Shown here: piece after piece, positions 1 through 64,000 of the stretch
How positions within the stretch are numbered: position 1 is the first letter of the stretch
Layout of the letters: every line of letters starts with the position of its first letter
From: Fodinibius roseus
Lineage (GTDB): Bacteria > Bacteroidota > Rhodothermia > Balneolales > Balneolaceae
Length of the DNA: 64,000 nt
NCBI RefSeq assembly: GCF_900129315.1
Contig: NZ_FQUS01000024.1
Location: forward strand, 1 to 64,000
Direction: 5' to 3'
Translations under genes and position numbers: made by a program
Notes under the pieces: generated by a model
Told to the model about the DNA's origin: nothing
Databases searched by the model: none
What the model saw: the letters and a program-made list of their open reading frames with translations, nothing else

Positions 1-39
1 CAGCTGGCGATTAAATTTGGAGATCGGCTTCCACTTGAT

Positions 40-909
40 TTAACCCGGAACACTGATGAATAAAACAAACCAGACAGAGTTCAGCTTACACTCCCTTAAC
101 CTCGCAGCTTCATTTGTATAACCTTTCTCTTTAGCCCATTCATATGTCGATTTCAGCATCTTTCTAATGTTTATAATCCTTTCTTCCATTGGTCGAGTCT
201 TTGTTATTCGATTGTTAGAATGAACCCCCCTCATAGCTACGGGTTTAGTAATACTCCCGGGATATAGATTGCAAGCCATAGCTAATCGCATAAATAGCTC
301 TGTATCCTGATGTAATCTTAAATTAGAATTGAACATACCAACTTTTTCTAAAGAACTCTTTTTTATCGTCAAGCCATCCAATGACGTGTGACCTTTTGAA
401 CCTATTGGATATTGTTTCCAGAATAATTCATCAGGAGCAATGCCACCCTCAATAGTTGTAATTAACCCTCTGTTTTTTTCATTAATCCATATCTTTTTTG
501 CTGATGGGCTTTCAAAATGAACACCAATGGCTTCATAAACACCATCGGCACCGGGAGTGGACTGCAGAAGTTGCATAGCCTCTTTAAACCTATTTTCAAG
601 AAAAAAATCGTCAGCGTCAAGAAATGCTATATAATCAAAATGGGATTTTTTAATTCCAAGATTGCGTGTAGCGCCGGCTCCTTTATTGACATGTCCCTTA
701 TGTGTATAGAGATATACTTTCTCATATTTTTCATTAAGGGATTGGCATACTCTATAGGAATCATCTTCAGAGCCATCTTCAATAAGAATAACTTCCCCTG
801 TTTCAGGTTGGGATAAGGCACTTCCAACGGCTCTTTCTATAAATTTTTCGGCATTATATACGGGAGTAATTACAGATATATCCAAAAAATCATTTGTTTT
901 AGTAGTCAT
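40..909 (-). CDS. GT2 family glycosyltransferase
   Basis: Cytoplasmic GT-A fold transferase of 289 aa that would move a sugar from a nucleotide donor to an acceptor that cannot be named from sequence. The N-terminus carries the classic family 2 opening (ISVITPVYNAEKFI, residues 11-24), the acidic EDGS turn (44-47) and the metal-binding DADD motif (98-101). A later HQDTELFMRL segment fits the acceptor-side acidic motif. No membrane segment is visible. It is divergent from everything to its right and sits at the window edge, so its operon partners lie outside. It could belong to surface polysaccharide synthesis. Whether it has anything to do with the peptide locus starting near 6.2 kb is unknown; the distance argues against it. 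Confidence 0.85.
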   Translation of the reverse strand: MTTKTNDFLDISVITPVYNAEKFIERAVGSALSQPETGEVILIEDGSEDDSYRVCQSLNEKYEKVYLYTHKGHVNKGAGATRNLGIKKSHFDYIAFLDADDFFLENRFKEAMQLLQSTPGADGVYEAIGVHFESPSAKKIWINEKNRGLITTIEGGIAPDELFWKQYPIGSKGHTSLDGLTIKKSSLEKVGMFNSNLRLHQDTELFMRLAMACNLYPGSITKPVAMRGVHSNNRITKTRPMEERIINIRKMLKSTYEWAKEKGYTNEAARLRECKLNSVWFVLFISVPG

Positions 910-1593
910 TTTACTGATCGATAGTAATTTAATTTTTGACAGTAGGACTCACTGAACTTCTATATCTCCATCATAGTTTCTCACTCCAAATTTTATGTAG
1001 TTTGAAGATATAACATGAAGGCTTTGAAAACCCGTAGGATCAATAATATTTAGGAATAGAAATTTATAGTTTCTTATGAAATAAGAAAAGTTGTGAAAGA
1101 TAATTCGAACAGTGGACAGTAAGTATTAATTTATTGTAAATTAATAAAATATCTCTTTACTTATAAAATAAGTATGTATATGCTGTTCCTTTGTGTATCA
1201 TATAATTTTAATTAATATTTTGCAATATCGATAAATATTTATTAATCTACTTTCAAATGTGATGTTGTATTTATTTATCTAAAATAAATATGTGCGATTG
1301 GATTCACAAAACTTCCTATATATAAATTTGTAATATTATTGATATTTTTAAGAATAAACAATTACTATACTCGTTATGATAATTGTTTTTATTATTCATT
1401 ACTGATAAAGAGGGGAGTACTTTTCAAACTGTGATATTTCCTTCATCCTTCTCTTTATTTTATTTAAAATAAGGCTATAAGTGCATTGAGCGATTGAATG
1501 GGTATTAAGAGCTATTAGCTGACGGCTTTACCGCTATCGCAGAACGGTTCTAATATCTCAAGGTATAAATCAAGTTGAAAAGGGGAAACAGAG

Positions 1594-1692
1594 ATGCATA
1601 TAAATACAAAGGGATTCAAGAAACCAAGAGAAGTTGCTGTAAAAATTGCCGCGGACAAAATAGAGAAGTTTCTCCCAGTCATTCTGTTGTAA
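1594..1692 (+). CDS. Possible 32-aa small ORF
   Basis: A short frame, MHINTKGFKKPREVAVKI and onward, ending in FLPVILL. It begins 8-10 bases after a purine-rich AGGGGAAA stretch that could serve as a ribosome binding site, and it ends about 40 bases before the stem-loop at 1732. The N-terminus is basic. It has no cysteines and no double-glycine leader, so it does not look like a third precursor of the peptide locus. It could be a truncated N-terminus of a larger lost gene. I do not recognise it and there is no independent support for translation. Confidence 0.2.
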   Translation: MHINTKGFKKPREVAVKIAADKIEKFLPVILL

Positions 1693-1731
1693 CTCTGACG
1701 GTCATTTTCTCTTCTGAGTCTAAACGGAAAT

Positions 1732-1767
1732 AGTAAAACAAGAGAGCAGATCTCATCTTGTTTTACT
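1732..1767. terminator. Perfect 12-bp stem-loop between small ORF and HTH remnant
   Basis: The arms 1732-1743 (AGTAAAACAAGA) and 1756-1767 are exact reverse complements around a 12-nt loop. The right arm is T-rich but no clean T tract follows, so it may be a terminator, an mRNA-stabilising element or an operator for the HTH protein encoded 20 bp downstream. The direction of action cannot be decided from sequence. Confidence 0.45.
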
Positions 1768-1786
1768 AAACTAAAACAACCGGGTT

Positions 1787-2030
1787 ATGAGAGATAAAAA
1801 AAAAAGAAATAACCGACGCCAAAGAAGCATATAAAATTCTTACACCCAGGCAAGTCGAGATTGTTGTACGGATTGCGCAGGGTCAGACCAGCAGGCAGAT
1901 TGCCTCCGAGTTGGGTATTGCCCCTTCAACGGTGAAAACCCACCGTCGAAATATCTGCGGCGAATTGGGGTTGAGGGGGCCGAATGCTTTGATGCAGTGG
2001 GCCATTGAAAAAAAGAGGCAACTGATTTAA
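1787..2030 (+). pseudogene. LuxR-type HTH regulator, frameshifted in a poly-A tract
   Basis: The frame ending at 2030 encodes a LuxR/GerE-type DNA-binding domain: LTPRQVEIVVRIAQGQTSRQ, then IASELGIAPSTVKTHRRN, then a short tail ending in KKRQLI. Its only in-frame upstream codons run into a stop at 1788. An ATG at 1787 begins the natural N-terminus (MRD followed by lysines), but it is in the neighbouring frame, and the switch lies in a run of ten A residues (1796-1805). With nine A residues the gene would be an intact protein of about 80 aa consisting of the HTH alone. So it is either a broken gene, a slippage-controlled gene or a sequencing error in a homopolymer. The same domain is partly duplicated at 8731-8847, again upstream of a VKOR-thioredoxin gene, which suggests a regulator of the peptide locus. 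Confidence 0.7.
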
Positions 2031-2520
2031 AGGCAATGATTTAGCCCAAATAGAGTAAGAGCAAGAGGTAAAAAACTACTCCTTTGGGAGTAAAATAATC
2101 CCTCTTTCAGAGTATTGATAAAGACAAAAAAAATAGCCAACCTGCTAAACAGTAAGAGGGGATGGATGAAATACCATCTTAAACATTAATATTGCTTGGT
2201 TGATAGTGATAGGGAGCCATCGGGAAAAGTTAAAAAAATAACTTATTTGTCGTTTGTTATGGAACGTCTAGTATTCAAAATACCTGAAGGATATAAATCT
2301 TCCCATCTCCAGAAAATATTGCGAGAAGCTCATTGCCTCCCACCCCGACTATCTTTCGATGTTAAGCAATGCCGATATGCTGCAGCGAATTGGGGGTTCG
2401 TCACAAAGCAGCTCGTATAGAAATGGAATATCTCCCTAATATAGAATATCCCTATCTGTTCTGGTCGGATGAAATCGGCGGGAAGCCAAAGATTGTCAGA
2501 GGCGAGCAGGAATTTTTTTG
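1914..2520 (+). repeat. Long direct repeat, copy 1 (HTH end, spacer, VKOR 5' end)
   Basis: This segment is recognisably the same sequence as 8731-9335. Both run from the recognition helix of the HTH gene, through about 230 bp of non-coding spacer, into the 5' end of the VKOR-thioredoxin gene. The non-coding spacer is nearly as well conserved as the coding parts (for example TTGGTTGATAGTGATAGGGA at 2194-2213 and again at 9024-9043), which points to a regulatory leader or a recent copy. A 6-bp hairpin (TACTCC/GGAGTA, about 2079-2094) is intact here and degraded in copy 2. Coordinates are approximate at the right edge, where similarity fades after the EQE codons. Confidence 0.8.
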
Positions 2521-2587
2521 GAGTGCTGAAGGCTTCAGCAAATATCCTTTTCCCCATATTACTTCATCTTGGATGATTGGTCAATGA
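2259..2587 (+). pseudogene. Remnant of VKOR-thioredoxin gene (N-terminal domain only)
   Basis: Decayed third copy of the gene family at 6261 and 9084. Starting at the ATG of 2259, it matches the first roughly 80 residues of the 9084 protein. One extra base after codon 4 (CTAGTATTC against CTAGTTTC) throws it out of frame, and a second extra base near 2390 shifts it again. The later part reads cleanly in another frame, with EYLPNIEYPYLFWSDEIGG parallel to EYLNNIEYPYLLWPDENGG in the live copy. Similarity stops near 2520 and the VKOR and thioredoxin domains are gone. It cannot encode a working oxidoreductase. Confidence 0.8.
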
Positions 2588-2644
2588 AGGAAAGAAATTA
2601 TTCAGCAACATTCTGTTATATAATTTTATAAGGATAATCGAACG

Positions 2645-3070
2645 ATGATAAAGGAAGTAAAACGAATCAGACAGGTTCTGGAAACGTACCGCAATGAATT
2701 GTCAACTTCTGTTCCTGAAGAACAATTCGATGTACATCGAGCAGCAGTATATTTGCATGAACATTTGTTTCATCCCGACTGTCACGTAAGCGGTATGAGG
2801 GAGGCATGTAAGATCCCGCAGCGCAACTTCTCAACCCGTTTCAGGCTTAGTATGGGATTACCTCCGGCAAGCTATATTACCTCCCACCGTATTGAAGCAG
2901 CTAAACGACTATTGTCAGATAATCAATTAAAAGATGTTTCTATAAGTGAAATTGGTTTTGCTGTAGGGTACGAACGAATATCCGCATTTACAACACTGTT
3001 CACAAAAAAAATAGGATTGCCGCCAGGAGCATGGAGGAACCAAGAACTAGAAAAACAAAGAAGAAATTGA
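2645..3070 (+). CDS. AraC-family HTH transcriptional regulator, DNA-binding domain only
   Basis: A 141-aa protein whose C-terminal 100 residues form an AraC/XylS double HTH. The first helix pair lies around residues 51-90 (with RNFSTRFRLSMGLPPASYI). The second pair is the family hallmark region (VSISEIGFAVGYERISAFTT, then LFTKKIGLPPGAWR, about residues 98-132). There is no N-terminal ligand-binding or cupin domain, and only about 30 residues of helical leader. Stand-alone AraC domains in this lineage often sit near secreted-peptide loci. Here it lies between the decayed VKOR copy and the OmpH-like gene, so control of the peptide locus is possible but unproven. The ATG start follows an AT-rich leader with no obvious Shine-Dalgarno. 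Confidence 0.85.
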   Translation: MIKEVKRIRQVLETYRNELSTSVPEEQFDVHRAAVYLHEHLFHPDCHVSGMREACKIPQRNFSTRFRLSMGLPPASYITSHRIEAAKRLLSDNQLKDVSISEIGFAVGYERISAFTTLFTKKIGLPPGAWRNQELEKQRRN

Positions 3071-4201
3071 AAAAAAACTTCCTACTTTTTATAATTTCAA
3101 ATTAAAGTTTGTAATGCTGTACTAAAAGCCTAAGGGTTATGTATGCAAGGATTGAAAGAAGAAATAAATTGTATCAAAATTTGAGGTGGCGTAACATTCC
3201 CATTTGCAAGAAATATTTGGAGTAGGTTGGTTGACTCATATTCGAACTAACCTCGCTGAGTGTTATTTGGATAACATAGAGTGGTTGAGCATTTTCAAGT
3301 ATGTTGCCCTAATTACTAAAAGAGGGATTGATGCGGCTACCATTGTTCTATATATCTCCCGTATGAAGTCGGTAAATCTGTTAGAAGTTAGAAAATTCTT
3401 TCTACAGTAAATTAGAGTGGTACCTAATGAGGTAAACACCAATACAATACGAAGATCAATGAAGCTAGCATTTTATAACGTGATTTAGATCGATTGAAAT
3501 CATAACTAATGAGAAAACTAGACCCCTGTTGGGTAGATTTTTTCAGAATAGCCAAAGTTCTAGTTATGTGTGAGCATTTATTAAAAAAAACTTGCCATTG
3601 AGGTTACTAAAAGAGCAGTGTGCACAGGAAAAAAATCGATATAATCGATATAAACAGGCACGCCGAAAAGTCACCGTCTAGGCTGTGGAGATGATCAGAT
3701 GCAATGGCTGGCAAGCCGACTCTAGGATCATATGGAACTTTTTTATGTCGCTTGTCAGCAAGTTGCAGGTGACTGTTGACGACAGACAGATCATTCTGAT
3801 AGGAAGCATGACGATTCTCTCACTGGCGAAACATCTCAAGTCTTTGAGACAGCTTGTGCTAAATGTAGACTTAGCGAGCAATTTTCAAAACTGCTCGATT
3901 GTTCATGATTTTTTAAAACCCTTAATAATCAACTGTTAAAGTTGAATATATAATATTAAATATATAATTTAGCCATCTTAAAGATCCGTCTTCTTAGCGG
4001 GAGGTGATGTACTTATGAGTTATGCCCAAATTAATTTCCTTTCAGGGAAAGTAACAATAAACGATCTCATCTCGTTTATAAATGTGAATATCACTCTTGT
4101 AGATGCCCTAATACCGGTATTGTATACTGGTAGATTTAGCTCAAGGAGCTAGATGAGGGTAAGACTACTAAGGTAATCGTTTTTGGGTCTGAGGTTATTT
4201 T
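3071..4201. other. Accessory spacer with short unrecognised frames
   Basis: About 1.1 kb without a gene I can support. Frames of 60-84 codons exist at 3204-3410 and 3685-3939 (plus strand), but neither matches a family I know and both are unsupported by start sites. A short frame at 4015-4149 begins MSYAQINFLSG after a good GGAGGTGAT ribosome-binding-like site. The composition and the debris on either side suggest a graveyard of mobile-element fragments. Confidence 0.4.
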
Positions 4202-4351
4202 GTGAAGAGGGTCAAATTGAACGAGGACGTGATAAGAAGATATGTGAAATATCAAGGTCCTGAAGAGAAAAAAGAAGAATTAAAAAAGCGACGACAGGGA
4301 TTCTTTCAGAACTTTTCCTATATCCATCTTTTTAAAAGATGGATCGATTAA
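4202..4351 (+). pseudogene. Possible C-terminal scrap of an IS200-like transposase
   Basis: A 49-codon frame opening at a GTG and containing LNEDVIRRYVKYQGPEEKKE. This resembles the tail of IS200/IS605 TnpA proteins, where a glycine/asparagine-acidic motif is followed by an amphipathic helix with a conserved YVxxQ. The upstream catalytic HUH and Tyr parts are not visible in any frame. The identification rests on this one short motif, so it is tentative; a small unrelated protein is possible. Confidence 0.25.
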
Positions 4352-4412
4352 TTGGATAGCTGGCAGTGGTTAAAAATATATTTACTTTGCATTAAAAAAT
4401 ATTGGATATGTT

Positions 4413-4955
4413 ATGGTAAAAAACATACTAGTTGCAGCAGCCTGTTTTTCCTTGGTTACATTTACTAATGTATTTAAAGCTCATGCGCAACAGCAATTAA
4501 AATTTGGCTATGTGGACCGTCGAGCTATTTTAAACAAAATGCCTGAGATGAAAGCAGTACAGCAACGCATACAAAACTTTATAGATCAAAAGCGTGAGCA
4601 GTTAGAAAAAAAACAGTCTGATTTCCAACAGCGAGTAACGGAATATCAGCAAAAAATGGCTGTAGTATCTGATGATGTAAAAAAGAAAGAAGAGGCACAT
4701 TTAGGCCAATTACAGGAAGAATTACAACAATATCAAACGCAATTAGCACAAGTAATTCAACAAAAGCAAGAAGAGCTGATAGGTCCATTGTTACAACAGA
4801 TACAGCAGGCGATTAGTAAAGTTGCTGCTGAACAGGGATTAATGTATGTTTTCAATATAAGGACTACAAATGATGTGGTAATTCTATATGCTTCAGAAGA
4901 GGCGCAAAAGAAATACAATATTTCTAATTTAGTGATGCAGGAACTTGGAATCTAA
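4413..4955 (+). CDS. OmpH/Skp-family periplasmic chaperone
   Basis: A 180-aa exported protein. Residues 1-25 are a Sec signal peptide ending in KAHAQ. The mature part opens with FGYVDRRAILNKMPEMKA, the usual OmpH start, and continues as a long charged and Gln-rich coiled coil (about residues 50-130) before the short C-terminal beta segment (DVVILYASEEAQKKYNISNL). Family members are trimeric jellyfish-like chaperones that carry unfolded outer-membrane proteins across the periplasm. In this phylum skp-like genes usually sit next to bamA. Here it stands alone in accessory DNA, so it may be an extra copy serving secreted or outer-membrane products. It is followed by a terminator-like hairpin. Confidence 0.9.
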   Translation: MVKNILVAAACFSLVTFTNVFKAHAQQQLKFGYVDRRAILNKMPEMKAVQQRIQNFIDQKREQLEKKQSDFQQRVTEYQQKMAVVSDDVKKKEEAHLGQLQEELQQYQTQLAQVIQQKQEELIGPLLQQIQQAISKVAAEQGLMYVFNIRTTNDVVILYASEEAQKKYNISNLVMQELGI

Positions 4956-4973
4956 AATTAGAATATAGGAATT

Positions 4974-5026
4974 AAGCGGTAATAAGTAGATTAAGGTTCC
5001 ATCTGTTTATCTATCTACCCGCTTTT
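4974..5026 (+). terminator. Probable terminator after the OmpH-like gene
   Basis: An imperfect hairpin 19 bp after the stop codon. AAGCGG...AGTAGAT on the left pairs with ATCTA...CCCGCTT on the right, with internal bulges, and is followed by TTTTATTCTATTATTTT. Position and T-rich tail fit Rho-independent termination of the chaperone gene. Confidence 0.45.
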
Positions 5027-5149
5027 ATTCTATTATTTTCCAAAAATTTTATTTACAAAAGATATAGCTAGTATCTTAAGTTATGAAAAAAAGCTGAATA
5101 ATTAGTCGCTCTTTAAAAATTCGGTTTAAGTAAGTTTATCCTTCCTCGA

Positions 5150-5910
5150 GGTTACTAAAAAAGCTGGAGCATAATTTTGAGCTAGCCACTGCTGAAGCAT
5201 TCACAGCTACAGGTTCAACTGGACCCCGTCAACCTCTCTCAGGTAGCTTCGCCCCAGTTTGTAGTCAGTCATTTTTCAGGTGCCCAATAATCGTTTCAAA
5301 GACTATGCATTTGGTAACCGGCACTTCTTTGTTGCGCTCATTTCCCGCTTGAACTGAAGATTATCAAATCATAGGCCTTGCATTTGGCCATAATGACTTC
5401 CACTACAACCTGAAAGTTAATAGAGATGTCAGACCTGCCCGTCCAGCACCTCCAGCAAACCTAGCTAACTACGTTTCACAAAGGTCTTTTTTCGGCAGAG
5501 GATAGATTGGGTTAGATGTTTGCTTGAGAGTGACTTCCACTCCACGAGCGATTCCACTTAACCTTTCGCCGTCGCTGTATCACTATTCCATATAGCTTGG
5601 TCTCAGTGGGAAATGTGAGGTTGATCACCTGTACCGTGGAGCCACAAACAGGGTTTGCTCATGGGCTCTTCCCCATACCGACCATCCAAAAATCCGCTGG
5701 ATTCTCTCGGACCCTAGCGACCAGTGATAGATCGCTGGAAACCGCCGGAAGCCACCATTGAAAGGTGTTCATACCCAAAAATGTCAGTATGAATTCTATA
5801 CCCACATTCCCAGCAGGCTCTCATCTGTGTGGTCTTTCGTCTGTCCACAGCAATAGTCTTATTATCAACCGGAACGGATGGGCCTGGCGCCTGGACCACC
5901 TCACAGCGAG
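5150..5910 (-). pseudogene. Decayed IS5-family transposase
   Basis: No single frame is open, but the minus strand in shifting frames spells conserved IS5-type blocks. Near 5630-5580 is INLTFPTETKLYGIVIQRRR, matching the family's VQEKNITFPTDAKLYRKII region around the second catalytic Asp. Near 5310-5270 is IVFETIIGHLKND, matching the IEPVIGHLKSDH region. Near 5265-5230 is DYKLGRSYLREVDGVQLNL, matching the HRMGRNYLKGxxGDxxN C-terminal block with the catalytic Glu upstream. Stops and frameshifts interrupt all of these. No terminal inverted repeats or target duplications could be made out. It marks this segment as a former insertion site. Confidence 0.65.
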
Positions 5911-6260
5911 TCGACTCCGTCTCTAGCTAATCCCATTGCGGTTGGTCTCGAGGTACTGAAAACATGGCAAAATTCATAAGATTTTCAGCAAACGTTATCC
6001 ACAAAAATCAATCATAGGAATAATAATTAATTCTCTCGATTCTTTGGAGTTTTTAAGGAGCGACTACCTAGGTAAGATACACTGAGTGGGCTACTTCGAT
6101 ATATTTTATATCAACTATAGGATATTATTCTATGGAGTGAAGATAAAAACAATTACGAGGTTAAAAAAATGAAGAAAAAATTGAAAATAATCATTAATAA
6201 ATTTAGTTGATTTTATAGGAGTTCTTTTCCCTGTTAACTGTTATTTAAAACTTTTAATTT
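5911..6260. other. Upstream region of the first VKOR-thioredoxin gene
   Basis: AT-rich spacer between the IS remnant and the gene at 6261. It should hold the promoter of the first peptide-maturation unit. I found no clear Bacteroidota-type minus-7 element (TAnnTTTG) with the right spacing and no gene. Confidence 0.4.
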
Positions 6261-7883
6261 ATGGAAAGAATAGTATATAAATACTTAGACTACTTGAAAA
6301 TCCCCCTATCTCATAATTTTTTTGTTGAGCTCCTTTTATCACATCCAGAATATCCTTCGTTATTAAGTATATCTGATGTATTAGAAAGGCTTGGGATCAA
6401 TCATAAAATCGTAAGGGTTGAGAAAAAAAATATCACAGACCTGGTGTTTCCATACTTGCTCCAACTTGACAAAAAAGGAGCAGAATTAAATTTAATAAAG
6501 AACCAGAAAGAACTAACATCTGCTGTTGAAACCGAGTCAGTGTATTGTCAATTTATAATATTAAAAGTAGAATCCACTGGTGTCATTGCTGACAAAGAAA
6601 ATGAAAAGTGGCGTTCTAAAGAGACTTTTCTTAAAATTCAATCAGCGATTTTTATTTCAGCCGCCATAGCACTTATTTTTTCAGCAAACATCAATTTTTT
6701 CTCTTGGATCCATGTACTATTACTCATCACTACTATGGGTGGTATTCTTGTTGGCTATTTGCTAATCGCTAAGGATCTTGGCATAAATTATGAGGTAGTG
6801 GAAGCTTTTTGCAAAGCAGGAAAAAATTCAAATTGTGATGAAATACTTAAGTCAGAAGATGCTAAACTATTTGGTAGGATAAGATTCTCAGATGCAGCCG
6901 TAAGCTTCTTTGTATTCCAGCTAATTGTTGTGGGATTGTTGATTCCATTACTTAATACTAATGGGGCTGCGTCTTTTTTATGGGTGTTATCTATATTCAG
7001 TACACTTTCAATCCCAATAATCGGGTATTCGATATATTATCAGTTTATAAGGGCAAGCTCGTGGTGTCGGTTGTGTATCATTGTAGATATGATTCTCGCT
7101 TTTCAAGTCGGTATATTTTCATATTTGTATTATGAGGGCATCATCCAGATGGGAGATGGAAATCTGCAGATATTTTTAGTGTCTATAATGCTATTTACAG
7201 TTATATCCTCATTTCTTCTTTTAATAAAAGCAAATATAATGAAAGACGAGGAATCTATTCAAGCAGGAATAAAAGCCAAACGAATTAAAAACTCCATTAC
7301 TGTATTTTCTCACTTACTTTTTCAGGAAAAGAGAGTGGAAATATCCTCTTTTGATGATAAGGAGCTTTTCGTGGGTGATCCGAATGCGCCTTTAAAAATA
7401 ATCGTAGCAAGTGATTTGTACTGTAAACCATGCAAGATACAGCATGAAAAAGCGAAACAATTGGTAGCCGCTTATCCAGAGAAGGCATGCATAATTATTC
7501 GACTACAATCTAGACAAGATGATAACCGAGCAGCCAGATATATTTTTCAATATTGGTTAAATAATATTTATGGTGAAGCTGATGAATCATCTCAAATCAA
7601 TAAGTTGTTACACGATTGGTATAACGGAATGGATATAGAAAAATTTATGAATCATTATCAATTAGATAATAGTGTTGGGAATAAAGTAAATGAAAATTTT
7701 GTAGTCAAACATACAGAATGGTTTAGGCAGGAACAAATCTATGCAACACCTACATTTTTTATTAATGGTTATAAATTACCTGCAAATTATAATATAGCGG
7801 ACATGATGGCATTAATTCCAAGTGTGGTTGAGCTATTCCAAAATAAAGAGAAATCATGCTTGCAAAATCTTGCATCACAATAA
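6261..7883 (+). CDS. C39-like / VKOR / DsbA-like thioredoxin fusion, unit 1
   Basis: A 540-aa membrane protein predicted to make disulfide bonds in an exported peptide. Residues 1-95 resemble the C39 peptidase fold (SHPEYPSLLSISDVLERLGI) but lack the CGP catalytic cysteine block. Residues 125-325 are a VKOR domain with about five membrane helices; the loop pair is C184/C192 (FCKAGKNSNC) and the quinone-side pair is CRLC at 269-272. Residues 365-525 are a thioredoxin domain with CKPC (388-391) and the cis-proline loop YATPTFFING (494-503). The natural reading is that the thioredoxin oxidises substrate, VKOR re-oxidises it and electrons go to quinone. The Cys-rich precursor begins 127 bp downstream. 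The ATG aligns with the start chosen for the 9084 paralogue. The protein is about 45% similar by eye to that copy, so the duplication is old. Confidence 0.9.
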   Translation: MERIVYKYLDYLKIPLSHNFFVELLLSHPEYPSLLSISDVLERLGINHKIVRVEKKNITDLVFPYLLQLDKKGAELNLIKNQKELTSAVETESVYCQFIILKVESTGVIADKENEKWRSKETFLKIQSAIFISAAIALIFSANINFFSWIHVLLLITTMGGILVGYLLIAKDLGINYEVVEAFCKAGKNSNCDEILKSEDAKLFGRIRFSDAAVSFFVFQLIVVGLLIPLLNTNGAASFLWVLSIFSTLSIPIIGYSIYYQFIRASSWCRLCIIVDMILAFQVGIFSYLYYEGIIQMGDGNLQIFLVSIMLFTVISSFLLLIKANIMKDEESIQAGIKAKRIKNSITVFSHLLFQEKRVEISSFDDKELFVGDPNAPLKIIVASDLYCKPCKIQHEKAKQLVAAYPEKACIIIRLQSRQDDNRAARYIFQYWLNNIYGEADESSQINKLLHDWYNGMDIEKFMNHYQLDNSVGNKVNENFVVKHTEWFRQEQIYATPTFFINGYKLPANYNIADMMALIPSVVELFQNKEKSCLQNLASQ

Positions 7884-8010
7884 AAGCAGCAATTGGCCAA
7901 ATGTGGCTATAAGGTTGTTTACTTGCTTGGGAGACAGAGGCCCTTAAACAAGATCTGTGCCTCGCCACTAATGGCAAAACAGGTTTTAACAAAAATCAAA
8001 GGTAAATATT

Positions 8011-8187
8011 ATGAAGAAAAAAAACTTCGAAACCGCACTTAGTCGCAATGAAATGAAAAGTATTTTGGCGGGAAGTGGTGAAAACTGTATTTGTTATTGT
8101 GCAGACTGGGCTGTTTGTTGCCAATGTTTAAATGGGTCATGTCATGGCTGTCAGACTCAATCAATGTGCAATTTTCTTTGCAGTTGA
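8011..8187 (+). CDS. Cys-rich double-glycine-leader peptide precursor 1 (58 aa)
   Basis: A 58-aa peptide with a leader and a core. The leader (residues 1-21) starts MKKKNFETALSRNEMK and ends ILAG, matching the Bacteroidota GG-leader pattern L-x(2)-EM-x(2)-IL-(G/A)-G read by C39 exporters; cleavage is expected after AG or the following SG. The core of about 36 residues holds ten cysteines (26, 28, 30, 36, 37, 39, 44, 47, 53, 57), enough for five disulfides, and ends in CS. It lies between the VKOR-thioredoxin gene and the remnant region. The second precursor at 10855 shares the EMKxxxAGSG junction but not the core. The likely product is a secreted, disulfide-stapled peptide such as a bacteriocin or signal. 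Start chosen because the leader begins there and no earlier in-frame ATG precedes it. Confidence 0.85.
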   Translation: MKKKNFETALSRNEMKSILAGSGENCICYCADWAVCCQCLNGSCHGCQTQSMCNFLCS

Positions 8188-8283
8188 GCACTTAATATTT
8201 TTTGGAGTTTATCTACACTGATAAACTCTTATGAAATATGTGTTTAACCAACAATATTCTGGTGGAGCACTACAAAAAAGTTT

Positions 8284-8590
8284 AGCTTGCTGATCGCGAT
8301 CATGGCCGTAGTGCTCATCAGAATCCCATTCAACGAGCTCATTGCTACATCAACAAGGAGCCCTGAATGGTGGACATCGTTTGAAGAGCTCCTTCGACAA
8401 GGACAAGATAAACCACGACTATTTATAATCCATCTGGCGGGTCAACGACCAGTGGATCGCAGATAAGCCGCTGGTATGTATCTACAAGGTCGGAGCGAAC
8501 TTTGGCTTTTTGGTTTAGCTCATACTGTGCTCGATGTTCTTGTAAATAGCACTCTCCATAAATCGGTCTTTGTTGGACAATTTAGTTTTT
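8284..8590 (+). pseudogene. Degenerate small membrane protein, unrecognised
   Basis: Protein-like sequence spread over two plus frames. One frame reads LLIAIMAVVLIRIPFNELIA, then EWWTSFEELLRQGQDK, and breaks near 8445. A neighbouring frame then gives IWRVNDQWIADKPLVCIYKV followed by a hydrophobic stretch (FGFLV, LILCSMFL) interrupted by stops. Together they look like a membrane protein with one N-terminal and one C-terminal helix that has suffered frameshifts. I cannot name the family. It lies just downstream of precursor 1, so it may once have been an immunity or accessory protein of that unit, but that is guesswork. Confidence 0.35.
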
Positions 8591-8594
8591 CATA

Positions 8595-8847
8595 GTGGTC
8601 ACTCACGTTATGTATCGTAATAAGCGTGGCAAAGTCTATCTTGCTGATCCGGCCAAAGGAAAAAGTGACCTTCCCGAAAAAATATTTTCTGAAACATTGG
8701 TTAAATGCAAAGACGAAAGGTGTATATACCGGTATTGCCCCTTCGACGGTGAAAACCCGTCGTCAAAATATCTGCGGTGAATTGGGGTTGAGAGGGCCGA
8801 ATGCTTTGATGTGGTGGGCTATTGAAAAAAAGAGGCAACTGGTTTAA
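8595..8847 (+). pseudogene. Chimera: C39 exporter fragment joined to HTH fragment
   Basis: The left part (about 8600-8738) is a piece of a C39 peptidase ABC exporter. It parallels 12812-12935 of the live exporter gene: RGKVYLADPAKGKSDLPEK against RGKVYIADPAKGKVALSKN, then a frameshift in an A-run, then YFLKHWLNAKTKGVYTGIA. From GGTATTGC (8731-8738) onward the sequence is the HTH gene instead (GIAPSTVKTRRQNICGELGL and so on to the stop at 8847). The 8-nt string GGTATTGC is present at the matching place in both parents (1914-1921 and 12928-12935). The open frame 8626-8847 (73 codons) lacks the first HTH helices and the peptidase active site, so it is unlikely to function. Confidence 0.8.
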
Positions 8848-9335
8848 AGGCAATGATTTAGCCCAAATAAAGTAAACGCAAGAGGTAAAATACTACTCCT
8901 TTGGGTGTAAAACAACCCCCCTTTGGAGGTATTGACAATAGCGAAAAAAATAGACAACCTGCTAAACAGATGGTGGTTTATGGTTTTTGAGGGGATAGAT
9001 GAAATACCCCGTTTAAACATTGCTTGGTTGATAGTGATAGGGAGCCATCGGGAAAATTAAAAATAACTCATTTGGCTTGCGTTATGGAGCATCTAGTTTC
9101 AAAATACCTGAAGGATATCAACCTTCCCATCTCCAGAAATTATTGCGAGAAGCTCATTGCCTCCCACCCGGATTATCCTTCGATGCTAAGCATTGCCGAT
9201 ACGCTGCAGCGGCTGGGGATCCGTTATAAAACAGCACGCATAGAAAAAGAATATCTTAACAATATAGAATATCCTTACCTACTCTGGCCTGATGAAAACG
9301 GCGGAGAACCAAAGATCGTCAGAGACGAGCAGGAT
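8731..9335 (+). repeat. Long direct repeat, copy 2
   Basis: Partner of 1914-2520, about 6.8 kb away in the same orientation. It covers the HTH 3' end, the conserved non-coding spacer (about 8848-9083) and the 5' end of the live VKOR-thioredoxin gene. Relative to copy 1 it has an insertion of roughly 20 bp near 8971 (TGGTGGTTTATGG). Recombination between the copies would delete or duplicate the first peptide unit. Confidence 0.8.
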
Positions 9336-10766
9336 TTACTTGGCAATGGTACGCAGGCCCCGGATAACACAGAGACCGAAAGGCCCGCCATTGTACTGAA
9401 GGCCGAACCGACTGACACGATTACCGATGAGGAAAACAACCGGCAGCGCTCGCAGGATCGTTTTCTCCGCTTACTAACGGTTGTGCTGGTTGTGGCCGTA
9501 GGCGGACTTATCTTCCTGAATATACTACCCTCATTCACTTGGGTATATACGTCGCTATCACTTACAGCTCTTGCTGGTACGGTTGTTGGATATCTGTTCA
9601 TTGCTAAAGATGTGGGCATCAGCTACAAACCGGTTGAAGCCTTTTGCCGGGCTGGGAAAAAGACCAACTGTGATGCACTGTTGAACTCAGAGGCAGCCCG
9701 GCTGTTCGGAGATAAGGTATCCTTTTCGGATGCCACGGCCAGCTATTTTCTCTTTCAGCTCCTTGCAATTGGGTTCTTATTCCCGCTAGGAGAAGCTTCT
9801 TTTTTATGGATATTAGCTGTATTAAGTGTACTTACCATTCCCATCATCGGCTATTCGCTTTGGTACCAGGCGGTTGAGGCAAAAACTTGGTGCCGGTTGT
9901 GCCTGGTTGTGGATGTGATCCTAACTATCCAGGCAGGGTTTTTCGGCTATTTGTATTATGATAGTCTGGCAGGAACCGGATATCCTACTCCCATCCCCAT
10001 TGCTGTTGCGCTGCTACTTTTTGGGGCTGTTGGCAGTGCTGTGTTGCTGTTGAAACACAAGGTCAAGGTCGATAACCGGTCCGAACAGGCTGAAATCGTG
10101 GCTAACCGTATCAAAAATTCTCCGGAAGTTTTTATGCATTTGCTTCGCCGGGGAAAGCGCGTTGATACTACGCCATTTGAGCAGGAGCTATTCATTGGAA
10201 ATCCTGATGCCACAATAAAAATTCTCATGGCTGCTAGCTTGGGCTGTGGACCCTGTAAGGAAGGATTTGAAAAAGCCCTGCAACTGGTATCTGTATATTC
10301 TTATAATGTAAATCTGACTATTCGATTGCGGACGGGTGGGGGCGGGAATAACAGAGATGTTAAACCTGGCATAGCTTTGTTGGGATATTGGCAACAATAT
10401 ATCCATGGAAAACCGGATGCATCGGAGCGCACCGAACACTTGATCCGGGATTGGTATAAACTAAAGGATCTGGAGGAATTCAGCAGGCAATATCCTGTGG
10501 ATGTGGATATGGACAAAAGAAATAACGGAAGCAGCGATCAGCTGGAAGACCAGCATGCCCAATGGATGGAACGGGAGGATATTTCAGCTACGCCTGCTTT
10601 TTTTATTAATAGTTATCAGCTGCCGAAACAGTATAGCATAGAGGATCTAATGGGCATTTTGCCCTGTCTTACTGATCAGATAAAACGACAAGAAATAAGA
10701 CAAAAGATATTGGAACCAAATAAAAAAATTGTCCCGACTGTTACTGGTGGGGACAACAGGGGTTGA
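9084..10766 (+). CDS. C39-like / VKOR / DsbA-like thioredoxin fusion, unit 2
   Basis: Second disulfide-forming membrane protein, 560 aa from the ATG at 9084. An in-frame TTG at 9024 would add 20 residues, but the ATG aligns with the first residue of the 6261 paralogue and the added part is repeat spacer. Domains run as in unit 1: C39-like N-terminus without the catalytic cysteine (SHPDYPSMLSIADTLQRLGI, 28-47); VKOR with C188/C196 (FCRAGKKTNC) and CRLC at 270-273; thioredoxin with CGPC (388-391) and cis-Pro loop ISATPAFFINS. GC content is higher than in unit 1, and divergence is about as large as between separate orthologues. The precursor 10855 follows after 88 bp. Expected role: oxidising the cysteines of that precursor in the periplasm. 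Confidence 0.9.
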   Translation: MEHLVSKYLKDINLPISRNYCEKLIASHPDYPSMLSIADTLQRLGIRYKTARIEKEYLNNIEYPYLLWPDENGGEPKIVRDEQDLLGNGTQAPDNTETERPAIVLKAEPTDTITDEENNRQRSQDRFLRLLTVVLVVAVGGLIFLNILPSFTWVYTSLSLTALAGTVVGYLFIAKDVGISYKPVEAFCRAGKKTNCDALLNSEAARLFGDKVSFSDATASYFLFQLLAIGFLFPLGEASFLWILAVLSVLTIPIIGYSLWYQAVEAKTWCRLCLVVDVILTIQAGFFGYLYYDSLAGTGYPTPIPIAVALLLFGAVGSAVLLLKHKVKVDNRSEQAEIVANRIKNSPEVFMHLLRRGKRVDTTPFEQELFIGNPDATIKILMAASLGCGPCKEGFEKALQLVSVYSYNVNLTIRLRTGGGGNNRDVKPGIALLGYWQQYIHGKPDASERTEHLIRDWYKLKDLEEFSRQYPVDVDMDKRNNGSSDQLEDQHAQWMEREDISATPAFFINSYQLPKQYSIEDLMGILPCLTDQIKRQEIRQKILEPNKKIVPTVTGGDNRG

Positions 10767-10854
10767 TATGGTTTGTCCCCACTGCTGGGTCGGTATTTCG
10801 ATCGATTTCCCGCGGATAACACAAGCCCAAACTGTTAACTAAACGGAGACCGTT

Positions 10855-11052
10855 ATGAAGAAAGAAAGCTTTAATTTTACCAATTTTGACCCGCTTGATC
10901 GTTCGGAAATGAAAAGACTGATGGCGGGAAGTGGTAATATATATTGTAACACTGGTGGTAATACATGGCCTTGTTATCATGCAACTTTAACTGAATGCAC
11001 TGATATTTGCGCGGATATTGGCTCTTGCGAGGGATGTGCTCAATTTCCTTAA
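10855..11052 (+). CDS. Cys-rich double-glycine-leader peptide precursor 2 (65 aa)
   Basis: A 65-aa peptide starting at an ATG eight bases after a GGAG ribosome-binding-like motif. The leader (residues 1-25) ends LDRSEMKRLMAG, the same GG-type junction as precursor 1, followed by SG. The core of about 40 residues carries six cysteines (31, 40, 48, 52, 58, 61), enough for three disulfides, with Gly, Thr and aromatic residues between them (TGGNTWPCYH). Thr and Ser residues in the core (T33, T37, T44, T46, T49, S57) would be possible glycosylation sites for the transferase at 17401. A perfect 32-bp palindrome 69 bp downstream probably ends most transcripts, leaving limited read-through into the export genes. 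Confidence 0.85.
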   Translation: MKKESFNFTNFDPLDRSEMKRLMAGSGNIYCNTGGNTWPCYHATLTECTDICADIGSCEGCAQFP

Positions 11053-11121
11053 TCACACATCATGCTATAATTTTATATAGCTATTCATAGCAAAGTCTAA
11101 TATAAGTAGTTACTCAATCTG

Positions 11122-11153
11122 TAACCCTCATCCACTGCAGTGGATGAGGGTTA
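11122..11153 (+). terminator. Perfect 32-bp palindrome after precursor 2
   Basis: Positions 11122-11137 and 11138-11153 are exact reverse complements with no spacer; the arm is TAACCCTCATCCACTG. As RNA it forms a stem of about 14 bp with a tetraloop. The tail is AT-rich (TTAAAAGTTTTATG) without a pure T run. Its place between a precursor gene and the exporter genes suggests partial termination, giving abundant precursor mRNA and less transporter mRNA. A palindrome this exact could also be a protein-binding site. Confidence 0.65.
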
Positions 11154-11315
11154 TTAAAAGTTTTATGAGATTACTGCTTAAGATCTGAAAAACTATACAG
11201 CACTTTAATGGTATAAAAAGAATTTACCTAAGACTTAAATTCCTGTTTTGTTAGATGGAAATATTCAAAACGTTGGTCCAGTAGGGTTTGACTAATCATA
11301 TCATTCGGACATCAT
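11154..11315. other. Spacer before the propeller lipoprotein gene
   Basis: AT-rich 160-bp gap after the palindrome. It may hold a second promoter for the propeller-exporter operon, but no motif stands out. Confidence 0.35.
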
Positions 11316-12503
11316 ATGAAACAATGGTTTCTTCTACTTTTTATAATCATCGTTATTTGGGGATGTTCACTTCAAGAAAAGGACCAACTCCCCAAACGGC
11401 TTCAGAAACTGAAAAATCTAACTGTCTATTCGGCGAACGAAAAACCCAGAGAAGTTATATCGTTCAAGAAAAATACTGTTTATGGCGATTCTAAAAAGGT
11501 TTTAATTGGAAGTATGGGTGATATAGCCGTGGATAGTTTGGGGCGGGTTTTTATTGTCGACGTACAAAACCAGGCAATTCATGTCTTTCAACCCGATGGT
11601 CAGTTTATAGCGCAATTTGGAAGAGAAGGCAAGGGGCCAAGTGAATTTGGTTTTATCAAAAGTTTGCAAATCCGTAAGAATCGTTTATACGCCTTTGACT
11701 CTAAGCAACAAAAAGTAAGTATATTTATGCTCGATACACTGGCTGGCGATAAAACAATTTTACTTGCCCAAAATAGAGGGAAGTATCAGGCACTACAGAG
11801 AGCTTATCCCTCGATAGACAAATTATATGTGAGGAATAATAATACCTATGTTGCCGAATTTATCTTAGATAGTTCTCCAAAAAAAATAAAATGGCAAAAT
11901 TTTGAAACAAAAGGCTTGTGTTACCTCTTAGGAAATACTGGGAAAATAGTATCCAAGAAACTGATTGATTTAAAGAAAGCTACACGTACGCTATTTGCCT
12001 GGCCCAATTCGGAAGCGTTATTAGGTTTACACCTGAAACCCTTTTTTGGAAACGCATTGACCGTCCTTTCAAGTGACAATAGTATTTACTGGGCTGGACC
12101 AGATTATTTTTTAATCAAAATTTATAGTCCTGATGGAGCATATCAGGATGCGTTTTATTATCCACATAAGAAAATACCTTTGACAAGAGAATCCGCTATT
12201 GAAGCCGGAATTCGTGATCTATATATCAGGAACATGGAATCCATGGATCTTCCCCGAACCTGGCCGGTTCTTACAGAAATGAAAATCGACGATCAAGACC
12301 GGCTATGGATCGCCACGACGGTAGAAGATATGCATGTTTATGAATGGTGGGTGCTTGAAAATACCGGGGAACTATTAGCAAAATTTAGTTGGTCGCGAAA
12401 AGAACCCATAGAAGAGATTAAAAATGGATACATGTACACACGTGAAACCGTTGAGGAAACCGGCCTGCAGCAGATTATACGGTACCGGATCGAAATGAAT
12501 TAA
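11316..12503 (+). CDS. 6-bladed beta-propeller lipoprotein
   Basis: A 395-aa lipoprotein. The signal peptide is hydrophobic and ends in the lipobox IIWGC-like segment (VIWGCS, Cys17). The mature protein carries NHL-type propeller blades: a clear blade motif is IAVDSLGRVFIVDVQNQAIH, then VFQPDGQFIAQFGREGKGPS, and a late one is MKIDDQDRLWIATTVEDMHV. Proteins of this kind are common in Bacteroidota and Balneolota, often beside peptide-secretion genes, with no fixed function known. It sits 19 bp upstream of the exporter, so it is almost certainly co-transcribed. Possible roles are binding of the mature peptide at the cell surface, immunity or a structural part of the export route; none can be read from sequence. 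Confidence 0.8.
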   Translation: MKQWFLLLFIIIVIWGCSLQEKDQLPKRLQKLKNLTVYSANEKPREVISFKKNTVYGDSKKVLIGSMGDIAVDSLGRVFIVDVQNQAIHVFQPDGQFIAQFGREGKGPSEFGFIKSLQIRKNRLYAFDSKQQKVSIFMLDTLAGDKTILLAQNRGKYQALQRAYPSIDKLYVRNNNTYVAEFILDSSPKKIKWQNFETKGLCYLLGNTGKIVSKKLIDLKKATRTLFAWPNSEALLGLHLKPFFGNALTVLSSDNSIYWAGPDYFLIKIYSPDGAYQDAFYYPHKKIPLTRESAIEAGIRDLYIRNMESMDLPRTWPVLTEMKIDDQDRLWIATTVEDMHVYEWWVLENTGELLAKFSWSRKEPIEEIKNGYMYTRETVEETGLQQIIRYRIEMN

Positions 12504-12522
12504 AATAGCTATATACGTTAAC

Positions 12523-14721
12523 ATGTTTTTTGCGAGTACTTTCAAAACCTACCGTCAGTACGATGCCATGGACTGCGGCCCCACCTGCTTGCGTATGGTG
12601 GCCCGCCATTACGGGCGAAGCTATACGATGGAAACACTACGTAACCGGAGCGGTATCAATCGCGAGGGCGTATCCCTGCTGGGCATCAGCGAAGCGGCTG
12701 AAAGCATCGGTTTCCGTACGGTGGGCGCCAAGATTACCTGGCAGCAGCTGAAGAAGCAGGCTCCGCTACCCTGTATCGTGTACTGGGATCAGGAGCACTT
12801 CGTGGTGGTGTATCGGATTAAGCGTGGCAAAGTATATATAGCCGATCCGGCCAAGGGAAAGGTAGCCTTATCAAAAAATGACTTTCTGCAACATTGGTTG
12901 AATGCAAAGTCGAATGGTGAACGTACCGGTATTGCGCTTTTGTTGCACACCACACCCAAATTTTATGAGTTGGATGATGAAAAATCGGGACAAATAAGTT
13001 TCAGCCTGCTGGCCCGGTATGTCATGCCATACAAAGACCTGTTATTTCAACTGGCGTTGGGGCTGGCGGCCGGCAGCATCCTGCAGCTTATTTTCCCATT
13101 TCTTACCCAAGCGGTGGTAGACATTGGAATCCAAACCCGCGATCTGAATTTTATCTACATTATTCTGGTCGCACAGATCATGCTCTTTGCGGGTCGCACG
13201 GGGGTGGAGTTTATCCGTTCGTGGATTCTGCTGCATATGAGCACACGTATCAATATTTCTATCTTGTCTGATTTTCTGATCAAACTGATGAAGTTGCCGA
13301 TGGCATTTTTTGATACGAAGATGACGGGCGACATTATGCAGCGGATGGAGGATCACCGACGGATCCAGGACTTCCTGACAAATCAGACTCTCAGCACCTT
13401 GTTTTCTATTATGAATTTATTGGTGTTTTCCTTAGTACTGGCCTACTATCACATGCTTATTTTTGTGGTATTTCTGGTCGCCAGCACCCTGTATGTGGGG
13501 TGGGTGCTGTTATTCCTGAAGAAACGCAGGGAACTGGACTACCAGCGGTTCGGTATCTCCTCCAGCGATCAAAGTAAGATTATTCAACTCATTCAGGGTA
13601 TGCAGTCCATTAAGCTTAACACCTGTGAACGCCAAAAACGCTGGGAGTGGGAGCGGCTGCAGGCCCGGCTGTTCCGCTATAAAATAAGAAACCTTTCTCT
13701 GGAACAATATCAACAGGGAGGAGCCTTTTTTATTAATGAGGGCAAGAATATCGGAATTACTTTCCTGGCAGCTGTGGCAGTGGTACAGGGCCAGCTTACC
13801 TTAGGAGCGATGATGGCCATTCAATATATCATCGGACAGCTCAACAGCCCGGTCGAGCAGCTTATCGGTTTTGTTCGATCGACCCAGGATGCCTATCTGA
13901 GTATGGAGCGGCTGAACGAGGTCCATAAGCAGAAAGATGAAGAACCGGTGAAGAAAACCCTAACCCACCAGCTGCCAGAAACCAGAGATCTCACAATAGA
14001 CAATCTGACTTTCACATATCCGGGAGCAGGCAATGAGCCGGTATTAAAGAATATAAACCTGCAGATTCCGGAGGGAAAGACCACGGCGCTGGTCGGCATG
14101 AGTGGATGCGGAAAGACCACGCTGCTGAAACTGCTGCTCAAGTTTTATGATCCCGATAAGGGAAAGATACTGCTGGGTAAACGCAACTTGGATCTAATCA
14201 GCCATCGCGCCTGGCGGCGGCACTGTGGTGTGGTCATGCAAGATGGATATCTGTTTTCTGACGACATCGCCAGTAATATTGCCGTAGGTAAGGAGCAGCC
14301 GGACCTGGAAAAGCTGGAGGAGGCTGTTACGGTTGCAAATATCAGGGATTTCATAGATTCTCTCCCTCTGGGATACAATACCAAAATCGGATCGGAAGGT
14401 AACGGCGTCAGCGAGGGTCAAAAGCAGCGGATTCTCATCGCTCGTGCAGTCTATAAAGAGCCCGAGTTTATCTTTTTTGACGAAGCCACTAACGCCTTGG
14501 ATGCCAATAATGAACGGAAGATTATGAAAAACTTGCAGCATTTTTTTAAAAACCGAACAGTAGTCGTTGTAGCCCACCGCCTCAGTACAGTGAAGAACGC
14601 CGATAATATTGTAGTACTTGATGATGGAATAATAACTGAACAGGGAACCCACAGTGAACTGATCCATTCAGAGGGGGCGTATTTCGATCTGGTGGAGAAT
14701 CAATTGGAGTTAGGCTCGTAG
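12523..14721 (+). CDS. C39 peptidase-containing ABC exporter
   Basis: A 732-aa bacteriocin-type exporter that would cut the leader after its AG/GG end and pump the core out. Residues 1-150 are the C39 peptidase with catalytic C18 in MDCGPTC, H92 in EHFVVVY and D108 in ADPAKG. Residues 165-440 hold six membrane helices. The C-terminal ATPase has Walker A GMSGCGKTT, signature VSEGQKQR, Walker B FIFFDEATNALD and the H-loop VAHRLST. All catalytic parts are intact. It is followed after 5 bp by the HlyD adaptor. A broken piece of a related exporter gene lies at 8600-8738. This is the only live exporter in the locus and would have to serve both precursors. Confidence 0.95.
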   Translation: MFFASTFKTYRQYDAMDCGPTCLRMVARHYGRSYTMETLRNRSGINREGVSLLGISEAAESIGFRTVGAKITWQQLKKQAPLPCIVYWDQEHFVVVYRIKRGKVYIADPAKGKVALSKNDFLQHWLNAKSNGERTGIALLLHTTPKFYELDDEKSGQISFSLLARYVMPYKDLLFQLALGLAAGSILQLIFPFLTQAVVDIGIQTRDLNFIYIILVAQIMLFAGRTGVEFIRSWILLHMSTRINISILSDFLIKLMKLPMAFFDTKMTGDIMQRMEDHRRIQDFLTNQTLSTLFSIMNLLVFSLVLAYYHMLIFVVFLVASTLYVGWVLLFLKKRRELDYQRFGISSSDQSKIIQLIQGMQSIKLNTCERQKRWEWERLQARLFRYKIRNLSLEQYQQGGAFFINEGKNIGITFLAAVAVVQGQLTLGAMMAIQYIIGQLNSPVEQLIGFVRSTQDAYLSMERLNEVHKQKDEEPVKKTLTHQLPETRDLTIDNLTFTYPGAGNEPVLKNINLQIPEGKTTALVGMSGCGKTTLLKLLLKFYDPDKGKILLGKRNLDLISHRAWRRHCGVVMQDGYLFSDDIASNIAVGKEQPDLEKLEEAVTVANIRDFIDSLPLGYNTKIGSEGNGVSEGQKQRILIARAVYKEPEFIFFDEATNALDANNERKIMKNLQHFFKNRTVVVVAHRLSTVKNADNIVVLDDGIITEQGTHSELIHSEGAYFDLVENQLELGS

Positions 14722-14726
14722 TCCAA

Positions 14727-16067
14727 ATGGAAGAACTGACAATAAATAATCCAAGTACAAACGGAGATCCGGAAGCGTCGGAGCATACTGATTGGTCTGA
14801 ATTGGACGTCCGTAGCGCTGAGGTGCAGGAGATCATCGGCCGTCCACCGCACTGGCTGGTGAGATGGGGAATTACTGCCTTTTTCGGAGTGTTGATGCTG
14901 GTTTTGCTGTCGGCCTGGGCGATAAAATACCCGGAAGCTATTAACGCTCCCATACGAGTAACGGCCATTGATGCTCCCAAAACACTTGAAAGTAAAATAA
15001 ATGGTAAACTGGTCCGGTTGCTAATAGAAAATGACCGTCATGTGGAAGAGGGAGAGGTCTTGGCCTGGTTGGAAAGTACCGCCAGTCACCGGCAAATAAT
15101 GGAACTTTCTGCGCAGGTCAACAGCATGCGCACTTGGCTTATTGATGGACAGTTACATCAGTTTAGGGCGGTTCATTTAGATGGTTATTCGGACCTTGGA
15201 GAACTGCAGAACGATTTTCAGAGCTTTGAGCAAACATGGCGTGAGTTTGTTTCGTACCTGCCTGGTGGTTTTTACCATCAGAAACAGGATATCTTGGAGC
15301 AGGAAATGGAATATACCCGTCAACTTCTGGAAAGACTCAGAGAACAGAAGCAAATTCAGGAGGAAGACTACCAACTGGCCCAGCAGGAATACAACAGGCA
15401 AAAAACGTTGGCAGATAAAGGACTGGCAGCTCCTGCGGAGATGGCGAAGGTCGAAAGCAATCTGCTTGGCCGCCGCTTGCCTCTGCAGCAGACTGAGTCT
15501 GCAATCATCAGCAATAAAGCCGATCAAACAGCCAAGCAACAGCAATTGATGGAGCTTGAAAAGCAGATTGCTGAACAGCAAGCTATATTCCTACAGGCAC
15601 TAAACACCCTGAAAAGTACTATAGAGGAATGGAAGGAACAATATCTATTGGAAGCGCCGGTCTCCGGGCAGATAATCTACGCCGGGATTCTACAGGAAAA
15701 TCAGACGCTCAGGACTGGACAAGAGATCTTTTATATCCAGCCTGAGAACACACAATTTTTTGGAGAAATGACGGTTTCTCAGAACTCTTTCGGAAAGATC
15801 CGAGAAGATCAGCGGGTGCTGATTCGTTTTAGCGGCTACCCGCATCAGGAGTTCGGTTCGGTCCCCGGGCGAATTGATTACCTTTCCAGTATCCCAGTCA
15901 GAGATAGCGTTTTTTTTGCTAAAGTCCGCTTTCCTGAGGGATTCTCCACCAACTACGGCAGAGAGCTGACTCCGACTGACGGGATGCGGGGACAGGCAGA
16001 GATCATCACTCAGGACATGCGGTTGTTGGAGCGGGTATATAACAACATTATGAGTCAACTGAAATAA
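14727..16067 (+). CDS. HlyD-family periplasmic adaptor
   Basis: A 446-aa membrane fusion protein linking the exporter to an outer-membrane channel. A cytoplasmic N-terminus (about 45 residues) leads into one membrane helix (about 46-72, WLVRWGITAFFGVLMLVLLS). A first half-lipoyl stretch follows (KINGKLVRLLIENDRHVEEG), then a long Gln/Glu-rich coiled coil (about 185-295), then the second half-lipoyl part (LEAPVSGQIIYAG) and a beta barrel. The start lies 5 bp after the exporter stop, so translation is probably coupled. No TolC-like gene is in the locus; a general one elsewhere would be needed. Confidence 0.9.
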   Translation: MEELTINNPSTNGDPEASEHTDWSELDVRSAEVQEIIGRPPHWLVRWGITAFFGVLMLVLLSAWAIKYPEAINAPIRVTAIDAPKTLESKINGKLVRLLIENDRHVEEGEVLAWLESTASHRQIMELSAQVNSMRTWLIDGQLHQFRAVHLDGYSDLGELQNDFQSFEQTWREFVSYLPGGFYHQKQDILEQEMEYTRQLLERLREQKQIQEEDYQLAQQEYNRQKTLADKGLAAPAEMAKVESNLLGRRLPLQQTESAIISNKADQTAKQQQLMELEKQIAEQQAIFLQALNTLKSTIEEWKEQYLLEAPVSGQIIYAGILQENQTLRTGQEIFYIQPENTQFFGEMTVSQNSFGKIREDQRVLIRFSGYPHQEFGSVPGRIDYLSSIPVRDSVFFAKVRFPEGFSTNYGRELTPTDGMRGQAEIITQDMRLLERVYNNIMSQLK

Positions 16068-16126
16068 TAAAGGCTAACTTGTTGAGTGTAAGAATAACAA
16101 CAGTAGGTTAAAATTTACATCAAAAA

Positions 16127-17251
16127 ATGAGGCAAATGGATATCGAGCTGATAAAAGATACAGGGGATCCGATAAAAAGGGATATGGTTATTGAAAAAAC
16201 CAAGGTCATTAATGACATATTGATGCAGGCTGCCCCTGCCATGAACAACATGGGGTTACTTAATGGAAAATTGGGGATAAGCATCTACTTCTTTCACTTT
16301 GCCAAAGTAACTGGTAGTAAAAAACATCATCAATTAGCCCAGCGACTATTTGATGAGGTTTATGAGGGACTAAGCAGGAATGGTATTCCAGTAAATTTTG
16401 AAGATGGATTAGCCGGAATAGCGTTGGGGATTGAGTATTTGGCTCAAAATGGATTTGTCAACACAGATACTGATGATATTTTTTCAAAGACAGACAATAG
16501 AATATATCGGCATATAGTTGCCAATGACCAGCTGCCAATAGGAATCTTGGAAGGAGCTATGGGATCTCTGTTATATGTTCTATCGCGCTTGTCAAAGCAG
16601 GATATTCAAACAGAAGACCCAAGTACATTTGTCTTTAGAAGGTTGTTAATCAGACTTGTAAATCACATTGGAGAAAGGGTGGAAGAGAGAAAATATAGTG
16701 TTCAGGAGCCATTGATGTTCGATGTTTCCTGGGATCTTCCCCTTTGCCTGATACTGCTTGGCAAAGTCAGAGAAATGGACATTTATAGTTATAAAATAAA
16801 CCATATAATAGATCATCTTTCTCCTGTAGTTTTATCACTTTATCCTCGGTTGTCGAGTAATCGACTATATCTGTTGCTCGGAATAGAAAGTATTCTACAA
16901 CAGATTGATCTGCCAGAGTGGCAAAATCATGCTACTCTGTTAAAACAGAATATAGCAATGGATGAAATTTTGGAAGAAGAATTAAGAGATAAAAGCCTTC
17001 ATCTAATGCATGGAGCCGCGGGTGTGGATTTAGTAAGCCGGCAATTGCATCAGTTAATCCAGGTAGATCGATTGTTATTTAATCGTGAGCAGCTGATAGA
17101 AAAGATTATTTATTCTGAATATTGGGAAAAAATTGAACAAAATGAAATAGAAAGCAGAAGCTTAGGCTTGTTGTTTTATGGACTTACAGGGGTAGGATTA
17201 CATCTGTTAACATTGTTAGAAGGCTTTGAAAAACCCAGTCTGCCATTTTAA
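16127..17251 (+). CDS. LanC-like protein without visible zinc ligands
   Basis: A 374-aa protein of the LanC-like alpha/alpha toroid type found in Bacteroidota peptide loci. Repeated Gly-rich turns between helices support the fold: LLNGKLGISIYFFHF (about 43-57), NFEDGLAGIALGIEYL (about 87-102), GILEGAMGSLLYVL, LMHGAAGVDLV (near 290) and GLTGVGLHLLTLL (near 355). True cyclases bind zinc through a Cys in a WCxG motif and a Cys-His pair in CHG. Here the first motif cannot be found and the second reads MHG, so the Cys is missing. No dehydratase is present. It therefore more likely serves as a peptide-binding scaffold or an altered enzyme than as a lanthionine synthetase. The gene is 60 bp after the adaptor, same strand. 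Confidence 0.7.
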   Translation: MRQMDIELIKDTGDPIKRDMVIEKTKVINDILMQAAPAMNNMGLLNGKLGISIYFFHFAKVTGSKKHHQLAQRLFDEVYEGLSRNGIPVNFEDGLAGIALGIEYLAQNGFVNTDTDDIFSKTDNRIYRHIVANDQLPIGILEGAMGSLLYVLSRLSKQDIQTEDPSTFVFRRLLIRLVNHIGERVEERKYSVQEPLMFDVSWDLPLCLILLGKVREMDIYSYKINHIIDHLSPVVLSLYPRLSSNRLYLLLGIESILQQIDLPEWQNHATLLKQNIAMDEILEEELRDKSLHLMHGAAGVDLVSRQLHQLIQVDRLLFNREQLIEKIIYSEYWEKIEQNEIESRSLGLLFYGLTGVGLHLLTLLEGFEKPSLPF

Positions 17252-17400
17252 ACATAACTAAAGAATCTCACTTTAGAAGCAATAACTCTATATAGTAAGA
17301 TTGTTCTATAGGCACAGAATGATAGATTTTATAGTTTTTTAAATATTCTGTCAAAAGACCATATGAATTTACACAATCAAGATCAAACTGGTAACTAATC

Positions 17401-18186
17401 ATGGACAATAAAACAGATTTACAAGATGTCACTTTTCTATTTCGGTTAAAGGTTGACTCCATCGAGCGTTTGGAGAATATATTAATGGTTATTGATTTTA
17501 TATCCCATCATTTTGATACAAATATTTACGTGTTGGAAGCTGCAAATTATAATAATAGTATAGTTCGTAAGCTTCTGCCTCAAAAAGTGTCCTATCATTT
17601 TGTGGAAGATTATGACCCTATTTTACATCAGACAAAATACATCAACAAGGCGGTTGAAAACTGCCGTACTCCCTATCTTGCAGTTTGGGATACAGATGTA
17701 ATTATAGATCCGGGACAAATAATGATGTCAGTGGAATGGCTGCGCCAAGATGAAGCAGATTTTGTTTCTCCCTATAAAGATAAGGCTTTGGATACGACCC
17801 ATATTATACGAGAATTATATTTTAAGACAAGAGATCTTAGAATCCTGAAGGATAACAAAGGAAAAATGAAAGAACTGTATGCTCCCAATCCTGTCGGGGG
17901 TGGATTTTTTGCCAATAGAGACAAATACGTACAATCCGGGATTGAAAATGAATATTTTTACGGCTGGGGAAGAGCGGATGGAGAGCGAATAAACAGATGG
18001 AAAATATTGGGACACCGATATAAACGAGTTTCCGGCCCTTTATTTCATCTTACCCATGGGAGAGGAATAAGCAGTAAGTTTCATTCGCCCCGCCAAGATG
18101 ATATTAAGTTTTCGGAAGTCCTTCGTATTTATACAATGTCAAAAGGCGAACTGGAAGAGGAAGTTAAAACGTGGGGAGATAATTAG
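17401..18186 (+). CDS. GT-A glycosyltransferase in the peptide locus
   Basis: A 261-aa cytoplasmic transferase related to the galactosyltransferase/GT2 fold. The metal-binding DxD is at 97-99 (LAVWDTDVII). It is followed by a GGGFFANRDKYVQSGIENEY segment and YGWGRADGERINRW, where the Trp-Gly and acidic residues match the acceptor-side E/D-x-D block of Glyco_transf_7C proteins. No membrane helix is visible. It ends the same-strand run that starts with the precursors. Glycocin loci (sublancin, glycocin F) pair a GT2 enzyme that sugars Cys or Ser with thioredoxin-type proteins and a C39 exporter, so peptide glycosylation is the attractive idea. A role in cell-envelope sugar is the plain alternative. 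Confidence 0.75.
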   Translation: MDNKTDLQDVTFLFRLKVDSIERLENILMVIDFISHHFDTNIYVLEAANYNNSIVRKLLPQKVSYHFVEDYDPILHQTKYINKAVENCRTPYLAVWDTDVIIDPGQIMMSVEWLRQDEADFVSPYKDKALDTTHIIRELYFKTRDLRILKDNKGKMKELYAPNPVGGGFFANRDKYVQSGIENEYFYGWGRADGERINRWKILGHRYKRVSGPLFHLTHGRGISSKFHSPRQDDIKFSEVLRIYTMSKGELEEEVKTWGDN

Positions 18187-18280
18187 ATCGTCAATCTAAT
18201 TTTATAGAAACACAGCGGTTGAAAGAGGACTGGAAAGAAAATTTTGGGATGATAGGATATTATTTCAACTCAGGTGAAAA
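18187..18280. other. Junction between AT-rich peptide locus and GC-rich carbohydrate locus
   Basis: Short AT-rich gap. Immediately after it, base composition and codon use become much more GC-rich and stay so. A 21-codon frame ending at 18285 (LKEDWKENFGMIGYYFNSGE) looks protein-like and may be the tail of a lost gene. Confidence 0.4.
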
Positions 18281-19543
18281 GTGATTAAAAAAAGGATTAT
18301 ACTTTTAAGCAATAATTCAAGCTGGTGCTGGTTCCAAGATGAGCGGGTCCTACTGGACGGGGATCAGCTGCTATTTTCCGGGGTGACCTCGGAGGGAGCG
18401 AATACCGTCTCCAGCTATAATATAGCCACCGGGGAAAAGCAGACCGTCGTGCTGAATGATACCACCTTTCAGCCGGACGACCACAATGTGGGCGTGCTGC
18501 TCAAGCGGCCGGACGGTCGGTACCTGACCGTCTATGCCGGTCACGGGGTGGATACCAAAATGCGGTATCGTATCTCATCCAGCCCGGGCGATATCAGCGA
18601 GTGGGGACTAGAACAAACAGCGAATACTAAGGGTGGAACCACTTATTCAAATGTGTATCATTTATGCAAGGAAGGAAAGATCTATAATTTTCACCGGGGG
18701 ATTGGATGGAACCCTAATTACATGGTATCGGAGGATGAGGGAGAATCCTGGCGGTACGGGGGACAGCTGCTGGCGCATCCGGGCCGCCCTTATATACAAT
18801 ATGCTTCTGATAATTGGTCCCGTATCCATTTTATCATGACAGAAGCCCATCCACGCAATTACAACAACAGTATCTACCACGGGTACACCGATGGCGAGCA
18901 GGTATATGGGTCCGGCGGGCAGGCTCTCGGCCCGCTGAGCGGGAAGGAGTCCACGGACCTGAAACCCTACGATTTCACCACGGTGTTCGACGGGGATTCC
19001 ACCACCCGGGCGGATGTGGCCTGGACCAGCGACATTGAGCTGGATGGGGAGGGCCGCCCGTATGTTGCTTTTTCGGTGACCAAAGATCCTATTGCACTTG
19101 GCGAACGAGAACAGACGGACAAAGCGGGATTCGATCACCGGTATCATTATGCTCGCTGGGACGGGGAGCAGTGGCAGGAGCATGAGATTGCCTATGCCGG
19201 CAGCCGGCTGTACCCGGGGGAGAATGAATACACGGGACTGATTACCCTGCACCCGGACGACCCGAATGTGGTGTATATCTCCGCGGATGTGGACCCGGCG
19301 ACCGGGGAGGAGCTGAATCCCGGGGGTCCCCGCCGCTATGAAATATTCCGGGGCACCACCAGCGACCGGGGGGCGAGCTGGGAGTGGACCCCCGTCACGG
19401 AAAATTCCGACCAGGATAATATCCGTCCCGTCGTCGTAAGCAATGAACGCTACGAGGCCGTCCTGTGGCTCAATGGCCGGTATACGACCTATACGGATTA
19501 TGATCTGGACGTATTGGGGATTGTTCGGGAGCGGGAGGATTAG
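18281..19543 (+). CDS. BNR-4 repeat protein, possible polysaccharide lyase
   Basis: A 420-aa beta-propeller of the BNR_4 family. The diagnostic opening SSWCWFQDERVLLDGDQLLF (about 13-32) is followed by DDHNVGVLLKRPDGRYLTVY and HG, then further blades (VSEDEGESWRYGG, ELDGEGRPYVAFSV, TSDRGASWEWTPV). Family members include PL24/PL25 ulvan lyases and several uncharacterised secreted enzymes. This one has no signal peptide: the family core begins only a dozen residues after the GTG start, so the N-terminal export signal may have been lost at the locus junction. It is alone before a 550-bp gap and SusC. If still exported or expressed it would act on the polymer imported by SusCD. Confidence 0.75.
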   Translation: MIKKRIILLSNNSSWCWFQDERVLLDGDQLLFSGVTSEGANTVSSYNIATGEKQTVVLNDTTFQPDDHNVGVLLKRPDGRYLTVYAGHGVDTKMRYRISSSPGDISEWGLEQTANTKGGTTYSNVYHLCKEGKIYNFHRGIGWNPNYMVSEDEGESWRYGGQLLAHPGRPYIQYASDNWSRIHFIMTEAHPRNYNNSIYHGYTDGEQVYGSGGQALGPLSGKESTDLKPYDFTTVFDGDSTTRADVAWTSDIELDGEGRPYVAFSVTKDPIALGEREQTDKAGFDHRYHYARWDGEQWQEHEIAYAGSRLYPGENEYTGLITLHPDDPNVVYISADVDPATGEELNPGGPRRYEIFRGTTSDRGASWEWTPVTENSDQDNIRPVVVSNERYEAVLWLNGRYTTYTDYDLDVLGIVRERED

Positions 19544-20095
19544 AAAGGGTTTCTCGTTTTCTGATGAGACCCGGTTATCTGCTTTTGACTGAATGAATGA
19601 TGGGCGGGGGACAAGGGGAGATTATGGAGGGCATTTGCATAGTCAATGTTCAGGGGAGCCTACAGAGACTTAGTCATTAACTCTTTTTAAAAGCATTCCT
19701 GGTTTTCTTACGTTAGATAAATATTAACACGATAATTCCTTCTGTTTGCGGGATTCCTTTTTCCTATCTCCTGTATTTATCGGTAATTCTTATTTATTAT
19801 TTCTTTTATTAATTATTTTATAATACTTTATACGAAGTTATGTGTATTAATTATATAACATAAGGAAACTAAGGTATTTTAATGTGCTTATTCTTTAGGG
19901 CATCCTTAGTTTCTTATTGTTTATACTTAGGCGTTGCTTGACACTTTTAGTATTCTTTGCAGGCTAAATGCACAATACAATCAGGGCATTTAAAGAGTAT
20001 AGGAACTCAACCTATAGGGGAATGTCAGCAGTACATCTTCAGGGGAACCCTGCACAAATACAACTATAAGACAAACCTATAATAGTTATATCAAT
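19544..20095. other. 550-bp leader region of the first SusCD operon
   Basis: No gene seen. The middle (19700-19950) is very AT-rich. A TTGACAC...TATTCTTTG pair near 19938-19958 is a weak promoter candidate. The sequence ACCTATAATAGTTA near 20075 recurs at 57488 upstream of another gene, which may mark a shared promoter element. Length and AT-richness suggest a regulated 5' region. Confidence 0.4.
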
Positions 20096-23000
20096 ATGAA
20101 ACATTTCTACAAAAAGGTGATCAACAGGATCCTATGTATGTTTGCAGCCGGTCTGATGTTGTTGGGACTGGCAGGTTCTGCATATGCACAGCAGACGGTT
20201 ACGGGAACGGTGACCGATGCTGAAACCGGGGAAACGCTCCCGGGCGTGAACGTAACTGTCCCGGGAAGTACGCAGGGGACGGCAACGAATCTTGACGGGG
20301 AATACAGCCTGGAGGTATCGGGACCTGAGACCGTGTTGCGATTTTCTTTTGTGGGATACCGGTCCCAGGAAATCACGGTCGGAGAACAGGAAGTCATCGA
20401 TGTAAGCCTTCAGCTGGACATGGGAAGGCTGGATGAAGTTATCGTGGTCGGATACGGGACGAGGGAACGGCAGGACCTGACCGGGTCCGTGGACCGCGTA
20501 GACGGTGAGAAATTCCGGGATCAGGGAATAACCAATGTTTCTGATATGCTGACCGGTACAATTGCCGGCTTTAACGCCAGTCAGGGTGCAACGGCCAGTG
20601 GCGAGACGAGCTTCCAAATCAGGGGACCAAATTCTTTGACGGCTGATACGGATCCGTTGATTGTGCTGGACGGGGTCATCTACCGGGGCGATTTGCGGAA
20701 TATTAATCCCAATGACATTGAATCCATTGACGTTCTGAAAGATGCCAGTTCGGCCGCGGTATATGGGGCACGAGCTGCCAACGGTGTTGTCATGATTACC
20801 ACGACACGGGGACAGTCGGGCAAGCCCACGATCGAATTCAGTACCAAATTCGGGTTGACGGAGACCACCACCGATCATTACAAGTACCGGGGACCCGAGG
20901 AATATATTTCGTTCAGGCAGGACTATTACCGCTCGCAGGGATTGAGTCAGCCGGACCACTACTGGTCGCGGCCCGATAATTTGCCAGAAGGGGTCAGCAC
21001 CGATGAGTGGCGTTCGCTCAATGAAAATCCTCTTTCGGACAACCAGGAGGAGTGGATGAGCCGGATGAACTTCTTTCCGCTCGAGCGAGAGCAGTACCTG
21101 GCGGGCGACACGTTTGACTGGGCGGATTATATTTACCCGACCGGCTTTCAGCAGGATGCGAATTTAAGTATTTCCGGCGGTTCCGATGATGTGCAGTACT
21201 ACTGGTCGATCGGCCGGGTGGATAATGAAGGCGTCAGGCTTGGCGATCAGTTCGAGGCGATACGGACAAGACTGAATGTGGATTTCCAGGTAACCGACTG
21301 GTTAAGCGCGGGTATTAATGCGGAGTATTCGGACCGCGACGAGAGTACGATCCCTGCCGGTGATCCGCATCTGATGAGTCCTTTTTCCCGTCTGTATGAC
21401 GAACAGGGGAATGTGGAGTGGTATCCGCACGGTTATATTGTGACCAATCCCGCACTCAATACGATCAATGCAGAGCGAAAACGGAAAATAAACAACCTCT
21501 TTGCGTCCCCGTTTCTGGAAGTTGCGCTTCCGTACGGTTTTACGCACCGGGTGACTTTCCAGCCCCGCTACCGGACGTTTAAAGACTATCAATTTTGGGG
21601 AGAGAATACGCGGACCGGCGGAGAGATCGTTTCCGGGGGACGCGCGGACCGGGAGGACGAGACTCGCTTCGACTGGATGCTCACCAATATGCTGACCTGG
21701 CAAAAAGAGTATGGCGTGCACGATTTCAACGTGACGCTGGTGCATGAGGTGGAAGAGAACCAATCATGGGAAAGCTTTCAGCGTAATACCGGATTTCGTC
21801 CCTCCGCAAACCTCGGATACGGCGGACTGCAGTACGGAACCAACCCTTTCCTGCAAACGGAGGATGTTAAAACGACCGGGGAGGGGATGCTGGCCCGGCT
21901 GAACTACACGCTGATGGATAAATACCTGTTTACGGCCTCCGTACGACGAGACGGCTATTCCGCTTTTGGCCAGCAGAACCCCAGGGCGGTGTTTCCGGGC
22001 GGCGCCTTTGCGTGGCAGATTTCTGAGGAGGATTTCTTTACTTCCGATTTGATCAGCAACCTGAAGGTAAGGTTATCCTACGGACAAAACGGTAACCGGA
22101 GCATTGGGACCTACTCCTCTCTTGCCCAACTGGGTACGAACCTGTATTACGACGGATCCCAGGTGCAGGTGGGGGTCCAAACCAGCTCCCTGGCCAATCC
22201 AGGATTGCGCTGGGAAGAAACCGAGTCCTTTAATGTAGGCCTGGATTTCGGGATCATGGACGGCCGCATCAGCGGTAGCCTCGACTATTATGACATGACG
22301 ACGGAGAGCCTGCTGGTTGACCGGACGCTGCCGCTGCTTACCGGTTTTGACGGGGTGACTACCAATATCGGGGAGTTGGGCAACAAGGGGTTCGAGTTTA
22401 CCGTAAATACGGTGAATATCAGCTCCGGAGATCTGAACTGGCAATCGAACCTGAATTTTTCCCTGAACCGCAATGAGATCAAGTCGCTGTTCGGGGACAC
22501 CGGGACCTATACGTTAGAGGGACAGCAATACGAGGGAGAGCTTCCGGACTATTCCAACAACTGGTTCCCGGGTAAGTCCATCGACGTGATCTGGGACTAT
22601 GATATTCAGGGCATGTGGCAGGTGGAAGAGGCGGAAGCAGCCGAAGAATACAACCTGAGTCCGGGTGATATCAAAGCCGTTGACGTCAATGATGACGGAA
22701 CGTATCAATCGCAGGACGACAAGCGTTTCATCGGTTATACCGAGCCGCGATACCGGTTCGGGTTCCGGAATGACGTATCGTATAAAAACTTTTCCGCTTC
22801 GGTCTTTATTCGTGCTAACCTGGGGCATAAACTTCCGTTTGAAGATGCGATCCACTCGCATTCGACGTATGACCGGCGGAACACGCCGCCCACGCCTTAT
22901 TGGACAAAAGAGAACCGGTCGAATGAATGGCCGCGGACCTCGCTGACCGACGATCCGTTCGGCGGGGGCATCATGATGTATAAAAAAGCCTCCTTTGTAC

Positions 23001-23206
23001 GCATTCAGGACGTCACCCTGGGATATTCATTGCCTCAGCATATTATCCAGCGATTGCAGCTGCAGAATCTTCGATTTTTCGGCTCCATACGAAATCTCCA
23101 CAGCTTTGACAACTGGCCCGGATGGGATCCCGAGTCATGGGATAATAATGGAAACAATATACCCATGCCGCGTACCTTCACAATCGGGCTGAACCTGTCC
23201 TTGTAA
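20096..23206 (+). CDS. SusC/RagA-type TonB-linked outer-membrane transporter 1
   Basis: A 1036-aa outer-membrane barrel that imports oligosaccharides with energy from TonB. The signal peptide ends AGSAYAQQ (about residue 32). Next comes the carboxypeptidase-D-like domain (VTGTVTDAETGETLPGVNVT to about 105) and the TonB-box/plug beginning DEVIVVGYGTRERQDLTGSV (about 112-131). The plug motif LIVLDGVIYRGDLRNINPND and ASSAAVYGARAANGVVMITT follow. The rest is barrel strands ending GLNLSL. There is no STN domain, so no direct sigma/anti-sigma signalling is expected. SusD partner follows after 50 bp. Confidence 0.95.
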   Translation: MKHFYKKVINRILCMFAAGLMLLGLAGSAYAQQTVTGTVTDAETGETLPGVNVTVPGSTQGTATNLDGEYSLEVSGPETVLRFSFVGYRSQEITVGEQEVIDVSLQLDMGRLDEVIVVGYGTRERQDLTGSVDRVDGEKFRDQGITNVSDMLTGTIAGFNASQGATASGETSFQIRGPNSLTADTDPLIVLDGVIYRGDLRNINPNDIESIDVLKDASSAAVYGARAANGVVMITTTRGQSGKPTIEFSTKFGLTETTTDHYKYRGPEEYISFRQDYYRSQGLSQPDHYWSRPDNLPEGVSTDEWRSLNENPLSDNQEEWMSRMNFFPLEREQYLAGDTFDWADYIYPTGFQQDANLSISGGSDDVQYYWSIGRVDNEGVRLGDQFEAIRTRLNVDFQVTDWLSAGINAEYSDRDESTIPAGDPHLMSPFSRLYDEQGNVEWYPHGYIVTNPALNTINAERKRKINNLFASPFLEVALPYGFTHRVTFQPRYRTFKDYQFWGENTRTGGEIVSGGRADREDETRFDWMLTNMLTWQKEYGVHDFNVTLVHEVEENQSWESFQRNTGFRPSANLGYGGLQYGTNPFLQTEDVKTTGEGMLARLNYTLMDKYLFTASVRRDGYSAFGQQNPRAVFPGGAFAWQISEEDFFTSDLISNLKVRLSYGQNGNRSIGTYSSLAQLGTNLYYDGSQVQVGVQTSSLANPGLRWEETESFNVGLDFGIMDGRISGSLDYYDMTTESLLVDRTLPLLTGFDGVTTNIGELGNKGFEFTVNTVNISSGDLNWQSNLNFSLNRNEIKSLFGDTGTYTLEGQQYEGELPDYSNNWFPGKSIDVIWDYDIQGMWQVEEAEAAEEYNLSPGDIKAVDVNDDGTYQSQDDKRFIGYTEPRYRFGFRNDVSYKNFSASVFIRANLGHKLPFEDAIHSHSTYDRRNTPPTPYWTKENRSNEWPRTSLTDDPFGGGIMMYKKASFVRIQDVTLGYSLPQHIIQRLQLQNLRFFGSIRNLHSFDNWPGWDPESWDNNGNNIPMPRTFTIGLNLSL

Positions 23207-23256
23207 CGAAATTGAAAAATGCAGCGTGAATTCAAACGATTTAAAGTAAAAACATT

Positions 23257-25107
23257 ATGAAACGGATTATAACACACACTTTAGTATTGATGATCGGCTC
23301 TCTGATCTTGATATCGTGTTCAGACAGCTTCCTGGAGCCTGAGCCGCAATCCTTCTTTGCGCCGGAGAATACCTATACCAATGAAGCGGGTTTCCAGGCC
23401 CAGCTGGTAACCATGCGAAAGACCCTTGCTGACGCCGAATTTACCGGGGGACGCGGCAGCGCCCTTTTTATCGGACAGTGGGACGCCACGGAAGCGGGAA
23501 TCGGTATCTGGGCAATGGACAAGGATCACCTTAACGGGAGTCCCAGTACCTATGTGGGCTTTTTCCAGCAGGCGAGCATGATCAATGATGTCTACACCTA
23601 TATCAAAGATGCCAACGTGGTCATCTCCAGAATCGATGATATCGAGTGGGATGACCAGCAGCGGCGAAACGAGATACTGGCCGAAGCCCTGTGGCACCGC
23701 TCCTACTGGTACAACCGGCTGGTACACAGTTACGGGGACGTTCCCTTTGTGGGAAATGAGATACAGGAAGCCAAACTGGACTTCCAGACACATACGCGGG
23801 AAGCCATATTGGACAAAATTCAGTCGGATATGGAGTTTGCGGTGCAACATCTCCCGGAGGAGGCTATCCCGGGTGCGGTCAGCAGGGGCGCCGGATATCA
23901 CCTGTTGTCCAAAATTTACCTGGCCAACCTGGAGTTTCAGAAGGCTATAGACGCGGCAAGCGAAGTGATCAATGGTCCCTATGCCCTGATGACCGAGCGG
24001 TTCGGCCAGGATGCGGATGACCCCAAGCGCAATGTTATCTGGGACCTGCACCGGCCGATGAACAAAAACAGTTCGGCCAATACGGAAACGATCCTGGCTA
24101 TTGTGGACCGGTACGAGGCCCCGGTAGGTGCCCGGGACGATGCCGGAATGTTTACGATGCGGACGTTTCACCCCGACTGGTGGCACTCTCGCCACCGCGA
24201 CAGCGAAGGCAACGCCGGAATGATTGACGCCGGCCCGATGTACGACACCCTCGGACGGGGCAATCCGGATATCGCACTGACCGAGTTCCTGCAGTATCGC
24301 GCCTGGGAAGAAGATGGGTATACGTGGGAAGATACCCCCGACCTGCGCAGAGCGGATATTAACTGGGTGGATGTGCATGAGATGCGATACAACAACCCCG
24401 AATCGGTCAATTACGGCGAGCAGTGGACCATCGAATATACGACGGGGGCGCGCGGCAGAGTGATTACCTCCATGTACGCCATGCCGTTCTATAAGACCTA
24501 CGTCCCGGAGGAGAGCACGGATGCGCGTCCCTATGGCGGAAACGGGGACTGGTACCTGTTTCGCCTGGCGGAGACCTATCTGATCAGGGCCGAGGCCAAC
24601 TACTGGCTGGATAACCTGCAGGCCGCCGCTGACGATATCAATAAGATCAGGGCGCGGGCGGAAGCCCCCCTTATTTCGGCCGGGGACGTCACCATCGACT
24701 ACATTTTTGACGAGCGGGTTCGAGAACTGTTTGCCGAGGGCATGCAGCAGAACGAGCTGGCACGCGTCTCCTTTACGATGGCCAAGCTGGGCAGAGGCGG
24801 CTATGACATGGAATCGATTCACCAGGATAACTGGTGGTACGACCGGGTAATATCCCGTAATTTTTATTATCCGGAACACCCCGAGAGCGGGACCAGTATT
24901 TCGATCGGGATTCCGTATCCCATCGGAGATCAAGTGGAGATTGTCGGTGGTATTCACCCCCATATCAATCCTCATAACTTCCTGTGGCCGGTTGCCGATA
25001 ATATGATTGAGTCCAATACCCAGGGAAGAGTTAACCAGAATCCGGGCTACCCCGGCTCTGAGAATAACGAGCCTCCGCTTGAAACAATTGAAGCGGAAAC
25101 CTGGTAG
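23257..25107 (+). CDS. SusD/RagB-type nutrient-binding lipoprotein 1
   Basis: A 616-aa surface lipoprotein that forms the lid of SusC 1 and binds the substrate. Lipobox LILISCSDSF puts the acylated Cys at 21. Characteristic family segments are ALWHRSYWYNRLVHSYGDVP (near 150) in the TPR-like half and the C-terminal FRLAETYLIRAEANYWLDNL (near 435) followed by INKIRARA and RVRELFAEG. The length is at the upper end for the family. The minus strand is also open over almost the whole gene, a by-product of GC-rich codon use. Confidence 0.95.
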   Translation: MKRIITHTLVLMIGSLILISCSDSFLEPEPQSFFAPENTYTNEAGFQAQLVTMRKTLADAEFTGGRGSALFIGQWDATEAGIGIWAMDKDHLNGSPSTYVGFFQQASMINDVYTYIKDANVVISRIDDIEWDDQQRRNEILAEALWHRSYWYNRLVHSYGDVPFVGNEIQEAKLDFQTHTREAILDKIQSDMEFAVQHLPEEAIPGAVSRGAGYHLLSKIYLANLEFQKAIDAASEVINGPYALMTERFGQDADDPKRNVIWDLHRPMNKNSSANTETILAIVDRYEAPVGARDDAGMFTMRTFHPDWWHSRHRDSEGNAGMIDAGPMYDTLGRGNPDIALTEFLQYRAWEEDGYTWEDTPDLRRADINWVDVHEMRYNNPESVNYGEQWTIEYTTGARGRVITSMYAMPFYKTYVPEESTDARPYGGNGDWYLFRLAETYLIRAEANYWLDNLQAAADDINKIRARAEAPLISAGDVTIDYIFDERVRELFAEGMQQNELARVSFTMAKLGRGGYDMESIHQDNWWYDRVISRNFYYPEHPESGTSISIGIPYPIGDQVEIVGGIHPHINPHNFLWPVADNMIESNTQGRVNQNPGYPGSENNEPPLETIEAETW

Positions 25108-25163
25108 GACCAAGAGCTTCCGAATAGCTTATTAAATAGTGCCCGGTCCGATATCCAATCCAC

Positions 25164-25187
25164 AGCGCGGGAATTCATTCCTGCGCT
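25164..25187 (+). terminator. Hairpin after SusCD operon 1
   Basis: A 10-bp stem with one G-U pair (AGCGCGGGAA / TTCCTGCGCT) and a TTCA loop, 57 bp after the SusD stop, followed by an AT-rich tail. It probably ends the susCD transcript. Confidence 0.6.
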
Positions 25188-25351
25188 ATGGATTATTATG
25201 ATTATTACATATTAATTGACGGTTTGCTGACTGGCGATGTTATGGCGTTTAGCGGAGCATGGCAGGGGTGATATGCTATGAAAGTTTCGATTCGTCGAAC
25301 GAGCAGGTGTTAAATGATTCCTGTAAAAGTTCATATTTTATCTATATTCAA

Positions 25352-25493
25352 GAAGCCCTTGAAAAATTGGAGGAGGTGTTCAATCCCCAAGCCAGTGTGA
25401 TTTTAAAACCGCAGTGTATAGACGATGCATGCGGATTTTGAAATCGTGAAAAATATAGATAATAGGCAAAACAGCGGTTTTGCAAAGGTTTCT
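25352..25493 (-). repeat. Dispersed 140-bp intergenic repeat, copy A
   Basis: Reads on the minus strand from AGAAACCTTTGCAAAACCGC through an internal CTGCGGTTTTAAAA block to TTTTTCAAGGGCTTC. It shares the ends and internal blocks of copies B-E. It fills most of the gap between SusD 1 and the esterase. No coding potential of its own. Confidence 0.7.
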
Positions 25494-25557
25494 TTAATTT
25501 GGACGGTAATAAAGGAGTCGGTGTTTTCCCAGATTCCGGAAAAAGCAAACGGACAAT

Positions 25558-26661
25558 ATGTTAAGACGCGATTTTATGCGGCTATCTGCTTCGGCGGCCC
25601 TCACCGGCTGTATAGCTCCGCATGCGGCTGGCAGCGAACGACCCGAAAGAAGCCGGGCCCGCGAGGTTCCCTGGCTGAAAGAGATTCAGCAGCCCCATAA
25701 GGGGGTATCCGGAAGCAATCCCCAACTCTCACCTCTGCGGGTGGACGCGGAAGGCCGGGCGATCGAATCGCTGGCGGACTGGAAACAAAAGCGTGCCCTG
25801 ATCAGGGAGCGCTGGCTCAATTTTATCGGACCGCTGCCGGGGAATCCCGATCCTCCGCAATCGGAGGTCATTGAAGAAGATCGCCCGACCGGGGTGATCA
25901 GACAGCTGGTGGAATATGAGGGAGAGCCGGGTATGATCGTACAGGGCTATCTGATTAAGCCCCGGTATCATGACGGACCGCTGCCCGGGGTCTTAACCCT
26001 CCATTCGACCACGGACAACACCATTGAGCAACCGGCCGGCGTGCGGGGTGCGCCCGAAAAAGCTTTTGGCCTGAAGCTTGCCCAGCTCGGCTGCGTGACG
26101 TTCAGTCCCATGAATTTTCTATGGGTGGATAAAGGGGGCCGTTCCTACGAAGAGCAGGCTGAACAGTTTAACAAACGTCACCCGGACGCCAAAGGCATGG
26201 CAAAAATGCTGTTTGACGCCTCCCGGGGACTCGATGTGCTGCAGCATCTGTCCATGGTGGACGGGAACAGGCTTGGGGTGATGGGACACTCCCTGGGGGC
26301 GAAGGAGGCGCTTTACCTGGCGGCTTTCGATGAACGGGTAAAGGCGGCCGTGAGCAGTGAAGGGGGCATCAGTACCGGCTTCTCCAACTGGGATGCACCA
26401 TGGTATTTAAGTGAGCAAATTCGGGATTTCGGGCATGATCACCATGAACTGCTGGGGCTTATCGCCCCGCGGCCTTTTTTGCTGGTGGGCGGGGACAGTG
26501 CCGACGGCAGCAAGAGCTGGCCGTTTATTGAAGAGGCACTGTCGGTCTACGAGTTATATGGCAAACCCTGTAGCACAGGGCTGTTCAATCACGAAGAGGG
26601 ACACAGTGTGCCCCAGGTTGCCGAGCTTCGAAGTTATCAATGGATGTTAAACTATGTGTAA
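25558..26661 (+). CDS. Secreted alpha/beta hydrolase, acetyl-xylan-esterase-like
   Basis: A 367-aa exported esterase. The N-terminus RRDFMRLSASAALTGC is twin-Arg-like with a lipobox Cys near 18, so it is probably a periplasmic or surface lipoprotein. The fold contains GHSLG with nucleophile S245, an LTLHSTT oxyanion region and a late NHEEGHSVP segment that supplies the catalytic His. Such enzymes remove acetyl or other acyl groups from polysaccharides or cut glucuronoyl esters. It follows repeat copy A and precedes nagB by 100 bp on the same strand. Substrate inferred from context only. Confidence 0.8.
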   Translation: MLRRDFMRLSASAALTGCIAPHAAGSERPERSRAREVPWLKEIQQPHKGVSGSNPQLSPLRVDAEGRAIESLADWKQKRALIRERWLNFIGPLPGNPDPPQSEVIEEDRPTGVIRQLVEYEGEPGMIVQGYLIKPRYHDGPLPGVLTLHSTTDNTIEQPAGVRGAPEKAFGLKLAQLGCVTFSPMNFLWVDKGGRSYEEQAEQFNKRHPDAKGMAKMLFDASRGLDVLQHLSMVDGNRLGVMGHSLGAKEALYLAAFDERVKAAVSSEGGISTGFSNWDAPWYLSEQIRDFGHDHHELLGLIAPRPFLLVGGDSADGSKSWPFIEEALSVYELYGKPCSTGLFNHEEGHSVPQVAELRSYQWMLNYV

Positions 26662-26759
26662 GTAATTTTAAGTTTGTGGGAAAATATTTTTTATTTGTAT
26701 AATCAAAAGCATACGTTCTTAACTATTAAAAAGTTAGCAGGGCATAAACACGTTATTCT

Positions 26760-27560
26760 ATGGCACAAAACCATCTTATACAAAAAACCAGAGTTGATTC
26801 ACTAACCGTTCAGGCATACGATTCCAGGGAAACCATGGGTGAGGCCGCGGCCGAGTTCGTAGCTGAGAATATACAATCCGTCATTGAGCAGAAGGGGCAG
26901 GTGAACCTGATGCTGGCAACGGGAGCTTCTCAGTTCAGCTTCCTGGATGCTTTTAAAAATATGGAGTCGGTGGACTGGTCGAAGATAACGACCTTTCACC
27001 TGGATGAATACATCGGGCTGAGCCCCAGTCACAAGGCCAGCTTTCGCAAATACCTGCATGAACGCATTATTGATGAAGTGCAGCCGAAAGAGGCTTATTT
27101 CCTGCAGGGGGATGCGGAGGACATCGAGGAAGAGATCGACCGGTATGAGCAGCTGCTGAAGAATCATCCCATTGATGTCGCATGTATCGGAATCGGAGAA
27201 AATGGCCATATTGCTTTTAATGATCCTCCCATAGCGGATTTTGATGATCCCCATTTGGTAAAGATCGTAGAGCTGGATGACAAATCCCGCAATCAGCAGG
27301 TGGGAGAGGGATGGTTTGACAGTATCGAAGATGTACCTAAACAGGCCCTTTCGCTGACCATTCCGGCTATTATGGACAGCAATGTCATCAGCTGCGTGGT
27401 GCCCGACAGCCGGAAGGCGCAGGCCGTGCGGGACGCTCTGTACGGTCCCATTACGACGGATTGCCCGGCTTCTGTGCTAAGAAGACACCCGAATACCATC
27501 CTCTTTTTGGATGAAAACTCGGCTGAGGGGTTGAAAGAAGATGAGGATGAGCAGGGGTAG
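26760..27560 (+). CDS. nagB: Glucosamine-6-phosphate deaminase
   Basis: A 266-aa cytoplasmic enzyme turning glucosamine-6-phosphate into fructose-6-phosphate and ammonia. Family landmarks are present: the phosphate loop LATGASQFSFLDAF (52-65), the catalytic acid FHLDEYIGL (D82), and GIGENGHIAFNDP (144-156) with the catalytic His150. The length is typical. The active-site lid region is somewhat different from E. coli NagB (ASQ for the usual GST/GRT), so a related sugar-phosphate isomerase is possible. In this locus it would feed amino-sugar units into glycolysis. Confidence 0.88.
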   Translation: MAQNHLIQKTRVDSLTVQAYDSRETMGEAAAEFVAENIQSVIEQKGQVNLMLATGASQFSFLDAFKNMESVDWSKITTFHLDEYIGLSPSHKASFRKYLHERIIDEVQPKEAYFLQGDAEDIEEEIDRYEQLLKNHPIDVACIGIGENGHIAFNDPPIADFDDPHLVKIVELDDKSRNQQVGEGWFDSIEDVPKQALSLTIPAIMDSNVISCVVPDSRKAQAVRDALYGPITTDCPASVLRRHPNTILFLDENSAEGLKEDEDEQG

Positions 27561-27580
27561 CATAAAGATGCCATTCAGCA

Positions 27581-27715
27581 GGAGGTTTTGGAAGTGGGTT
27601 TTTTCAACACCAAAGGCCGATTGGTTTTAAAACCGCAGCGTGTCGCTTGTACAGGAGGATTTTGACCTATTGAAAATGTAGAGATCGAGCAATAAAACGG
27701 TTTTGCAAAGGTTTC
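27581..27715 (-). repeat. Dispersed 140-bp intergenic repeat, copy B
   Basis: Minus-strand copy starting AGAAACCTTTGCAAAACCGT and passing through CGATCTCTACATTTTC, TCAAAATCCTCCTG and GCTGCGGTTTTAAAACC. It is closest to copy A. It lies between nagB and the first oxidoreductase gene. Confidence 0.7.
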
Positions 27716-27751
27716 TAAAAGACTATACTCATAAATAAATCAACACATATT

Positions 27752-29086
27752 ATGGATAACAAAATAAAGCGAAGAGATTTTTTGAAAAAAATGTCAGCCC
27801 TGGGATTAGGCGTGGGAATTGCAGGTGCCGGGGCACCACAGGTTTTTGCCGGCGGATCACCCAATGAAAAAGTTCTTGTAGGAGTGATGGGCACCAACAG
27901 CCGGGGAGCTGCCCTGGCGGAAGGCTTTGCCGCTCTGCCGGGCGCTGAGGTAGCGTATATTTGCGACGTGGATGATGAGGCTATCCAAAACGGCATGAAA
28001 GCGGTAGAGGCGGGGGGACAGGAAAAAAGACCGCAGGAAGTCAAGGATTTCCGGCGTATTTTGGATGACAAGGATCTGGATGCCCTGGTCATTGCCGCAC
28101 CCGACCACTGGCATGCCCCGGCCTCCATTTTAGCAATGAAGGCGGGCAAGCATGTCTACGTGGAAAAGCCGTGCAGCCATAATCCCCGCGAAGGAGAACT
28201 GCTGGTGGAAGCTGCCCGTAAATACGACAAAGTCGTACAGATGGGGAACCAGCGCCGTTCCTGGTCCAACGTAGTACAGGGGATACAGGAAGTGAAGGAG
28301 GGCGCCATAGGTGATGCTTATTTTGCCCGCGCCTGGTATGCCAATACCCGGGGATCCATCGGTCACGGTAAGACGGCCCCGGTACCGTCGGGACTGGATT
28401 TTGAGCTCTGGCAGGGCCCCGCCCCGCGCAGGGAGTACAAGGATAACCTGATCCACTACAACTGGCACTGGTTCTGGCATTGGGGAACAGGGGAAATTCT
28501 CAACAACGGCACCCACTTTATTGATTTGTGTCGATGGGGACTTGAGGTGGATTACCCCGAGCAGGTAAGCTCCAATGGGGGACGCTATGCCTATGACGAT
28601 GACTGGGAGACTCCGGATACGCAGCTGACTTCCTACGATTTTGCGGATGGAAAATCCATATCCTGGGAGGGGAGAAGCTGTAACGGTCAACCTATCGAGG
28701 GAAGCTCTGTGGGAGCCTCCTTCCATGGTACCGACGGAAGCCTGGTCATTCACGGCAACGGGTATTCCCGATTTGACAATAATGGCAATGAATTGGAGAA
28801 GGTTACGGTGGAAGGGGATGACGCCCTGGACACGACGGGACCCGGATTCGATCTGGATGCTGCCCACCTGGGGAATTTCCGGGATGCGATCCGTGAGGGT
28901 AGCAGCCTGAACTCTCCCATCGAAGATGCCAACAAAAGTGTCGTGCTCTGCCAGCTGGGCAATATCGCCCACCGTACGGGCCGAACGCTCAATTGCGATA
29001 CCGGCACCGGCAAGATTGTGAACGACGAGGAAGCGATGAAGCTGTGGGGCCGGGAATATGAGCCGGGATGGGAGCCCACTGTTTAA
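27752..29086 (+). CDS. Gfo/Idh/MocA oxidoreductase with Tat signal, 1
   Basis: A 444-aa NAD(P)-dependent sugar oxidoreductase with a Tat signal (IKRRDFLKKMSALGLGVGIA). The Rossmann part carries VLVGVMGTNSRGAALAEGF, the acidic end YICDVDDE, and the family signature KHVYVEKPCSHNP. The C-terminal domain has HWFWHWGTGEILNNGTHFID, with the conserved His pair of this group. Exported members with Tat signals often work with 3-keto-glycoside lyases/hydrolases by oxidising a sugar hydroxyl to a ketone. The next gene is of that hydrolase class, which supports such a pairing here. Confidence 0.88.
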   Translation: MDNKIKRRDFLKKMSALGLGVGIAGAGAPQVFAGGSPNEKVLVGVMGTNSRGAALAEGFAALPGAEVAYICDVDDEAIQNGMKAVEAGGQEKRPQEVKDFRRILDDKDLDALVIAAPDHWHAPASILAMKAGKHVYVEKPCSHNPREGELLVEAARKYDKVVQMGNQRRSWSNVVQGIQEVKEGAIGDAYFARAWYANTRGSIGHGKTAPVPSGLDFELWQGPAPRREYKDNLIHYNWHWFWHWGTGEILNNGTHFIDLCRWGLEVDYPEQVSSNGGRYAYDDDWETPDTQLTSYDFADGKSISWEGRSCNGQPIEGSSVGASFHGTDGSLVIHGNGYSRFDNNGNELEKVTVEGDDALDTTGPGFDLDAAHLGNFRDAIREGSSLNSPIEDANKSVVLCQLGNIAHRTGRTLNCDTGTGKIVNDEEAMKLWGREYEPGWEPTV

Positions 29087-29463
29087 TTGGGCTGGAGCAC
29101 TCGCGCCGGCGTTTCACTGCGTTGACAATGGTAATGTAGTGGTAAGTGCAATGGATCGAAAAACCGATCCCGGGACACCTGAAGGTGACTTGGAGACCGG
29201 GAGATGCGTTTAAATGTGAGGTTCAGATAACAGCGGGCTCTATTCGCAGCCCGCAGTGTGACCCGCAGGAAGGATGATCCCGATGCTACAGGGCGCATCC
29301 CACGCTGCTGACCGGATTGAGTAGCGGGATGCTTATGGTTGTGGCCCGGGGTGCCGGGTGGGCCGATCATATGATTACACGGCTCCTTATAAATTTTCGT
29401 AACCGGAAACCTTGCAATCAGTTATAACAATTATTAATAAATTTTAAAGTACTTATTGAATAT
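29087..29463. other. 377-bp gap, no gene seen
   Basis: GC-rich first half and AT-rich second half. A minus-strand frame at 29083-29370 has no recognisable content and no start context. The AT-rich last 80 bp probably carries the promoter of the lipoprotein at 29464. Confidence 0.5.
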
Positions 29464-30306
29464 ATGAAAAATTGGAATTGTTTTTTGAATATTGATAGAA
29501 ATATCTCTCAGCACCTGGGTGTTATGATTTTGCTACTGCTGTTCACAGCGGCTGGCTGCAGCTCCGATGAGGCTTCTTCAGAAGCGTCAGGCGGGGAATC
29601 GGATCAGCAGGAGCAGAAAAGTCCGACCGGACAGTCGCAGATCAATACGTTGACCAGCGAAGAACAGCAGGAAGGATGGGTGCTTCTTTTTGACGGAAAA
29701 ACCACCGACGGGTGGAGGGGCGTTTATAAAGAAAACTTCCCTGAAAAAGGGTGGAAAGTGGAAGACGGTCTGCTCAAAGTAGTTGCTTCCGGCGGGGGAG
29801 AAGCTGAGTTTGGTGGAGATATCATCACCGAAAACCAGTACTCAGACTTTGAATTTTCGCTTGAATTTAAACTGACCGAAGGAGCCAACAGCGGGATCAA
29901 ATATTTTGTCAAGGAGATCTATCCCGAACCCGAGGGATCGGCCGTAGGCCTGGAGTACCAGCTTATCGATGACAGCCGACCCGATGTCGAAGGTACATGG
30001 ACGCTGGCTTCCGTGTATGAACTGTACAGGGCCGAGAACAAGGAAGTCAATCCTATCGGGGAATTCAACAAAGCCCGTATCGTCGCGGAGGGAGATCACG
30101 TGGAGCACTGGCTGAACGGAAAGAAAGTGGTGGAATATACCCGGGGAAGTGAAGAGTTCCGGAATCTCGTTGCCGAAAGCAAGTACAGCGAGCATGAAAA
30201 TTTTGGAGAAGCGTCAGAGGGACATATTCTCCTGCAGGACCACGGTCACGAGGTTGCTTTTCGGAATATCAAGATCAGGGAAATTGATTCCGGGGAAAGT
30301 CAGTAA
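29464..30306 (+). CDS. 3-keto-disaccharide hydrolase domain (DUF1080) lipoprotein
   Basis: A 280-aa lipoprotein. The lipobox is FTAAGCSSD (Cys near 33), followed by an acidic Ser/Gln-rich linker. Residues 60-275 form the concanavalin-like DUF1080 domain, now known as 3-keto-disaccharide hydrolase: WVLLFDGKTTDGWRG, the segment DFEFSLEFKLTEGANSGIKY, YQLIDD and the end GHILLQDHGHEVAFRNIKIR. It cuts glycosidic bonds by elimination after a partner oxidoreductase creates a 3-keto sugar. The Gfo/Idh/MocA proteins on both sides are likely partners. Confidence 0.88.
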   Translation: MKNWNCFLNIDRNISQHLGVMILLLLFTAAGCSSDEASSEASGGESDQQEQKSPTGQSQINTLTSEEQQEGWVLLFDGKTTDGWRGVYKENFPEKGWKVEDGLLKVVASGGGEAEFGGDIITENQYSDFEFSLEFKLTEGANSGIKYFVKEIYPEPEGSAVGLEYQLIDDSRPDVEGTWTLASVYELYRAENKEVNPIGEFNKARIVAEGDHVEHWLNGKKVVEYTRGSEEFRNLVAESKYSEHENFGEASEGHILLQDHGHEVAFRNIKIREIDSGESQ

Positions 30307-30572
30307 AATCTCAATGCCGTAAAATAAAATCTCAATATCGCAATATTGGCCTGTATCTTTGGGAGACGGTCATAGTGGCTGATAAAAAAACTACTCCTGA
30401 GGTCTTCCCTTATGCGTTGTTTTGCCTGCGCCGGAAGATGTTGTGGTCAGACGAATTGACAGATGATAAGACCTGTATCGGATGGCCAAACCAGCTGTGG
30501 GAGTAAATGTGTAAGCTGCCTGGAATAACTTCGTATCGTGACAAACTAAATTTCTAAACATAATTTCTATCT
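30307..30572. other. Spacer with candidate promoter
   Basis: Contains TATCTTTG at 30354-30361, an exact match to the Bacteroidota minus-7 consensus TAnnTTTG, but no TTTG lies at the expected distance upstream. No gene seen. Confidence 0.35.
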
Positions 30573-31601
30573 ATGGACAGATCAGTAAATCGTCGAAATT
30601 TCATAAAGTTAGCCGCAACAGCAGGGTTGGGCATGAGTTTGCAAAGCCCGGCCGCCTTATTTAGCCGGCCGAGACCCGCCGAAGAAACGAAAGTGGGTAT
30701 TATCGGACTGGATACCTCCCACAGTACGGCCTTCGCCAAAGCGCTGAACGATCCGGAAGTGGCGCCCGAACTGGCCGGGTTTCCGGTGGTGGCCGCTTAT
30801 CCGAAAGGGAGTTTGAAAATAGAGTCGAGCTACAGCAGAATACCGGACTATACCGAGCAGATGAAGGAAATGGGCGTGGAAATCGTCGATTCCATTGATG
30901 CGTTGCTGGACAGGGTGGATGTGGTGTTGTTGGAAACCAATGACGGGAACCGGCACCTCGAGCAGGCTCTGCCCGTCTTTGAAGCGGGCAAGCCTGTATT
31001 CATCGATAAGCCCGTGGCCGGATCGCTGTCCGATGCCATCGCCATCTATGACGCTGCGGAGCGATATGACGTACCGACCTTTTCTTCCTCTTCCCTACGG
31101 TATATGGAGAACGCCTATGCAATCAGAAACGGAGAAGCGATAGGCAAAGTGACGGGCGCCGATACCTACAGTCCCGCCAGCCTGGAAGAGACCCACCCGG
31201 ATCTGTTTTGGTACGGCATTCATGGAGTGGAGATCCTGTTTACTGTTATGCAGACCGGCTGCGAAAGCGTGGTCCGCGTACACAGCGATGATACCGACGT
31301 GGTGGTCGGGACCTGGGAAGACGGGCGTATCGGGACGTTCCGGGGACGCCGGTCCGGGAAGCACAGTTACGGCGGCAGAGCCTTCGGAGAGGAGGGCGAA
31401 GTTGAAATCGGTCCCTATAATGGCTACCGGCCGCTGCTGGTCGAAATCGTGGAATTTTTTAAGACGGGCCAGCCGCCGATAAGCCGAGAAGAGACGCTGG
31501 AAATATATGCGTTTATGGAGGCTGCCGACGAAAGCAAACGCAGAGGGGGGGAACCGGTAACCTTAGACGATGTGATGGCAAAAGCAAGAGAAAATGCGTA
31601 A
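30573..31601 (+). CDS. Gfo/Idh/MocA oxidoreductase with Tat-like signal, 2
   Basis: A 342-aa oxidoreductase with a twin-Arg signal (VNRRNFIKLAATAGLGMSLQ). The Rossmann opening is KVGIIGLDTSHSTAFAKAL, with DTSHS in place of the usual GxGxxG tail, a variant seen in some family members. The family signature reads KPVFIDKPVAGS. The C-terminal domain includes WYGIHGVEILFTVMQTGCES, with the conserved His. It is shorter than oxidoreductase 1 and clearly a different subfamily. It heads the same-strand run to the DHDPS-family gene. Its sugar substrate is unknown. Confidence 0.85.
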   Translation: MDRSVNRRNFIKLAATAGLGMSLQSPAALFSRPRPAEETKVGIIGLDTSHSTAFAKALNDPEVAPELAGFPVVAAYPKGSLKIESSYSRIPDYTEQMKEMGVEIVDSIDALLDRVDVVLLETNDGNRHLEQALPVFEAGKPVFIDKPVAGSLSDAIAIYDAAERYDVPTFSSSSLRYMENAYAIRNGEAIGKVTGADTYSPASLEETHPDLFWYGIHGVEILFTVMQTGCESVVRVHSDDTDVVVGTWEDGRIGTFRGRRSGKHSYGGRAFGEEGEVEIGPYNGYRPLLVEIVEFFKTGQPPISREETLEIYAFMEAADESKRRGGEPVTLDDVMAKARENA

Positions 31602-31668
31602 GGCCAAATAATACGCATTGGATGTGGTATATCCCTCGCAGAGAGATAGAAATACTTTTAAATTTTAA

Positions 31669-31810
31669 AGAGGGCTTTGTAAACCTGCTCTTTTGCCCGA
31701 TGTCGGCGTTATTGGTCGGTTGAAATTCTCACATATAATCAATGCTGCGATTCCAACCTCCCCGGAGCCTCGACCTTGAACAAAATTCCTGTTTTTTTCA
31801 AAGCTCTCTT
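31669..31810 (+). repeat. Dispersed 140-bp intergenic repeat, copy D
   Basis: Plus-strand copy from AGAGGGCTTTGTAAACC to TTTTTTTCAAAGCTCTC, so its two ends are near-perfect inverted repeats. Internal blocks TTTTGCCCGATGTC, AATGCTGCGATTCCAACC and CAAAATTCCTG match copy C. It separates oxidoreductase 2 from the enolase-superfamily gene. Confidence 0.7.
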
Positions 31811-31839
31811 GAAGTAAAGGAAAAGGGACTATTTGAGTT

Positions 31840-33141
31840 ATGAGCAATAAAAATGAAATAAGAATTGCTGAAACGCGATCGAACTTTGAGCGGGAAAAGC
31901 TAAAAATCCCGTTTGGTTTCAAGGGCGGTTATCTTTCGGAATTGTGGCAGACGGTCGTCAGGTTAACATCGGAAAACGGGCACACCAAAGTGGGGTTGGG
32001 GACCCAGAGCGTACTCTACGGGGATATGGATCTGTTTGCCTCCTGGTCTGAAGCCGGCAGTAATGCCTTGATGTATGCGCTGACGGAACGGGCGCTGCAA
32101 ATGAGCAGGTCTGTTTCTTTTGCAACCCCGGTAGCGCTGATTGATTCCTTGCTTCCCGAGCTCAGAAAAGAAGCCCGCCGGATAACAGGGAAGGAAGATG
32201 TCAACGAAAATTTCATATTGAATGCCCTGATCGGTCTGGACAACGCCGCATGGCTGCTGTATGCGGAAGAAAACAACCGGGCCACTTTCGGGACCATGAT
32301 CCCGGAACCTTTTAAACCGGCGCTATCGTATCACAATGACCGCATAGGAATTATGTTTCAGGTTTCCTATGGCATGTCGCTGGAGGCGATAGAAGATGCG
32401 GTGGACCGGGGCTACTTTATTATCAAAATTAAAACGGGTCAGCCGGGCAGCCAGGAGGAGATGCTGCGCAAGGATATGGACCGCCTGTCTCAAATTCATA
32501 ATGCCCTTAAAGACAAATCGACTTCCCAGACGCCCGACGGTAACATCATATACACGATGGATGCCAATGGCCGGTATGAGAAAAGAAAGACACTGGAGCG
32601 GCTTATCGATCATGCGGAGGAAATAGGGGCCCTGGATCGTATTTTATTTGTGGAGGAGCCCCTGAGCGAAGATAACAGTCAGGATGTATCCGGGGTAGGG
32701 GTCCCCATCGCTGCCGATGACAGTGTTCATAATGTAGCGGATGCCAAAGAGCGCATTGAACAGGGCTACCAGGTCCTGGTCCTGAAAGGGATCGCCAAGA
32801 CCCTGAGCATCTCTCTCAAGATTGCCAGGTTGGCCTATGAAGAGGATATTCCCTGCGTGTGTTCAGATCTGACTGTGAATCCTATTTTGGTTGACTGGCA
32901 TAAACTGCTGGCCGCTCATTTGCACCCCTTTCCGGGACTGAATATGGGGGTCATGGAAACAAACGGCGACATGAATTATCAGAACTGGGAATCCATGCGG
33001 GATTATCATCCGTCGGGACATGCTCCATGGACGAAAGTCACGGATGGTACTTTTGAGTTAAACAGGCACTTCTACAGGGAGAGTGGCGGTATTTTTAAAT
33101 CATCCAAACACTATGAGCAATTGGTTTCTCCAGGTAGATAG
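31840..33141 (+). CDS. Enolase-superfamily enzyme, MLE-type active site
   Basis: A 433-aa member of the mandelate racemase/muconate lactonizing enzyme superfamily, which removes a proton next to a carboxylate. Active-site parts are visible in order: KIK at 196-198, metal ligands D241 (YTMDANGRY), E272/E273 (FVEEPL) and D293/D294 (AADDSV), then K316 (VLVLKGIAK). The KxK plus late Lys is the arrangement of the MLE subgroup, not the Lys/His-Asp arrangement of sugar-acid dehydratases. So an epimerase or lactonase-like reaction is as likely as dehydration of a sugar acid. It lies in a sugar-catabolic run. Confidence 0.85.
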   Translation: MSNKNEIRIAETRSNFEREKLKIPFGFKGGYLSELWQTVVRLTSENGHTKVGLGTQSVLYGDMDLFASWSEAGSNALMYALTERALQMSRSVSFATPVALIDSLLPELRKEARRITGKEDVNENFILNALIGLDNAAWLLYAEENNRATFGTMIPEPFKPALSYHNDRIGIMFQVSYGMSLEAIEDAVDRGYFIIKIKTGQPGSQEEMLRKDMDRLSQIHNALKDKSTSQTPDGNIIYTMDANGRYEKRKTLERLIDHAEEIGALDRILFVEEPLSEDNSQDVSGVGVPIAADDSVHNVADAKERIEQGYQVLVLKGIAKTLSISLKIARLAYEEDIPCVCSDLTVNPILVDWHKLLAAHLHPFPGLNMGVMETNGDMNYQNWESMRDYHPSGHAPWTKVTDGTFELNRHFYRESGGIFKSSKHYEQLVSPGR

Positions 33142-33251
33142 CAGAAGACCCTTTCCCGTTATATTGACTGGAGGTTAAAAAAACAGAGAATGCGGATGTT
33201 ATTTTTAATGTTAATATTCAGGGTTTTGAAAGACTCTGGCAACGGATATTT

Positions 33252-34832
33252 ATGAGAACTTGTGGCCGTTTTTTTACCGTTCTGACGCTGGCTTTGTTAT
33301 GGGGTTGCGGGGGGACTGACGAAGTTCCTTCCCTGGAATCCAAGGCTGAAACCTATTTTACCCTGGATTCTACAACGGTCGGGGTTAGTACCATTGCTTC
33401 GGGCCTGGAGGTTCCCTGGGAAATTACGTGGGGGCCGGACGGCTGGATATGGATGTCCGAGCAAAAGGGGATCGTCAGTAAGCTGAATCCCCGGACCGGG
33501 GAGATGATTGAAATGCTGAAGCTGCAGGATGTGTACCTGAGAACCACGCCGGGCTTGCTGGGAATGGACATTCATCCTGACCAGCAAAACGTTCCGTATA
33601 TCTTCCTGCTGTACAATACCAGGGAAGGGGAAGAGGGTGAGCGGATTACCCTGAACCTCGTACGCTATACCGTCGGTCCGGACACGCTGAGCGAGGCTGA
33701 ACAGCTGCTGGAGATTCCGGGGGGGAAAGGGCATAACGGCTCCAGGCTGAAGATTTCTCCCGGGGGAAAAGTAATGGTTGCCACCGGGGAGGCCGGTAAC
33801 GAAGAGAATGCCCAGGATATCCGTTCATTGGGCGGTAAGATTCTCCGGCTAAATGTGGATGGCACTGTCCCCGAAGATAACCCCTTTCCCGGCAGTCCGG
33901 TGTGGGCTTGGGGATTTCGAAATCAGCAGGGATTGACGTACGGCGACCGGGGACTGTTGTATACCTCCGAACATGGAGTGGCAACGGACGATGAAATAAA
34001 CGTAATCAAAGAAGGCAGAAATTATGGGTGGCCCGATGTCGAAGGATTTTGTGACAGGGCGGACGAACAGGCGTTTTGTGCCGATTCATCCATTACAGAA
34101 CCGCTGAAGGCGTGGACTCCCACCATTGCCCCGGCGGGCATAGATTATTACGGGTCAGCTAATATACCGGAATGGCAGCATTCGCTGATCTTATCTACAT
34201 TAAAAGACGCCACGCTGCATGTCCTGCCGCTGTCCGGGGAAGGAACGGCTATTGAGGGGGACCGGCTTTACCTGGAAAAGGTATTCGGCAGATTACGGGA
34301 TGTAACTGTTTCGCCGTCGGGGGACGTATACGTTGCCACCAGTAATCGGGATTGGAAAGAACAGGAAAATTTCCCAATGCCCAAAGATGATCGCATTCTG
34401 AGGCTTTTCAAGATTTCTGAGGACGAGAAGATAGAGGGGATTAAATCTCTGGAAGAAATGGTGTCGGATTCCCTGGCCTCCTTCTCCGAAAATCTGTCCG
34501 AAGGAGCCCTGATATATCAGAAGCATTGTGCATCCTGCCACATGCCGGCCGGCGGAGGTATTCACGGGACTTTCCCGCCTCTGAAGGGATCGTCGGCCGT
34601 TACGGGCGACAAGGAGGCCTTGATCCGGACCGTATTGACCGGCAAGGTGGAACCTGCGGCGGAGGACGACCGGGAATACGCCGAGTCGATGCCGGCTTTC
34701 GACTTTTTAAGTGATTCGGAAATTGCCCGTATACTGACCTATATCCGAACCGAGCTGGGAAATGACGTATCCGAAATTACCCCCGGGGAAGTGGAAGAAG
34801 TTCGGAATCGGTTACCGGAGGATGAGCAGTAG
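33252..34832 (+). CDS. PQQ-dependent sugar dehydrogenase fused to cytochrome c
   Basis: A 526-aa lipoprotein (lipobox LLWGCGG). Residues 45-370 form the GSDH six-bladed propeller: IASGLEVPWEITWGPDGWIW, GLLGMDIHPD, GKGHNGSRLKISPGGKVMVA with the catalytic His, WAWGFRNQQGL, and RNYGWPDVEGF. Residues 415-505 are a class I cytochrome c with CASCH (C426, C429, H430) and a later Met in SMPAFDFL as axial ligand. The enzyme oxidises an aldose at C1 to a lactone and passes electrons to its own haem. Periplasmic or surface location is expected. It may start an oxidative route that continues with enzymes nearby. Confidence 0.9.
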   Translation: MRTCGRFFTVLTLALLWGCGGTDEVPSLESKAETYFTLDSTTVGVSTIASGLEVPWEITWGPDGWIWMSEQKGIVSKLNPRTGEMIEMLKLQDVYLRTTPGLLGMDIHPDQQNVPYIFLLYNTREGEEGERITLNLVRYTVGPDTLSEAEQLLEIPGGKGHNGSRLKISPGGKVMVATGEAGNEENAQDIRSLGGKILRLNVDGTVPEDNPFPGSPVWAWGFRNQQGLTYGDRGLLYTSEHGVATDDEINVIKEGRNYGWPDVEGFCDRADEQAFCADSSITEPLKAWTPTIAPAGIDYYGSANIPEWQHSLILSTLKDATLHVLPLSGEGTAIEGDRLYLEKVFGRLRDVTVSPSGDVYVATSNRDWKEQENFPMPKDDRILRLFKISEDEKIEGIKSLEEMVSDSLASFSENLSEGALIYQKHCASCHMPAGGGIHGTFPPLKGSSAVTGDKEALIRTVLTGKVEPAAEDDREYAESMPAFDFLSDSEIARILTYIRTELGNDVSEITPGEVEEVRNRLPEDEQ

Positions 34833-35224
34833 CGTTTGAATTCTGTATTTTAGCCACCTCTGCGATTAGTTTTTCGTGGGTAAGGCAGGTTGATTTTCAG
34901 GTAAATGGAGTATAAAGAGAGCAAATGCATAAAGAACTGAAATTATATTTTTATAATACTCCCGGAGTATTTATGTGTATTAGTAAACAAGACACCGGAG
35001 GATATTCGGGTATCAGAAAGCGCTTGAATAAACCGATAAGTGTAATATATTAAGGCTTACTTCTGAAAGCATACCCAGAACGGTTCGGGGTTGAAAAAGC
35101 ACGCGTTGCTCTCGGATCGACTGCATTCGGGCAAGCGAAAATAGTAAGGCAGCAAAATGATATCGGCTTCCGGCAGAAACTGGCCCAAACGTAGGAATTC
35201 GGCAATAGATCAGTTGAGTACATT
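34833..35224. other. 392-bp gap with protein-like debris
   Basis: No intact gene. A plus-strand stretch at about 35060-35190 reads KAYPERFGVEKARVALG, then AKIVRQQNDIGFRQKLAQT, which looks like a worn gene end, but I do not recognise it. The rest is AT-rich and may contain the promoter for the transporter operon at 35225. Confidence 0.35.
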
Positions 35225-36451
35225 ATGACAAATGACAACGATAAGGATGTCAGCACCATTACGAAAAAATGGCTGGCTTATTTAGGTCCGGGTATCATTA
35301 CCGCCGCCCTGGTTTTCGGTCCGGGTAGTTTGACCATCACCTCCAAGCTGGGAGCCATCTATGAATACGAGCTCCTGTGGGTAATCATAATATCCACCAT
35401 CCTGATGATGGCTTTTACGGGCATGGGCGCCCGGATTGGGATTGCTACCGAACACTCACTGCTGCAAAGTTTTAAGAAGAGGTGGGGAAAGTGGGCCTCA
35501 TTATTTACAGGCGTGGGGATCTTCCTGGTAACGGTTTCTTTTCAGGCGGGTAATGCCGTTGCAGCCGGCGTGGCATTTGCGGAACCGCTCGGAACCTCCA
35601 CCGTCCCCTGGATTTTATTGGTCCTCGTCTGTGGTATCCTGCTGCTGTTTTTCAAGTCCTTTTACAAGGTATTGGAAAAAGTGATGATTCTCATGGTGGG
35701 CATCATGCTGGTATCCTTCCTGTTGACCCTGATCATTACCCAGCCGGATGTTACGCAGGTCGTGCAGGGAGCCGTACCCTCCATACCGGCGGGATCGCTG
35801 TTGCTGGTGGTGGCACTGGTGGCATCCAGTTTTTCTATTGTGGGGGCCTTTTACCAGTCCTACCTGGTGCAGGAAAAGGGCTGGAAGAGCGGAGAAGTCA
35901 AAAAAGTAGTCAAGGAGAGCTTCTCGGGCATCTTTATTCTGGGATGTATTTCGGCGATGATACTGGTGGGAAGCGGCGCTATCTTGTATCCCCAGGGAAT
36001 CGAGGTCAATTCGGCCTCGGATATGGGTTTGGCCCTTCAGCCCCTTTTTGGAAACTGGGCGGTATCACTGTTCATGCTGGGACTGTTTGGGGCCTCGTTC
36101 TCCTCGCTTATAGGCAATGCTACCATCGGGGGGACGCTGCTTGCGGATGCCTTGTCACTGGGCAGTGATCTGAGCAGCAAGCCGGTCAGGATTTGTATTT
36201 CGCTAATTATGATTGCCGGGGCCACCATCGCCATCATATTCGGAAAACTCCCGCTCGAGCTCATTGTTTTTGCCCAGGGAATCACTATTTTTATTGTACC
36301 TTTTATCGGGGCCGGAATTTTTATTCTGGCAAACGACAAGGATCTCATGGGAGCTTTGGTAAACAAAAAATTCGACAACCTTCTGGGTATCATCGGATTA
36401 CTCGTATTATTCGGATTAGCATTCGGAAACTTTAAAAATTTATTTTTATGA
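35225..36451 (+). CDS. NRAMP-fold transporter lacking the metal-binding motifs
   Basis: A 408-aa membrane protein with about eleven helices that aligns with NRAMP transporters from the GPG of LGPGIITAAL onward. The two metal-site motifs are altered. The TM1 DPGN is GPGS here (32-35), and the TM6 MPH is replaced by SIV in ASSFSIVGAFYQSYLVQ. Both metal-binding side chains of TM1 (Asp, Asn) and the TM6 Met/His are therefore gone. It overlaps the next gene by four bases (ATGA) and sits among sugar-catabolic enzymes. Transport of an organic acid or sugar acid is a reasonable inference; divalent metal transport is not. Confidence 0.8.
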   Translation: MTNDNDKDVSTITKKWLAYLGPGIITAALVFGPGSLTITSKLGAIYEYELLWVIIISTILMMAFTGMGARIGIATEHSLLQSFKKRWGKWASLFTGVGIFLVTVSFQAGNAVAAGVAFAEPLGTSTVPWILLVLVCGILLLFFKSFYKVLEKVMILMVGIMLVSFLLTLIITQPDVTQVVQGAVPSIPAGSLLLVVALVASSFSIVGAFYQSYLVQEKGWKSGEVKKVVKESFSGIFILGCISAMILVGSGAILYPQGIEVNSASDMGLALQPLFGNWAVSLFMLGLFGASFSSLIGNATIGGTLLADALSLGSDLSSKPVRICISLIMIAGATIAIIFGKLPLELIVFAQGITIFIVPFIGAGIFILANDKDLMGALVNKKFDNLLGIIGLLVLFGLAFGNFKNLFL

Positions 36452-37464
36452 AATCTTTAGAAGAATTGGAAGATCGGTTATCGAAACCTTCAGATCGGTT
36501 AATAAAAGACGTTAAGAAGATTGAAGGTGATATCATGATACTGGGGGTCGGAGGTAAAATGGGGCCCAGTATGGCGAAACTCGCGACCCGTGCATTCAAG
36601 GCATGCGGAAGCGATCAGAAAGTCATCGGCGTCTCCCGTTTTTCGGACCCCGGGCAGCGTGAGGAGTTGGATGATTACGGCATTGAAACCATTGCAGCGG
36701 ATTTGCTGAACGAAGAGGAATTGCAGGCTCTTCCCGAGCCCGGGAATGTACTGTACCTGGTGGGCAAGAAATTCGGGACTTCAGGGAATGAGCACCTGAC
36801 GTGGGCCATGAACGCCTACCTGCCCGGACGCGTGGCGGAAAAGTTCAAAAACTCAAATATAGTTGCCTTCTCTTCAGGAAATATTTATCCGTTTGTTCCC
36901 TACGGTTCGGGAGGCGCAACAGAACAAACGGACCCGGGCCCCGTCGGAGAATACGCCCAGTCCTGTCTGGGCAGAGAACGGGTTTTCGAACATTTTTCAC
37001 ATCGTTATGACATCCCGATGCTTTTTTTCCGCCTCAATTATGCGGTGGAAATGCGATATGGAAACCTCCTGGAAATAGCAAAAGCAGTCTACCAACAAGA
37101 ACCTATTGACCTGCGAAACGGTCATATGAATGTCATTTGGCAGGGGGACGCCAATGAAATCGCCCTGCGGTCGCTTTTGCACTGTAAAACGCCCCCCAAG
37201 CTACTGAATGTGACCGGTCCGGAAACCATATCGGTCCGGTCGGTCGCCCACCAGTTTGGCAGAATATTCGAACAGGAACCGGAGTTTGTGAATGAAGAAC
37301 AGCCGACTTCCCTGCTGAACAATGCTTCTCATTCCCATAAACTTTTCGGTTATCCCTCGGTTTCCCTGAACCAGATCATAGAATGGACGGCAGAGTGGGT
37401 CCAGCGGGATCAAAAAACAATTGACAAACCGACACACTTTCAGGTGCGATCAGGTAAATTCTAA
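36448..37464 (+). CDS. NAD-dependent epimerase/dehydratase-family protein
   Basis: A 338-aa extended short-chain dehydrogenase. The nucleotide loop is MILGVGGKMGPSMAKLATRA (30-49), and the SSGNIYPF segment (142-149) holds the family Ser. The catalytic YxxxK position reads YAQSC (169-173), so the usual Lys is a Cys, which would weaken or change normal dehydrogenase chemistry. Its start overlaps the stop of the transporter gene, and the DHDPS-family gene follows after 20 bp, so the three are surely translated from one mRNA. Probable role: handling a sugar or sugar-acid intermediate in the cytoplasm. Confidence 0.82.
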   Translation: MKSLEELEDRLSKPSDRLIKDVKKIEGDIMILGVGGKMGPSMAKLATRAFKACGSDQKVIGVSRFSDPGQREELDDYGIETIAADLLNEEELQALPEPGNVLYLVGKKFGTSGNEHLTWAMNAYLPGRVAEKFKNSNIVAFSSGNIYPFVPYGSGGATEQTDPGPVGEYAQSCLGRERVFEHFSHRYDIPMLFFRLNYAVEMRYGNLLEIAKAVYQQEPIDLRNGHMNVIWQGDANEIALRSLLHCKTPPKLLNVTGPETISVRSVAHQFGRIFEQEPEFVNEEQPTSLLNNASHSHKLFGYPSVSLNQIIEWTAEWVQRDQKTIDKPTHFQVRSGKF

Positions 37465-37484
37465 GATAAGACAGAGATAGACAG

Positions 37485-38534
37485 ATGTTGAAGAAAGAGA
37501 TAAAAGAATTATTACATGAGGGTACGGTCATTCCGGCCCATCCACTGGCCCTGAACGCCAACCGCGAATTAGACGAAGAACGACAACGGTTGCTGACCCG
37601 CTATTATATCGCCAGTGGCGCCGGTGGTGTCGCCGTGGGCGTGCATTCCACGCAGTTTGAAATCCGGGACAAGGACATTGACCTGTTTGAGCCGGTATTG
37701 CGTCTCGGTTCAGAAGAGGTGGATAACGCTTCGTTAGACCGCCCCTTTGTGAAGGTTGCGGGTATTGTGGGACCCACCCGCCAGGCGATCGGGGAGGCGG
37801 AACTGGCCTCTTCTCTCGGGTACGACATGGGATTATTGAGCATGGGCGGACTTTCGGAGTACTCCGAGCTGGAGTTGATAAAAAGAGCGGAAAAAGTGGG
37901 GGAAAAGATTCCCCTGTTTGGATTTTACCTGCAGCCGGCGGTAGGGGGACAGGTGCTCAGTTATGACTTTTGGCGGGACTTTGCTGAAATTCCCACTGTC
38001 CATGCTATTAAAATGGCTCCGTTCAACCGGTATCAGACCCTGGATGTGGTACGAGCGGTTTGTGCTTCCTCCAGATATAAGGATATTGCCCTGTACACCG
38101 GCAATGATGACAATATCATTCCGGACCTGTTAACCACCTACCGGTTTAAGGTCAACGGTAAATACCGGGAGAAGTCGATCGTAGGGGGACTACTGGGACA
38201 CTGGGCGGTATGGACCCGGAAGGCGGTGGAACTGCTGGAAGAGATTAAAGAAAAAAGAGATCACGAAGGAGCCGACCTTACAGAACTTCTGACAAGAGGC
38301 ATCGAAGTGACGGATACCAATGCGGTTATTTTTGACGCCGAGCACGACTTTCACGGCTGCATCCCCGGAATCCATGAAATACTCCGGCGGCAGGGACTGT
38401 TAGAGGGGCGATGGTGCCTGAATCCGGATGAAACGCTTTCCGAGGGACAGATGGAAGAGATCGACCGGGTGTATGAGAGCTATCCCCATTTGAATGACGA
38501 TGAGTTTGTGGAAGATTTTTTGTCCGGCCGCTGA
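37485..38534 (+). CDS. DHDPS/NAL-family aldolase
   Basis: A 349-aa TIM-barrel class I aldolase. The Schiff-base Lys is K176 in VHAIKMAPFNRY, and the helper Tyr is Y148 in LFGFYLQP. The N-terminal GTVIPAHPLALNANRELDEE matches the start of the family. It is longer than DapA (about 290 aa), with an insert around 230-300. Members cut 2-keto-3-deoxy sugar acids or N-acetylneuraminate into pyruvate and an aldehyde, or catalyse dehydration. As last gene of the transporter-epimerase-aldolase unit it is a good candidate for the pyruvate-yielding step of the local sugar-acid route. Confidence 0.85.
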   Translation: MLKKEIKELLHEGTVIPAHPLALNANRELDEERQRLLTRYYIASGAGGVAVGVHSTQFEIRDKDIDLFEPVLRLGSEEVDNASLDRPFVKVAGIVGPTRQAIGEAELASSLGYDMGLLSMGGLSEYSELELIKRAEKVGEKIPLFGFYLQPAVGGQVLSYDFWRDFAEIPTVHAIKMAPFNRYQTLDVVRAVCASSRYKDIALYTGNDDNIIPDLLTTYRFKVNGKYREKSIVGGLLGHWAVWTRKAVELLEEIKEKRDHEGADLTELLTRGIEVTDTNAVIFDAEHDFHGCIPGIHEILRRQGLLEGRWCLNPDETLSEGQMEEIDRVYESYPHLNDDEFVEDFLSGR

Positions 38535-38553
38535 CAACTCTCACAAGGAGCCT

Positions 38554-38583
38554 GTCTGACTGAGAGAGCACGGAGAGTCAGAC
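38554..38583 (+). terminator. Inverted repeat after the aldolase gene
   Basis: GTCTGACT at 38554-38561 and AGTCAGAC at 38576-38583 are exact complements around a 14-nt loop, 20 bp after the stop codon. No T tract follows, so terminator function is only likely by position. Confidence 0.4.
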
Positions 38584-38830
38584 GATTCGAGTCAATTTTG
38601 GGCTCTTTTGAGACGAATGGTGGCCAATTTAACGAAGAAGGGATCGGAATCCGGCCAAGTTTGACGGAATCGAAGTAGGATTTGGTAAGTCCGACAGGAT
38701 GTATTTTTATTTTAAAACAGTCGCCTGAATTTCGAGGGATAAAATATTTGCTAATGAATTATAAAACTCTTAATTAAACAACCGCAAAAGGGGCAGATCA
38801 TCTAAATCGGCACGCCGAGCTTAAAAAATA

Positions 38831-39430
38831 ATGACCGGGTGTATGGAATCAGCTACAAACGAGGAACGTACTGATCGTGAAAACCGATGGGTCGAAGAGA
38901 TCCGGGAAGGAAGAAAGGAAGGGTTCGAAGCGCTATACCGGTTTTATTATCCTCGCTTATGCCAATTTGTCTTTCGCTATGTAAAGTCCAAAGCCACGGC
39001 GGAAGATGTTGTCCACAACGTTTTTCACAAGGTCTGGAAGAACCGGAAGGGACTCAAGGCGAATGGCAAATTAAGGGCTTACCTGTATACCGCTGTTCGT
39101 AACGAATCCTTTAAGCATTTAAATCAACGAAAACGGGATGCGTTTGCTGAGCTCGATGATCTGACATTTTTGGAAAGCAGGGAAGTGAGTCCGGAAGAAG
39201 AAATAAATGGCAAGGAGTTTAAGCAAGCCGTACAGACCGCTATTGACAAGCTGCCGGATCGCCGCCGTGATGTTTTTTTGATGAGCCGGGAGGACCATCT
39301 GACCTACAGGGAAATTGCAGAAGTACTGGGAATTTCTATCAAAACCGTGGAAACACAAATCAGCCGTTCGCTAAAACATCTCCGCCAGGAACTGTCCCAT
39401 TTTATATCATCCGAAGGCATTTCCATTTGA
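38831..39430 (+). CDS. ECF-type RNA polymerase sigma factor
   Basis: A 199-aa sigma-70 factor of the Bacteroidota polysaccharide-locus type. Region 2 runs from EGFEALYRFYYPRLCQFVFR to AEDVVHNVFHKVWKNR (about 31-80). Region 4 includes LPDRRRDVFLMSREDHLTYR, EIAEVLGISIKTVETQISRS and LKHLRQEL (about 140-190). It should be held by the FecR protein encoded 437 bp downstream and, when released by substrate passing SusC 2, switch on the susCD operon at 40990. An ATG at 38843 is an alternative start. Confidence 0.92.
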   Translation: MTGCMESATNEERTDRENRWVEEIREGRKEGFEALYRFYYPRLCQFVFRYVKSKATAEDVVHNVFHKVWKNRKGLKANGKLRAYLYTAVRNESFKHLNQRKRDAFAELDDLTFLESREVSPEEEINGKEFKQAVQTAIDKLPDRRRDVFLMSREDHLTYREIAEVLGISIKTVETQISRSLKHLRQELSHFISSEGISI

Positions 39431-39867
39431 ATCCTCTTTAAGACGCTCAAATCAATTCTTTTAGGATTATCGGTGCGCGTGGGTTTAGGGCTGTAATCCA
39501 ATCCCTTCTGAGTAAATACTCATTGCCCGTAATCCGAATTATATTGCTCATTCCTATCCGTTTCCGGAGAAACATTGTTGCGCATTTATGTCAACGTATT
39601 TGGTATTGTTTTAACGGCCTCCGGTCTGTCTGCCTGATACAGTAACCCCCTTGTATTGTTGTTAAGGAAACATTCCATTGGGCACCGGCTCCTGTCAGCG
39701 TCTTTACTACATCAATAATTTCAGGTCTTGCGGCCATTGAAAGGCTACCCGGAAACCAACCGCACAAGGCATTACAAGTACTTTTAAAAAAAATAAAAAA
39801 GTTTGTAGGGGTATACCCGGTTTTTCCGGTAATAACTAATGAAGCATTCAAAAGAAATAACTTTTAG
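39431..39867. promoter_or_regulatory. Sigma-FecR intergenic region, candidate ECF promoter
   Basis: No gene on the plus strand. An A-rich run followed by GTTTGTAGGGGTATACCC at about 39800-39817 resembles the element often found between ECF sigma and FecR genes in Bacteroidota, and would be a promoter used by this sigma factor. A minus-strand stretch (39600-39750) reads protein-like (RPEIIDVVKTLTGAGAQWNV) but matches no family I know. Confidence 0.35.
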
Positions 39868-40968
39868 ATGAACGAGGAAGATATCAGCTGGATAAAAATT
39901 CTGCGATACGTGCAGGGGGAAAGCAGTCCCGAAGAGCATGCCGAGGTCCAAAAATGGATTGATTCAGATCCGGATCATGAAGAGATTATGTTATTTGTCG
40001 AAAAGCTGCTGGAGACCCCGGCCGAGTCAAAAGAGGACTGGGATGTGGATTCGGCCTGGTTGCGGTACAATATCCGGCATGGAAGAGACTTTGAAGAGCA
40101 AGAGGATGAGGAGGAAGAAGATATTGCCGGCTTGAAGGCGGTTAAAAAGAAAGGATCAGAGGTATCTGCTAATAAAAGGGCTCCCAAGTTTAAATGGGGT
40201 TTGGTAGCCGCCGCCGCGGCGATGATTACCGTGATCCTTCTTTTTACGGTTCCCGGGGAGCGGGGAGAACCTGTTTCTGATGTCCGGGTTCCCACTAATA
40301 AGGAAATCGTATCCGAACACGGGCAGCGTACCCATCTTCGCCTCAGTGACGGCACGCGGGTTATACTGAATGCCGGAAGTAAGATGATTACGCCGGAGAC
40401 GTTTTCCGATTCTCTTCGCAGAGTGGAGCTTGAGGGACAGGCTTTCTTTAATGTGGCGACAGACTCAGCCCGCCCCTTCCTGGTTGTGACGGATCGTTCG
40501 GTGACGGAAGTTCTGGGTACGCAGTTTGATGTTCGCGCCTATTCCGAGGATGAACAAGTAGAGGTAACCGTAGCGGAAGGGAAGGTTGCGCTGCGAGCGA
40601 AACAGGATACAGCTAAACGTAACGGGAAGGAAATTACGCATAACCAGCAAGGATCATTGTCACCTGCGGGCATTGCCGAGGTAACAGAAGTAGAGAATCT
40701 TGCTGTTCACCTTGGATGGACCGAGGGGAAACTGGTCTTCTCCAATCAACAGTTTTTGAGAGTAAAGAGAACGTTGGAGCGGTACTATAATATCACCATA
40801 GAGATAGAAAGTGATAACGGGGAACAGCTGAGAGACCGCCGGTTTACCGGGTCATTTACCGATAGTCAGCCTTTGGAGGAAGTATTAGAGGCTATTGCCT
40901 TGTCTTTGGAAATGGAATACCGGGAAGATTCCTCTTCGGACAACTCGTATACCTTTTTTAAAAAATAA
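39868..40968 (+). CDS. FecR-type anti-sigma factor
   Basis: A 366-aa inner-membrane protein. The cytoplasmic N-terminus (residues 1-110) is acidic with a run of Glu near 75-86 and would bind the sigma factor. One membrane helix follows (KWGLVAAAAAMITVILLFTV, about 110-130). The periplasmic FecR domain contains RTHLRLSDGTRVILNAGSKM and RRVELEGQAFFNVATDSARP, then EVLGTQFDVRAY. The C-terminal DUF4974 part holds LERYYNITIEIESD and RRFTGSFTDSQPLEEVLEAI. It links the STN domain of SusC 2 to the sigma factor. Confidence 0.92.
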   Translation: MNEEDISWIKILRYVQGESSPEEHAEVQKWIDSDPDHEEIMLFVEKLLETPAESKEDWDVDSAWLRYNIRHGRDFEEQEDEEEEDIAGLKAVKKKGSEVSANKRAPKFKWGLVAAAAAMITVILLFTVPGERGEPVSDVRVPTNKEIVSEHGQRTHLRLSDGTRVILNAGSKMITPETFSDSLRRVELEGQAFFNVATDSARPFLVVTDRSVTEVLGTQFDVRAYSEDEQVEVTVAEGKVALRAKQDTAKRNGKEITHNQQGSLSPAGIAEVTEVENLAVHLGWTEGKLVFSNQQFLRVKRTLERYYNITIEIESDNGEQLRDRRFTGSFTDSQPLEEVLEAIALSLEMEYREDSSSDNSYTFFKK

Positions 40969-40989
40969 GTTCAATTTAACAACAAAAAG

Positions 40990-43900
40990 ATGTGTAATCG
41001 TATGCAAATTAGTAAGCTGAAAAAAGGAAGATTCTTTTTGCTGGGCATCGTATGTATGTTCCTGTTTTTTCAATCGGGATGGGCGCAGGAGGAGCGGGTC
41101 CATGCGGAAAATTTTGCGCCCCTTGAATGGTATGCCTCCAATGGCAACACCACCTGGTTGTATAGCAAAACCATCAAGGTCTCCTATGATGAGGTTCCGC
41201 TGGAAGAGGCACTGGTTGAATTAGCCAACCAGGCGGGTGTGCGATTGTCATATGACCGGGGCAAGCTGCCTGACAAGAGCATCAATATGTCGGAGAATCG
41301 CATAACCGTTATTAATGCCTTTAAGAAGTTATTTGAAGGCACGGACCTGGAGGTACTGGCTTCTCCTTCCGGTCAGGTTGTAATCAAGGAGAAAAACGTG
41401 CCCGAAGCGCCGGCACCAGCTGCTGTGGAACCGGTATCGGGACAGGTTCTTGATGCGAACTCCGGGGAGACGCTTCCGGGGGTGAATATTATGATAAAGG
41501 GAACCACCAGCGGTACGGCAACCGATGCGGAAGGAGAGTTTTCGTTAGACGTTCCGTCACTGCAGGATACGCTGGTCGTTTCTTATATCGGTTATCAATC
41601 GAAAGAAGTGCCCATTGCGGGACGTACAAGTATAGAGATATTATTGACGCCCGAAGCTGTCCTTGGAGACGAGCTGGTTGTGGTTGGGTACGGTACGCAG
41701 GAGGAAGCAAATATTACCGGCTCGATCGATGAGATTTCAGGGGAGGACCTTGATGACAGGGCCCAGGCCAATGTGGGCGATCTTTTGCGGGGTACCTCGC
41801 CCAACCTGAATTTTAGCATGGGGTATCGCGGGGGCGAGCCGGGATCAACGCCGGACTGGAATATCCGGGGCATGGGATCAATCAGCGGAGATGATTCCCC
41901 CCTTATTCTGGTGGACGGGGTAGAAATGAATCCCAACAATATCAATCCCAATAATATCGAAAGCGTCTCTGTGCTGAAAGATGCTTCGGCCTCCGCCATT
42001 TATGGCTCCAGGGGCGCCTTTGGAGTAGTTCTGATAACAACTAAAAAGGGAAGTCCCGGCGAGGATGCCCGTATTCAGTACAGCAATAATTTGTCGTTTG
42101 ATTCTCCCATCGCACTGCCCCACCAGCAAAGTTCATTAATGTGGGCAACGGCGTTTAACCAGGCTGCACAGAATGCGGGGGAAGCGGCCGTCTATTCGGA
42201 TGAGCAGATGGAGCGGATTAAAGGCTATATCAATGGGGATTTCCCGTATGAGTACGACCCGGAGAATCCCATATCCTCATTGTGGGCGGGAAGAGACGAG
42301 GGGAATGCCAATTACGACTGGCCCGATGAGTTTACGAAGGACTATTCCTTCGGGCAGAAGCATAATCTCAGCGTCAATGGGGGCAGTGAGGATATACAGT
42401 ATTTTCTGTCAGCCGGCTATAACGAAGATAATGGCATTTATAATTACGGCTATGATTATTACAAGCGGTACAATTTCCTGGCGAATCTTACGACGGACGT
42501 CACCGATTGGCTTAGTATCGATTTGAGCAGCAAATTCATCCAGTCAAAAACGGATTATCCTATAGGGATAACGACCGCGGAGAGAGATTGGTTTTTCGTG
42601 AATATGATGAACTTCAGTCCCATGACCCCGAAGTATAATATCAACGGGAGCATACAGCATGGTCATATACGAAACCTGCAGGATGCGGGAAGAGATCAGA
42701 CGGAGAATAATGATTTTTGGCTGAATTTGAGCACGGAGATCGAGCCGGTGGAGGGTTGGCTGACTACCTTTACCTACAATTATAACCTGGAACAGTTCCG
42801 TAATACCCGAAATCCGCAGCCGGTGATGGTGGAACTTGGAAACGGGGAGTTTGACAACATCGGTAAGCCGGGTACCGCCCATGAGGTGACGTTTGCCAAA
42901 CCCAATTACAGGAAATTCAACGTCCGCACTTCCTATGAAAATAGCCTCGAAAACCATTATTTCAAGGCGTTGGTCGGCTTTGAGCAGGAGGATAATACCT
43001 ACGCCAATCTATATGGCCGGGGAGGTGAGTTGATAACAACAGAAGTACCCTCCATCAGCACCTCTTTGGGGGAGACTTCCGTTGATGATGCTCAGTCTCA
43101 CTGGGCGACCCGCGGGATTTTTGGTCGTTTGAATTATAATTATGATGAAAAATATTTGCTTGAAATCAGCGGCCGGTACAACGGGTCCTCCCGGTTTGCC
43201 GAGGACGACCGGTGGGGGTTATTTCCATCCGGTGCCGTTGGCTACCGGATTTCAGAAGAGGATTTCTGGGAACCGGTAGAACAATATGTCAATTTCCTGA
43301 AGCTCAGGGCTTCATACGGTTCCCTGGGAAACCAGCAGGTTGATAACTATATGTACCTGTCCAATGTGTCCGTTCAAAGCGAGGCCCCCTGGATTATCGG
43401 GGGTGAGCGGCCTCCCTATGCAACCACACCGGGACTCATTAGCAATAACCTGACGTGGGAGACCATAACGACCACGAATGTCGGTTTCGATGCGGAGTTC
43501 CTTGACAATCGCCTCGATGTAACATTTGACTGGTTTAACCGGAAAACCAGTGATATGATTGGTCCGTCGGAGTCGCTCCCGGGAGTACTGGGCACAAGTG
43601 CCCCGGAAATGAATAACGCTACGCTGGAGACCAGGGGCTATGAAATAGCAGTGGGGTGGAACGATCGCCTTTCCCCTGATTTTTCTTATAACGTCAGGGC
43701 AAGCCTGGGGGATAATAAGACAACTATCCTGGAGTATAAAAATGAAAACGGGTTGATTGACACCTGGTATGAGGGGAAAGAAGTCGGGGAAATCTGGGGC
43801 TATAAGACCGGCGGTATTATCCAGTCCGAAGGGGAGGAGATGCCCGACCAGTCGGAACTGTACAGCAGCTGGGGTCCGGGAGACATGAAGTATGTGGACC

Positions 43901-44529
43901 TGGACGGGGACGGCGCTATCTCCGAAGGGTCGAGAACCCTGGATGATCACGGGGACCTGACCGTGATTGGGAATACGACGCCCCGGTATAATATTGGCCT
44001 GCAGGCCGGATTCAACTGGAAATGGTTTGATTTCAGTATGCTGTGGCAGGGCGTAGGCAAGCGTGACTACCACCCGGGAAATTCATTAATCTTCTGGGGC
44101 TTGAATTCCTCCCCCAACGGTTCAGGAATATATGAAGGATCGAAGAATCTGGACTACTGGCGACCGGCAGATGCCGCCGGCCGGCTGGGACCCAATACGG
44201 ATGCGTATTTCCCCAAGCCATATTTCAGCGGGGAGACCTCCAAAAATCATCAAACCCAGTCCAAATATGTTCTCGATGCTTCGTACCTGCGGTTAAGGAA
44301 CCTGAGAGTCGGGTATTCGGTTCCCAAAACCTTGTTAAACAGGTTTCAGATTCAACGCGCCAAGATCTATTTTGCGGGCTCGAATTTGCTCACCCTTAAA
44401 TCGCTGCCCAAAGTAATGGACCCCGAGACAGCCATTGCCTCGGAACCATCAGAAGGCGGATATAACAGGTCGGGCGTTATTTATCCGATATCACGTACGC
44501 TTTCGGTTGGTGTTAACTTAGAATTTTAG
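40990..44529 (+). CDS. SusC/RagA TonB-linked transporter 2 with STN signalling domain
   Basis: An 1179-aa outer-membrane transporter. After the signal peptide (ending SGWAQEE) comes an STN domain (about 58-130; VSYDEVPLEEALVELANQAG) that contacts FecR. The carboxypeptidase-D-like domain (SGQVLDANSGETLPGVNIMI, about 155-225) and the plug (ELVVVGYGTQEEANITGSID, about 232-251) follow, then the barrel ending SVGVNLEF. The STN domain and the upstream sigma/FecR pair mean this operon is induced by its own substrate. An ATG at 41002 is an alternative start. SusD 2 begins 24 bp later. Confidence 0.95.
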   Translation: MCNRMQISKLKKGRFFLLGIVCMFLFFQSGWAQEERVHAENFAPLEWYASNGNTTWLYSKTIKVSYDEVPLEEALVELANQAGVRLSYDRGKLPDKSINMSENRITVINAFKKLFEGTDLEVLASPSGQVVIKEKNVPEAPAPAAVEPVSGQVLDANSGETLPGVNIMIKGTTSGTATDAEGEFSLDVPSLQDTLVVSYIGYQSKEVPIAGRTSIEILLTPEAVLGDELVVVGYGTQEEANITGSIDEISGEDLDDRAQANVGDLLRGTSPNLNFSMGYRGGEPGSTPDWNIRGMGSISGDDSPLILVDGVEMNPNNINPNNIESVSVLKDASASAIYGSRGAFGVVLITTKKGSPGEDARIQYSNNLSFDSPIALPHQQSSLMWATAFNQAAQNAGEAAVYSDEQMERIKGYINGDFPYEYDPENPISSLWAGRDEGNANYDWPDEFTKDYSFGQKHNLSVNGGSEDIQYFLSAGYNEDNGIYNYGYDYYKRYNFLANLTTDVTDWLSIDLSSKFIQSKTDYPIGITTAERDWFFVNMMNFSPMTPKYNINGSIQHGHIRNLQDAGRDQTENNDFWLNLSTEIEPVEGWLTTFTYNYNLEQFRNTRNPQPVMVELGNGEFDNIGKPGTAHEVTFAKPNYRKFNVRTSYENSLENHYFKALVGFEQEDNTYANLYGRGGELITTEVPSISTSLGETSVDDAQSHWATRGIFGRLNYNYDEKYLLEISGRYNGSSRFAEDDRWGLFPSGAVGYRISEEDFWEPVEQYVNFLKLRASYGSLGNQQVDNYMYLSNVSVQSEAPWIIGGERPPYATTPGLISNNLTWETITTTNVGFDAEFLDNRLDVTFDWFNRKTSDMIGPSESLPGVLGTSAPEMNNATLETRGYEIAVGWNDRLSPDFSYNVRASLGDNKTTILEYKNENGLIDTWYEGKEVGEIWGYKTGGIIQSEGEEMPDQSELYSSWGPGDMKYVDLDGDGAISEGSRTLDDHGDLTVIGNTTPRYNIGLQAGFNWKWFDFSMLWQGVGKRDYHPGNSLIFWGLNSSPNGSGIYEGSKNLDYWRPADAAGRLGPNTDAYFPKPYFSGETSKNHQTQSKYVLDASYLRLRNLRVGYSVPKTLLNRFQIQRAKIYFAGSNLLTLKSLPKVMDPETAIASEPSEGGYNRSGVIYPISRTLSVGVNLEF

Positions 44530-44553
44530 AACCATTATCCATATCTATCAGTT

Positions 44554-46284
44554 ATGAAATATTTACAAGCAGTTATCGGTTTAATCGCGTTTAGCGTTCT
44601 TATTAGTGCCTGTGATGATGGCTTTTTGACGAGAACGCCCAAAGATCAAATATCATCTGAGGAGTACTTTAAAAAACCGAATGATCTGGAGGCTTACGTC
44701 AATCAATTCTATGATGATGACTCCTTTCCAATCTACGGCGCATGGGGGGAAGATTTTGGAACCGATAACCAGGTCAGTGATGATATCAATAGCAGGCTGG
44801 AGGGCACCAGGGTTCTTTCCGACGGGGGAGGTATTTTCTATGATGATGTCCGGGATATCAATTACTTCTTTGACCACTATGGGAAAGTGGAAGAAAATGC
44901 GGACTTCGAGGAGTACCGGCAATATGTGGGCGAGGCCCATTTCTTTCGGGCACTCATCTATTTTGACCTGCTGAGAAGCTACGGTGATGTCCTGTGGCTG
45001 GAAACCACCGTAGGTCCCGAATCTCCCAGGCTTTACGAATCCAGGGACCCCCGAAATGTGGTGGCTGATAATATTATTGCGGATCTGGATACTGCGGCCA
45101 CTTATCTTACGGCCGAGAGAACGGATGGGGCTTCGCGGGTAAACCGGTGGATGGCTCTTTTGATTCAAAGCCGGGTAGCTCTTTATGAGGGTACCTGGGA
45201 GAAATACCATGACGGTACACCCTTTGGGGTCGATAACCCGCAGCCCGAAAAGTATTTTAACAAGGTGGTGGAGGCCACGACCGAAATTATGCAATCGGGT
45301 CTTTACGACATCTATTCAACCGGCAATCCTGAGACGGACTATTATGATCTGTTTGCCACCGAACGGTATAATTACGCCTCGAATGACGAGGTGATGTTTT
45401 GGAAGGAATTTAATAATGAGTTGGGACAGGGAGAAGGTTCTTTTAGAAGACAGATTAATTACTCAATGGAGTATCCTAAGGGAAATGGGATTACCAAACA
45501 GTTAGCTGATGTATACTTATGTGTCGATGGGGAGCCGATTACGGTTAGTTCCCAGTTTGAGGGATATAATGATCTGAGCCGGGAACAGCAAAACCGCGAT
45601 CCCCGCTTTGAACAAACCATTGCCACCCCTGGCGCCCCGTGGATGGTCTATGAAGATTCCGTAGTGCATTATAATAACCTTTATGAACAACTTAATACCG
45701 CAACGGATAGAAGAAATCCCGTGGGTTATGTTATTAGAAAGGGCTATGACCCGCGTATGGAAAATCATACGCCCCAGTTTGAAGAATCCCCCTCCATTAT
45801 TTACCGGTATGCGGAAGTCCTGCTGAATTTTGCGGAAGCCAAGGCCGAACTCGGTACCCTAACCCAGCAGGATATCAACAATTCCATCAAAAAACTGAGA
45901 GACCGGGTGGATATGCCTAATTTGGTGCTTTCAGATATTTCGAATGACCCCGAATGGAATTTTCCAGAATTGTCGCCCGTCATAAATGAGATAAGGCGTG
46001 AACGCCGGGTCGAGCTCGCGGCAGAAGGATTTCGCTGGGATGATATCGCACGCTGGGCTGCGGCGGATGAACTGATTGTCGGCCAGCGGCCCAAGGGGTT
46101 GAAGGCTTCTCAGCTGGACAGCGATACCTACCCCGTGGATGCCAACGGATTTCTCGACCCTTATCAGGATAGAATTCCCGGCGGATACGGATTTAAGCTG
46201 GACCGTGATTATCTTAATCCCATATCGCGAAGTGAAATTGAGCTGAGCAATGGCAACCTGGAACAGAATCCCGGTTGGGAATAG
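44554..46284 (+). CDS. SusD/RagB-type nutrient-binding lipoprotein 2
   Basis: A 576-aa surface lipoprotein, partner of SusC 2. Lipobox SVLISACDDGF (Cys near 20). Family landmarks are GEAHFFRALIYFDLLRSYGD (near 128), then RYAEVLLNFAEAKAELG (near 420), INNSIKKLRDRV and EIRRERRVELAAEGFRWDDI (near 478). It differs strongly from SusD 1, so the two pairs probably bind different pieces of the target polymer. Two hairpins follow it. Confidence 0.95.
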   Translation: MKYLQAVIGLIAFSVLISACDDGFLTRTPKDQISSEEYFKKPNDLEAYVNQFYDDDSFPIYGAWGEDFGTDNQVSDDINSRLEGTRVLSDGGGIFYDDVRDINYFFDHYGKVEENADFEEYRQYVGEAHFFRALIYFDLLRSYGDVLWLETTVGPESPRLYESRDPRNVVADNIIADLDTAATYLTAERTDGASRVNRWMALLIQSRVALYEGTWEKYHDGTPFGVDNPQPEKYFNKVVEATTEIMQSGLYDIYSTGNPETDYYDLFATERYNYASNDEVMFWKEFNNELGQGEGSFRRQINYSMEYPKGNGITKQLADVYLCVDGEPITVSSQFEGYNDLSREQQNRDPRFEQTIATPGAPWMVYEDSVVHYNNLYEQLNTATDRRNPVGYVIRKGYDPRMENHTPQFEESPSIIYRYAEVLLNFAEAKAELGTLTQQDINNSIKKLRDRVDMPNLVLSDISNDPEWNFPELSPVINEIRRERRVELAAEGFRWDDIARWAAADELIVGQRPKGLKASQLDSDTYPVDANGFLDPYQDRIPGGYGFKLDRDYLNPISRSEIELSNGNLEQNPGWE

Positions 46285-46312
46285 TAGTTGTCGGAACAAT
46301 CAGCTTTCTGAG

Positions 46313-46396
46313 AATGGGTAGAAAGTGCGAGTACTATCTCGCATAGTTCTACCCATTATTAATAAGTTCCTCACTGGAGAGGCGCATCCCCTCTCC
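46313..46396 (+). terminator. Two consecutive hairpins after SusCD operon 2
   Basis: The first hairpin has exact 11-bp arms AATGGGTAGAA (46313-46323) and TTCTACCCATT (46347-46357), extended inside by GCGAG/CTCGC. The second has GGAGAGG (46376-46382) and CCTCTCC (46390-46396). Both lie between the SusD 2 stop and the next gene, fitting a double terminator. Confidence 0.65.
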
Positions 46397-46464
46397 ATCT
46401 TATTGATTGTACATGTTGTTAAATAGGGCAGGATCAAAAATGAACCATTAAAAACCTCATAATA

Positions 46465-48849
46465 TTGGAAAAGTATAAGTTGACTGAACATGGTATCCCT
46501 TGGTTATTAACCTTGGGTATGCTGCTGTTAATGAACTATTCGGATGCGGTGGCACAGGCCGATCGGATAGATTTTTTTGATGAACCCTATGATGTTGAAT
46601 ATGAAGAAAAGATGGCCGAGAGCGTTAATGCGGGTATTGATCGATTCTTGACTCGATACACGTCAGAGGTAATAGGGGACCGGGAGAAATACTGGAATCG
46701 GCAATTTGATTCTCCACATGCTTATAACGTCTCGGTTGATCACAACAGGAATGATCTCCGGAGGATGATTGGAGCTACAGATACCATTTCTGATGTGACG
46801 TTGGAAATAAAGGGTGATCCGGGTAATGGGGTTATAATTGCCGATACAGAAAAAAGCAGAATATACGAGGTAGAATGGACCATTCATGAAGGACTCAAAT
46901 CCGAAGGTCTGCTATTAATACCCAAAGGTGACATTAGGGCATCAGCTGTTGTTATCCCCGATGCAGATGAAACGCCGGAAGGCTATGCCGGATTAGAAGA
47001 GGGGCCGGGCACGGCTCTCAAAATGGCTGAAAAGGGAGTTCGGGTGTTAATCCCGACTATCATAAACCGGAAAACGCAGCATTCCGGCAGGGATCAGTTA
47101 ATTCCTGCACATCCCTGGCAAAATTTGGATGATTATTCGGTATCCAGATGGAGTAATATAACGCATCGAGAGTGGATCTGGCGGCAGAGCTACGTCATGG
47201 GACACCACATCATCGGAATGGAGGTCCAAAAGGTGCTGGCTGCCGTAGATTGGCTGGTTAAAAACAAGACCGGTAAGTCCGATGAGAAAATCGGAGTCAT
47301 GGGGTATGCAGAAGGCGGATTACTTGCTTTTTATTCTGCTGCTCTTGATACCCGTATTGATGCGGCATGGGTAAGCGGCTATTTCGGTTCTCGCAAGCAG
47401 CTTTGGCGTGAACCTGTGTATCGAAATGTTTGGGGATTACTGACCGAATTCGGTGATGCTGAAATGGCAAGTTTAATCACTCCGAGGAGCCTGCTAATTG
47501 AAGCTGCTCCTGTACCCGGCGTTAAGGAACCTCTTCCTGTAAAAAAGGGACAGAGAGATTTTGCGCTTGCGGGAGAATTGAGGACCCCTTCTACGAATGA
47601 AATAAAGAGTGAAATAAAAAAACTTAATAATTTTTTCCCGAATGAAAGTTCATTGCAACCAGACGTATCGCTGATTGACAATGTCGTGGGGCATGGGACC
47701 GATGAAGCATTGCGCGTTTTTATTGATCATTTGGGTATTAATGCTGCCGACTCAGTACCGGACAAACTATTGAATTCGGTAACGATGCATCGTCCGACGG
47801 ATCCCGGGGAGCGGCATCGGCGGGTTTTTTACAACATGGAGGACTATATCCAGGATATGATACCCACGGCTGACCGCAGACGGTATCAGTTTTTAGAAGG
47901 AGATCTGTCATCTCCTCAATCCTGGGATCGGAGTATGGAACCTTATCGAAAGCAATTCTACGATCATTTGGTAGGCAGAATTGACAAAGATTTGCTGCCA
48001 TTGAATCCCCGGGTACGCCAGATTTATGATAAGGAAAATTGGAAAGGATATGAGGTAGCCCTGGATGTTTGGCCGGACGTAAATGCCTGGGGTATTTTAG
48101 CTGTCCCAAAAAATATAAATCCCGATGATAAACGACCCGCTATCGTTATGCAACATGGCATTGGGGGATTACCGACAACCTCTATCAGGGTAGAAAGCTA
48201 TCATCATGTACTTAATGCGCTCGTAAACCGTGGCTTTGTAGTATTTGCTCCGTATAATCCTTATCAGTTTAATATTAGAAAAGCCACAGCCTTAAAAAAG
48301 AGTGTGTATTCCATCATTATCCCCCAACATCAGCAAATTCTGAATTTTCTTAAATCCCGTGATTATGTAGACCGGGATCGTATTGCTCTCTATGGTAAAA
48401 GCTGGGGTGGACGAACGGCATTACGGGTCCCCGTCGTGCTGAAAGATTACAGCGTTGTGGTCAGCTCGGCTTATTTTAACGATTGGCTCAACAAGGCCGT
48501 CAGTACGAACTATTCAAACTCTTATTATTGGGAAGATTCGATAGGGATCTATGAATGGAACATGGGGAATACATTTACCCATGCAGAAATGGCAGCGATG
48601 ATAGCTCCGCGCCCCTTTATGGTTGAAGATGGTTATTTAGATGGGGTAGCCCCATATGAAATGGTTGCTTCGGAGTTCGGAAAGGTAGAACGCTGGTATG
48701 ATATGATGGGGATTAGTGAGCGTGCAGAGCTTGAGATTTTTAAAGGCGGGCACGAGATCAACGGAAAAGGAACCTTTCGTTTCCTTCACAAATATTTGAA
48801 TTGGCCCGCTCCTGAATCTCCAACGAAGAGCCAACTTATTTCTGAATAA
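46465..48849 (+). CDS. Secreted two-domain alpha/beta hydrolase
   Basis: A 794-aa exported protein beginning at a TTG, with a signal peptide ending SDAVAQA. It contains two hydrolase domains. In the first (about 60-430) the nucleophile elbow reads GYAEGG, with Ala282 where the Ser should be, so this half is probably inactive. In the second (about 530-790) the elbow is GKSWGG with S646, followed by a late FKGGHEING segment that supplies the His. Acetyl-xylan-esterase-like chemistry on the polysaccharide is likely. It lies right after the susCD 2 operon with esterase and sulfatase genes following, which supports a role in removing side groups. Confidence 0.8.
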   Translation: MEKYKLTEHGIPWLLTLGMLLLMNYSDAVAQADRIDFFDEPYDVEYEEKMAESVNAGIDRFLTRYTSEVIGDREKYWNRQFDSPHAYNVSVDHNRNDLRRMIGATDTISDVTLEIKGDPGNGVIIADTEKSRIYEVEWTIHEGLKSEGLLLIPKGDIRASAVVIPDADETPEGYAGLEEGPGTALKMAEKGVRVLIPTIINRKTQHSGRDQLIPAHPWQNLDDYSVSRWSNITHREWIWRQSYVMGHHIIGMEVQKVLAAVDWLVKNKTGKSDEKIGVMGYAEGGLLAFYSAALDTRIDAAWVSGYFGSRKQLWREPVYRNVWGLLTEFGDAEMASLITPRSLLIEAAPVPGVKEPLPVKKGQRDFALAGELRTPSTNEIKSEIKKLNNFFPNESSLQPDVSLIDNVVGHGTDEALRVFIDHLGINAADSVPDKLLNSVTMHRPTDPGERHRRVFYNMEDYIQDMIPTADRRRYQFLEGDLSSPQSWDRSMEPYRKQFYDHLVGRIDKDLLPLNPRVRQIYDKENWKGYEVALDVWPDVNAWGILAVPKNINPDDKRPAIVMQHGIGGLPTTSIRVESYHHVLNALVNRGFVVFAPYNPYQFNIRKATALKKSVYSIIIPQHQQILNFLKSRDYVDRDRIALYGKSWGGRTALRVPVVLKDYSVVVSSAYFNDWLNKAVSTNYSNSYYWEDSIGIYEWNMGNTFTHAEMAAMIAPRPFMVEDGYLDGVAPYEMVASEFGKVERWYDMMGISERAELEIFKGGHEINGKGTFRFLHKYLNWPAPESPTKSQLISE

Positions 48850-48899
48850 ATAAAAATTATTAGTATTATAAGTAGAGATACTTCCAGGCACTTTTCCAT

Positions 48900-49020
48900 A
48901 GTGACCGGTTGTTCTCGAAGGAGTCGGGCCTACGTGCAGCAGTGGATTTGTGGGTCCTCGCGGGCGCCGTTTATTTTTGGAGTATCAACCGAGGGCGACC
49001 ACCACCTAAGGCTACGATAA
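48900..49020 (+). pseudogene. Remnant of a sulfatase gene
   Basis: About 120 bp that parallel 50190-50305 of the intact sulfatase gene. The clearest stretch reads QQWICGSSRAPFIFG, against QYPVCGPSRASLMFG in the live gene, then GDHHLRLR and a stop against the TTTYGYV region. The Cys-x-x-Ser-Arg formylglycine motif is still readable. No start, no further sulfatase sequence. It shows that a second sulfatase once lay here or that a piece was copied from the gene 1.3 kb away. Confidence 0.7.
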
Positions 49021-49131
49021 TTTTTTGTATGGCATAGAAATTGTTTATGAAGCGAGTGAACGTAAGGTAACCCAATCTACTCGATGATTCTCAATAACTA
49101 AAATGATTGTGTTCTCTGGGAATTAAACAAA

Positions 49132-49935
49132 ATGGTACTTAAAATTTATCTTACGATTGCTCTTTTTATAACCTTTACATTTTATGCAAATGCTCAAGAA
49201 AATGCAGATCCTGACTTCCATATTTATCTTCTCATGGGCCAGTCCAATATGGCGGGGAGAGGAGAGATAACCGAAGAATTTAAAAATGAAAGGCATTCCC
49301 GGGTTCTCATGCTGAAGGAGGATAATCAGTGGGTAGTTGCCCAGCATCCATTGCATTTTGATAAGCCATCTGTTATAGGAGTAGGCCCTGGGTTATCGTT
49401 CGGAATTAAAATGGCGGAAGAGAATCCGGGAACTAAAATCGGGCTCGTTCCGACTGCTGTCGGGGGAACCTCTATTGATCTGTGGAAACCGGGAGCATTT
49501 GATGAAAAGACAAAAACACATCCCTATGACGACGCTCTTGTCAGAATAAAAGAGGCAATGAAATCCGGCGTAATAAAGGGAGTATTATGGCACCAGGGCG
49601 AATCGGACAAAGATCCCAGTAATGCGTCTCAATATGTTGCAAAATTAACGACCCTTATCGAACGCCTTAGAACAGAAGTCAATAATCCGGAATTGCCTTT
49701 TGTCGCAGGTGAATTGGGAAGATTCATAACCACGAGTGAAAATATTAACAAGGAACTTGCAAAAGCGTCGGACAAAATTCCCTATACGGGCGTAGCTTCT
49801 TCAGAAGGATTGGTGCATAAAGGGGATGGAACCCATTTTGACAGTCCCTCTGCAGCAAAATTGGGAGAACGATATGCCCGGCAAATGCAGCGGATTCAAA
49901 GTCAAATTATTAGCAAAGGAAAGGATAGCCAGTAA
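49132..49935 (+). CDS. Sialate-O-acetylesterase-like (SASA) carbohydrate esterase
   Basis: A 267-aa exported SGNH esterase. Signal peptide ends FYANAQE (about 22). The catalytic block is IYLLMGQSNMAGRGE with S38, followed by GLVPTAVGGTSIDLW and WHQGESDKD, where Gly and Gln form the oxyanion hole. The late GTHFDSPSAAKLGERYA supplies the Asp-His pair (HFD). Members remove acetyl groups from sialic acid, xylan or other glycans. It is 54 bp upstream of the sulfatase on the same strand. Confidence 0.88.
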   Translation: MVLKIYLTIALFITFTFYANAQENADPDFHIYLLMGQSNMAGRGEITEEFKNERHSRVLMLKEDNQWVVAQHPLHFDKPSVIGVGPGLSFGIKMAEENPGTKIGLVPTAVGGTSIDLWKPGAFDEKTKTHPYDDALVRIKEAMKSGVIKGVLWHQGESDKDPSNASQYVAKLTTLIERLRTEVNNPELPFVAGELGRFITTSENINKELAKASDKIPYTGVASSEGLVHKGDGTHFDSPSAAKLGERYARQMQRIQSQIISKGKDSQ

Positions 49936-49989
49936 ACTCGCTGGTTCAGAGATCAGGTATAATAATTCATCCAAGGTCAACATAGCGTA

Positions 49990-51513
49990 ATGAATCATTT
50001 TTCTTTTTTCGCGGTGGCAGCAGCGCTGCTGGCCCTCCATCCATCAATGCCAACAGCCACGGCCCAGCAACAGCAGCCCGGGCAGGACCGTCCCAACGTG
50101 CTGTTCATTATTTCCGACGATCTGACCACCACGGCGGTTTCCTCCTACGGTAATAAATTAGGGACCACGCCCCATATCGACCGGCTGGCCTCCGAGGGCA
50201 CACGGTTTACGCGGGCCTACTCGCAGTACCCGGTGTGCGGGCCCTCGCGGGCCTCGCTGATGTTCGGGTATTACCCGAGCGCGACCACCACCTACGGCTA
50301 CGTCAGCGGCCGCCGGAACGTGGGACCCGACCGAAACTCCTGGGCCCAGCTATTCCGGGAAAACGGCTACCGGACCGCGCGGGTCAGTAAGATTTTCCAT
50401 ATGGGCTCGGTGGATATCATGGAAGGGCGCCACGGGGCCGACGACCCGGCTTCCTGGGACGAGCGCTACAACAGCCCGGCCCCGGAAGTTCATGCCGAGG
50501 GGGACAGCGAGCTGGTCCAGAATAACCCCTACGGGCGGCGCCCGGTGCTGCGCGAGGAGGGAGTCAACGGAGGGAACCTGATGAATATTGTCAAAGCCGA
50601 GGAAGGACAGCCGCATACGGACGGGCGCACGGCGGAGCAGGCCTCGGAGCTGATCCGGGCGTACGCGGAAACGGAGCAGCCCTTTTTCCTGTCGGTGGGC
50701 TTTTTTCGTCCCCACGTGCCGTTTGTAGCGCCAAAGGAATATTTTGAGCCGTATCCCTACCGGGAGATGGTACTGCCGCCCAGGGTTCAGGGAGACTGGG
50801 ATGATATCCCGGAGCGGGGCATCAACTATGTGACCAGCGTGAACGGGCAGATGAGCCCCGAGCAGGAGAAAAAAGCGATTGCCGCCTACTACGCGGCGGT
50901 TTCGTATATGGACGCCCAGTTGGGGAAGGTACTGCAGGCGCTTCGGGAGGAAGGGCTCGAGGAAAACACGATTGTGATTTTTACCTCCGACCACGGCTTT
51001 CACCTGGGCGAGCACCGGTTTTGGATGAAGGTGGGCCTGCATGAGGAGTCGGTGCGGGTGCCGCTGATCATCAAAGCCCCGGGGAAAGAGCCGGCGGTCA
51101 GCCATTCGCTGGTGGAGCTGCTGGACCTGTATCCCACGGTCGCGGAAATGGCGGGACTGGAGTATTCGGAGCACCTGCAGGGCAAGAGCCTGGTACAAAC
51201 GCTGGAGGATCCGGACCACGAGGTCCGGGAGGCCGCCTTTTCGATGCACCGGTGGGGGGGAGGATTTGCGTACCTGCTTCGCTCCGAGAAGTGGGCCTAT
51301 ATCCAGTATGATGAAGACGCGGGATCGGGTATGGAGCTGTACGATATGGAGCGCGACCCGCAGCAGTATAACAACCTGGCCGGGAACCCGCAGTACGAGG
51401 ATATTGTGGCTGCATTCCGGGAGCGGCTGCAGCAGAAGCTAAAAGAGGTGCGGGATAACGACCTGGTCCGGGATGAAAGTCTGGATGTCACCTATGATAC
51501 CACCGGTGAATAA
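49990..51513 (+). CDS. Secreted sulfatase, S1 family (iduronate-2-sulfatase-like)
   Basis: A 507-aa exported arylsulfatase-fold enzyme. Signal peptide ends PTATAQQ. Metal ligands sit in PNVLFIISDDLTTTAVSSYG. The formylglycine site is C83 in YPVCGPSRASLMFG, matching the C-x-P/A-S-R sulfatase signature. Later motifs are FFLSVGFFRPHVPFVAPKEY, IVIFTSDHGFHLGEHRFWMK (second metal pair) and ELLDLYPTVAEMAGL. The FRPHxPFxxP segment is typical of the iduronate-2-sulfatase-like S1_7 group. It needs a formylglycine-generating or anSME enzyme, not seen in the window. It points to a sulfated polymer as substrate. A remnant of a similar gene lies upstream. Confidence 0.92.
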   Translation: MNHFSFFAVAAALLALHPSMPTATAQQQQPGQDRPNVLFIISDDLTTTAVSSYGNKLGTTPHIDRLASEGTRFTRAYSQYPVCGPSRASLMFGYYPSATTTYGYVSGRRNVGPDRNSWAQLFRENGYRTARVSKIFHMGSVDIMEGRHGADDPASWDERYNSPAPEVHAEGDSELVQNNPYGRRPVLREEGVNGGNLMNIVKAEEGQPHTDGRTAEQASELIRAYAETEQPFFLSVGFFRPHVPFVAPKEYFEPYPYREMVLPPRVQGDWDDIPERGINYVTSVNGQMSPEQEKKAIAAYYAAVSYMDAQLGKVLQALREEGLEENTIVIFTSDHGFHLGEHRFWMKVGLHEESVRVPLIIKAPGKEPAVSHSLVELLDLYPTVAEMAGLEYSEHLQGKSLVQTLEDPDHEVREAAFSMHRWGGGFAYLLRSEKWAYIQYDEDAGSGMELYDMERDPQQYNNLAGNPQYEDIVAAFRERLQQKLKEVRDNDLVRDESLDVTYDTTGE

Positions 51514-51717
51514 TGAGGATCGTTCTTGGTGTCCCAAATGGCCTTCGGGGAAGTGGCAGAGCGATACGCGTTCAGGTTTGGGGGGATGAATATAAGTAAT
51601 ATCGTAGTAAAACCACCCGGATTCAGCCAAATGATACACCGGAGTATAACGTTTCTACTAACCGGTTTCAGCCGTATTACGCATAAAGTTTGTGCCGGGA
51701 GCTGTGCGACGCTCAAA

Positions 51718-53403
51718 TTATTTTCGGATGGTACTCTTTATTCCGCTCAGCAGGCTCTTCCACCAGTAGTTGAATATCGATTTGGTTGTATCCCGTTCAA
51801 AGCGAATACGTCCTGCCCGCATCCCGGTTTCCGGGGTATTATTGGCTCTGACCACGAAATTATTGGCTACAAAGCTCTTGAGATTTTCCAGCAGTCCATG
51901 CTGCTGTATGGATTGTTTGTCGAGCACAGAAATTTTAAAGTCTTCATAGTTCATTACAAGCGTACCGCTGGATTGGTTTTCGTTCAGCGTCATTTCGAAC
52001 TCGAGGCTATTAAGCTGTCCCCGGTCTACTCGTATAAAAGCAACATGTTCTAACATGCGGTTGAAGGCAGGCATTGAAACAGACTGCAGCTGTCCGCTGA
52101 CTTTGTGAAACCCCTCCCCGGTATCCATCGGAAACTCGAAATGAGCTTCGAGTAAGCTCATCCCCATTACCCGGCTTTCGGCATCCAGCGTAGTTGTGAT
52201 ACCCTCTTTCGTATCCTCGGGATAGTTACTAATCGACCGGAAGACAGCATCTGTCTCTTCAAAGGTTATCGTGCCGGCCCTCGGCGTGTTGCCTACATAT
52301 TCGCTGTAGGAAATGTAGGCATCTTCAATTCGCAGGGAATCAATTTTGACCGGCGTTTTCAGATCACGAAAGGCAATGAACGGCAGTGGCTTGGAGGTGG
52401 GGGGACCCCCGGCGATGCCGCGGTTAAGGTAGTCCTCAAGCTCGGGACGCTGAATGTGACCGTAACGGGCATAGACGCGGGCAGAATCGACAAGGCGGGA
52501 AAAATCGAGGCCTTTAAACTGCATGTCGGGAATGGTAAGGGCAATGCGGTCAATGGTACTGCCGTGTCGTCGGGCAAACTCCAGCTTTCCGTAGCGGGGG
52601 ACAAGCTGCAGAGAGTCCAGGCTTATGGTTTCGTCGTCGGAAGAAATGGAAAGCCGGTCAAAACGTAGCACATTCAGGCTGTCCGACAGCTTTAGCATAA
52701 AGTTCCCGCTCTCCGCCTCCATCTCATCAGTGATAAAGATGCGTCCGGATTGTGCGGAGGCCGAATCAACCCGGATATTACGGAGGGAAAGATCCAGCTG
52801 ACCGAGGGATGAAATCGTATCACCGGATTGCGTGAAGGTTCCGTACCCTTCCTGAATAATAAGTTCGCCTATCTCAATCGCCCGGTACTGGCCGGAGATT
52901 GCGGCAAGAATCGTCGAATCCAGGGAAGAGGACCGGCTGCTGTCTTTCGATATCCCGGTGTTGTGGGGATTCCTGAGTGCCGATATATCAGGCCTGCTGA
53001 TTCTGATAGTACCAATGCTGAGTTCATCGCCCGTGAGCGAAGAAAACAGATCCATTCCTGTGACTTCAATCTCCTCAAAGGTTCCCTCAAACAGCTTGTC
53101 AGGGGGACCGCCGGACGATGAGGAAGGGCCCGAAAATACGGAGGTGTCGGCCTGCAGGCGAGCCTTGCTGATGGTGGCCGAGCCCGAAAAAACGTTGAGG
53201 TTGAGATTCTCGAAACTGAGCGTGTAGGTGCTGTCGGTGGATTGCCGAACCTGCTCTTTAAGACTGCTTGACAGATAGTCATCGGCAAAAAAAGTAATAA
53301 AAATCTGAAGGATAAGCAGCAGTACCAGGAGTCCCCCCATAAGATAAAGGATGCCTTTGACCAGGGGATTCATTCCGGAGTTTATTATCTTGGTTTTCGG
53401 CAT
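51718..53403 (-). CDS. AsmA-like/DUF748-type envelope protein
   Basis: A 561-aa protein anchored by one N-terminal membrane helix (LVKGILYLMGGLLVLLLILQ, about 14-33). The rest is predicted beta-rich and periplasmic, with repeating segments of the kind seen in AsmA-like proteins (YTLSFENLNLNVFSGSATIS, LDSLQLVPRYGKLEF, KIDSLRIEDAYISYSEY). AsmA-type proteins take part in lipid transfer or outer-membrane biogenesis. It starts 12 bp downstream of the ferredoxin gene on the minus strand, so they are co-transcribed. The family call is from pattern only. Confidence 0.6.
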   Translation of the reverse strand: MPKTKIINSGMNPLVKGILYLMGGLLVLLLILQIFITFFADDYLSSSLKEQVRQSTDSTYTLSFENLNLNVFSGSATISKARLQADTSVFSGPSSSSGGPPDKLFEGTFEEIEVTGMDLFSSLTGDELSIGTIRISRPDISALRNPHNTGISKDSSRSSSLDSTILAAISGQYRAIEIGELIIQEGYGTFTQSGDTISSLGQLDLSLRNIRVDSASAQSGRIFITDEMEAESGNFMLKLSDSLNVLRFDRLSISSDDETISLDSLQLVPRYGKLEFARRHGSTIDRIALTIPDMQFKGLDFSRLVDSARVYARYGHIQRPELEDYLNRGIAGGPPTSKPLPFIAFRDLKTPVKIDSLRIEDAYISYSEYVGNTPRAGTITFEETDAVFRSISNYPEDTKEGITTTLDAESRVMGMSLLEAHFEFPMDTGEGFHKVSGQLQSVSMPAFNRMLEHVAFIRVDRGQLNSLEFEMTLNENQSSGTLVMNYEDFKISVLDKQSIQQHGLLENLKSFVANNFVVRANNTPETGMRAGRIRFERDTTKSIFNYWWKSLLSGIKSTIRK

Positions 53404-53414
53404 AGAAGTAGGTT

Positions 53415-53807
53415 TTAATCAGTCGAGGGCTTTTTATGCTCACCATTTACGGTAAGCGGCTGTTCCGCAAACATATACTCTTTGACCGGCTCCCCTTTGA
53501 TCAGGTGCTGTTGGATGATCTGTTCCAACACTTCAGGTTTGCAGGAATGGTACCATATGCCTTCCGGATAAACGACGGCGACGGGACCTTTTTTACAGAT
53601 GCGCAGGCAGTTGGCTTTGGTACGGTAGATGCCGCCGGCCCCATCCAGTTCTAACTCTTTCAGCCTTCTTTTGAGAAACTTCCATGCTTTCAGGCCAATC
53701 TCCTTTTTGCAGCATTTGGGTTTTGTCTGGTCGGCACAGAGGAAAATATGACGATTAATTTTATCGACATGCAGTTCTTTGGCTTTTTTGCGGAGGCGTC
53801 TATTCAT
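53415..53807 (-). CDS. Thioredoxin-like 2Fe-2S ferredoxin
   Basis: A 130-aa protein with the cysteine layout of the (2Fe-2S) thioredoxin-like ferredoxins: [12 protein letters not shown], then [20 protein letters not shown], then [14 protein letters not shown] start it at 53807 ([13 protein letters not shown]). A longer frame opens at 53894, but its first 17 residues are encoded by repeat copy C and the rest adds nothing conserved. Electron transfer is expected, with unknown partner. It is upstream of the AsmA-like gene. Confidence 0.82.
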
Positions 53808-53844
53808 CTTTGAAGCGATTACTTTAGCTAATGCTTTATTTATA

Positions 53845-53984
53845 GAGAGCTTTGCAAAACCATTCTTTTGGCCGATCTCTGCATTTTCGCGCATTCAACA
53901 TCCTCCACTATGCCTTCCTATGCTGCGGTTTTGAATGCGTTCAGGGGTTGTATTGGCCAAAATTCCTGGCTTTTCAAAGCCTCT
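53845..53984 (+). repeat. Dispersed 140-bp intergenic repeat, copy C
   Basis: Plus-strand copy from GAGAGCTTTGCAAAACC to GGCTTTTCAAAGCCTCT, whose ends are inverted repeats. Internal blocks TTGGCCGATCTCTGCATTTT, TTCAACATCCTCCACTATG and TATGCTGCGGTTTTGAA are shared with the other copies. It lies just upstream of the ferredoxin gene (minus strand), where it may carry that gene's promoter. Confidence 0.75.
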
Positions 53985-54039
53985 ATCAGGAGGAGAGCTA
54001 CAGTGCACCTCCTGTATATGTTACAACAGTAGTTTCTAT

Positions 54040-54501
54040 TTAATTAAGATATAATCGCATTCCCAGCGCCCCGGCAAAATGAAAGCGAAAATACGGGCTG
54101 AAGTCGATGATGGGAGCGAGTTCAAAGAAGGCTTCGAGATCAGAATCCTCGATGGAGTAGACCGTACCTGCCGGTACACGGAGTCCGGTAACAAAATCAT
54201 CACTCACATCGGTCCATAACAGTCGCAAACCGAGTCCATAATAAAGCTGGAAATTATCGATAACCATGTCCCGGTGCTCCAGGACATTCGTGTGCAGGTA
54301 TACTTGTGAGATGTCTTCCCCCAGACTGAAAGAGAGAGCGCCGTCGATAGCCAAGTCCTCACTTATCCAGGCTTTGGCACTTAGCCCCGTGGGATCATTC
54401 AGTATGGCGCCGACGCCAATTCTTGTTTCCTGGGCTAAGGCAGAGTGACTGACAGAGAGCAGAGATCCGCAGAAGAGAAGGATAAGCAGTATCTTTTTCA
54501 T
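54040..54501 (-). CDS. Small outer-membrane beta-barrel protein
   Basis: A 153-aa exported protein from the ATG at 54501, chosen because it opens a standard signal peptide (MKKILLILLFCGSLLSVSHS, then ALAQE). The longer frame from 54570 adds a non-signal stretch. The mature part has alternating aromatic and polar strands (RIGVGAILNDPTGLSAKAWI, AIDGALSFSLGE, FQLYYGLGLRLLWTD, YFRFHFAGALGMRLYLN) and ends with a strand-type C-terminus, as outer-membrane barrels do. Function unknown. Confidence 0.7.
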   Translation of the reverse strand: MKKILLILLFCGSLLSVSHSALAQETRIGVGAILNDPTGLSAKAWISEDLAIDGALSFSLGEDISQVYLHTNVLEHRDMVIDNFQLYYGLGLRLLWTDVSDDFVTGLRVPAGTVYSIEDSDLEAFFELAPIIDFSPYFRFHFAGALGMRLYLN

Positions 54502-54570
54502 GATCGGAAGCGTTATTAGTTCAATGGGTTGGGTGGATAAGAATATTGGTAACGTCACGATAAGTAACAC

Positions 54571-54753
54571 CGCCTTAAGTTAAGAAAATTGAATTTATGG
54601 CCATAATATAATTCGTTTAGCACGCACTTTTTCCCAATTAAAGTAGCAGGCCGTCGATTTGCGCAAGCTTGGAGCGGAGCCGGTTGTTTGCGGTATCGAG
54701 GAAACAGAGGATATATCCACCTGCACGGAAGCCGTGGATGCGGTTGTTTTTGA
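54571..54753 (-). other. Gap with a possible gene remnant
   Basis: On the minus strand, 54745-54640 reads RIHGFRAGGYILCFLDTANN and ends RSKLAQIDGLLL before a stop. It looks like the tail of a protein and lies in a different frame from the kinase that precedes it. Not recognised. Confidence 0.3.
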
Positions 54754-57243
54754 TTACTCCCAGAACTCCTCCAGGAATTTTTCCCATCGCCCGGCGTTGT
54801 CTTCATAAACACGCTTGAGGTCCGAAAGAATAGCTTTAAAATCGTCATCGTCATGCATCGGTTGCCAAACGGGATTTTCAGCGATCCAGGGATAATTTTC
54901 GTACCCGAGGTAGATCGCTTTTCGCAGCCAGTGCAGCGCCTCGGTGCTGTTGCCGTCGACCACACAGTAGGATGCCAGGCGGAAGGCCATTTCACAGTCG
55001 GTTGAAGCGATGGTCAGCAGTTCGTCGGTAATCAGCGCTTCCGCTTTTTCCCGCTCTCCGTTGCGTACATAACACATGGCCAGGGTGGGATAGGTGACCC
55101 GCCGGTTGGGATCGTCCGCAATGACTGATTCTAAAATGGGGATCGCTTTTTCATAGCCGCCCTCGCGGAAGTAGAGATATCCCTCGGTGGTACGAAGCAA
55201 CGAGTGGTCGGGCTCAAGAGTGAGCCCTTTGTTGACTTCCAGCCATGCCAAATCCATCTGTCCCAGGTAGTGGTTCAGCCGGGCCCGCCGGTTATAGATC
55301 TGGGTGGCCGCAGCTGGGTTTTTCTGCAGGGCCCGGCCCAGGAGTCGCAGCGCTTCTCTGTGCAGGCCGTCCAGCTGTATGATGATGCCGGCACCCAGCA
55401 AAACCTCGGAATTGCGGCCGTTATGTTTAAGCAAATACTGAATATCCCGGCGGGCCTGGTCTTTTTCGCCCCGCCACAGGTAGGTGTAGGCCCGCTGTAG
55501 TTTGGCCTCTACATTGTCCGGGTCGAGCTCGAGCGCCCGCTCCAGGTGCCGCTGGGCCTTCATGAAATGAGTAGGTCCCCCCAGCCCGTTGGTCACATAA
55601 TTCAGATGTGTCCGGCCGAGTCCCCCGTGAGCGGCGGCGAAATCCGGGGCCTGGTCAAGGACTTCCTCGAATTTAATCCTTGCTTCCCCGAGATCTTTGG
55701 GATTGTTCGATCCCCACAGAAAACGGGAAAGCAGGGCCTGTGCTTCAAGGTATTGTTCCGACAGATCAATGGAGAGATTATCCAGCGATGTCTTTTCCTG
55801 CCGCCCTTCCAATTTTCCGAGGTTGAAGAGGGTTTCAAAGATCTCGTCGGTCAGTTCGCCCTGCACCTTGACGAGGTCAAAAGAGGGCACCGAAATAGTA
55901 TTGCCCGCCTGTATGGTTTTGGTAGCGATCTCCACCAGTTGCCAGTTGAGCGTAAATCCTTCTTCAGCCGTAAAAAAAGAACCGGTCAGCACGTATTCGG
56001 TCTGCAACCTGTGTCCCGCTTCGATATCGTCAATCGACTGGTCGGAAAGGGATAAAAAGGTACCCGGGGGACGTATGGCCACTGATGCATTTTGGGAAAG
56101 ACGCGTAGCTATGGCATCCGCCATGGCCAGCCCGAAATAACGGTTTCGGTCATTGCCTTCCACCTGTTTAAAGGGCAGTACGGCAATAGAATTTTCCGGG
56201 ATATCTTCATCATCTTTCTGCAGAAAGAATTCGGTGAGCATAGAAAAAACACCGGTACGCTTGTCGTCTTTTTTACCCTTGCCGTCCTGCTGCCGTGGAG
56301 AGGGTGAGGGAAGAAGGGCAGAGCTTTCACCCGGTATCATCCCTTGTTCGAACTCCATACTTTTCATCAGCATCTTGAGGGCCTCGTGCAGCTCGGTAAC
56401 GGATTTAAAGCGATTGGAAGGCTGTTTGTCAAGAGCCTTCAGAATCAAGCTGTTAAGGGTTTCCGGAACTTCCTCCCGGTACACAGTGGGAGCCGTGGGC
56501 TTACCGGACCGTATGGCGTGTATGATGAGTGATTGATCAGTCTGGCGGGACGACAAAAAGGGATGCCGGCCGGTAATAATTTCATAGAGTATGACGCCGA
56601 GGGAAAATATATCGGACTGTTTGCTGCTTCTCAGGGTAACAAACTGCTCCGGGGCCATATAGGCTGTAGTCCCAAAGCGCGAGGATTGAAGCTCTTGTCC
56701 TTCTCCTGCAGTGGTCTTACCATTCGGATCATGGGTGACCGGCAATGTTTCCGGCGACTCCTTTCGTTTTGCCAGCCCGAAATCCAGGATTTTGACCAGT
56801 CCACCGTCGGTCACCATAATATTGGCCGGCTTCAGGTCGCGATGCAGGATTCCTATTTTATGCGCTTCCGCCAGTCCGTCTGCAATCTGGATACTGATGG
56901 AAAGGGCGAACTGCAGGTTCAGCGGACCCTTTTCCAGGAGCTCCTTCAGCGTGCGTCCCGGCACATACTGCATGACGATATAGGGACGTTTTTCATATTC
57001 CCCTACCTCATAAATGGCACTGATATTGGGATGCTGGATAGCGGAGGCAATACGGGCTTCTTCGAGTATGCGTTTCCTGATATGTTTTTCGGCAGCACGC
57101 CTGGGGTGTACAATCTTTATGACTACAGGACGCATCAGCCTGGTATCTGTAGCGTAATAAACCGTGCCGTGCTGGCCCGATCCCAATTCATACTTGATAT
57201 CGTAATGATGGATCCTTTCCATATGGTTATCTTGGTTTGACAT
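54754..57243 (-). CDS. Ser/Thr protein kinase with TPR domain
   Basis: An 829-aa Hanks-type kinase. The kinase domain (about 13-285) has the Gly loop ELGSGQHGTVYYA, Lys43 in VVIKIVHP, catalytic HRDLKPAN (134-141), DFG at 154-156 and MAPEQF. Near 355-500 follows a FlgO/adenylate-cyclase-associated type module (IAVLPFKQVEGNDRNRYFGL, ADAIATRL, ELTDEIFETL). The C-terminal third holds TPR repeats (HLERALELDPDNVEAKLQRA, GLTLEPDHSLLRTTEGYLYF, GGYEKAIPILESVIADDPNR). There is no clear membrane helix. Such proteins are common in Balneolota and Rhodothermota; the targets are unknown. The plus strand also has long open frames here, with no independent support. Confidence 0.9.
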   Translation of the reverse strand: MSNQDNHMERIHHYDIKYELGSGQHGTVYYATDTRLMRPVVIKIVHPRRAAEKHIRKRILEEARIASAIQHPNISAIYEVGEYEKRPYIVMQYVPGRTLKELLEKGPLNLQFALSISIQIADGLAEAHKIGILHRDLKPANIMVTDGGLVKILDFGLAKRKESPETLPVTHDPNGKTTAGEGQELQSSRFGTTAYMAPEQFVTLRSSKQSDIFSLGVILYEIITGRHPFLSSRQTDQSLIIHAIRSGKPTAPTVYREEVPETLNSLILKALDKQPSNRFKSVTELHEALKMLMKSMEFEQGMIPGESSALLPSPSPRQQDGKGKKDDKRTGVFSMLTEFFLQKDDEDIPENSIAVLPFKQVEGNDRNRYFGLAMADAIATRLSQNASVAIRPPGTFLSLSDQSIDDIEAGHRLQTEYVLTGSFFTAEEGFTLNWQLVEIATKTIQAGNTISVPSFDLVKVQGELTDEIFETLFNLGKLEGRQEKTSLDNLSIDLSEQYLEAQALLSRFLWGSNNPKDLGEARIKFEEVLDQAPDFAAAHGGLGRTHLNYVTNGLGGPTHFMKAQRHLERALELDPDNVEAKLQRAYTYLWRGEKDQARRDIQYLLKHNGRNSEVLLGAGIIIQLDGLHREALRLLGRALQKNPAAATQIYNRRARLNHYLGQMDLAWLEVNKGLTLEPDHSLLRTTEGYLYFREGGYEKAIPILESVIADDPNRRVTYPTLAMCYVRNGEREKAEALITDELLTIASTDCEMAFRLASYCVVDGNSTEALHWLRKAIYLGYENYPWIAENPVWQPMHDDDDFKAILSDLKRVYEDNAGRWEKFLEEFWE

Positions 57244-57290
57244 AGATGGATAAAGTTACAGACAAACGCAATCAACTTCTAACTCCTATT

Positions 57291-57410
57291 TCTCTCCCTG
57301 AATGCCGGGGTTTTGAAATGGGCCCGGTACAATTATAGGCTACAGGTGAGGATGTTGAAATGCAAAAATGCAGCATGTTGGCAAAACAGCGGTTTTCAAA
57401 GCCCTCTTTT
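57291..57410 (-). repeat. Dispersed 140-bp intergenic repeat, copy E
   Basis: Minus-strand copy reading AAAAGAGGGCTTTGAAAACC, CTGTTTTGCC, GCATTTTTGCATTTCAACAT, CCTC, then CATTTCAAAACCCCGG. The far end is less well kept than in C and D. It sits in the gap between the divergent kinase and esterase-like genes. Confidence 0.65.
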
Positions 57411-57527
57411 ATAAGGCCTGACCAATACCGCAAGATATTTTACATCTGTATTTACACTAAAGAACGCTAACTGTTATATTCCGTACCTATAATAGTTAGA
57501 TATCCTATTAAGCTGCAGAGGAATGTA

Positions 57528-58241
57528 ATGAACAAAAAGGTGAAAAAATGGCGTAGTCCCAGCCTTGGCAAAGATATGGAGTTGGTTATTTATGGATCGT
57601 CCGGGACCCCGGTTCTCGGCCTGCCCACCAGGGGAGCTTCCTGCCATCAATGGGGAGAGTTCGGGATGGTGGATGCCATTTCATATCAAATTGAAAATGG
57701 GTTTAACCAGCTCTTTTGTGTTTCTTCAAATGACGGGGAGAGTTTTTTAAATACAACGACCCCTCCCGCCAGGCGGCTGGTTCGCCACCATCAGTATGAA
57801 TTGTATCTGGTGGAAGAAGTAGTGCCTTATATCAAAGATCAGAACCCTATCGATTATTTGATTGTCGCCGGCACCGATTTGGGAGGATATCATGCACTTA
57901 ACACAGCGCTGAAACATCCTTCTGCTTTCGATAAAGCTATCGGTATAAGCGGCATTTATGATATTAAAGGTTTTATGGATGGCTATTACGAAGACGATGT
58001 GTATTACAATAATCCTACAGATTATATTCCCAATATAAGCCGGCAGTCGTTGCTTAATAAGATACGGAATATTGATTTCAGGCTGGTCAGTTACGATCAC
58101 GATCCGCGCATAGATTACGCTCGTCGCATGAGTAATGTACTTCGCATGAAGTTTATCAGGCACGAGCTGGATATTTGGGATAACAATACCAGTCGCGAAT
58201 GGCAACAGTGGCAGCAAATGCTTAAAACTCACATTATTTAA
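57528..58241 (+). CDS. Esterase-like alpha/beta hydrolase with Asp at the nucleophile site
   Basis: A 237-aa cytoplasmic protein of the putative esterase (Esterase D-like) family. It opens KKWRSPSLGKDMELVIYGSS, with GTPVLGLPTRGAS as the oxyanion strand. The nucleophile elbow, normally GxSxGG, reads GTDLGGYHA, with D117 in place of Ser. The His side reads RHELDIWDNNTSREWQQW. Asp nucleophiles occur in haloalkane dehalogenases and epoxide hydrolases but not in this family, so the protein may be inactive, structural or chemically changed. It ends 7 bp before the biotin carboxylase gene. Confidence 0.75.
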   Translation: MNKKVKKWRSPSLGKDMELVIYGSSGTPVLGLPTRGASCHQWGEFGMVDAISYQIENGFNQLFCVSSNDGESFLNTTTPPARRLVRHHQYELYLVEEVVPYIKDQNPIDYLIVAGTDLGGYHALNTALKHPSAFDKAIGISGIYDIKGFMDGYYEDDVYYNNPTDYIPNISRQSLLNKIRNIDFRLVSYDHDPRIDYARRMSNVLRMKFIRHELDIWDNNTSREWQQWQQMLKTHII

Positions 58242-58248
58242 CGAATTT

Positions 58249-59754
58249 ATGCCGGATATAACCAAGATTTTAATTGCTAATCGCGGGGAAATCGCTTCGC
58301 GGGTTATTCGAACGTGCAGGGAATTGGGTAAACAGACGGTAGCGGTCTATTCCACCCCCGACGCGGATGCCCCTCACGTACAGCAGGCCGACGAATCGGT
58401 ACATGTGGGGCCCGCCGCCTCTTCCGAAAGTTACCTGGTGATTGACAATATCATTCAGGCTGCCCGGCAAACGGGGGCCGATGCCATCCATCCCGGTTAT
58501 GGGTTTTTAAGCGAGAATGCCGATTTCTCACAGCAATGCCGGGAGGAGGGCATCCTCTTTATCGGTCCGGGTCCGGAGGCCATCCGTACGATGGGGGATA
58601 AAACAGCGGCCCGCGAATTAATGAGCAAAGCCGGGGTTCCTTTTCCTCCCGGAACCCGAAAAGAGTTACAAGAGATCGGAGAAGCGAAGAAGGTTGCCGA
58701 TGAGATTGGCTACCCCGTACTCGTAAAGGCAGCGGCCGGCGGTGGAGGAAAAGGAATGAGAATTGTAGAGACTGAGGAGGAGTTCGAAGCGGCCATAAAG
58801 GCGGCGAAATCGGAAGCCCGCAACGCCTTCGGCGACGACCGCGTGTATATTGAAAAGTACCTGGTGCAGCCGCGGCATGTGGAGTTTCAGATTATGGCCG
58901 ATGAACACGGAAATACCGTGCATATTTTTGACCGGGAATGCTCTATCCAGCGCCGGCATCAAAAGGTCATAGAGGAAGCTCCTTGTTCGATGTTGACCCC
59001 GGATTTGCGTTCTGAAATGGCGGAAGCGGCCATTTCCGCGGCGCGGGCGGTCGATTATGTGGGGGCCGGAACGATCGAATTCCTGGTGGATGCCGACCGA
59101 AAATTTTATTTTTTAGAGATGAATACCCGCCTGCAGGTAGAACACCCGGTTACGGAGCTGATTACGGGCCTGGACCTGGTGGCAATGCAGATCCTGGTGG
59201 CGGAAGGCAAAGCGTTGCCCTTTAAGCAGGAGGATATCCGGATGGAGGGACATGCCGTTGAATGCCGTATCTACGCGGAGGATCCCCGCGAACATTTCTT
59301 GCCCAGTACCGGAACACTGACCAAGCATCGCATTCCTTCGGGTAATGGCATCCGCGTGGATGCCGGGATTGAAGAGGGACAGGCGGTTACGATCAGCTAC
59401 GATCCGATGATATCCAAGCTATGCGCATATGGGCAGAATCGTGATCACGCAATCCGGCGGATGCTCCGCGCCCTGGATGAGTATGAGATTGCGGGGTGCC
59501 GGACCACCATCCCGTTTTGCAAATATGTGTTAACCCACCCGGCCTTTGCAGCGGGGGATTACGACACGCATTTTGTTCCCGACCACTTTAGTGCCGAAAA
59601 GCTGGATGCCGCACACGGCAGCAAGGTTGAAATACAGGCCCTGGCCGCCTCACTGCTAAAAAAACGTGCCGGCCCGGCTAATGAGGACACTGCTCAGTCA
59701 AAACCGGGGAATCCCGGTACCGCTTGTTCCGAATGGTGGCAGCGCCGGTCATAG
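58249..59754 (+). CDS. accC: Biotin carboxylase subunit
   Basis: A 501-aa ATP-grasp enzyme that carboxylates the biotin of a carrier protein. Clear landmarks are KILIANRGEIASRVIRTCRE (6-25), ADAIHPGYGFLSENADF, the Gly-rich ATP lid KAAAGGGGKGMRIVE, EKYLVQPRHVEFQIMAD, FDRECSIQRRHQKVIEEAP and EMNTRLQVEHPVTELITG. The C-terminus runs about 40 residues past the usual end (Lys/Ala-rich). No biotin carrier or carboxyltransferase gene is nearby, so it may belong to acetyl-CoA carboxylase or to an acyl-CoA carboxylase encoded elsewhere. Possibly co-transcribed with the esterase-like gene. Confidence 0.9.
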   Translation: MPDITKILIANRGEIASRVIRTCRELGKQTVAVYSTPDADAPHVQQADESVHVGPAASSESYLVIDNIIQAARQTGADAIHPGYGFLSENADFSQQCREEGILFIGPGPEAIRTMGDKTAARELMSKAGVPFPPGTRKELQEIGEAKKVADEIGYPVLVKAAAGGGGKGMRIVETEEEFEAAIKAAKSEARNAFGDDRVYIEKYLVQPRHVEFQIMADEHGNTVHIFDRECSIQRRHQKVIEEAPCSMLTPDLRSEMAEAAISAARAVDYVGAGTIEFLVDADRKFYFLEMNTRLQVEHPVTELITGLDLVAMQILVAEGKALPFKQEDIRMEGHAVECRIYAEDPREHFLPSTGTLTKHRIPSGNGIRVDAGIEEGQAVTISYDPMISKLCAYGQNRDHAIRRMLRALDEYEIAGCRTTIPFCKYVLTHPAFAAGDYDTHFVPDHFSAEKLDAAHGSKVEIQALAASLLKKRAGPANEDTAQSKPGNPGTACSEWWQRRS

Positions 59755-59999
59755 TTTTAGTGCTACTGTCCGGTCGCCCGCTGAAGGGCATGCCGGCCAC
59801 CTGTTGGTACGGATGAGGGGACCCAGATCGGGCAAAGCCTCATGAAGGAGTATCGGATTGGATCGCATGGAAGCGGCAGGAAATGACCGATGAGAAATAT
59901 CAAACAAGAAAGAACAGATTGAACCGTTAGCGGATCTGGAAAGGCTAACGCTCTTAGCCGGACTGATCGTTAAAAAGGGTAATTATTAAAATATTTACT

Positions 60000-60938
60000 A
60001 TGGAAGAAAACAAACAAAAGCTTTTCAGCCAGCTTAAGGACCTGGATACCGAACAGCGTAATACGAATACGCGGGAAATAGACGTGGCTGATTCCCTCGA
60101 AATTGCCCGGCTGATTAATGCCGAGGACCAGAAGGTGGCCGGGCAGGTGGAAAAGAAGCTGCCTGCGATCGCCAGGGCCATTGATTTGATCAAGGAGGCT
60201 TTTGACCAGGGGGGACGGCTTATATATGCCGGGGCCGGGACCAGCGGACGGCTGGGAATCCTCGATGCCGTCGAGTGCCCCCCCACCTTTGGTACGGATC
60301 CCGGCCAGGTGATCGGGTTGATTGCCGGGGGAAAAGAGGCCGTCTTCAGATCTCAGGAGCGGGCCGAAGACTATGAATCCAACGGTCGGGAGGCGCTGCG
60401 CGACGTTGATCTGAATTCCAGGGATATCGTATGCGGAATAGCAGCCAGCGGCCGCACGCCTTATGTGCACGGCGCTCTCAAAGAAGCAAAAGAGACGGGA
60501 TGCCACACCTTGTTTGTGACGACCGTCCCCGCCTCCCAGATTACCATAGACGTGGATGTGATGATCGATATTCCTGTGGGACCGGAAGTAATCATGGGGA
60601 GCACCCGCATGAAAAGCGGGACGGCCCAAAAAATGGTCCTGAATATGCTCACAACCGGAGCCATGATTCGCAAAGGTAAAGTATATGAAAATGTGATGGT
60701 GGACCTGCAGCTTGCGAACCAGAAGCTTGAGGAGCGATCCAAGCGAATTGTTATGATGTTTACCGGGGTAGATTACGAACAGGCCGGCGAGTGGCTTGAA
60801 AAAGCCGGGGGACATGTTAAGACGGCTCTCGTCATGATCCTGGCCGGGATGGAACGGGGGGAGGCGGAGCAGCAACTACAGGAAAACAATGGGTTTATCC
60901 GCAAGGTACTGCAGGAAAGGACTATGAAGTCCGAATGA
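60000..60938 (+). CDS. murQ: N-acetylmuramic acid 6-phosphate etherase
   Basis: A 312-aa SIS-domain enzyme that cleaves the lactyl ether of MurNAc-6-phosphate to give GlcNAc-6-phosphate and lactate in cell-wall recycling. The hallmark sequences are intact: GGRLIYAGAGTSGRLGILDA followed by ECPPTFG, GLIAGGKEAVFRSQERAEDY, VCGIAASGRTPYVHGALKEA and GPEVIMGSTRMKSGTAQKMV. The length is typical. Its start codon follows an AT-rich leader, and its last codons overlap the plsC start by four bases. With nagB in the window it could contribute to amino-sugar recycling, though the two genes are 33 kb apart. Confidence 0.95.
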   Translation: MEENKQKLFSQLKDLDTEQRNTNTREIDVADSLEIARLINAEDQKVAGQVEKKLPAIARAIDLIKEAFDQGGRLIYAGAGTSGRLGILDAVECPPTFGTDPGQVIGLIAGGKEAVFRSQERAEDYESNGREALRDVDLNSRDIVCGIAASGRTPYVHGALKEAKETGCHTLFVTTVPASQITIDVDVMIDIPVGPEVIMGSTRMKSGTAQKMVLNMLTTGAMIRKGKVYENVMVDLQLANQKLEERSKRIVMMFTGVDYEQAGEWLEKAGGHVKTALVMILAGMERGEAEQQLQENNGFIRKVLQERTMKSE

Positions 60939-61654
60939 TGAAGACCATTTCCAGTATCATCATATGGATCTACTGGGCTGTATGTATTATCAGCTTCTTT
61001 GTGATCGTTTCGGTACTTTATCTCCTTACGTTCCCGTTTGACCGGTTTCATACGATCTCCAACAGATCGCTCAAAGGACTGGCCTGGATCATGATGAAGG
61101 CCAACCCCGGCTGGTCGATAGCCATCAGGGGGGCTGATCTGCTAAAGATATCACAGCCGACCATTGTTGTTTCCAATCACCAGAGCTTTTTAGATCTGCC
61201 CCTGTTATATATGCTGCCGTGGACGATGAAATGGGTCGCAAAGAGAAGCATGTTCCGTATACCCATCTTCGGCTGGATGATATTTATGACCGGCCAGTTG
61301 CCCATTGACCGCAGAAGCATGAGATCTGCCAAGAAGCTGGATGCCCTGGTGGCGCCGGTTAAGGCTGGTATTCCCGCCATGATCTTTCCCGAAGGCACCC
61401 GAACCAGGACGGGGGAGATTCAGGAATTTAAAAACGGTGCATTTAAACTGGCCCGGAAATATAATTTTAACATCCTGCCTGTCGTTTTGAAAGGGGGACA
61501 TGAGGCCATGCCCCGGGGAGCCTGGAGGGTTGCTCGCAAGCAGCGTTTTGTAATTTCTGTGCTGGATCCGGTCGACCTTCAACAATTCAAGTCCCTGACC
61601 GAATCAAAGGATGCTGTTTTTTCGTTAATGAAAGAGGAATTGGAATCATTATGA
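60935..61654 (+). CDS. plsC: 1-acyl-sn-glycerol-3-phosphate acyltransferase
   Basis: A 239-aa membrane-bound acyltransferase that adds the second fatty acid in phospholipid synthesis. One strong N-terminal helix (about 5-30) is followed by the catalytic HX4D motif in VVSNHQSFLDLPLLY, the glycerol-phosphate region GQLPIDRRSM and the acceptor motif FPEGTRTRTGEIQEFKNGAF. The overlap with murQ (ATGA) shows translational coupling, although the two pathways are not obviously linked. Confidence 0.93.
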   Translation: MMKTISSIIIWIYWAVCIISFFVIVSVLYLLTFPFDRFHTISNRSLKGLAWIMMKANPGWSIAIRGADLLKISQPTIVVSNHQSFLDLPLLYMLPWTMKWVAKRSMFRIPIFGWMIFMTGQLPIDRRSMRSAKKLDALVAPVKAGIPAMIFPEGTRTRTGEIQEFKNGAFKLARKYNFNILPVVLKGGHEAMPRGAWRVARKQRFVISVLDPVDLQQFKSLTESKDAVFSLMKEELESL

Positions 61655-61762
61655 ACGTTGCTTAAAAGCAGGATGCCGGTTTCTACCGGTGAGCGGTGTA
61701 TTTTTAGGAGGCTTGCAGCAGTGTCCTCATTTTAATTCGGGTTTCACTTTAAAAATTCTCTT

Positions 61763-62455
61763 TTGGCTGACAGCTCCAAATATAATCTCCGGGAAGATTC
61801 GCAGTACAGGATTCGCATGCTGTCTGCAATCATCGTCGCCCAGCTTATCATCCTGGCATTCGTCAAGTTTTGGCCCGCGGAGGCTACGCGCAACCAGTCA
61901 CTAAGCGAGCGTGATTTTTCGGAGAATGTTGTCATGCTCGAAGACGCTGTGATGACCCGCCAGGTCAGCGGTCCGCCCCCGCCCCCCAGGCCGACCGCTC
62001 CTATCCCGGAACCCACGGATGAAATCATCGAAGAAGAGATTACCGAGCTTGATGATATCCAGTTTTCAGAAAATGCCGACCCGCTGTCCGAATCGACTAT
62101 CGGTGATCAGGGCAGGGACGAGGGACCGGTTGCGGGCAGCCCCGATCAACCGCCGCGAATTATTCGAATTGTAGAGCCGCCGACGCCCGAAGCGGCACAG
62201 CGAGCGAACATCAAAGCAGAAATCACGGTAAATTTTCTGGTGGGTACCGACGGAAGGGTAGAGGAGGCCACTATTGAACAAATTCGTCTTTATGAGGGAC
62301 CTGATTCCCGTGACTTCACAATCGTTGATACCATTAATTACGGACTTACCGAAGTGACCCTCGATGCCGCCCTGCAATGGAAATTTCAGCCGGCCCGGAA
62401 TAATGGTCAGCCGGTACGTACCTATTCGAAGCAGATTTTCACCTTTGGATTTTAA
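61763..62455 (+). CDS. TonB-like energy transducer
   Basis: A 230-aa protein starting at a TTG. One membrane helix near the N-terminus (MLSAIIVAQLIILAFVKFWP, about 19-38) is followed by a Pro-rich stretch (SGPPPPPRPTAPIPEPTDE) and an acidic linker that cross the periplasm. The C-terminal 90 residues are a TonB_C domain (IKAEITVNFLVGTDGRVEEA to LQWKFQPARNNGQPV and a final TFGF). It could energise SusC transporters such as those in this window. No exbB/exbD lies beside it. Confidence 0.85.
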   Translation: MADSSKYNLREDSQYRIRMLSAIIVAQLIILAFVKFWPAEATRNQSLSERDFSENVVMLEDAVMTRQVSGPPPPPRPTAPIPEPTDEIIEEEITELDDIQFSENADPLSESTIGDQGRDEGPVAGSPDQPPRIIRIVEPPTPEAAQRANIKAEITVNFLVGTDGRVEEATIEQIRLYEGPDSRDFTIVDTINYGLTEVTLDAALQWKFQPARNNGQPVRTYSKQIFTFGF

Positions 62456-62489
62456 ATGGATCCCCGGATGGTGCAAATGTCGAATTAAC

Positions 62490-62521
62490 ATTGCATGCCC
62501 CTGAAAATTAGCCTATATTTG
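62490..62521 (+). promoter_or_regulatory. Bacteroidota-type promoter of the tRNA-Ser gene
   Basis: A TTG at 62491-62493 (minus-33 element, ATTG against TTTG) is followed 20 bp later by TATATTTG (62514-62521), an exact match to the minus-7 consensus TAnnTTTG. The tRNA begins 11 bp after it, the right distance for a transcription start just upstream. Confidence 0.7.
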
Positions 62522-62531
62522 CCACTTCTTT

Positions 62532-62619
62532 GGAGGGGTGGCCGAGCGGTCGAAGGCGCACGCTTGGAAAGCGTGTGTATCCCAACCGGATACCGGGGGT
62601 TCGAATCCCCCTCCCTCCG
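62532..62619 (+). tRNA. tRNA-Ser (anticodon GGA)
   Basis: An 88-nt class II tRNA. Acceptor arm GGAGGGG (62532-62538) pairs with TCCCTCC (62612-62618) with one G-U. The D arm GCCGAGCGGTCGAAGGC has the typical Ser form. The anticodon stem-loop is CACGC-TTGGAAA-GCGTG, anticodon GGA. A long variable arm follows, and then the T arm GGGGG-TTCGAAT-CCCCC. The discriminator is G, as in bacterial tRNA-Ser. CCA is not encoded. Confidence 0.95.
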
Positions 62620-62948
62620 CTTTTAAGGCCGTACTGCCTGCGATTGGTGGTCTTTGGTTGTCCGCTGAACCGGACACATCACTTAAGTAATTCTTACGTC
62701 GGACAAAAACAGGGTGATTTCGGCAATCGATTAAGTACCGGTTAAGTCCGGCTTAGTTGTCGATATAATCGAGGGCAGATCCGGGCATAGGTTTTCGGCA
62801 AGGCTGATACTTCCTTTCTTTTTCTTTTTTTCTTAATCATTTATTCCCATATTGGCAATCGTGAGTGGATAAATACCGGGTCATATCCGGTTATCATTCA
62901 CACGTTATTCTACCGTACACTCTCATTTAAAACCTGATCGTATTTGCC
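62620..62948. other. 329-bp gap between tRNA-Ser and the TrpB-like gene
   Basis: No gene seen. A small hairpin TGTCCG...CGGACA about 40 bp after the tRNA could help termination. The second half is AT-rich with a pyrimidine run (TTCCTTTCTTTTTCTTTTTT, about 62811-62830), likely the promoter region of the next gene. No Trp-rich leader peptide was found. Confidence 0.45.
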
Positions 62949-64000
62949 ATGACTAAGAAGATTTTTCTCGATGAATCCGATATCCCCACCCACTGGTACA
63001 ATATCGTAGCGGATATGCCGAACAAACCGCAGCCGCCGCTGCATCCCAAAACGGGCGAACCCGCCGGTCCCGAGGATCTCTCACCGATATTCCCGATGGG
63101 ACTGATTGAGCAGGAAGTTTCTGCCGAGCAGTATATCGAAATTCCGGACGAAGTACGTGATATTTACAAAATTTGGCGTCCCTCCCCACTATATCGCGCT
63201 AATCAACTGGAGAAAGCCCTCGACACCCCGGCAAAGATTTATTACAAATACGAGGGAGTGAGTCCCAGCGGTTCACACAAACCCAATACGGCCGTCCCGC
63301 AGGTGTATTACAACAAGCGGGAAGGCATAAATAGTATTACCACCGAGACCGGGGCCGGACAGTGGGGCACCGCGCTGGCATTTGCCTGTGCACAGTTTGA
63401 CGTGAAGTGCGAGGTGTATATGGTTCGTATCAGCTATGATCAAAAGCCCTACCGGAAAGTGATGATGAATACGTTCGGTGCTGATGTATATCCCTCTCCG
63501 AGCGATCGCACGCAGGCTGGGCGTGATATTCTTGCCAAAGATCCGGATACCAGCGGCAGTTTGGGGATAGCCATCTCCGAGGCCATTGAACGCGCAGTAC
63601 AGGACGAGGAGACCAAATACTCCCTCGGGTCGGTGCTCAATCACGTGTTGCTGCATCAAACCATTATCGGTCAGGAAACGATCAAACAACTTGAATACGC
63701 GGGCAATTATCCCGACGTGGTGATTGCACCGCTCGGGGGAGGATCGAACTTCGCCGGTATCTCATTTCCATTCCTTAAAAATAATATCAGCGAAGATAAA
63801 AATACCCGTTTTGTTGCCGTAGAGCCGGCTTCTTGTCCGAAACTGACGAAGGGAGAATTTATGTACGACTTCGGAGATTCGGCAGGCTACACGCCACTGC
63901 TGCCCATGTATACCCTGGGACATAATTTTACCCCTGCGGCTATTCATGCGGGCGGATTGCGCTATCACGGGGCCAGCGTGCTCTGTAGCCAGCTGCTGAA
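62949..64000 (+). CDS. TrpB-like pyridoxal-phosphate enzyme (partial at window end)
   Basis: First 350 codons of a tryptophan-synthase-beta-like protein of the TrpB2 type (TIGR01415). The long N-terminal extension with [12 protein letters not shown] and [18 protein letters not shown] is specific to this type. The PLP Lys lies in [12 protein letters not shown], the carboxylate loop in [20 protein letters not shown], and the phosphate loop in [11 protein letters not shown]. TrpB2 makes Trp from indole and serine and can stand alone from TrpA. The gene runs off the right edge, so neither its end nor its neighbours are known. Confidence 0.93.

Follow-up and report, generated by a model that had tools for sequence, protein, structure and literature searches.

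A fusion of C39-like, VKOR and DsbA-like thioredoxin domains encoded beside cysteine-rich GG-leader peptides in Fodinibius roseus and other Bacteroidota

We analysed a stretch of 64,000 nucleotides of Fodinibius roseus DNA (hereafter, the window), for which a preliminary description had listed two cysteine-rich leader peptides next to VKOR-thioredoxin fusions, a single intact C39 exporter, an HlyD adaptor, a LanC-like protein and a glycosyltransferase (GT) on one strand. All of these genes were recovered, on the plus strand (Table 1), and the exporter is indeed the only intact one, the second copy being a remnant. Three features had not been part of that description: the C39-like domain at the N terminus of both fusions, the propeller gene and the decayed duplicate. 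With Pfam scores above cut-off, each fusion matches VKOR and Thioredoxin_4, the exporter matches Peptidase_C39 and ABC_tran, the adaptor HlyD_3 and the LanC-like protein LANC_like. The two fusion copies share 42-43% identity, and for copy 2 the alignment supports a start at the ATG at 9084, not at the TTG at 9024.

Table 1. Features of the locus (feature, position in the window, strand, evidence)
C39-like / VKOR / DsbA-like thioredoxin fusion, copy 1, 540 aa	6261..7883	+	Pfam VKOR, Thioredoxin_4; structure model
Precursor peptide 1, 58 aa, GG-type leader ending AG	8011..8187	+	ORF and leader pattern
Second C39 exporter, remnant, broken frame, 2 stops	8556..8693	+	PF03412 weak, E 0.139
C39-like / VKOR / thioredoxin fusion, copy 2, 560 aa from ATG	9084..10766	+	Pfam VKOR, Thioredoxin_4; alignment
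Precursor peptide 2, 65 aa, GG-type leader ending AG	10855..11052	+	ORF and leader pattern
Six-bladed beta-propeller, lipobox-like N terminus	11316..12503	+	PF17170 DUF5128 4.3e-13
C39 peptidase-ABC exporter, 732 aa, intact DCGPTC motif	12523..14721	+	PF03412 2.1e-36; ABC_tran; alignment
HlyD-type adaptor	14727..16067	+	PF13437 (HlyD_3) 4.9e-10
LanC-like protein without Cys ligands, accessory	16127..17251	+	PF05147 (LANC_like) 1.7e-12
GT-A-type glycosyltransferase, accessory, paired with LanC-like	17401..18186	+	Glycos_transf_2 just sub-threshold; motifs
Decayed duplicate of about 8731-9348	about 1914..2525	+	second half (2274-2525) corresponds to the fusion-gene start

The two peptides start 128 nt (peptide 1) and 89 nt (peptide 2) past the preceding fusion gene, and their cores, of 37 and 40 residues as originally described, hold 10 and 6 cysteines, respectively; peptide 1 carries SRNEMKSILAGSG and peptide 2 carries DRSEMKRLMAGSG. 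When the leader pattern was combined with a minimum of four cysteines, the whole window yielded two ORFs, compared with none in 60 first-order Markov windows, and without the cysteine filter the pattern retrieved the same two peptide ORFs only. As is characteristic of GG-leader peptides exported by C39 transporters, these small precursors adjoin a C39-ABC exporter with an intact catalytic motif. In NCBIfam, the only match for the two peptides was a sub-threshold one of peptide 1 to leader_Chryseo (15.3 versus 23.5 bits). A sub-threshold Pfam match of peptide 2 to Imm12 (17.4 versus 25 bits) was taken as chance. By eye, cores resembling that of peptide 2 occur in the related loci L041 and L074. 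The number of core cysteines is even in 51 of 58 peptides (p 1e-9). Because related sequences are not independent, this count was repeated on cluster representatives, with 34 of 38 even, and in the second set of loci introduced below all 14 downstream peptides have an even number.

Each copy of the fusion begins with a degenerate domain resembling C39 peptidases, which is followed by a VKOR core and then by a DsbA-like thioredoxin. In copy 1, the C39-like domain spans approximately residues 1-110, and an extra hydrophobic helix is found at approximately 126-144. The VKOR core contains C184/C192 and C269-x-x-C272, all four of which are invariant among 19 aligned fusions, while the thioredoxin contains C388-x-x-C391. 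The structure model of copy 1 (pLDDT 85.4) resembles the VKOR structures 6wv7 (Z 13.2, rmsd 3.3, 139 aa) and 4nv2 (Z 12.4, rmsd 2.7, 136 aa) in its VKOR part, and ScsC (5id4, Z 15.8) in its thioredoxin part. The VKOR part thus belongs to its family by Pfam score above cut-off, by its CxxC and loop cysteine pair, and by fold. A VKOR search of the organism's own genome returned none beyond the two fusions. In four annotated plasmid records the product is named just ‘vitamin K epoxide reductase family protein’, and the C39-like part is therefore invisible in the records.

Modelled alone, the N-terminal domain has the same fold as the C39-like domain of HlyB and leader-bound C39 domains (3zua, 8dck and 6mpz, Z 8.0-9.5), with Z 9.5 and rmsd 3.1 over 105 aa for 6mpz_D, which includes a leader. 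The best 15 matches in structure re-alignment were all C39 or C39-like domains, and the best Foldseek E-value was 6.5e-3. When the whole fusion was re-aligned, there was no C39 domain among the 50 matches listed, so that this similarity is seen only with the N-terminal domain folded alone. At the level of sequence, PF03412 matches 13 of 18 N-terminal domains (E≤10; best 1.9e-12), that of copy 1, searched alone, has no Pfam match, and profile-profile similarity to the exporters' C39 domain is weak (probability 26.7, E 7e-4, 42 columns). The catalytic-cysteine motif of C39 peptidases occurs in none of 48 fusion relatives (two pattern checks; one member is cut at the N terminus), and we therefore call the domain C39-like, not a C39 peptidase; its fold matches that of C39 domains that bind leaders, with the catalytic cysteine missing. 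The C39-like domain of HlyB also lacks this cysteine, but the domain described here is joined to an oxidase and not to an ABC exporter.

Of 244 genomes of the class, 15 carry relatives of the fusion (two as fragments), as do 42 of 395 genomes sampled across the phylum; one locus comes from the gut species Parabacteroides distasonis. A genome scan with 14 sequences gave 20 loci, many of them from genomes already identified in the 244-genome search. Over both sets of loci, 32 of 52 fusion genes are followed by a cysteine-rich GG-leader peptide that starts at most 700 nt away, versus 12 of 236 unrelated genes. In the first set (genes of at least 200 aa with at least 700 nt downstream) the counts are 18 of 26 fusion genes versus 3 of 86; these 26 exclude short fusion fragments (L043, L044, L046, L078 and the one in the window) and include two split genes represented by their 5′ half (L031, L042), and L075, which overlaps L033, was left out of the linkage, core-cysteine, propeller and control counts. 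In the second set, comprising 24 further loci and using a looser leader pattern with at least two cysteines, the counts are 14 of 26 versus 9 of 150 (Fisher p 2e-8), with one of the 14 peptides starting 469 nt away. For the remaining 20 of the 52 fusion genes the pattern finds no peptide downstream, although in L040, L063 and L064 one can be recognised there by eye. In L035 the peptide is upstream of the fusion, and in L060 and L061 it accompanies the neighbouring exporter operon on the opposite strand. The commonest next gene after the peptides of the first set of relatives belongs to the beta-propeller family (37 of 56).

Among the 244 genomes, the fusion occurs in 15, an exporter of over 50% identity in 19, and both in 14 (hypergeometric p 8e-18). 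The exporter is found without the fusion in 5 of these 19 genomes, and the unit is therefore not obligate. The preliminary description had made the reality of the unit depend both on fusions adjoining cysteine-rich GG-leader ORFs in other genomes and on the exporter not occurring apart from them; the adjacency recurs in both sets, whereas the second expectation fails in those five genomes.

The distribution of charges suggests an unusual placement of the fusion in the membrane. Lysines and arginines in the core loops amount to 7.3 on the redox side versus 0.4 on the other side, and the redox side is the richer one in 48 of 48 fusions when counted by alignment. The pattern is the reverse in all 13 ordinary VKORs used as controls (30 loci gave 15 extracted ORFs, two of which were dropped, one being off-frame and the other encoding a protein of 564 aa; ten of the 13 are single-domain and three have VKOR-thioredoxin length). 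Ordinary bacterial VKORs have their redox cysteines on the side poor in these residues, and the fusions, by prediction, do not. By the positive-inside rule, the fusion is thus predicted to be inverted in the membrane. In an alignment-free recount the redox side was higher in 40 of 48 fusions, tied in 1 and lower in 7, of which six have 5 predicted transmembrane (TM) helices and one has 6; six TM helices are predicted in only 34 of the 48.

With a probability of roughly 0.6, we propose that the locus matures and exports disulfide-rich peptides by means of a dedicated, leader-guided oxidase on the cytoplasmic side, followed by a C39 exporter. Both peptides would be made with a GG-type leader, and the fusion would be the dedicated oxidase of both. 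We infer that the leader is bound by its C39-like domain, which is catalytically dead, while the DsbA-like domain would form disulfides in the tethered core and the VKOR core would hand the electrons to a membrane quinone. The cytoplasmic side is the predicted location of the thioredoxin, of the two VKOR cysteine pairs and of the C39-like domain, which would therefore place oxidation before export. The intact C39 exporter would then cut after AG and secrete the product with HlyD. Addition of a sugar in the cytoplasm may be the task of the LanC-like protein and the GT, and the propeller lipoprotein may act as a partner in immunity or as a receptor. The idea that the locus exports disulfide-rich peptides with VKOR as the disulfide source had already been put forward; our analysis supports it and makes VKOR the likely dedicated oxidant. 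A broader claim, that inverted, leader-reading VKORs constitute a phylum-wide enzyme class forming disulfides in the reducing cytoplasm, in leader-bearing peptides only and before export, is more tentative, and we place it slightly short of even odds.

If the fusion instead had the ordinary orientation, VKOR and thioredoxin would be periplasmic and would oxidise the peptide after its release, and the C39-like domain would dock the exporter or a leader remnant. The adjacency and even-cysteine data fit this arrangement just as well, and the 7 of 48 fusions that were lower in the alignment-free count lean towards a periplasmic redox side. TlpA-type thioredoxins are usually periplasmic, and such motifs are frequent in related loci (12 of 24 in the second set, counting the motif pattern anywhere in the locus, with a Pfam thioredoxin domain confirmed only for proteins of L057, L131 and L132), hinting at additional extracytoplasmic thiol chemistry. 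Furthermore, bacterial VKOR-DsbA fusions serve periplasmic folding (PMC12453122). However, the alignment-based charge pattern is uniformly opposite to that of ordinary VKORs, and with the extra TM helix an ordinary orientation would make the C39-like domain periplasmic, a location in which leaders are not expected to be still uncut. We thus consider the ordinary orientation unlikely, although it is the strongest of the competing explanations.

The similarities to glycocins noted in the preliminary description raise the further possibility of a glycocin-like bacteriocin, in which the GT glycosylates Cys, Ser or Thr, and sugar and disulfides together make the active product. This could be compatible with a cytoplasmic oxidase. 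In glycocins (sublancin, glycocin F and thermoglycocin), a cysteine-rich precursor is encoded together with a C39 exporter (PCAT), a GT and thioredoxin-like proteins (PMC12457901), and each of these elements has a counterpart here; the locus differs in its C39-like/VKOR/DsbA fusion oxidase, in a GT that is accessory and whose relatives in L029 and L132 have matches to Glyco_transf_7C, and in mostly even cysteine counts. The GT scores 22.8 bits against Glycos_transf_2 (cut-off 23.3), its DTD and GWGR-x-DG motifs are conserved in 4 sequences, and its gene lies downstream of the exporter. The GT and LanC-like genes also occur as a pair in six other loci (L029, L062, L063, L075, L076 and L132). 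On the other hand, the GT is restricted to a minority of loci (7 HMM matches among the first 33 loci, two of them retrieved because of their LanC, and 1 locus in the second 24), its sequence has no match in the PDB at E≤0.1, and only 7 of 58 peptides have an odd cysteine count, which would leave a free cysteine for S-glycosylation. The LanC-like protein is present in 4 of 244 genomes, once as a short fragment, and its sequence likewise has no PDB match; six aligned LanC-like proteins share no invariant cysteine and lack the LanC zinc ligands (C-gap-CH). The LanC-like/GT pair is a rare accessory module, which weakens the glycocin analogy, and we judge a glycocin-like product somewhat less probable still than the ordinary orientation.

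A chance cluster or functionless, decaying remnant could account for the broken pieces at 1914-2525 and 8556-8693 and for the patchy occurrence of the fusion, but is very improbable given that both fusions, both peptides and one exporter are intact, and is rejected on the linkage counts (18/26 versus 3/86; 14/26 versus 9/150), which recur in other genomes. A lanthipeptide-type locus, with LanC making thioether rings, is the least credible: despite the LANC_like match and one locus (L126) in which the fusion occurs together with LanB (Lant_dehydr_N 1.1e-103) and a full-length LanC match, we reject it here because the LanC cysteine ligands are absent and there is no dehydratase (LanB/LanM) among the ten window proteins scanned with Pfam (6261-19543).

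The VKOR of Aeropyrum pernix reportedly serves disulfide formation in two subcellular compartments, to judge by the title of a 2017 study by Hibender, and on that title alone would be a precedent for cytoplasmic VKOR action. VKOR-DsbA fusions are known in Synechococcus and a Clostridium sp. (PMC12453122) and similarly join a VKOR core with two cysteine pairs to a DsbA-like domain, but they differ from the present fusion, which has an added C39-like domain and TM helix, an inverted charge pattern and a link to a peptide locus. Bacteroidales RiPP clusters (PMC10352776) also combine C39 exporters, GG precursors, LanC-like proteins without a zinc motif and GTs; however, 8 of the 9 clusters selected there are radical-SAM based, and the words epoxide, thioredoxin and disulfide are absent from its main text. 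In the open-access literature, we found no VKOR-C39 fusion and no VKOR beside a GG-leader peptide. The earlier label of a ‘candidate new type’ is thus apt for the maturation enzyme, and less so for the peptide.

The fusion points to a way in which disulfides can be made in specific substrates, and together with its peptide provides a genetic handle on a group of secreted Bacteroidota peptides, including that of the Parabacteroides distasonis locus. If the inverted orientation is true, it would allow self-contained production of disulfide-rich peptides in the reducing cytoplasm, which would be useful for peptide production. If these fusions are indeed inverted VKORs that read leaders, disulfides in these peptides would be an enzyme-guided, leader-dependent, RiPP-like modification, and not the outcome of spontaneous or general periplasmic oxidation.

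The gene set claimed in the preliminary description, namely two Cys-rich peptides, fusions, a C39 exporter, an HlyD protein, a LanC-like protein and a glycosyltransferase on one strand, was indeed found in the window, which is the first 64 kb of its contig in a genome of 5.08 Mb with relatives among the Balneolaceae.

Features of the window from Fodinibius roseus (contig NZ_FQUS01000024.1), in order of position
Position	Strand	Feature	Remarks
~1914-2525		decayed duplicate of 8731-9348	includes start of fusion gene; pieces 77-90% identical, spaced about 6.8 kb; first part encodes a stretch resembling a LuxR-type helix-turn-helix (by eye)
6261-18186	+	locus, fusion 1 to glycosyltransferase	
6261-7883	+	fusion 1	
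8011-8187	+	peptide 1	core of 37 residues, 10 Cys
	+	exporter remnant	
9084-10766	+	fusion 2	
10855-11052	+	peptide 2	core of 40 residues, 6 Cys
11316-12503	+	propeller	six-bladed beta-propeller between peptide 2 and C39-ABC exporter; lipobox-like start
12523-14721	+	exporter	intact C39 peptidase-ABC protein
	+	HlyD	
	+	LanC-like	
	+	glycosyltransferase	retains DTD and GWGR-x-DG motifs
18281-64000		region past the locus	carbohydrate-use appearance (ORFs judged by eye)
18281-19543		BNR_4 (Pfam)	sole part of 18281-64000 scanned
20096-25107; 40990-46284		pairs of large TonB-dependent receptor and lipoprotein	by eye
49990-51513		sulfatase-like ORF	by eye

Both fusions in the window match the Pfam families VKOR and Thioredoxin_4 above cut-off, as had been proposed, but the two-part make-up does not hold, since the N-terminal part is a C39-like domain. 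The model predicted for copy 1 (pLDDT 85.4, pTM 0.71) resembles human VKOR (6wv7; Z 13.2, rmsd 3.3, 139 aa), Synechococcus VKOR (4nv2; Z 12.4, rmsd 2.7, 136 aa) and ScsC (5id4; Z 15.8, rmsd 2.8, 157 aa). Its first 114 residues, modelled on their own (pLDDT 85.0), match the C39 domain 6mpz_D, crystallized with a leader peptide (Z 9.5, rmsd 3.1, 105 aligned), and other C39 folds (HlyB 8dck, Z 9.1; ComA 3k8u, 9.0; HlyB-type C39-like 3zua, 8.0), the best non-C39 row having a Z of 7.0; Foldseek gives less (best E 6.5e-3, ComA). PF03412 was detected in 13 of 18 fusion N domains (best E 1.9e-12), window copy 1 being without a match, and scores above cut-off in the Emticicia and Parabacteroides fusion proteins. 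Pattern checks found the C39-type catalytic Cys motif in none of 48 fusion members (one is cut at its N terminus), and the exporters of these same loci retain it. Having the C39 fold without this motif, the N domain is termed C39-like; the C39-like domain of HlyB has a role in binding, not cutting.

A neighbourhood check confirmed that Cys-rich leader peptides adjoin the fusions, but the exporter is also found without them. Among the loci of the first set, 18/26 fusion genes are followed by a leader peptide that starts at most 700 nt downstream (at 42-146 nt in these 18), versus 3/86 unrelated genes, and three further pairs were recognised by eye beyond this pattern count. With a looser leader pattern, the second set of 24 further loci (20 from genomes, 4 from plasmids) gave 14/26 fusion genes versus 9/150 unrelated ones (Fisher p 2e-8). 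Three loci (L035, L060, L061) genuinely depart from the downstream arrangement. An ORF fitting the exporter profile is present in 19 of the 24 loci, though three of the 19, short ones of 175, 250 and 508 aa, could represent other ABC proteins. Among 244 genomes of the class, fusion relatives occur in 15 (two as fragments only), an exporter of >50% identity in 19 and both in 14 (p 8e-18), which leaves five with the exporter alone (G071, G126, G235, G236, G237).

Full disulfide pairing predicts even cysteine numbers, as seen in the cores: 51 of 58 distinct leader-bearing peptides have an even number (p 1.2e-9), as do 51/55 with a core of at least 20 residues, 34/38 representatives of similarity clusters (p 3e-7) and, in the second set, all 14 peptides adjoining a fusion.

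Fusion relatives were also found in 20 loci of named genomes, Cyclobacteriaceae and Flavobacteriaceae included, in 42 of 395 genomes sampled from the phylum and on 8 plasmid records; four annotated plasmid regions name the protein by its VKOR part alone. The two window fusions are the sole VKOR matches of their own genome, and within the genus exactly the four fusion-bearing genomes (4/12) have such a match. The Emticicia plasmid pEMTOL01 (L131), typed conjugative, carries the system, and an anti-phage protein KwaA is annotated there, immediately downstream of a TolC gene. A Parabacteroides distasonis record labelled plasmid (L132, NZ_OY725766.1) carries the fusion, a 6-Cys peptide, DUF4369/thioredoxin, LanC-like, galactosyltransferase-related and glycosyltransferase proteins and a C39 exporter; the system adjoins housekeeping-type genes, and the record may be a piece of chromosome.

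Ahead of the VKOR core the fusions carry an additional hydrophobic helix, which spans residues 126-144 in copy 1 and averages a hydropathy of 2.05 across 48 sequences; it places the C39-like domain and the thioredoxin on one side of the membrane. In alignment-based counts, Lys and Arg near the membrane are richer on the side of the C39-like domain, both VKOR Cys pairs and the thioredoxin in 48/48 fusions, with 7.3 versus 0.44 on the opposite side in core loops only. By the positive-inside rule, this redox side, the putative site of oxidation, is predicted to be cytoplasmic, which fits the C39-like domain because an uncut leader is expected in the cytoplasm only. The main rival explanation is that the fusion has the ordinary, periplasmic orientation. 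Ordinary VKORs of the same class show the opposite charge pattern (13/13), and an alignment-free count finds the redox side richer in 40 of 48 fusions, with one tie and seven reversed; for six of the seven, the prediction gives only 5 helices. Where six helices are called (34/48), the C39-like domain and the CxxC share a side in all, and the charge pattern holds in 33. The Aeropyrum pernix VKOR reportedly, going by a paper title, acts in two compartments.

The propeller, the LanC-like protein and the glycosyltransferase may have accessory roles in the system. A propeller gene directly follows the peptide in 37/56 cases of the first set, and a lipobox-like Cys is present in 46 of the 67 propeller ORFs that reach 340 aa. 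Arrays of at least six propeller-like ORFs stand next to an exporter or fusion fragment, both in the window's own genome (on its contig C25) and in Fodinibius salsisoli (L045, L066). Peptide glycosylation, as in the glycocin-like proposal, is a possible modification. The LanC-like and glycosyltransferase pair occurs in the window and in six other loci (L029, L062, L063, L075, L076, L132), and other glycosyltransferases in some loci of other clades. An alignment of six such LanC-like proteins shows no invariant Cys, as is also reported of those in Bacteroidales RiPP clusters (PMC10352776). In L126 the pair is replaced by a LanB dehydratase of 1005 aa and a full-length match to LanC, and several GG peptides accompany the fusion; this may be a lanthipeptide locus in which the fusion is used as well. 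Among the other clades, 12/24 loci contain TlpA-like thioredoxin motifs (counted anywhere in the locus); DUF6734 proteins (Pfam E 3e-87 to 3e-110) recur in peptide loci (L057, L060, L130).

Our best reading of the computed gene linkage, even cysteine numbers, folds, missing catalytic Cys and charge pattern is that the fusion is a dedicated leader-reading oxidase. It would bind and read the leader of the precursor and, presumably with a quinone, make disulfides in the leader-tethered core; C39 cleavage and export would come afterwards. Among the matches listed, searches of an open-access library show no VKOR-C39 fusion and no tie of VKOR to GG-leader peptides. We regard the system as a form of C39-exported disulfide peptides, and its maturation enzyme may be new in kind.
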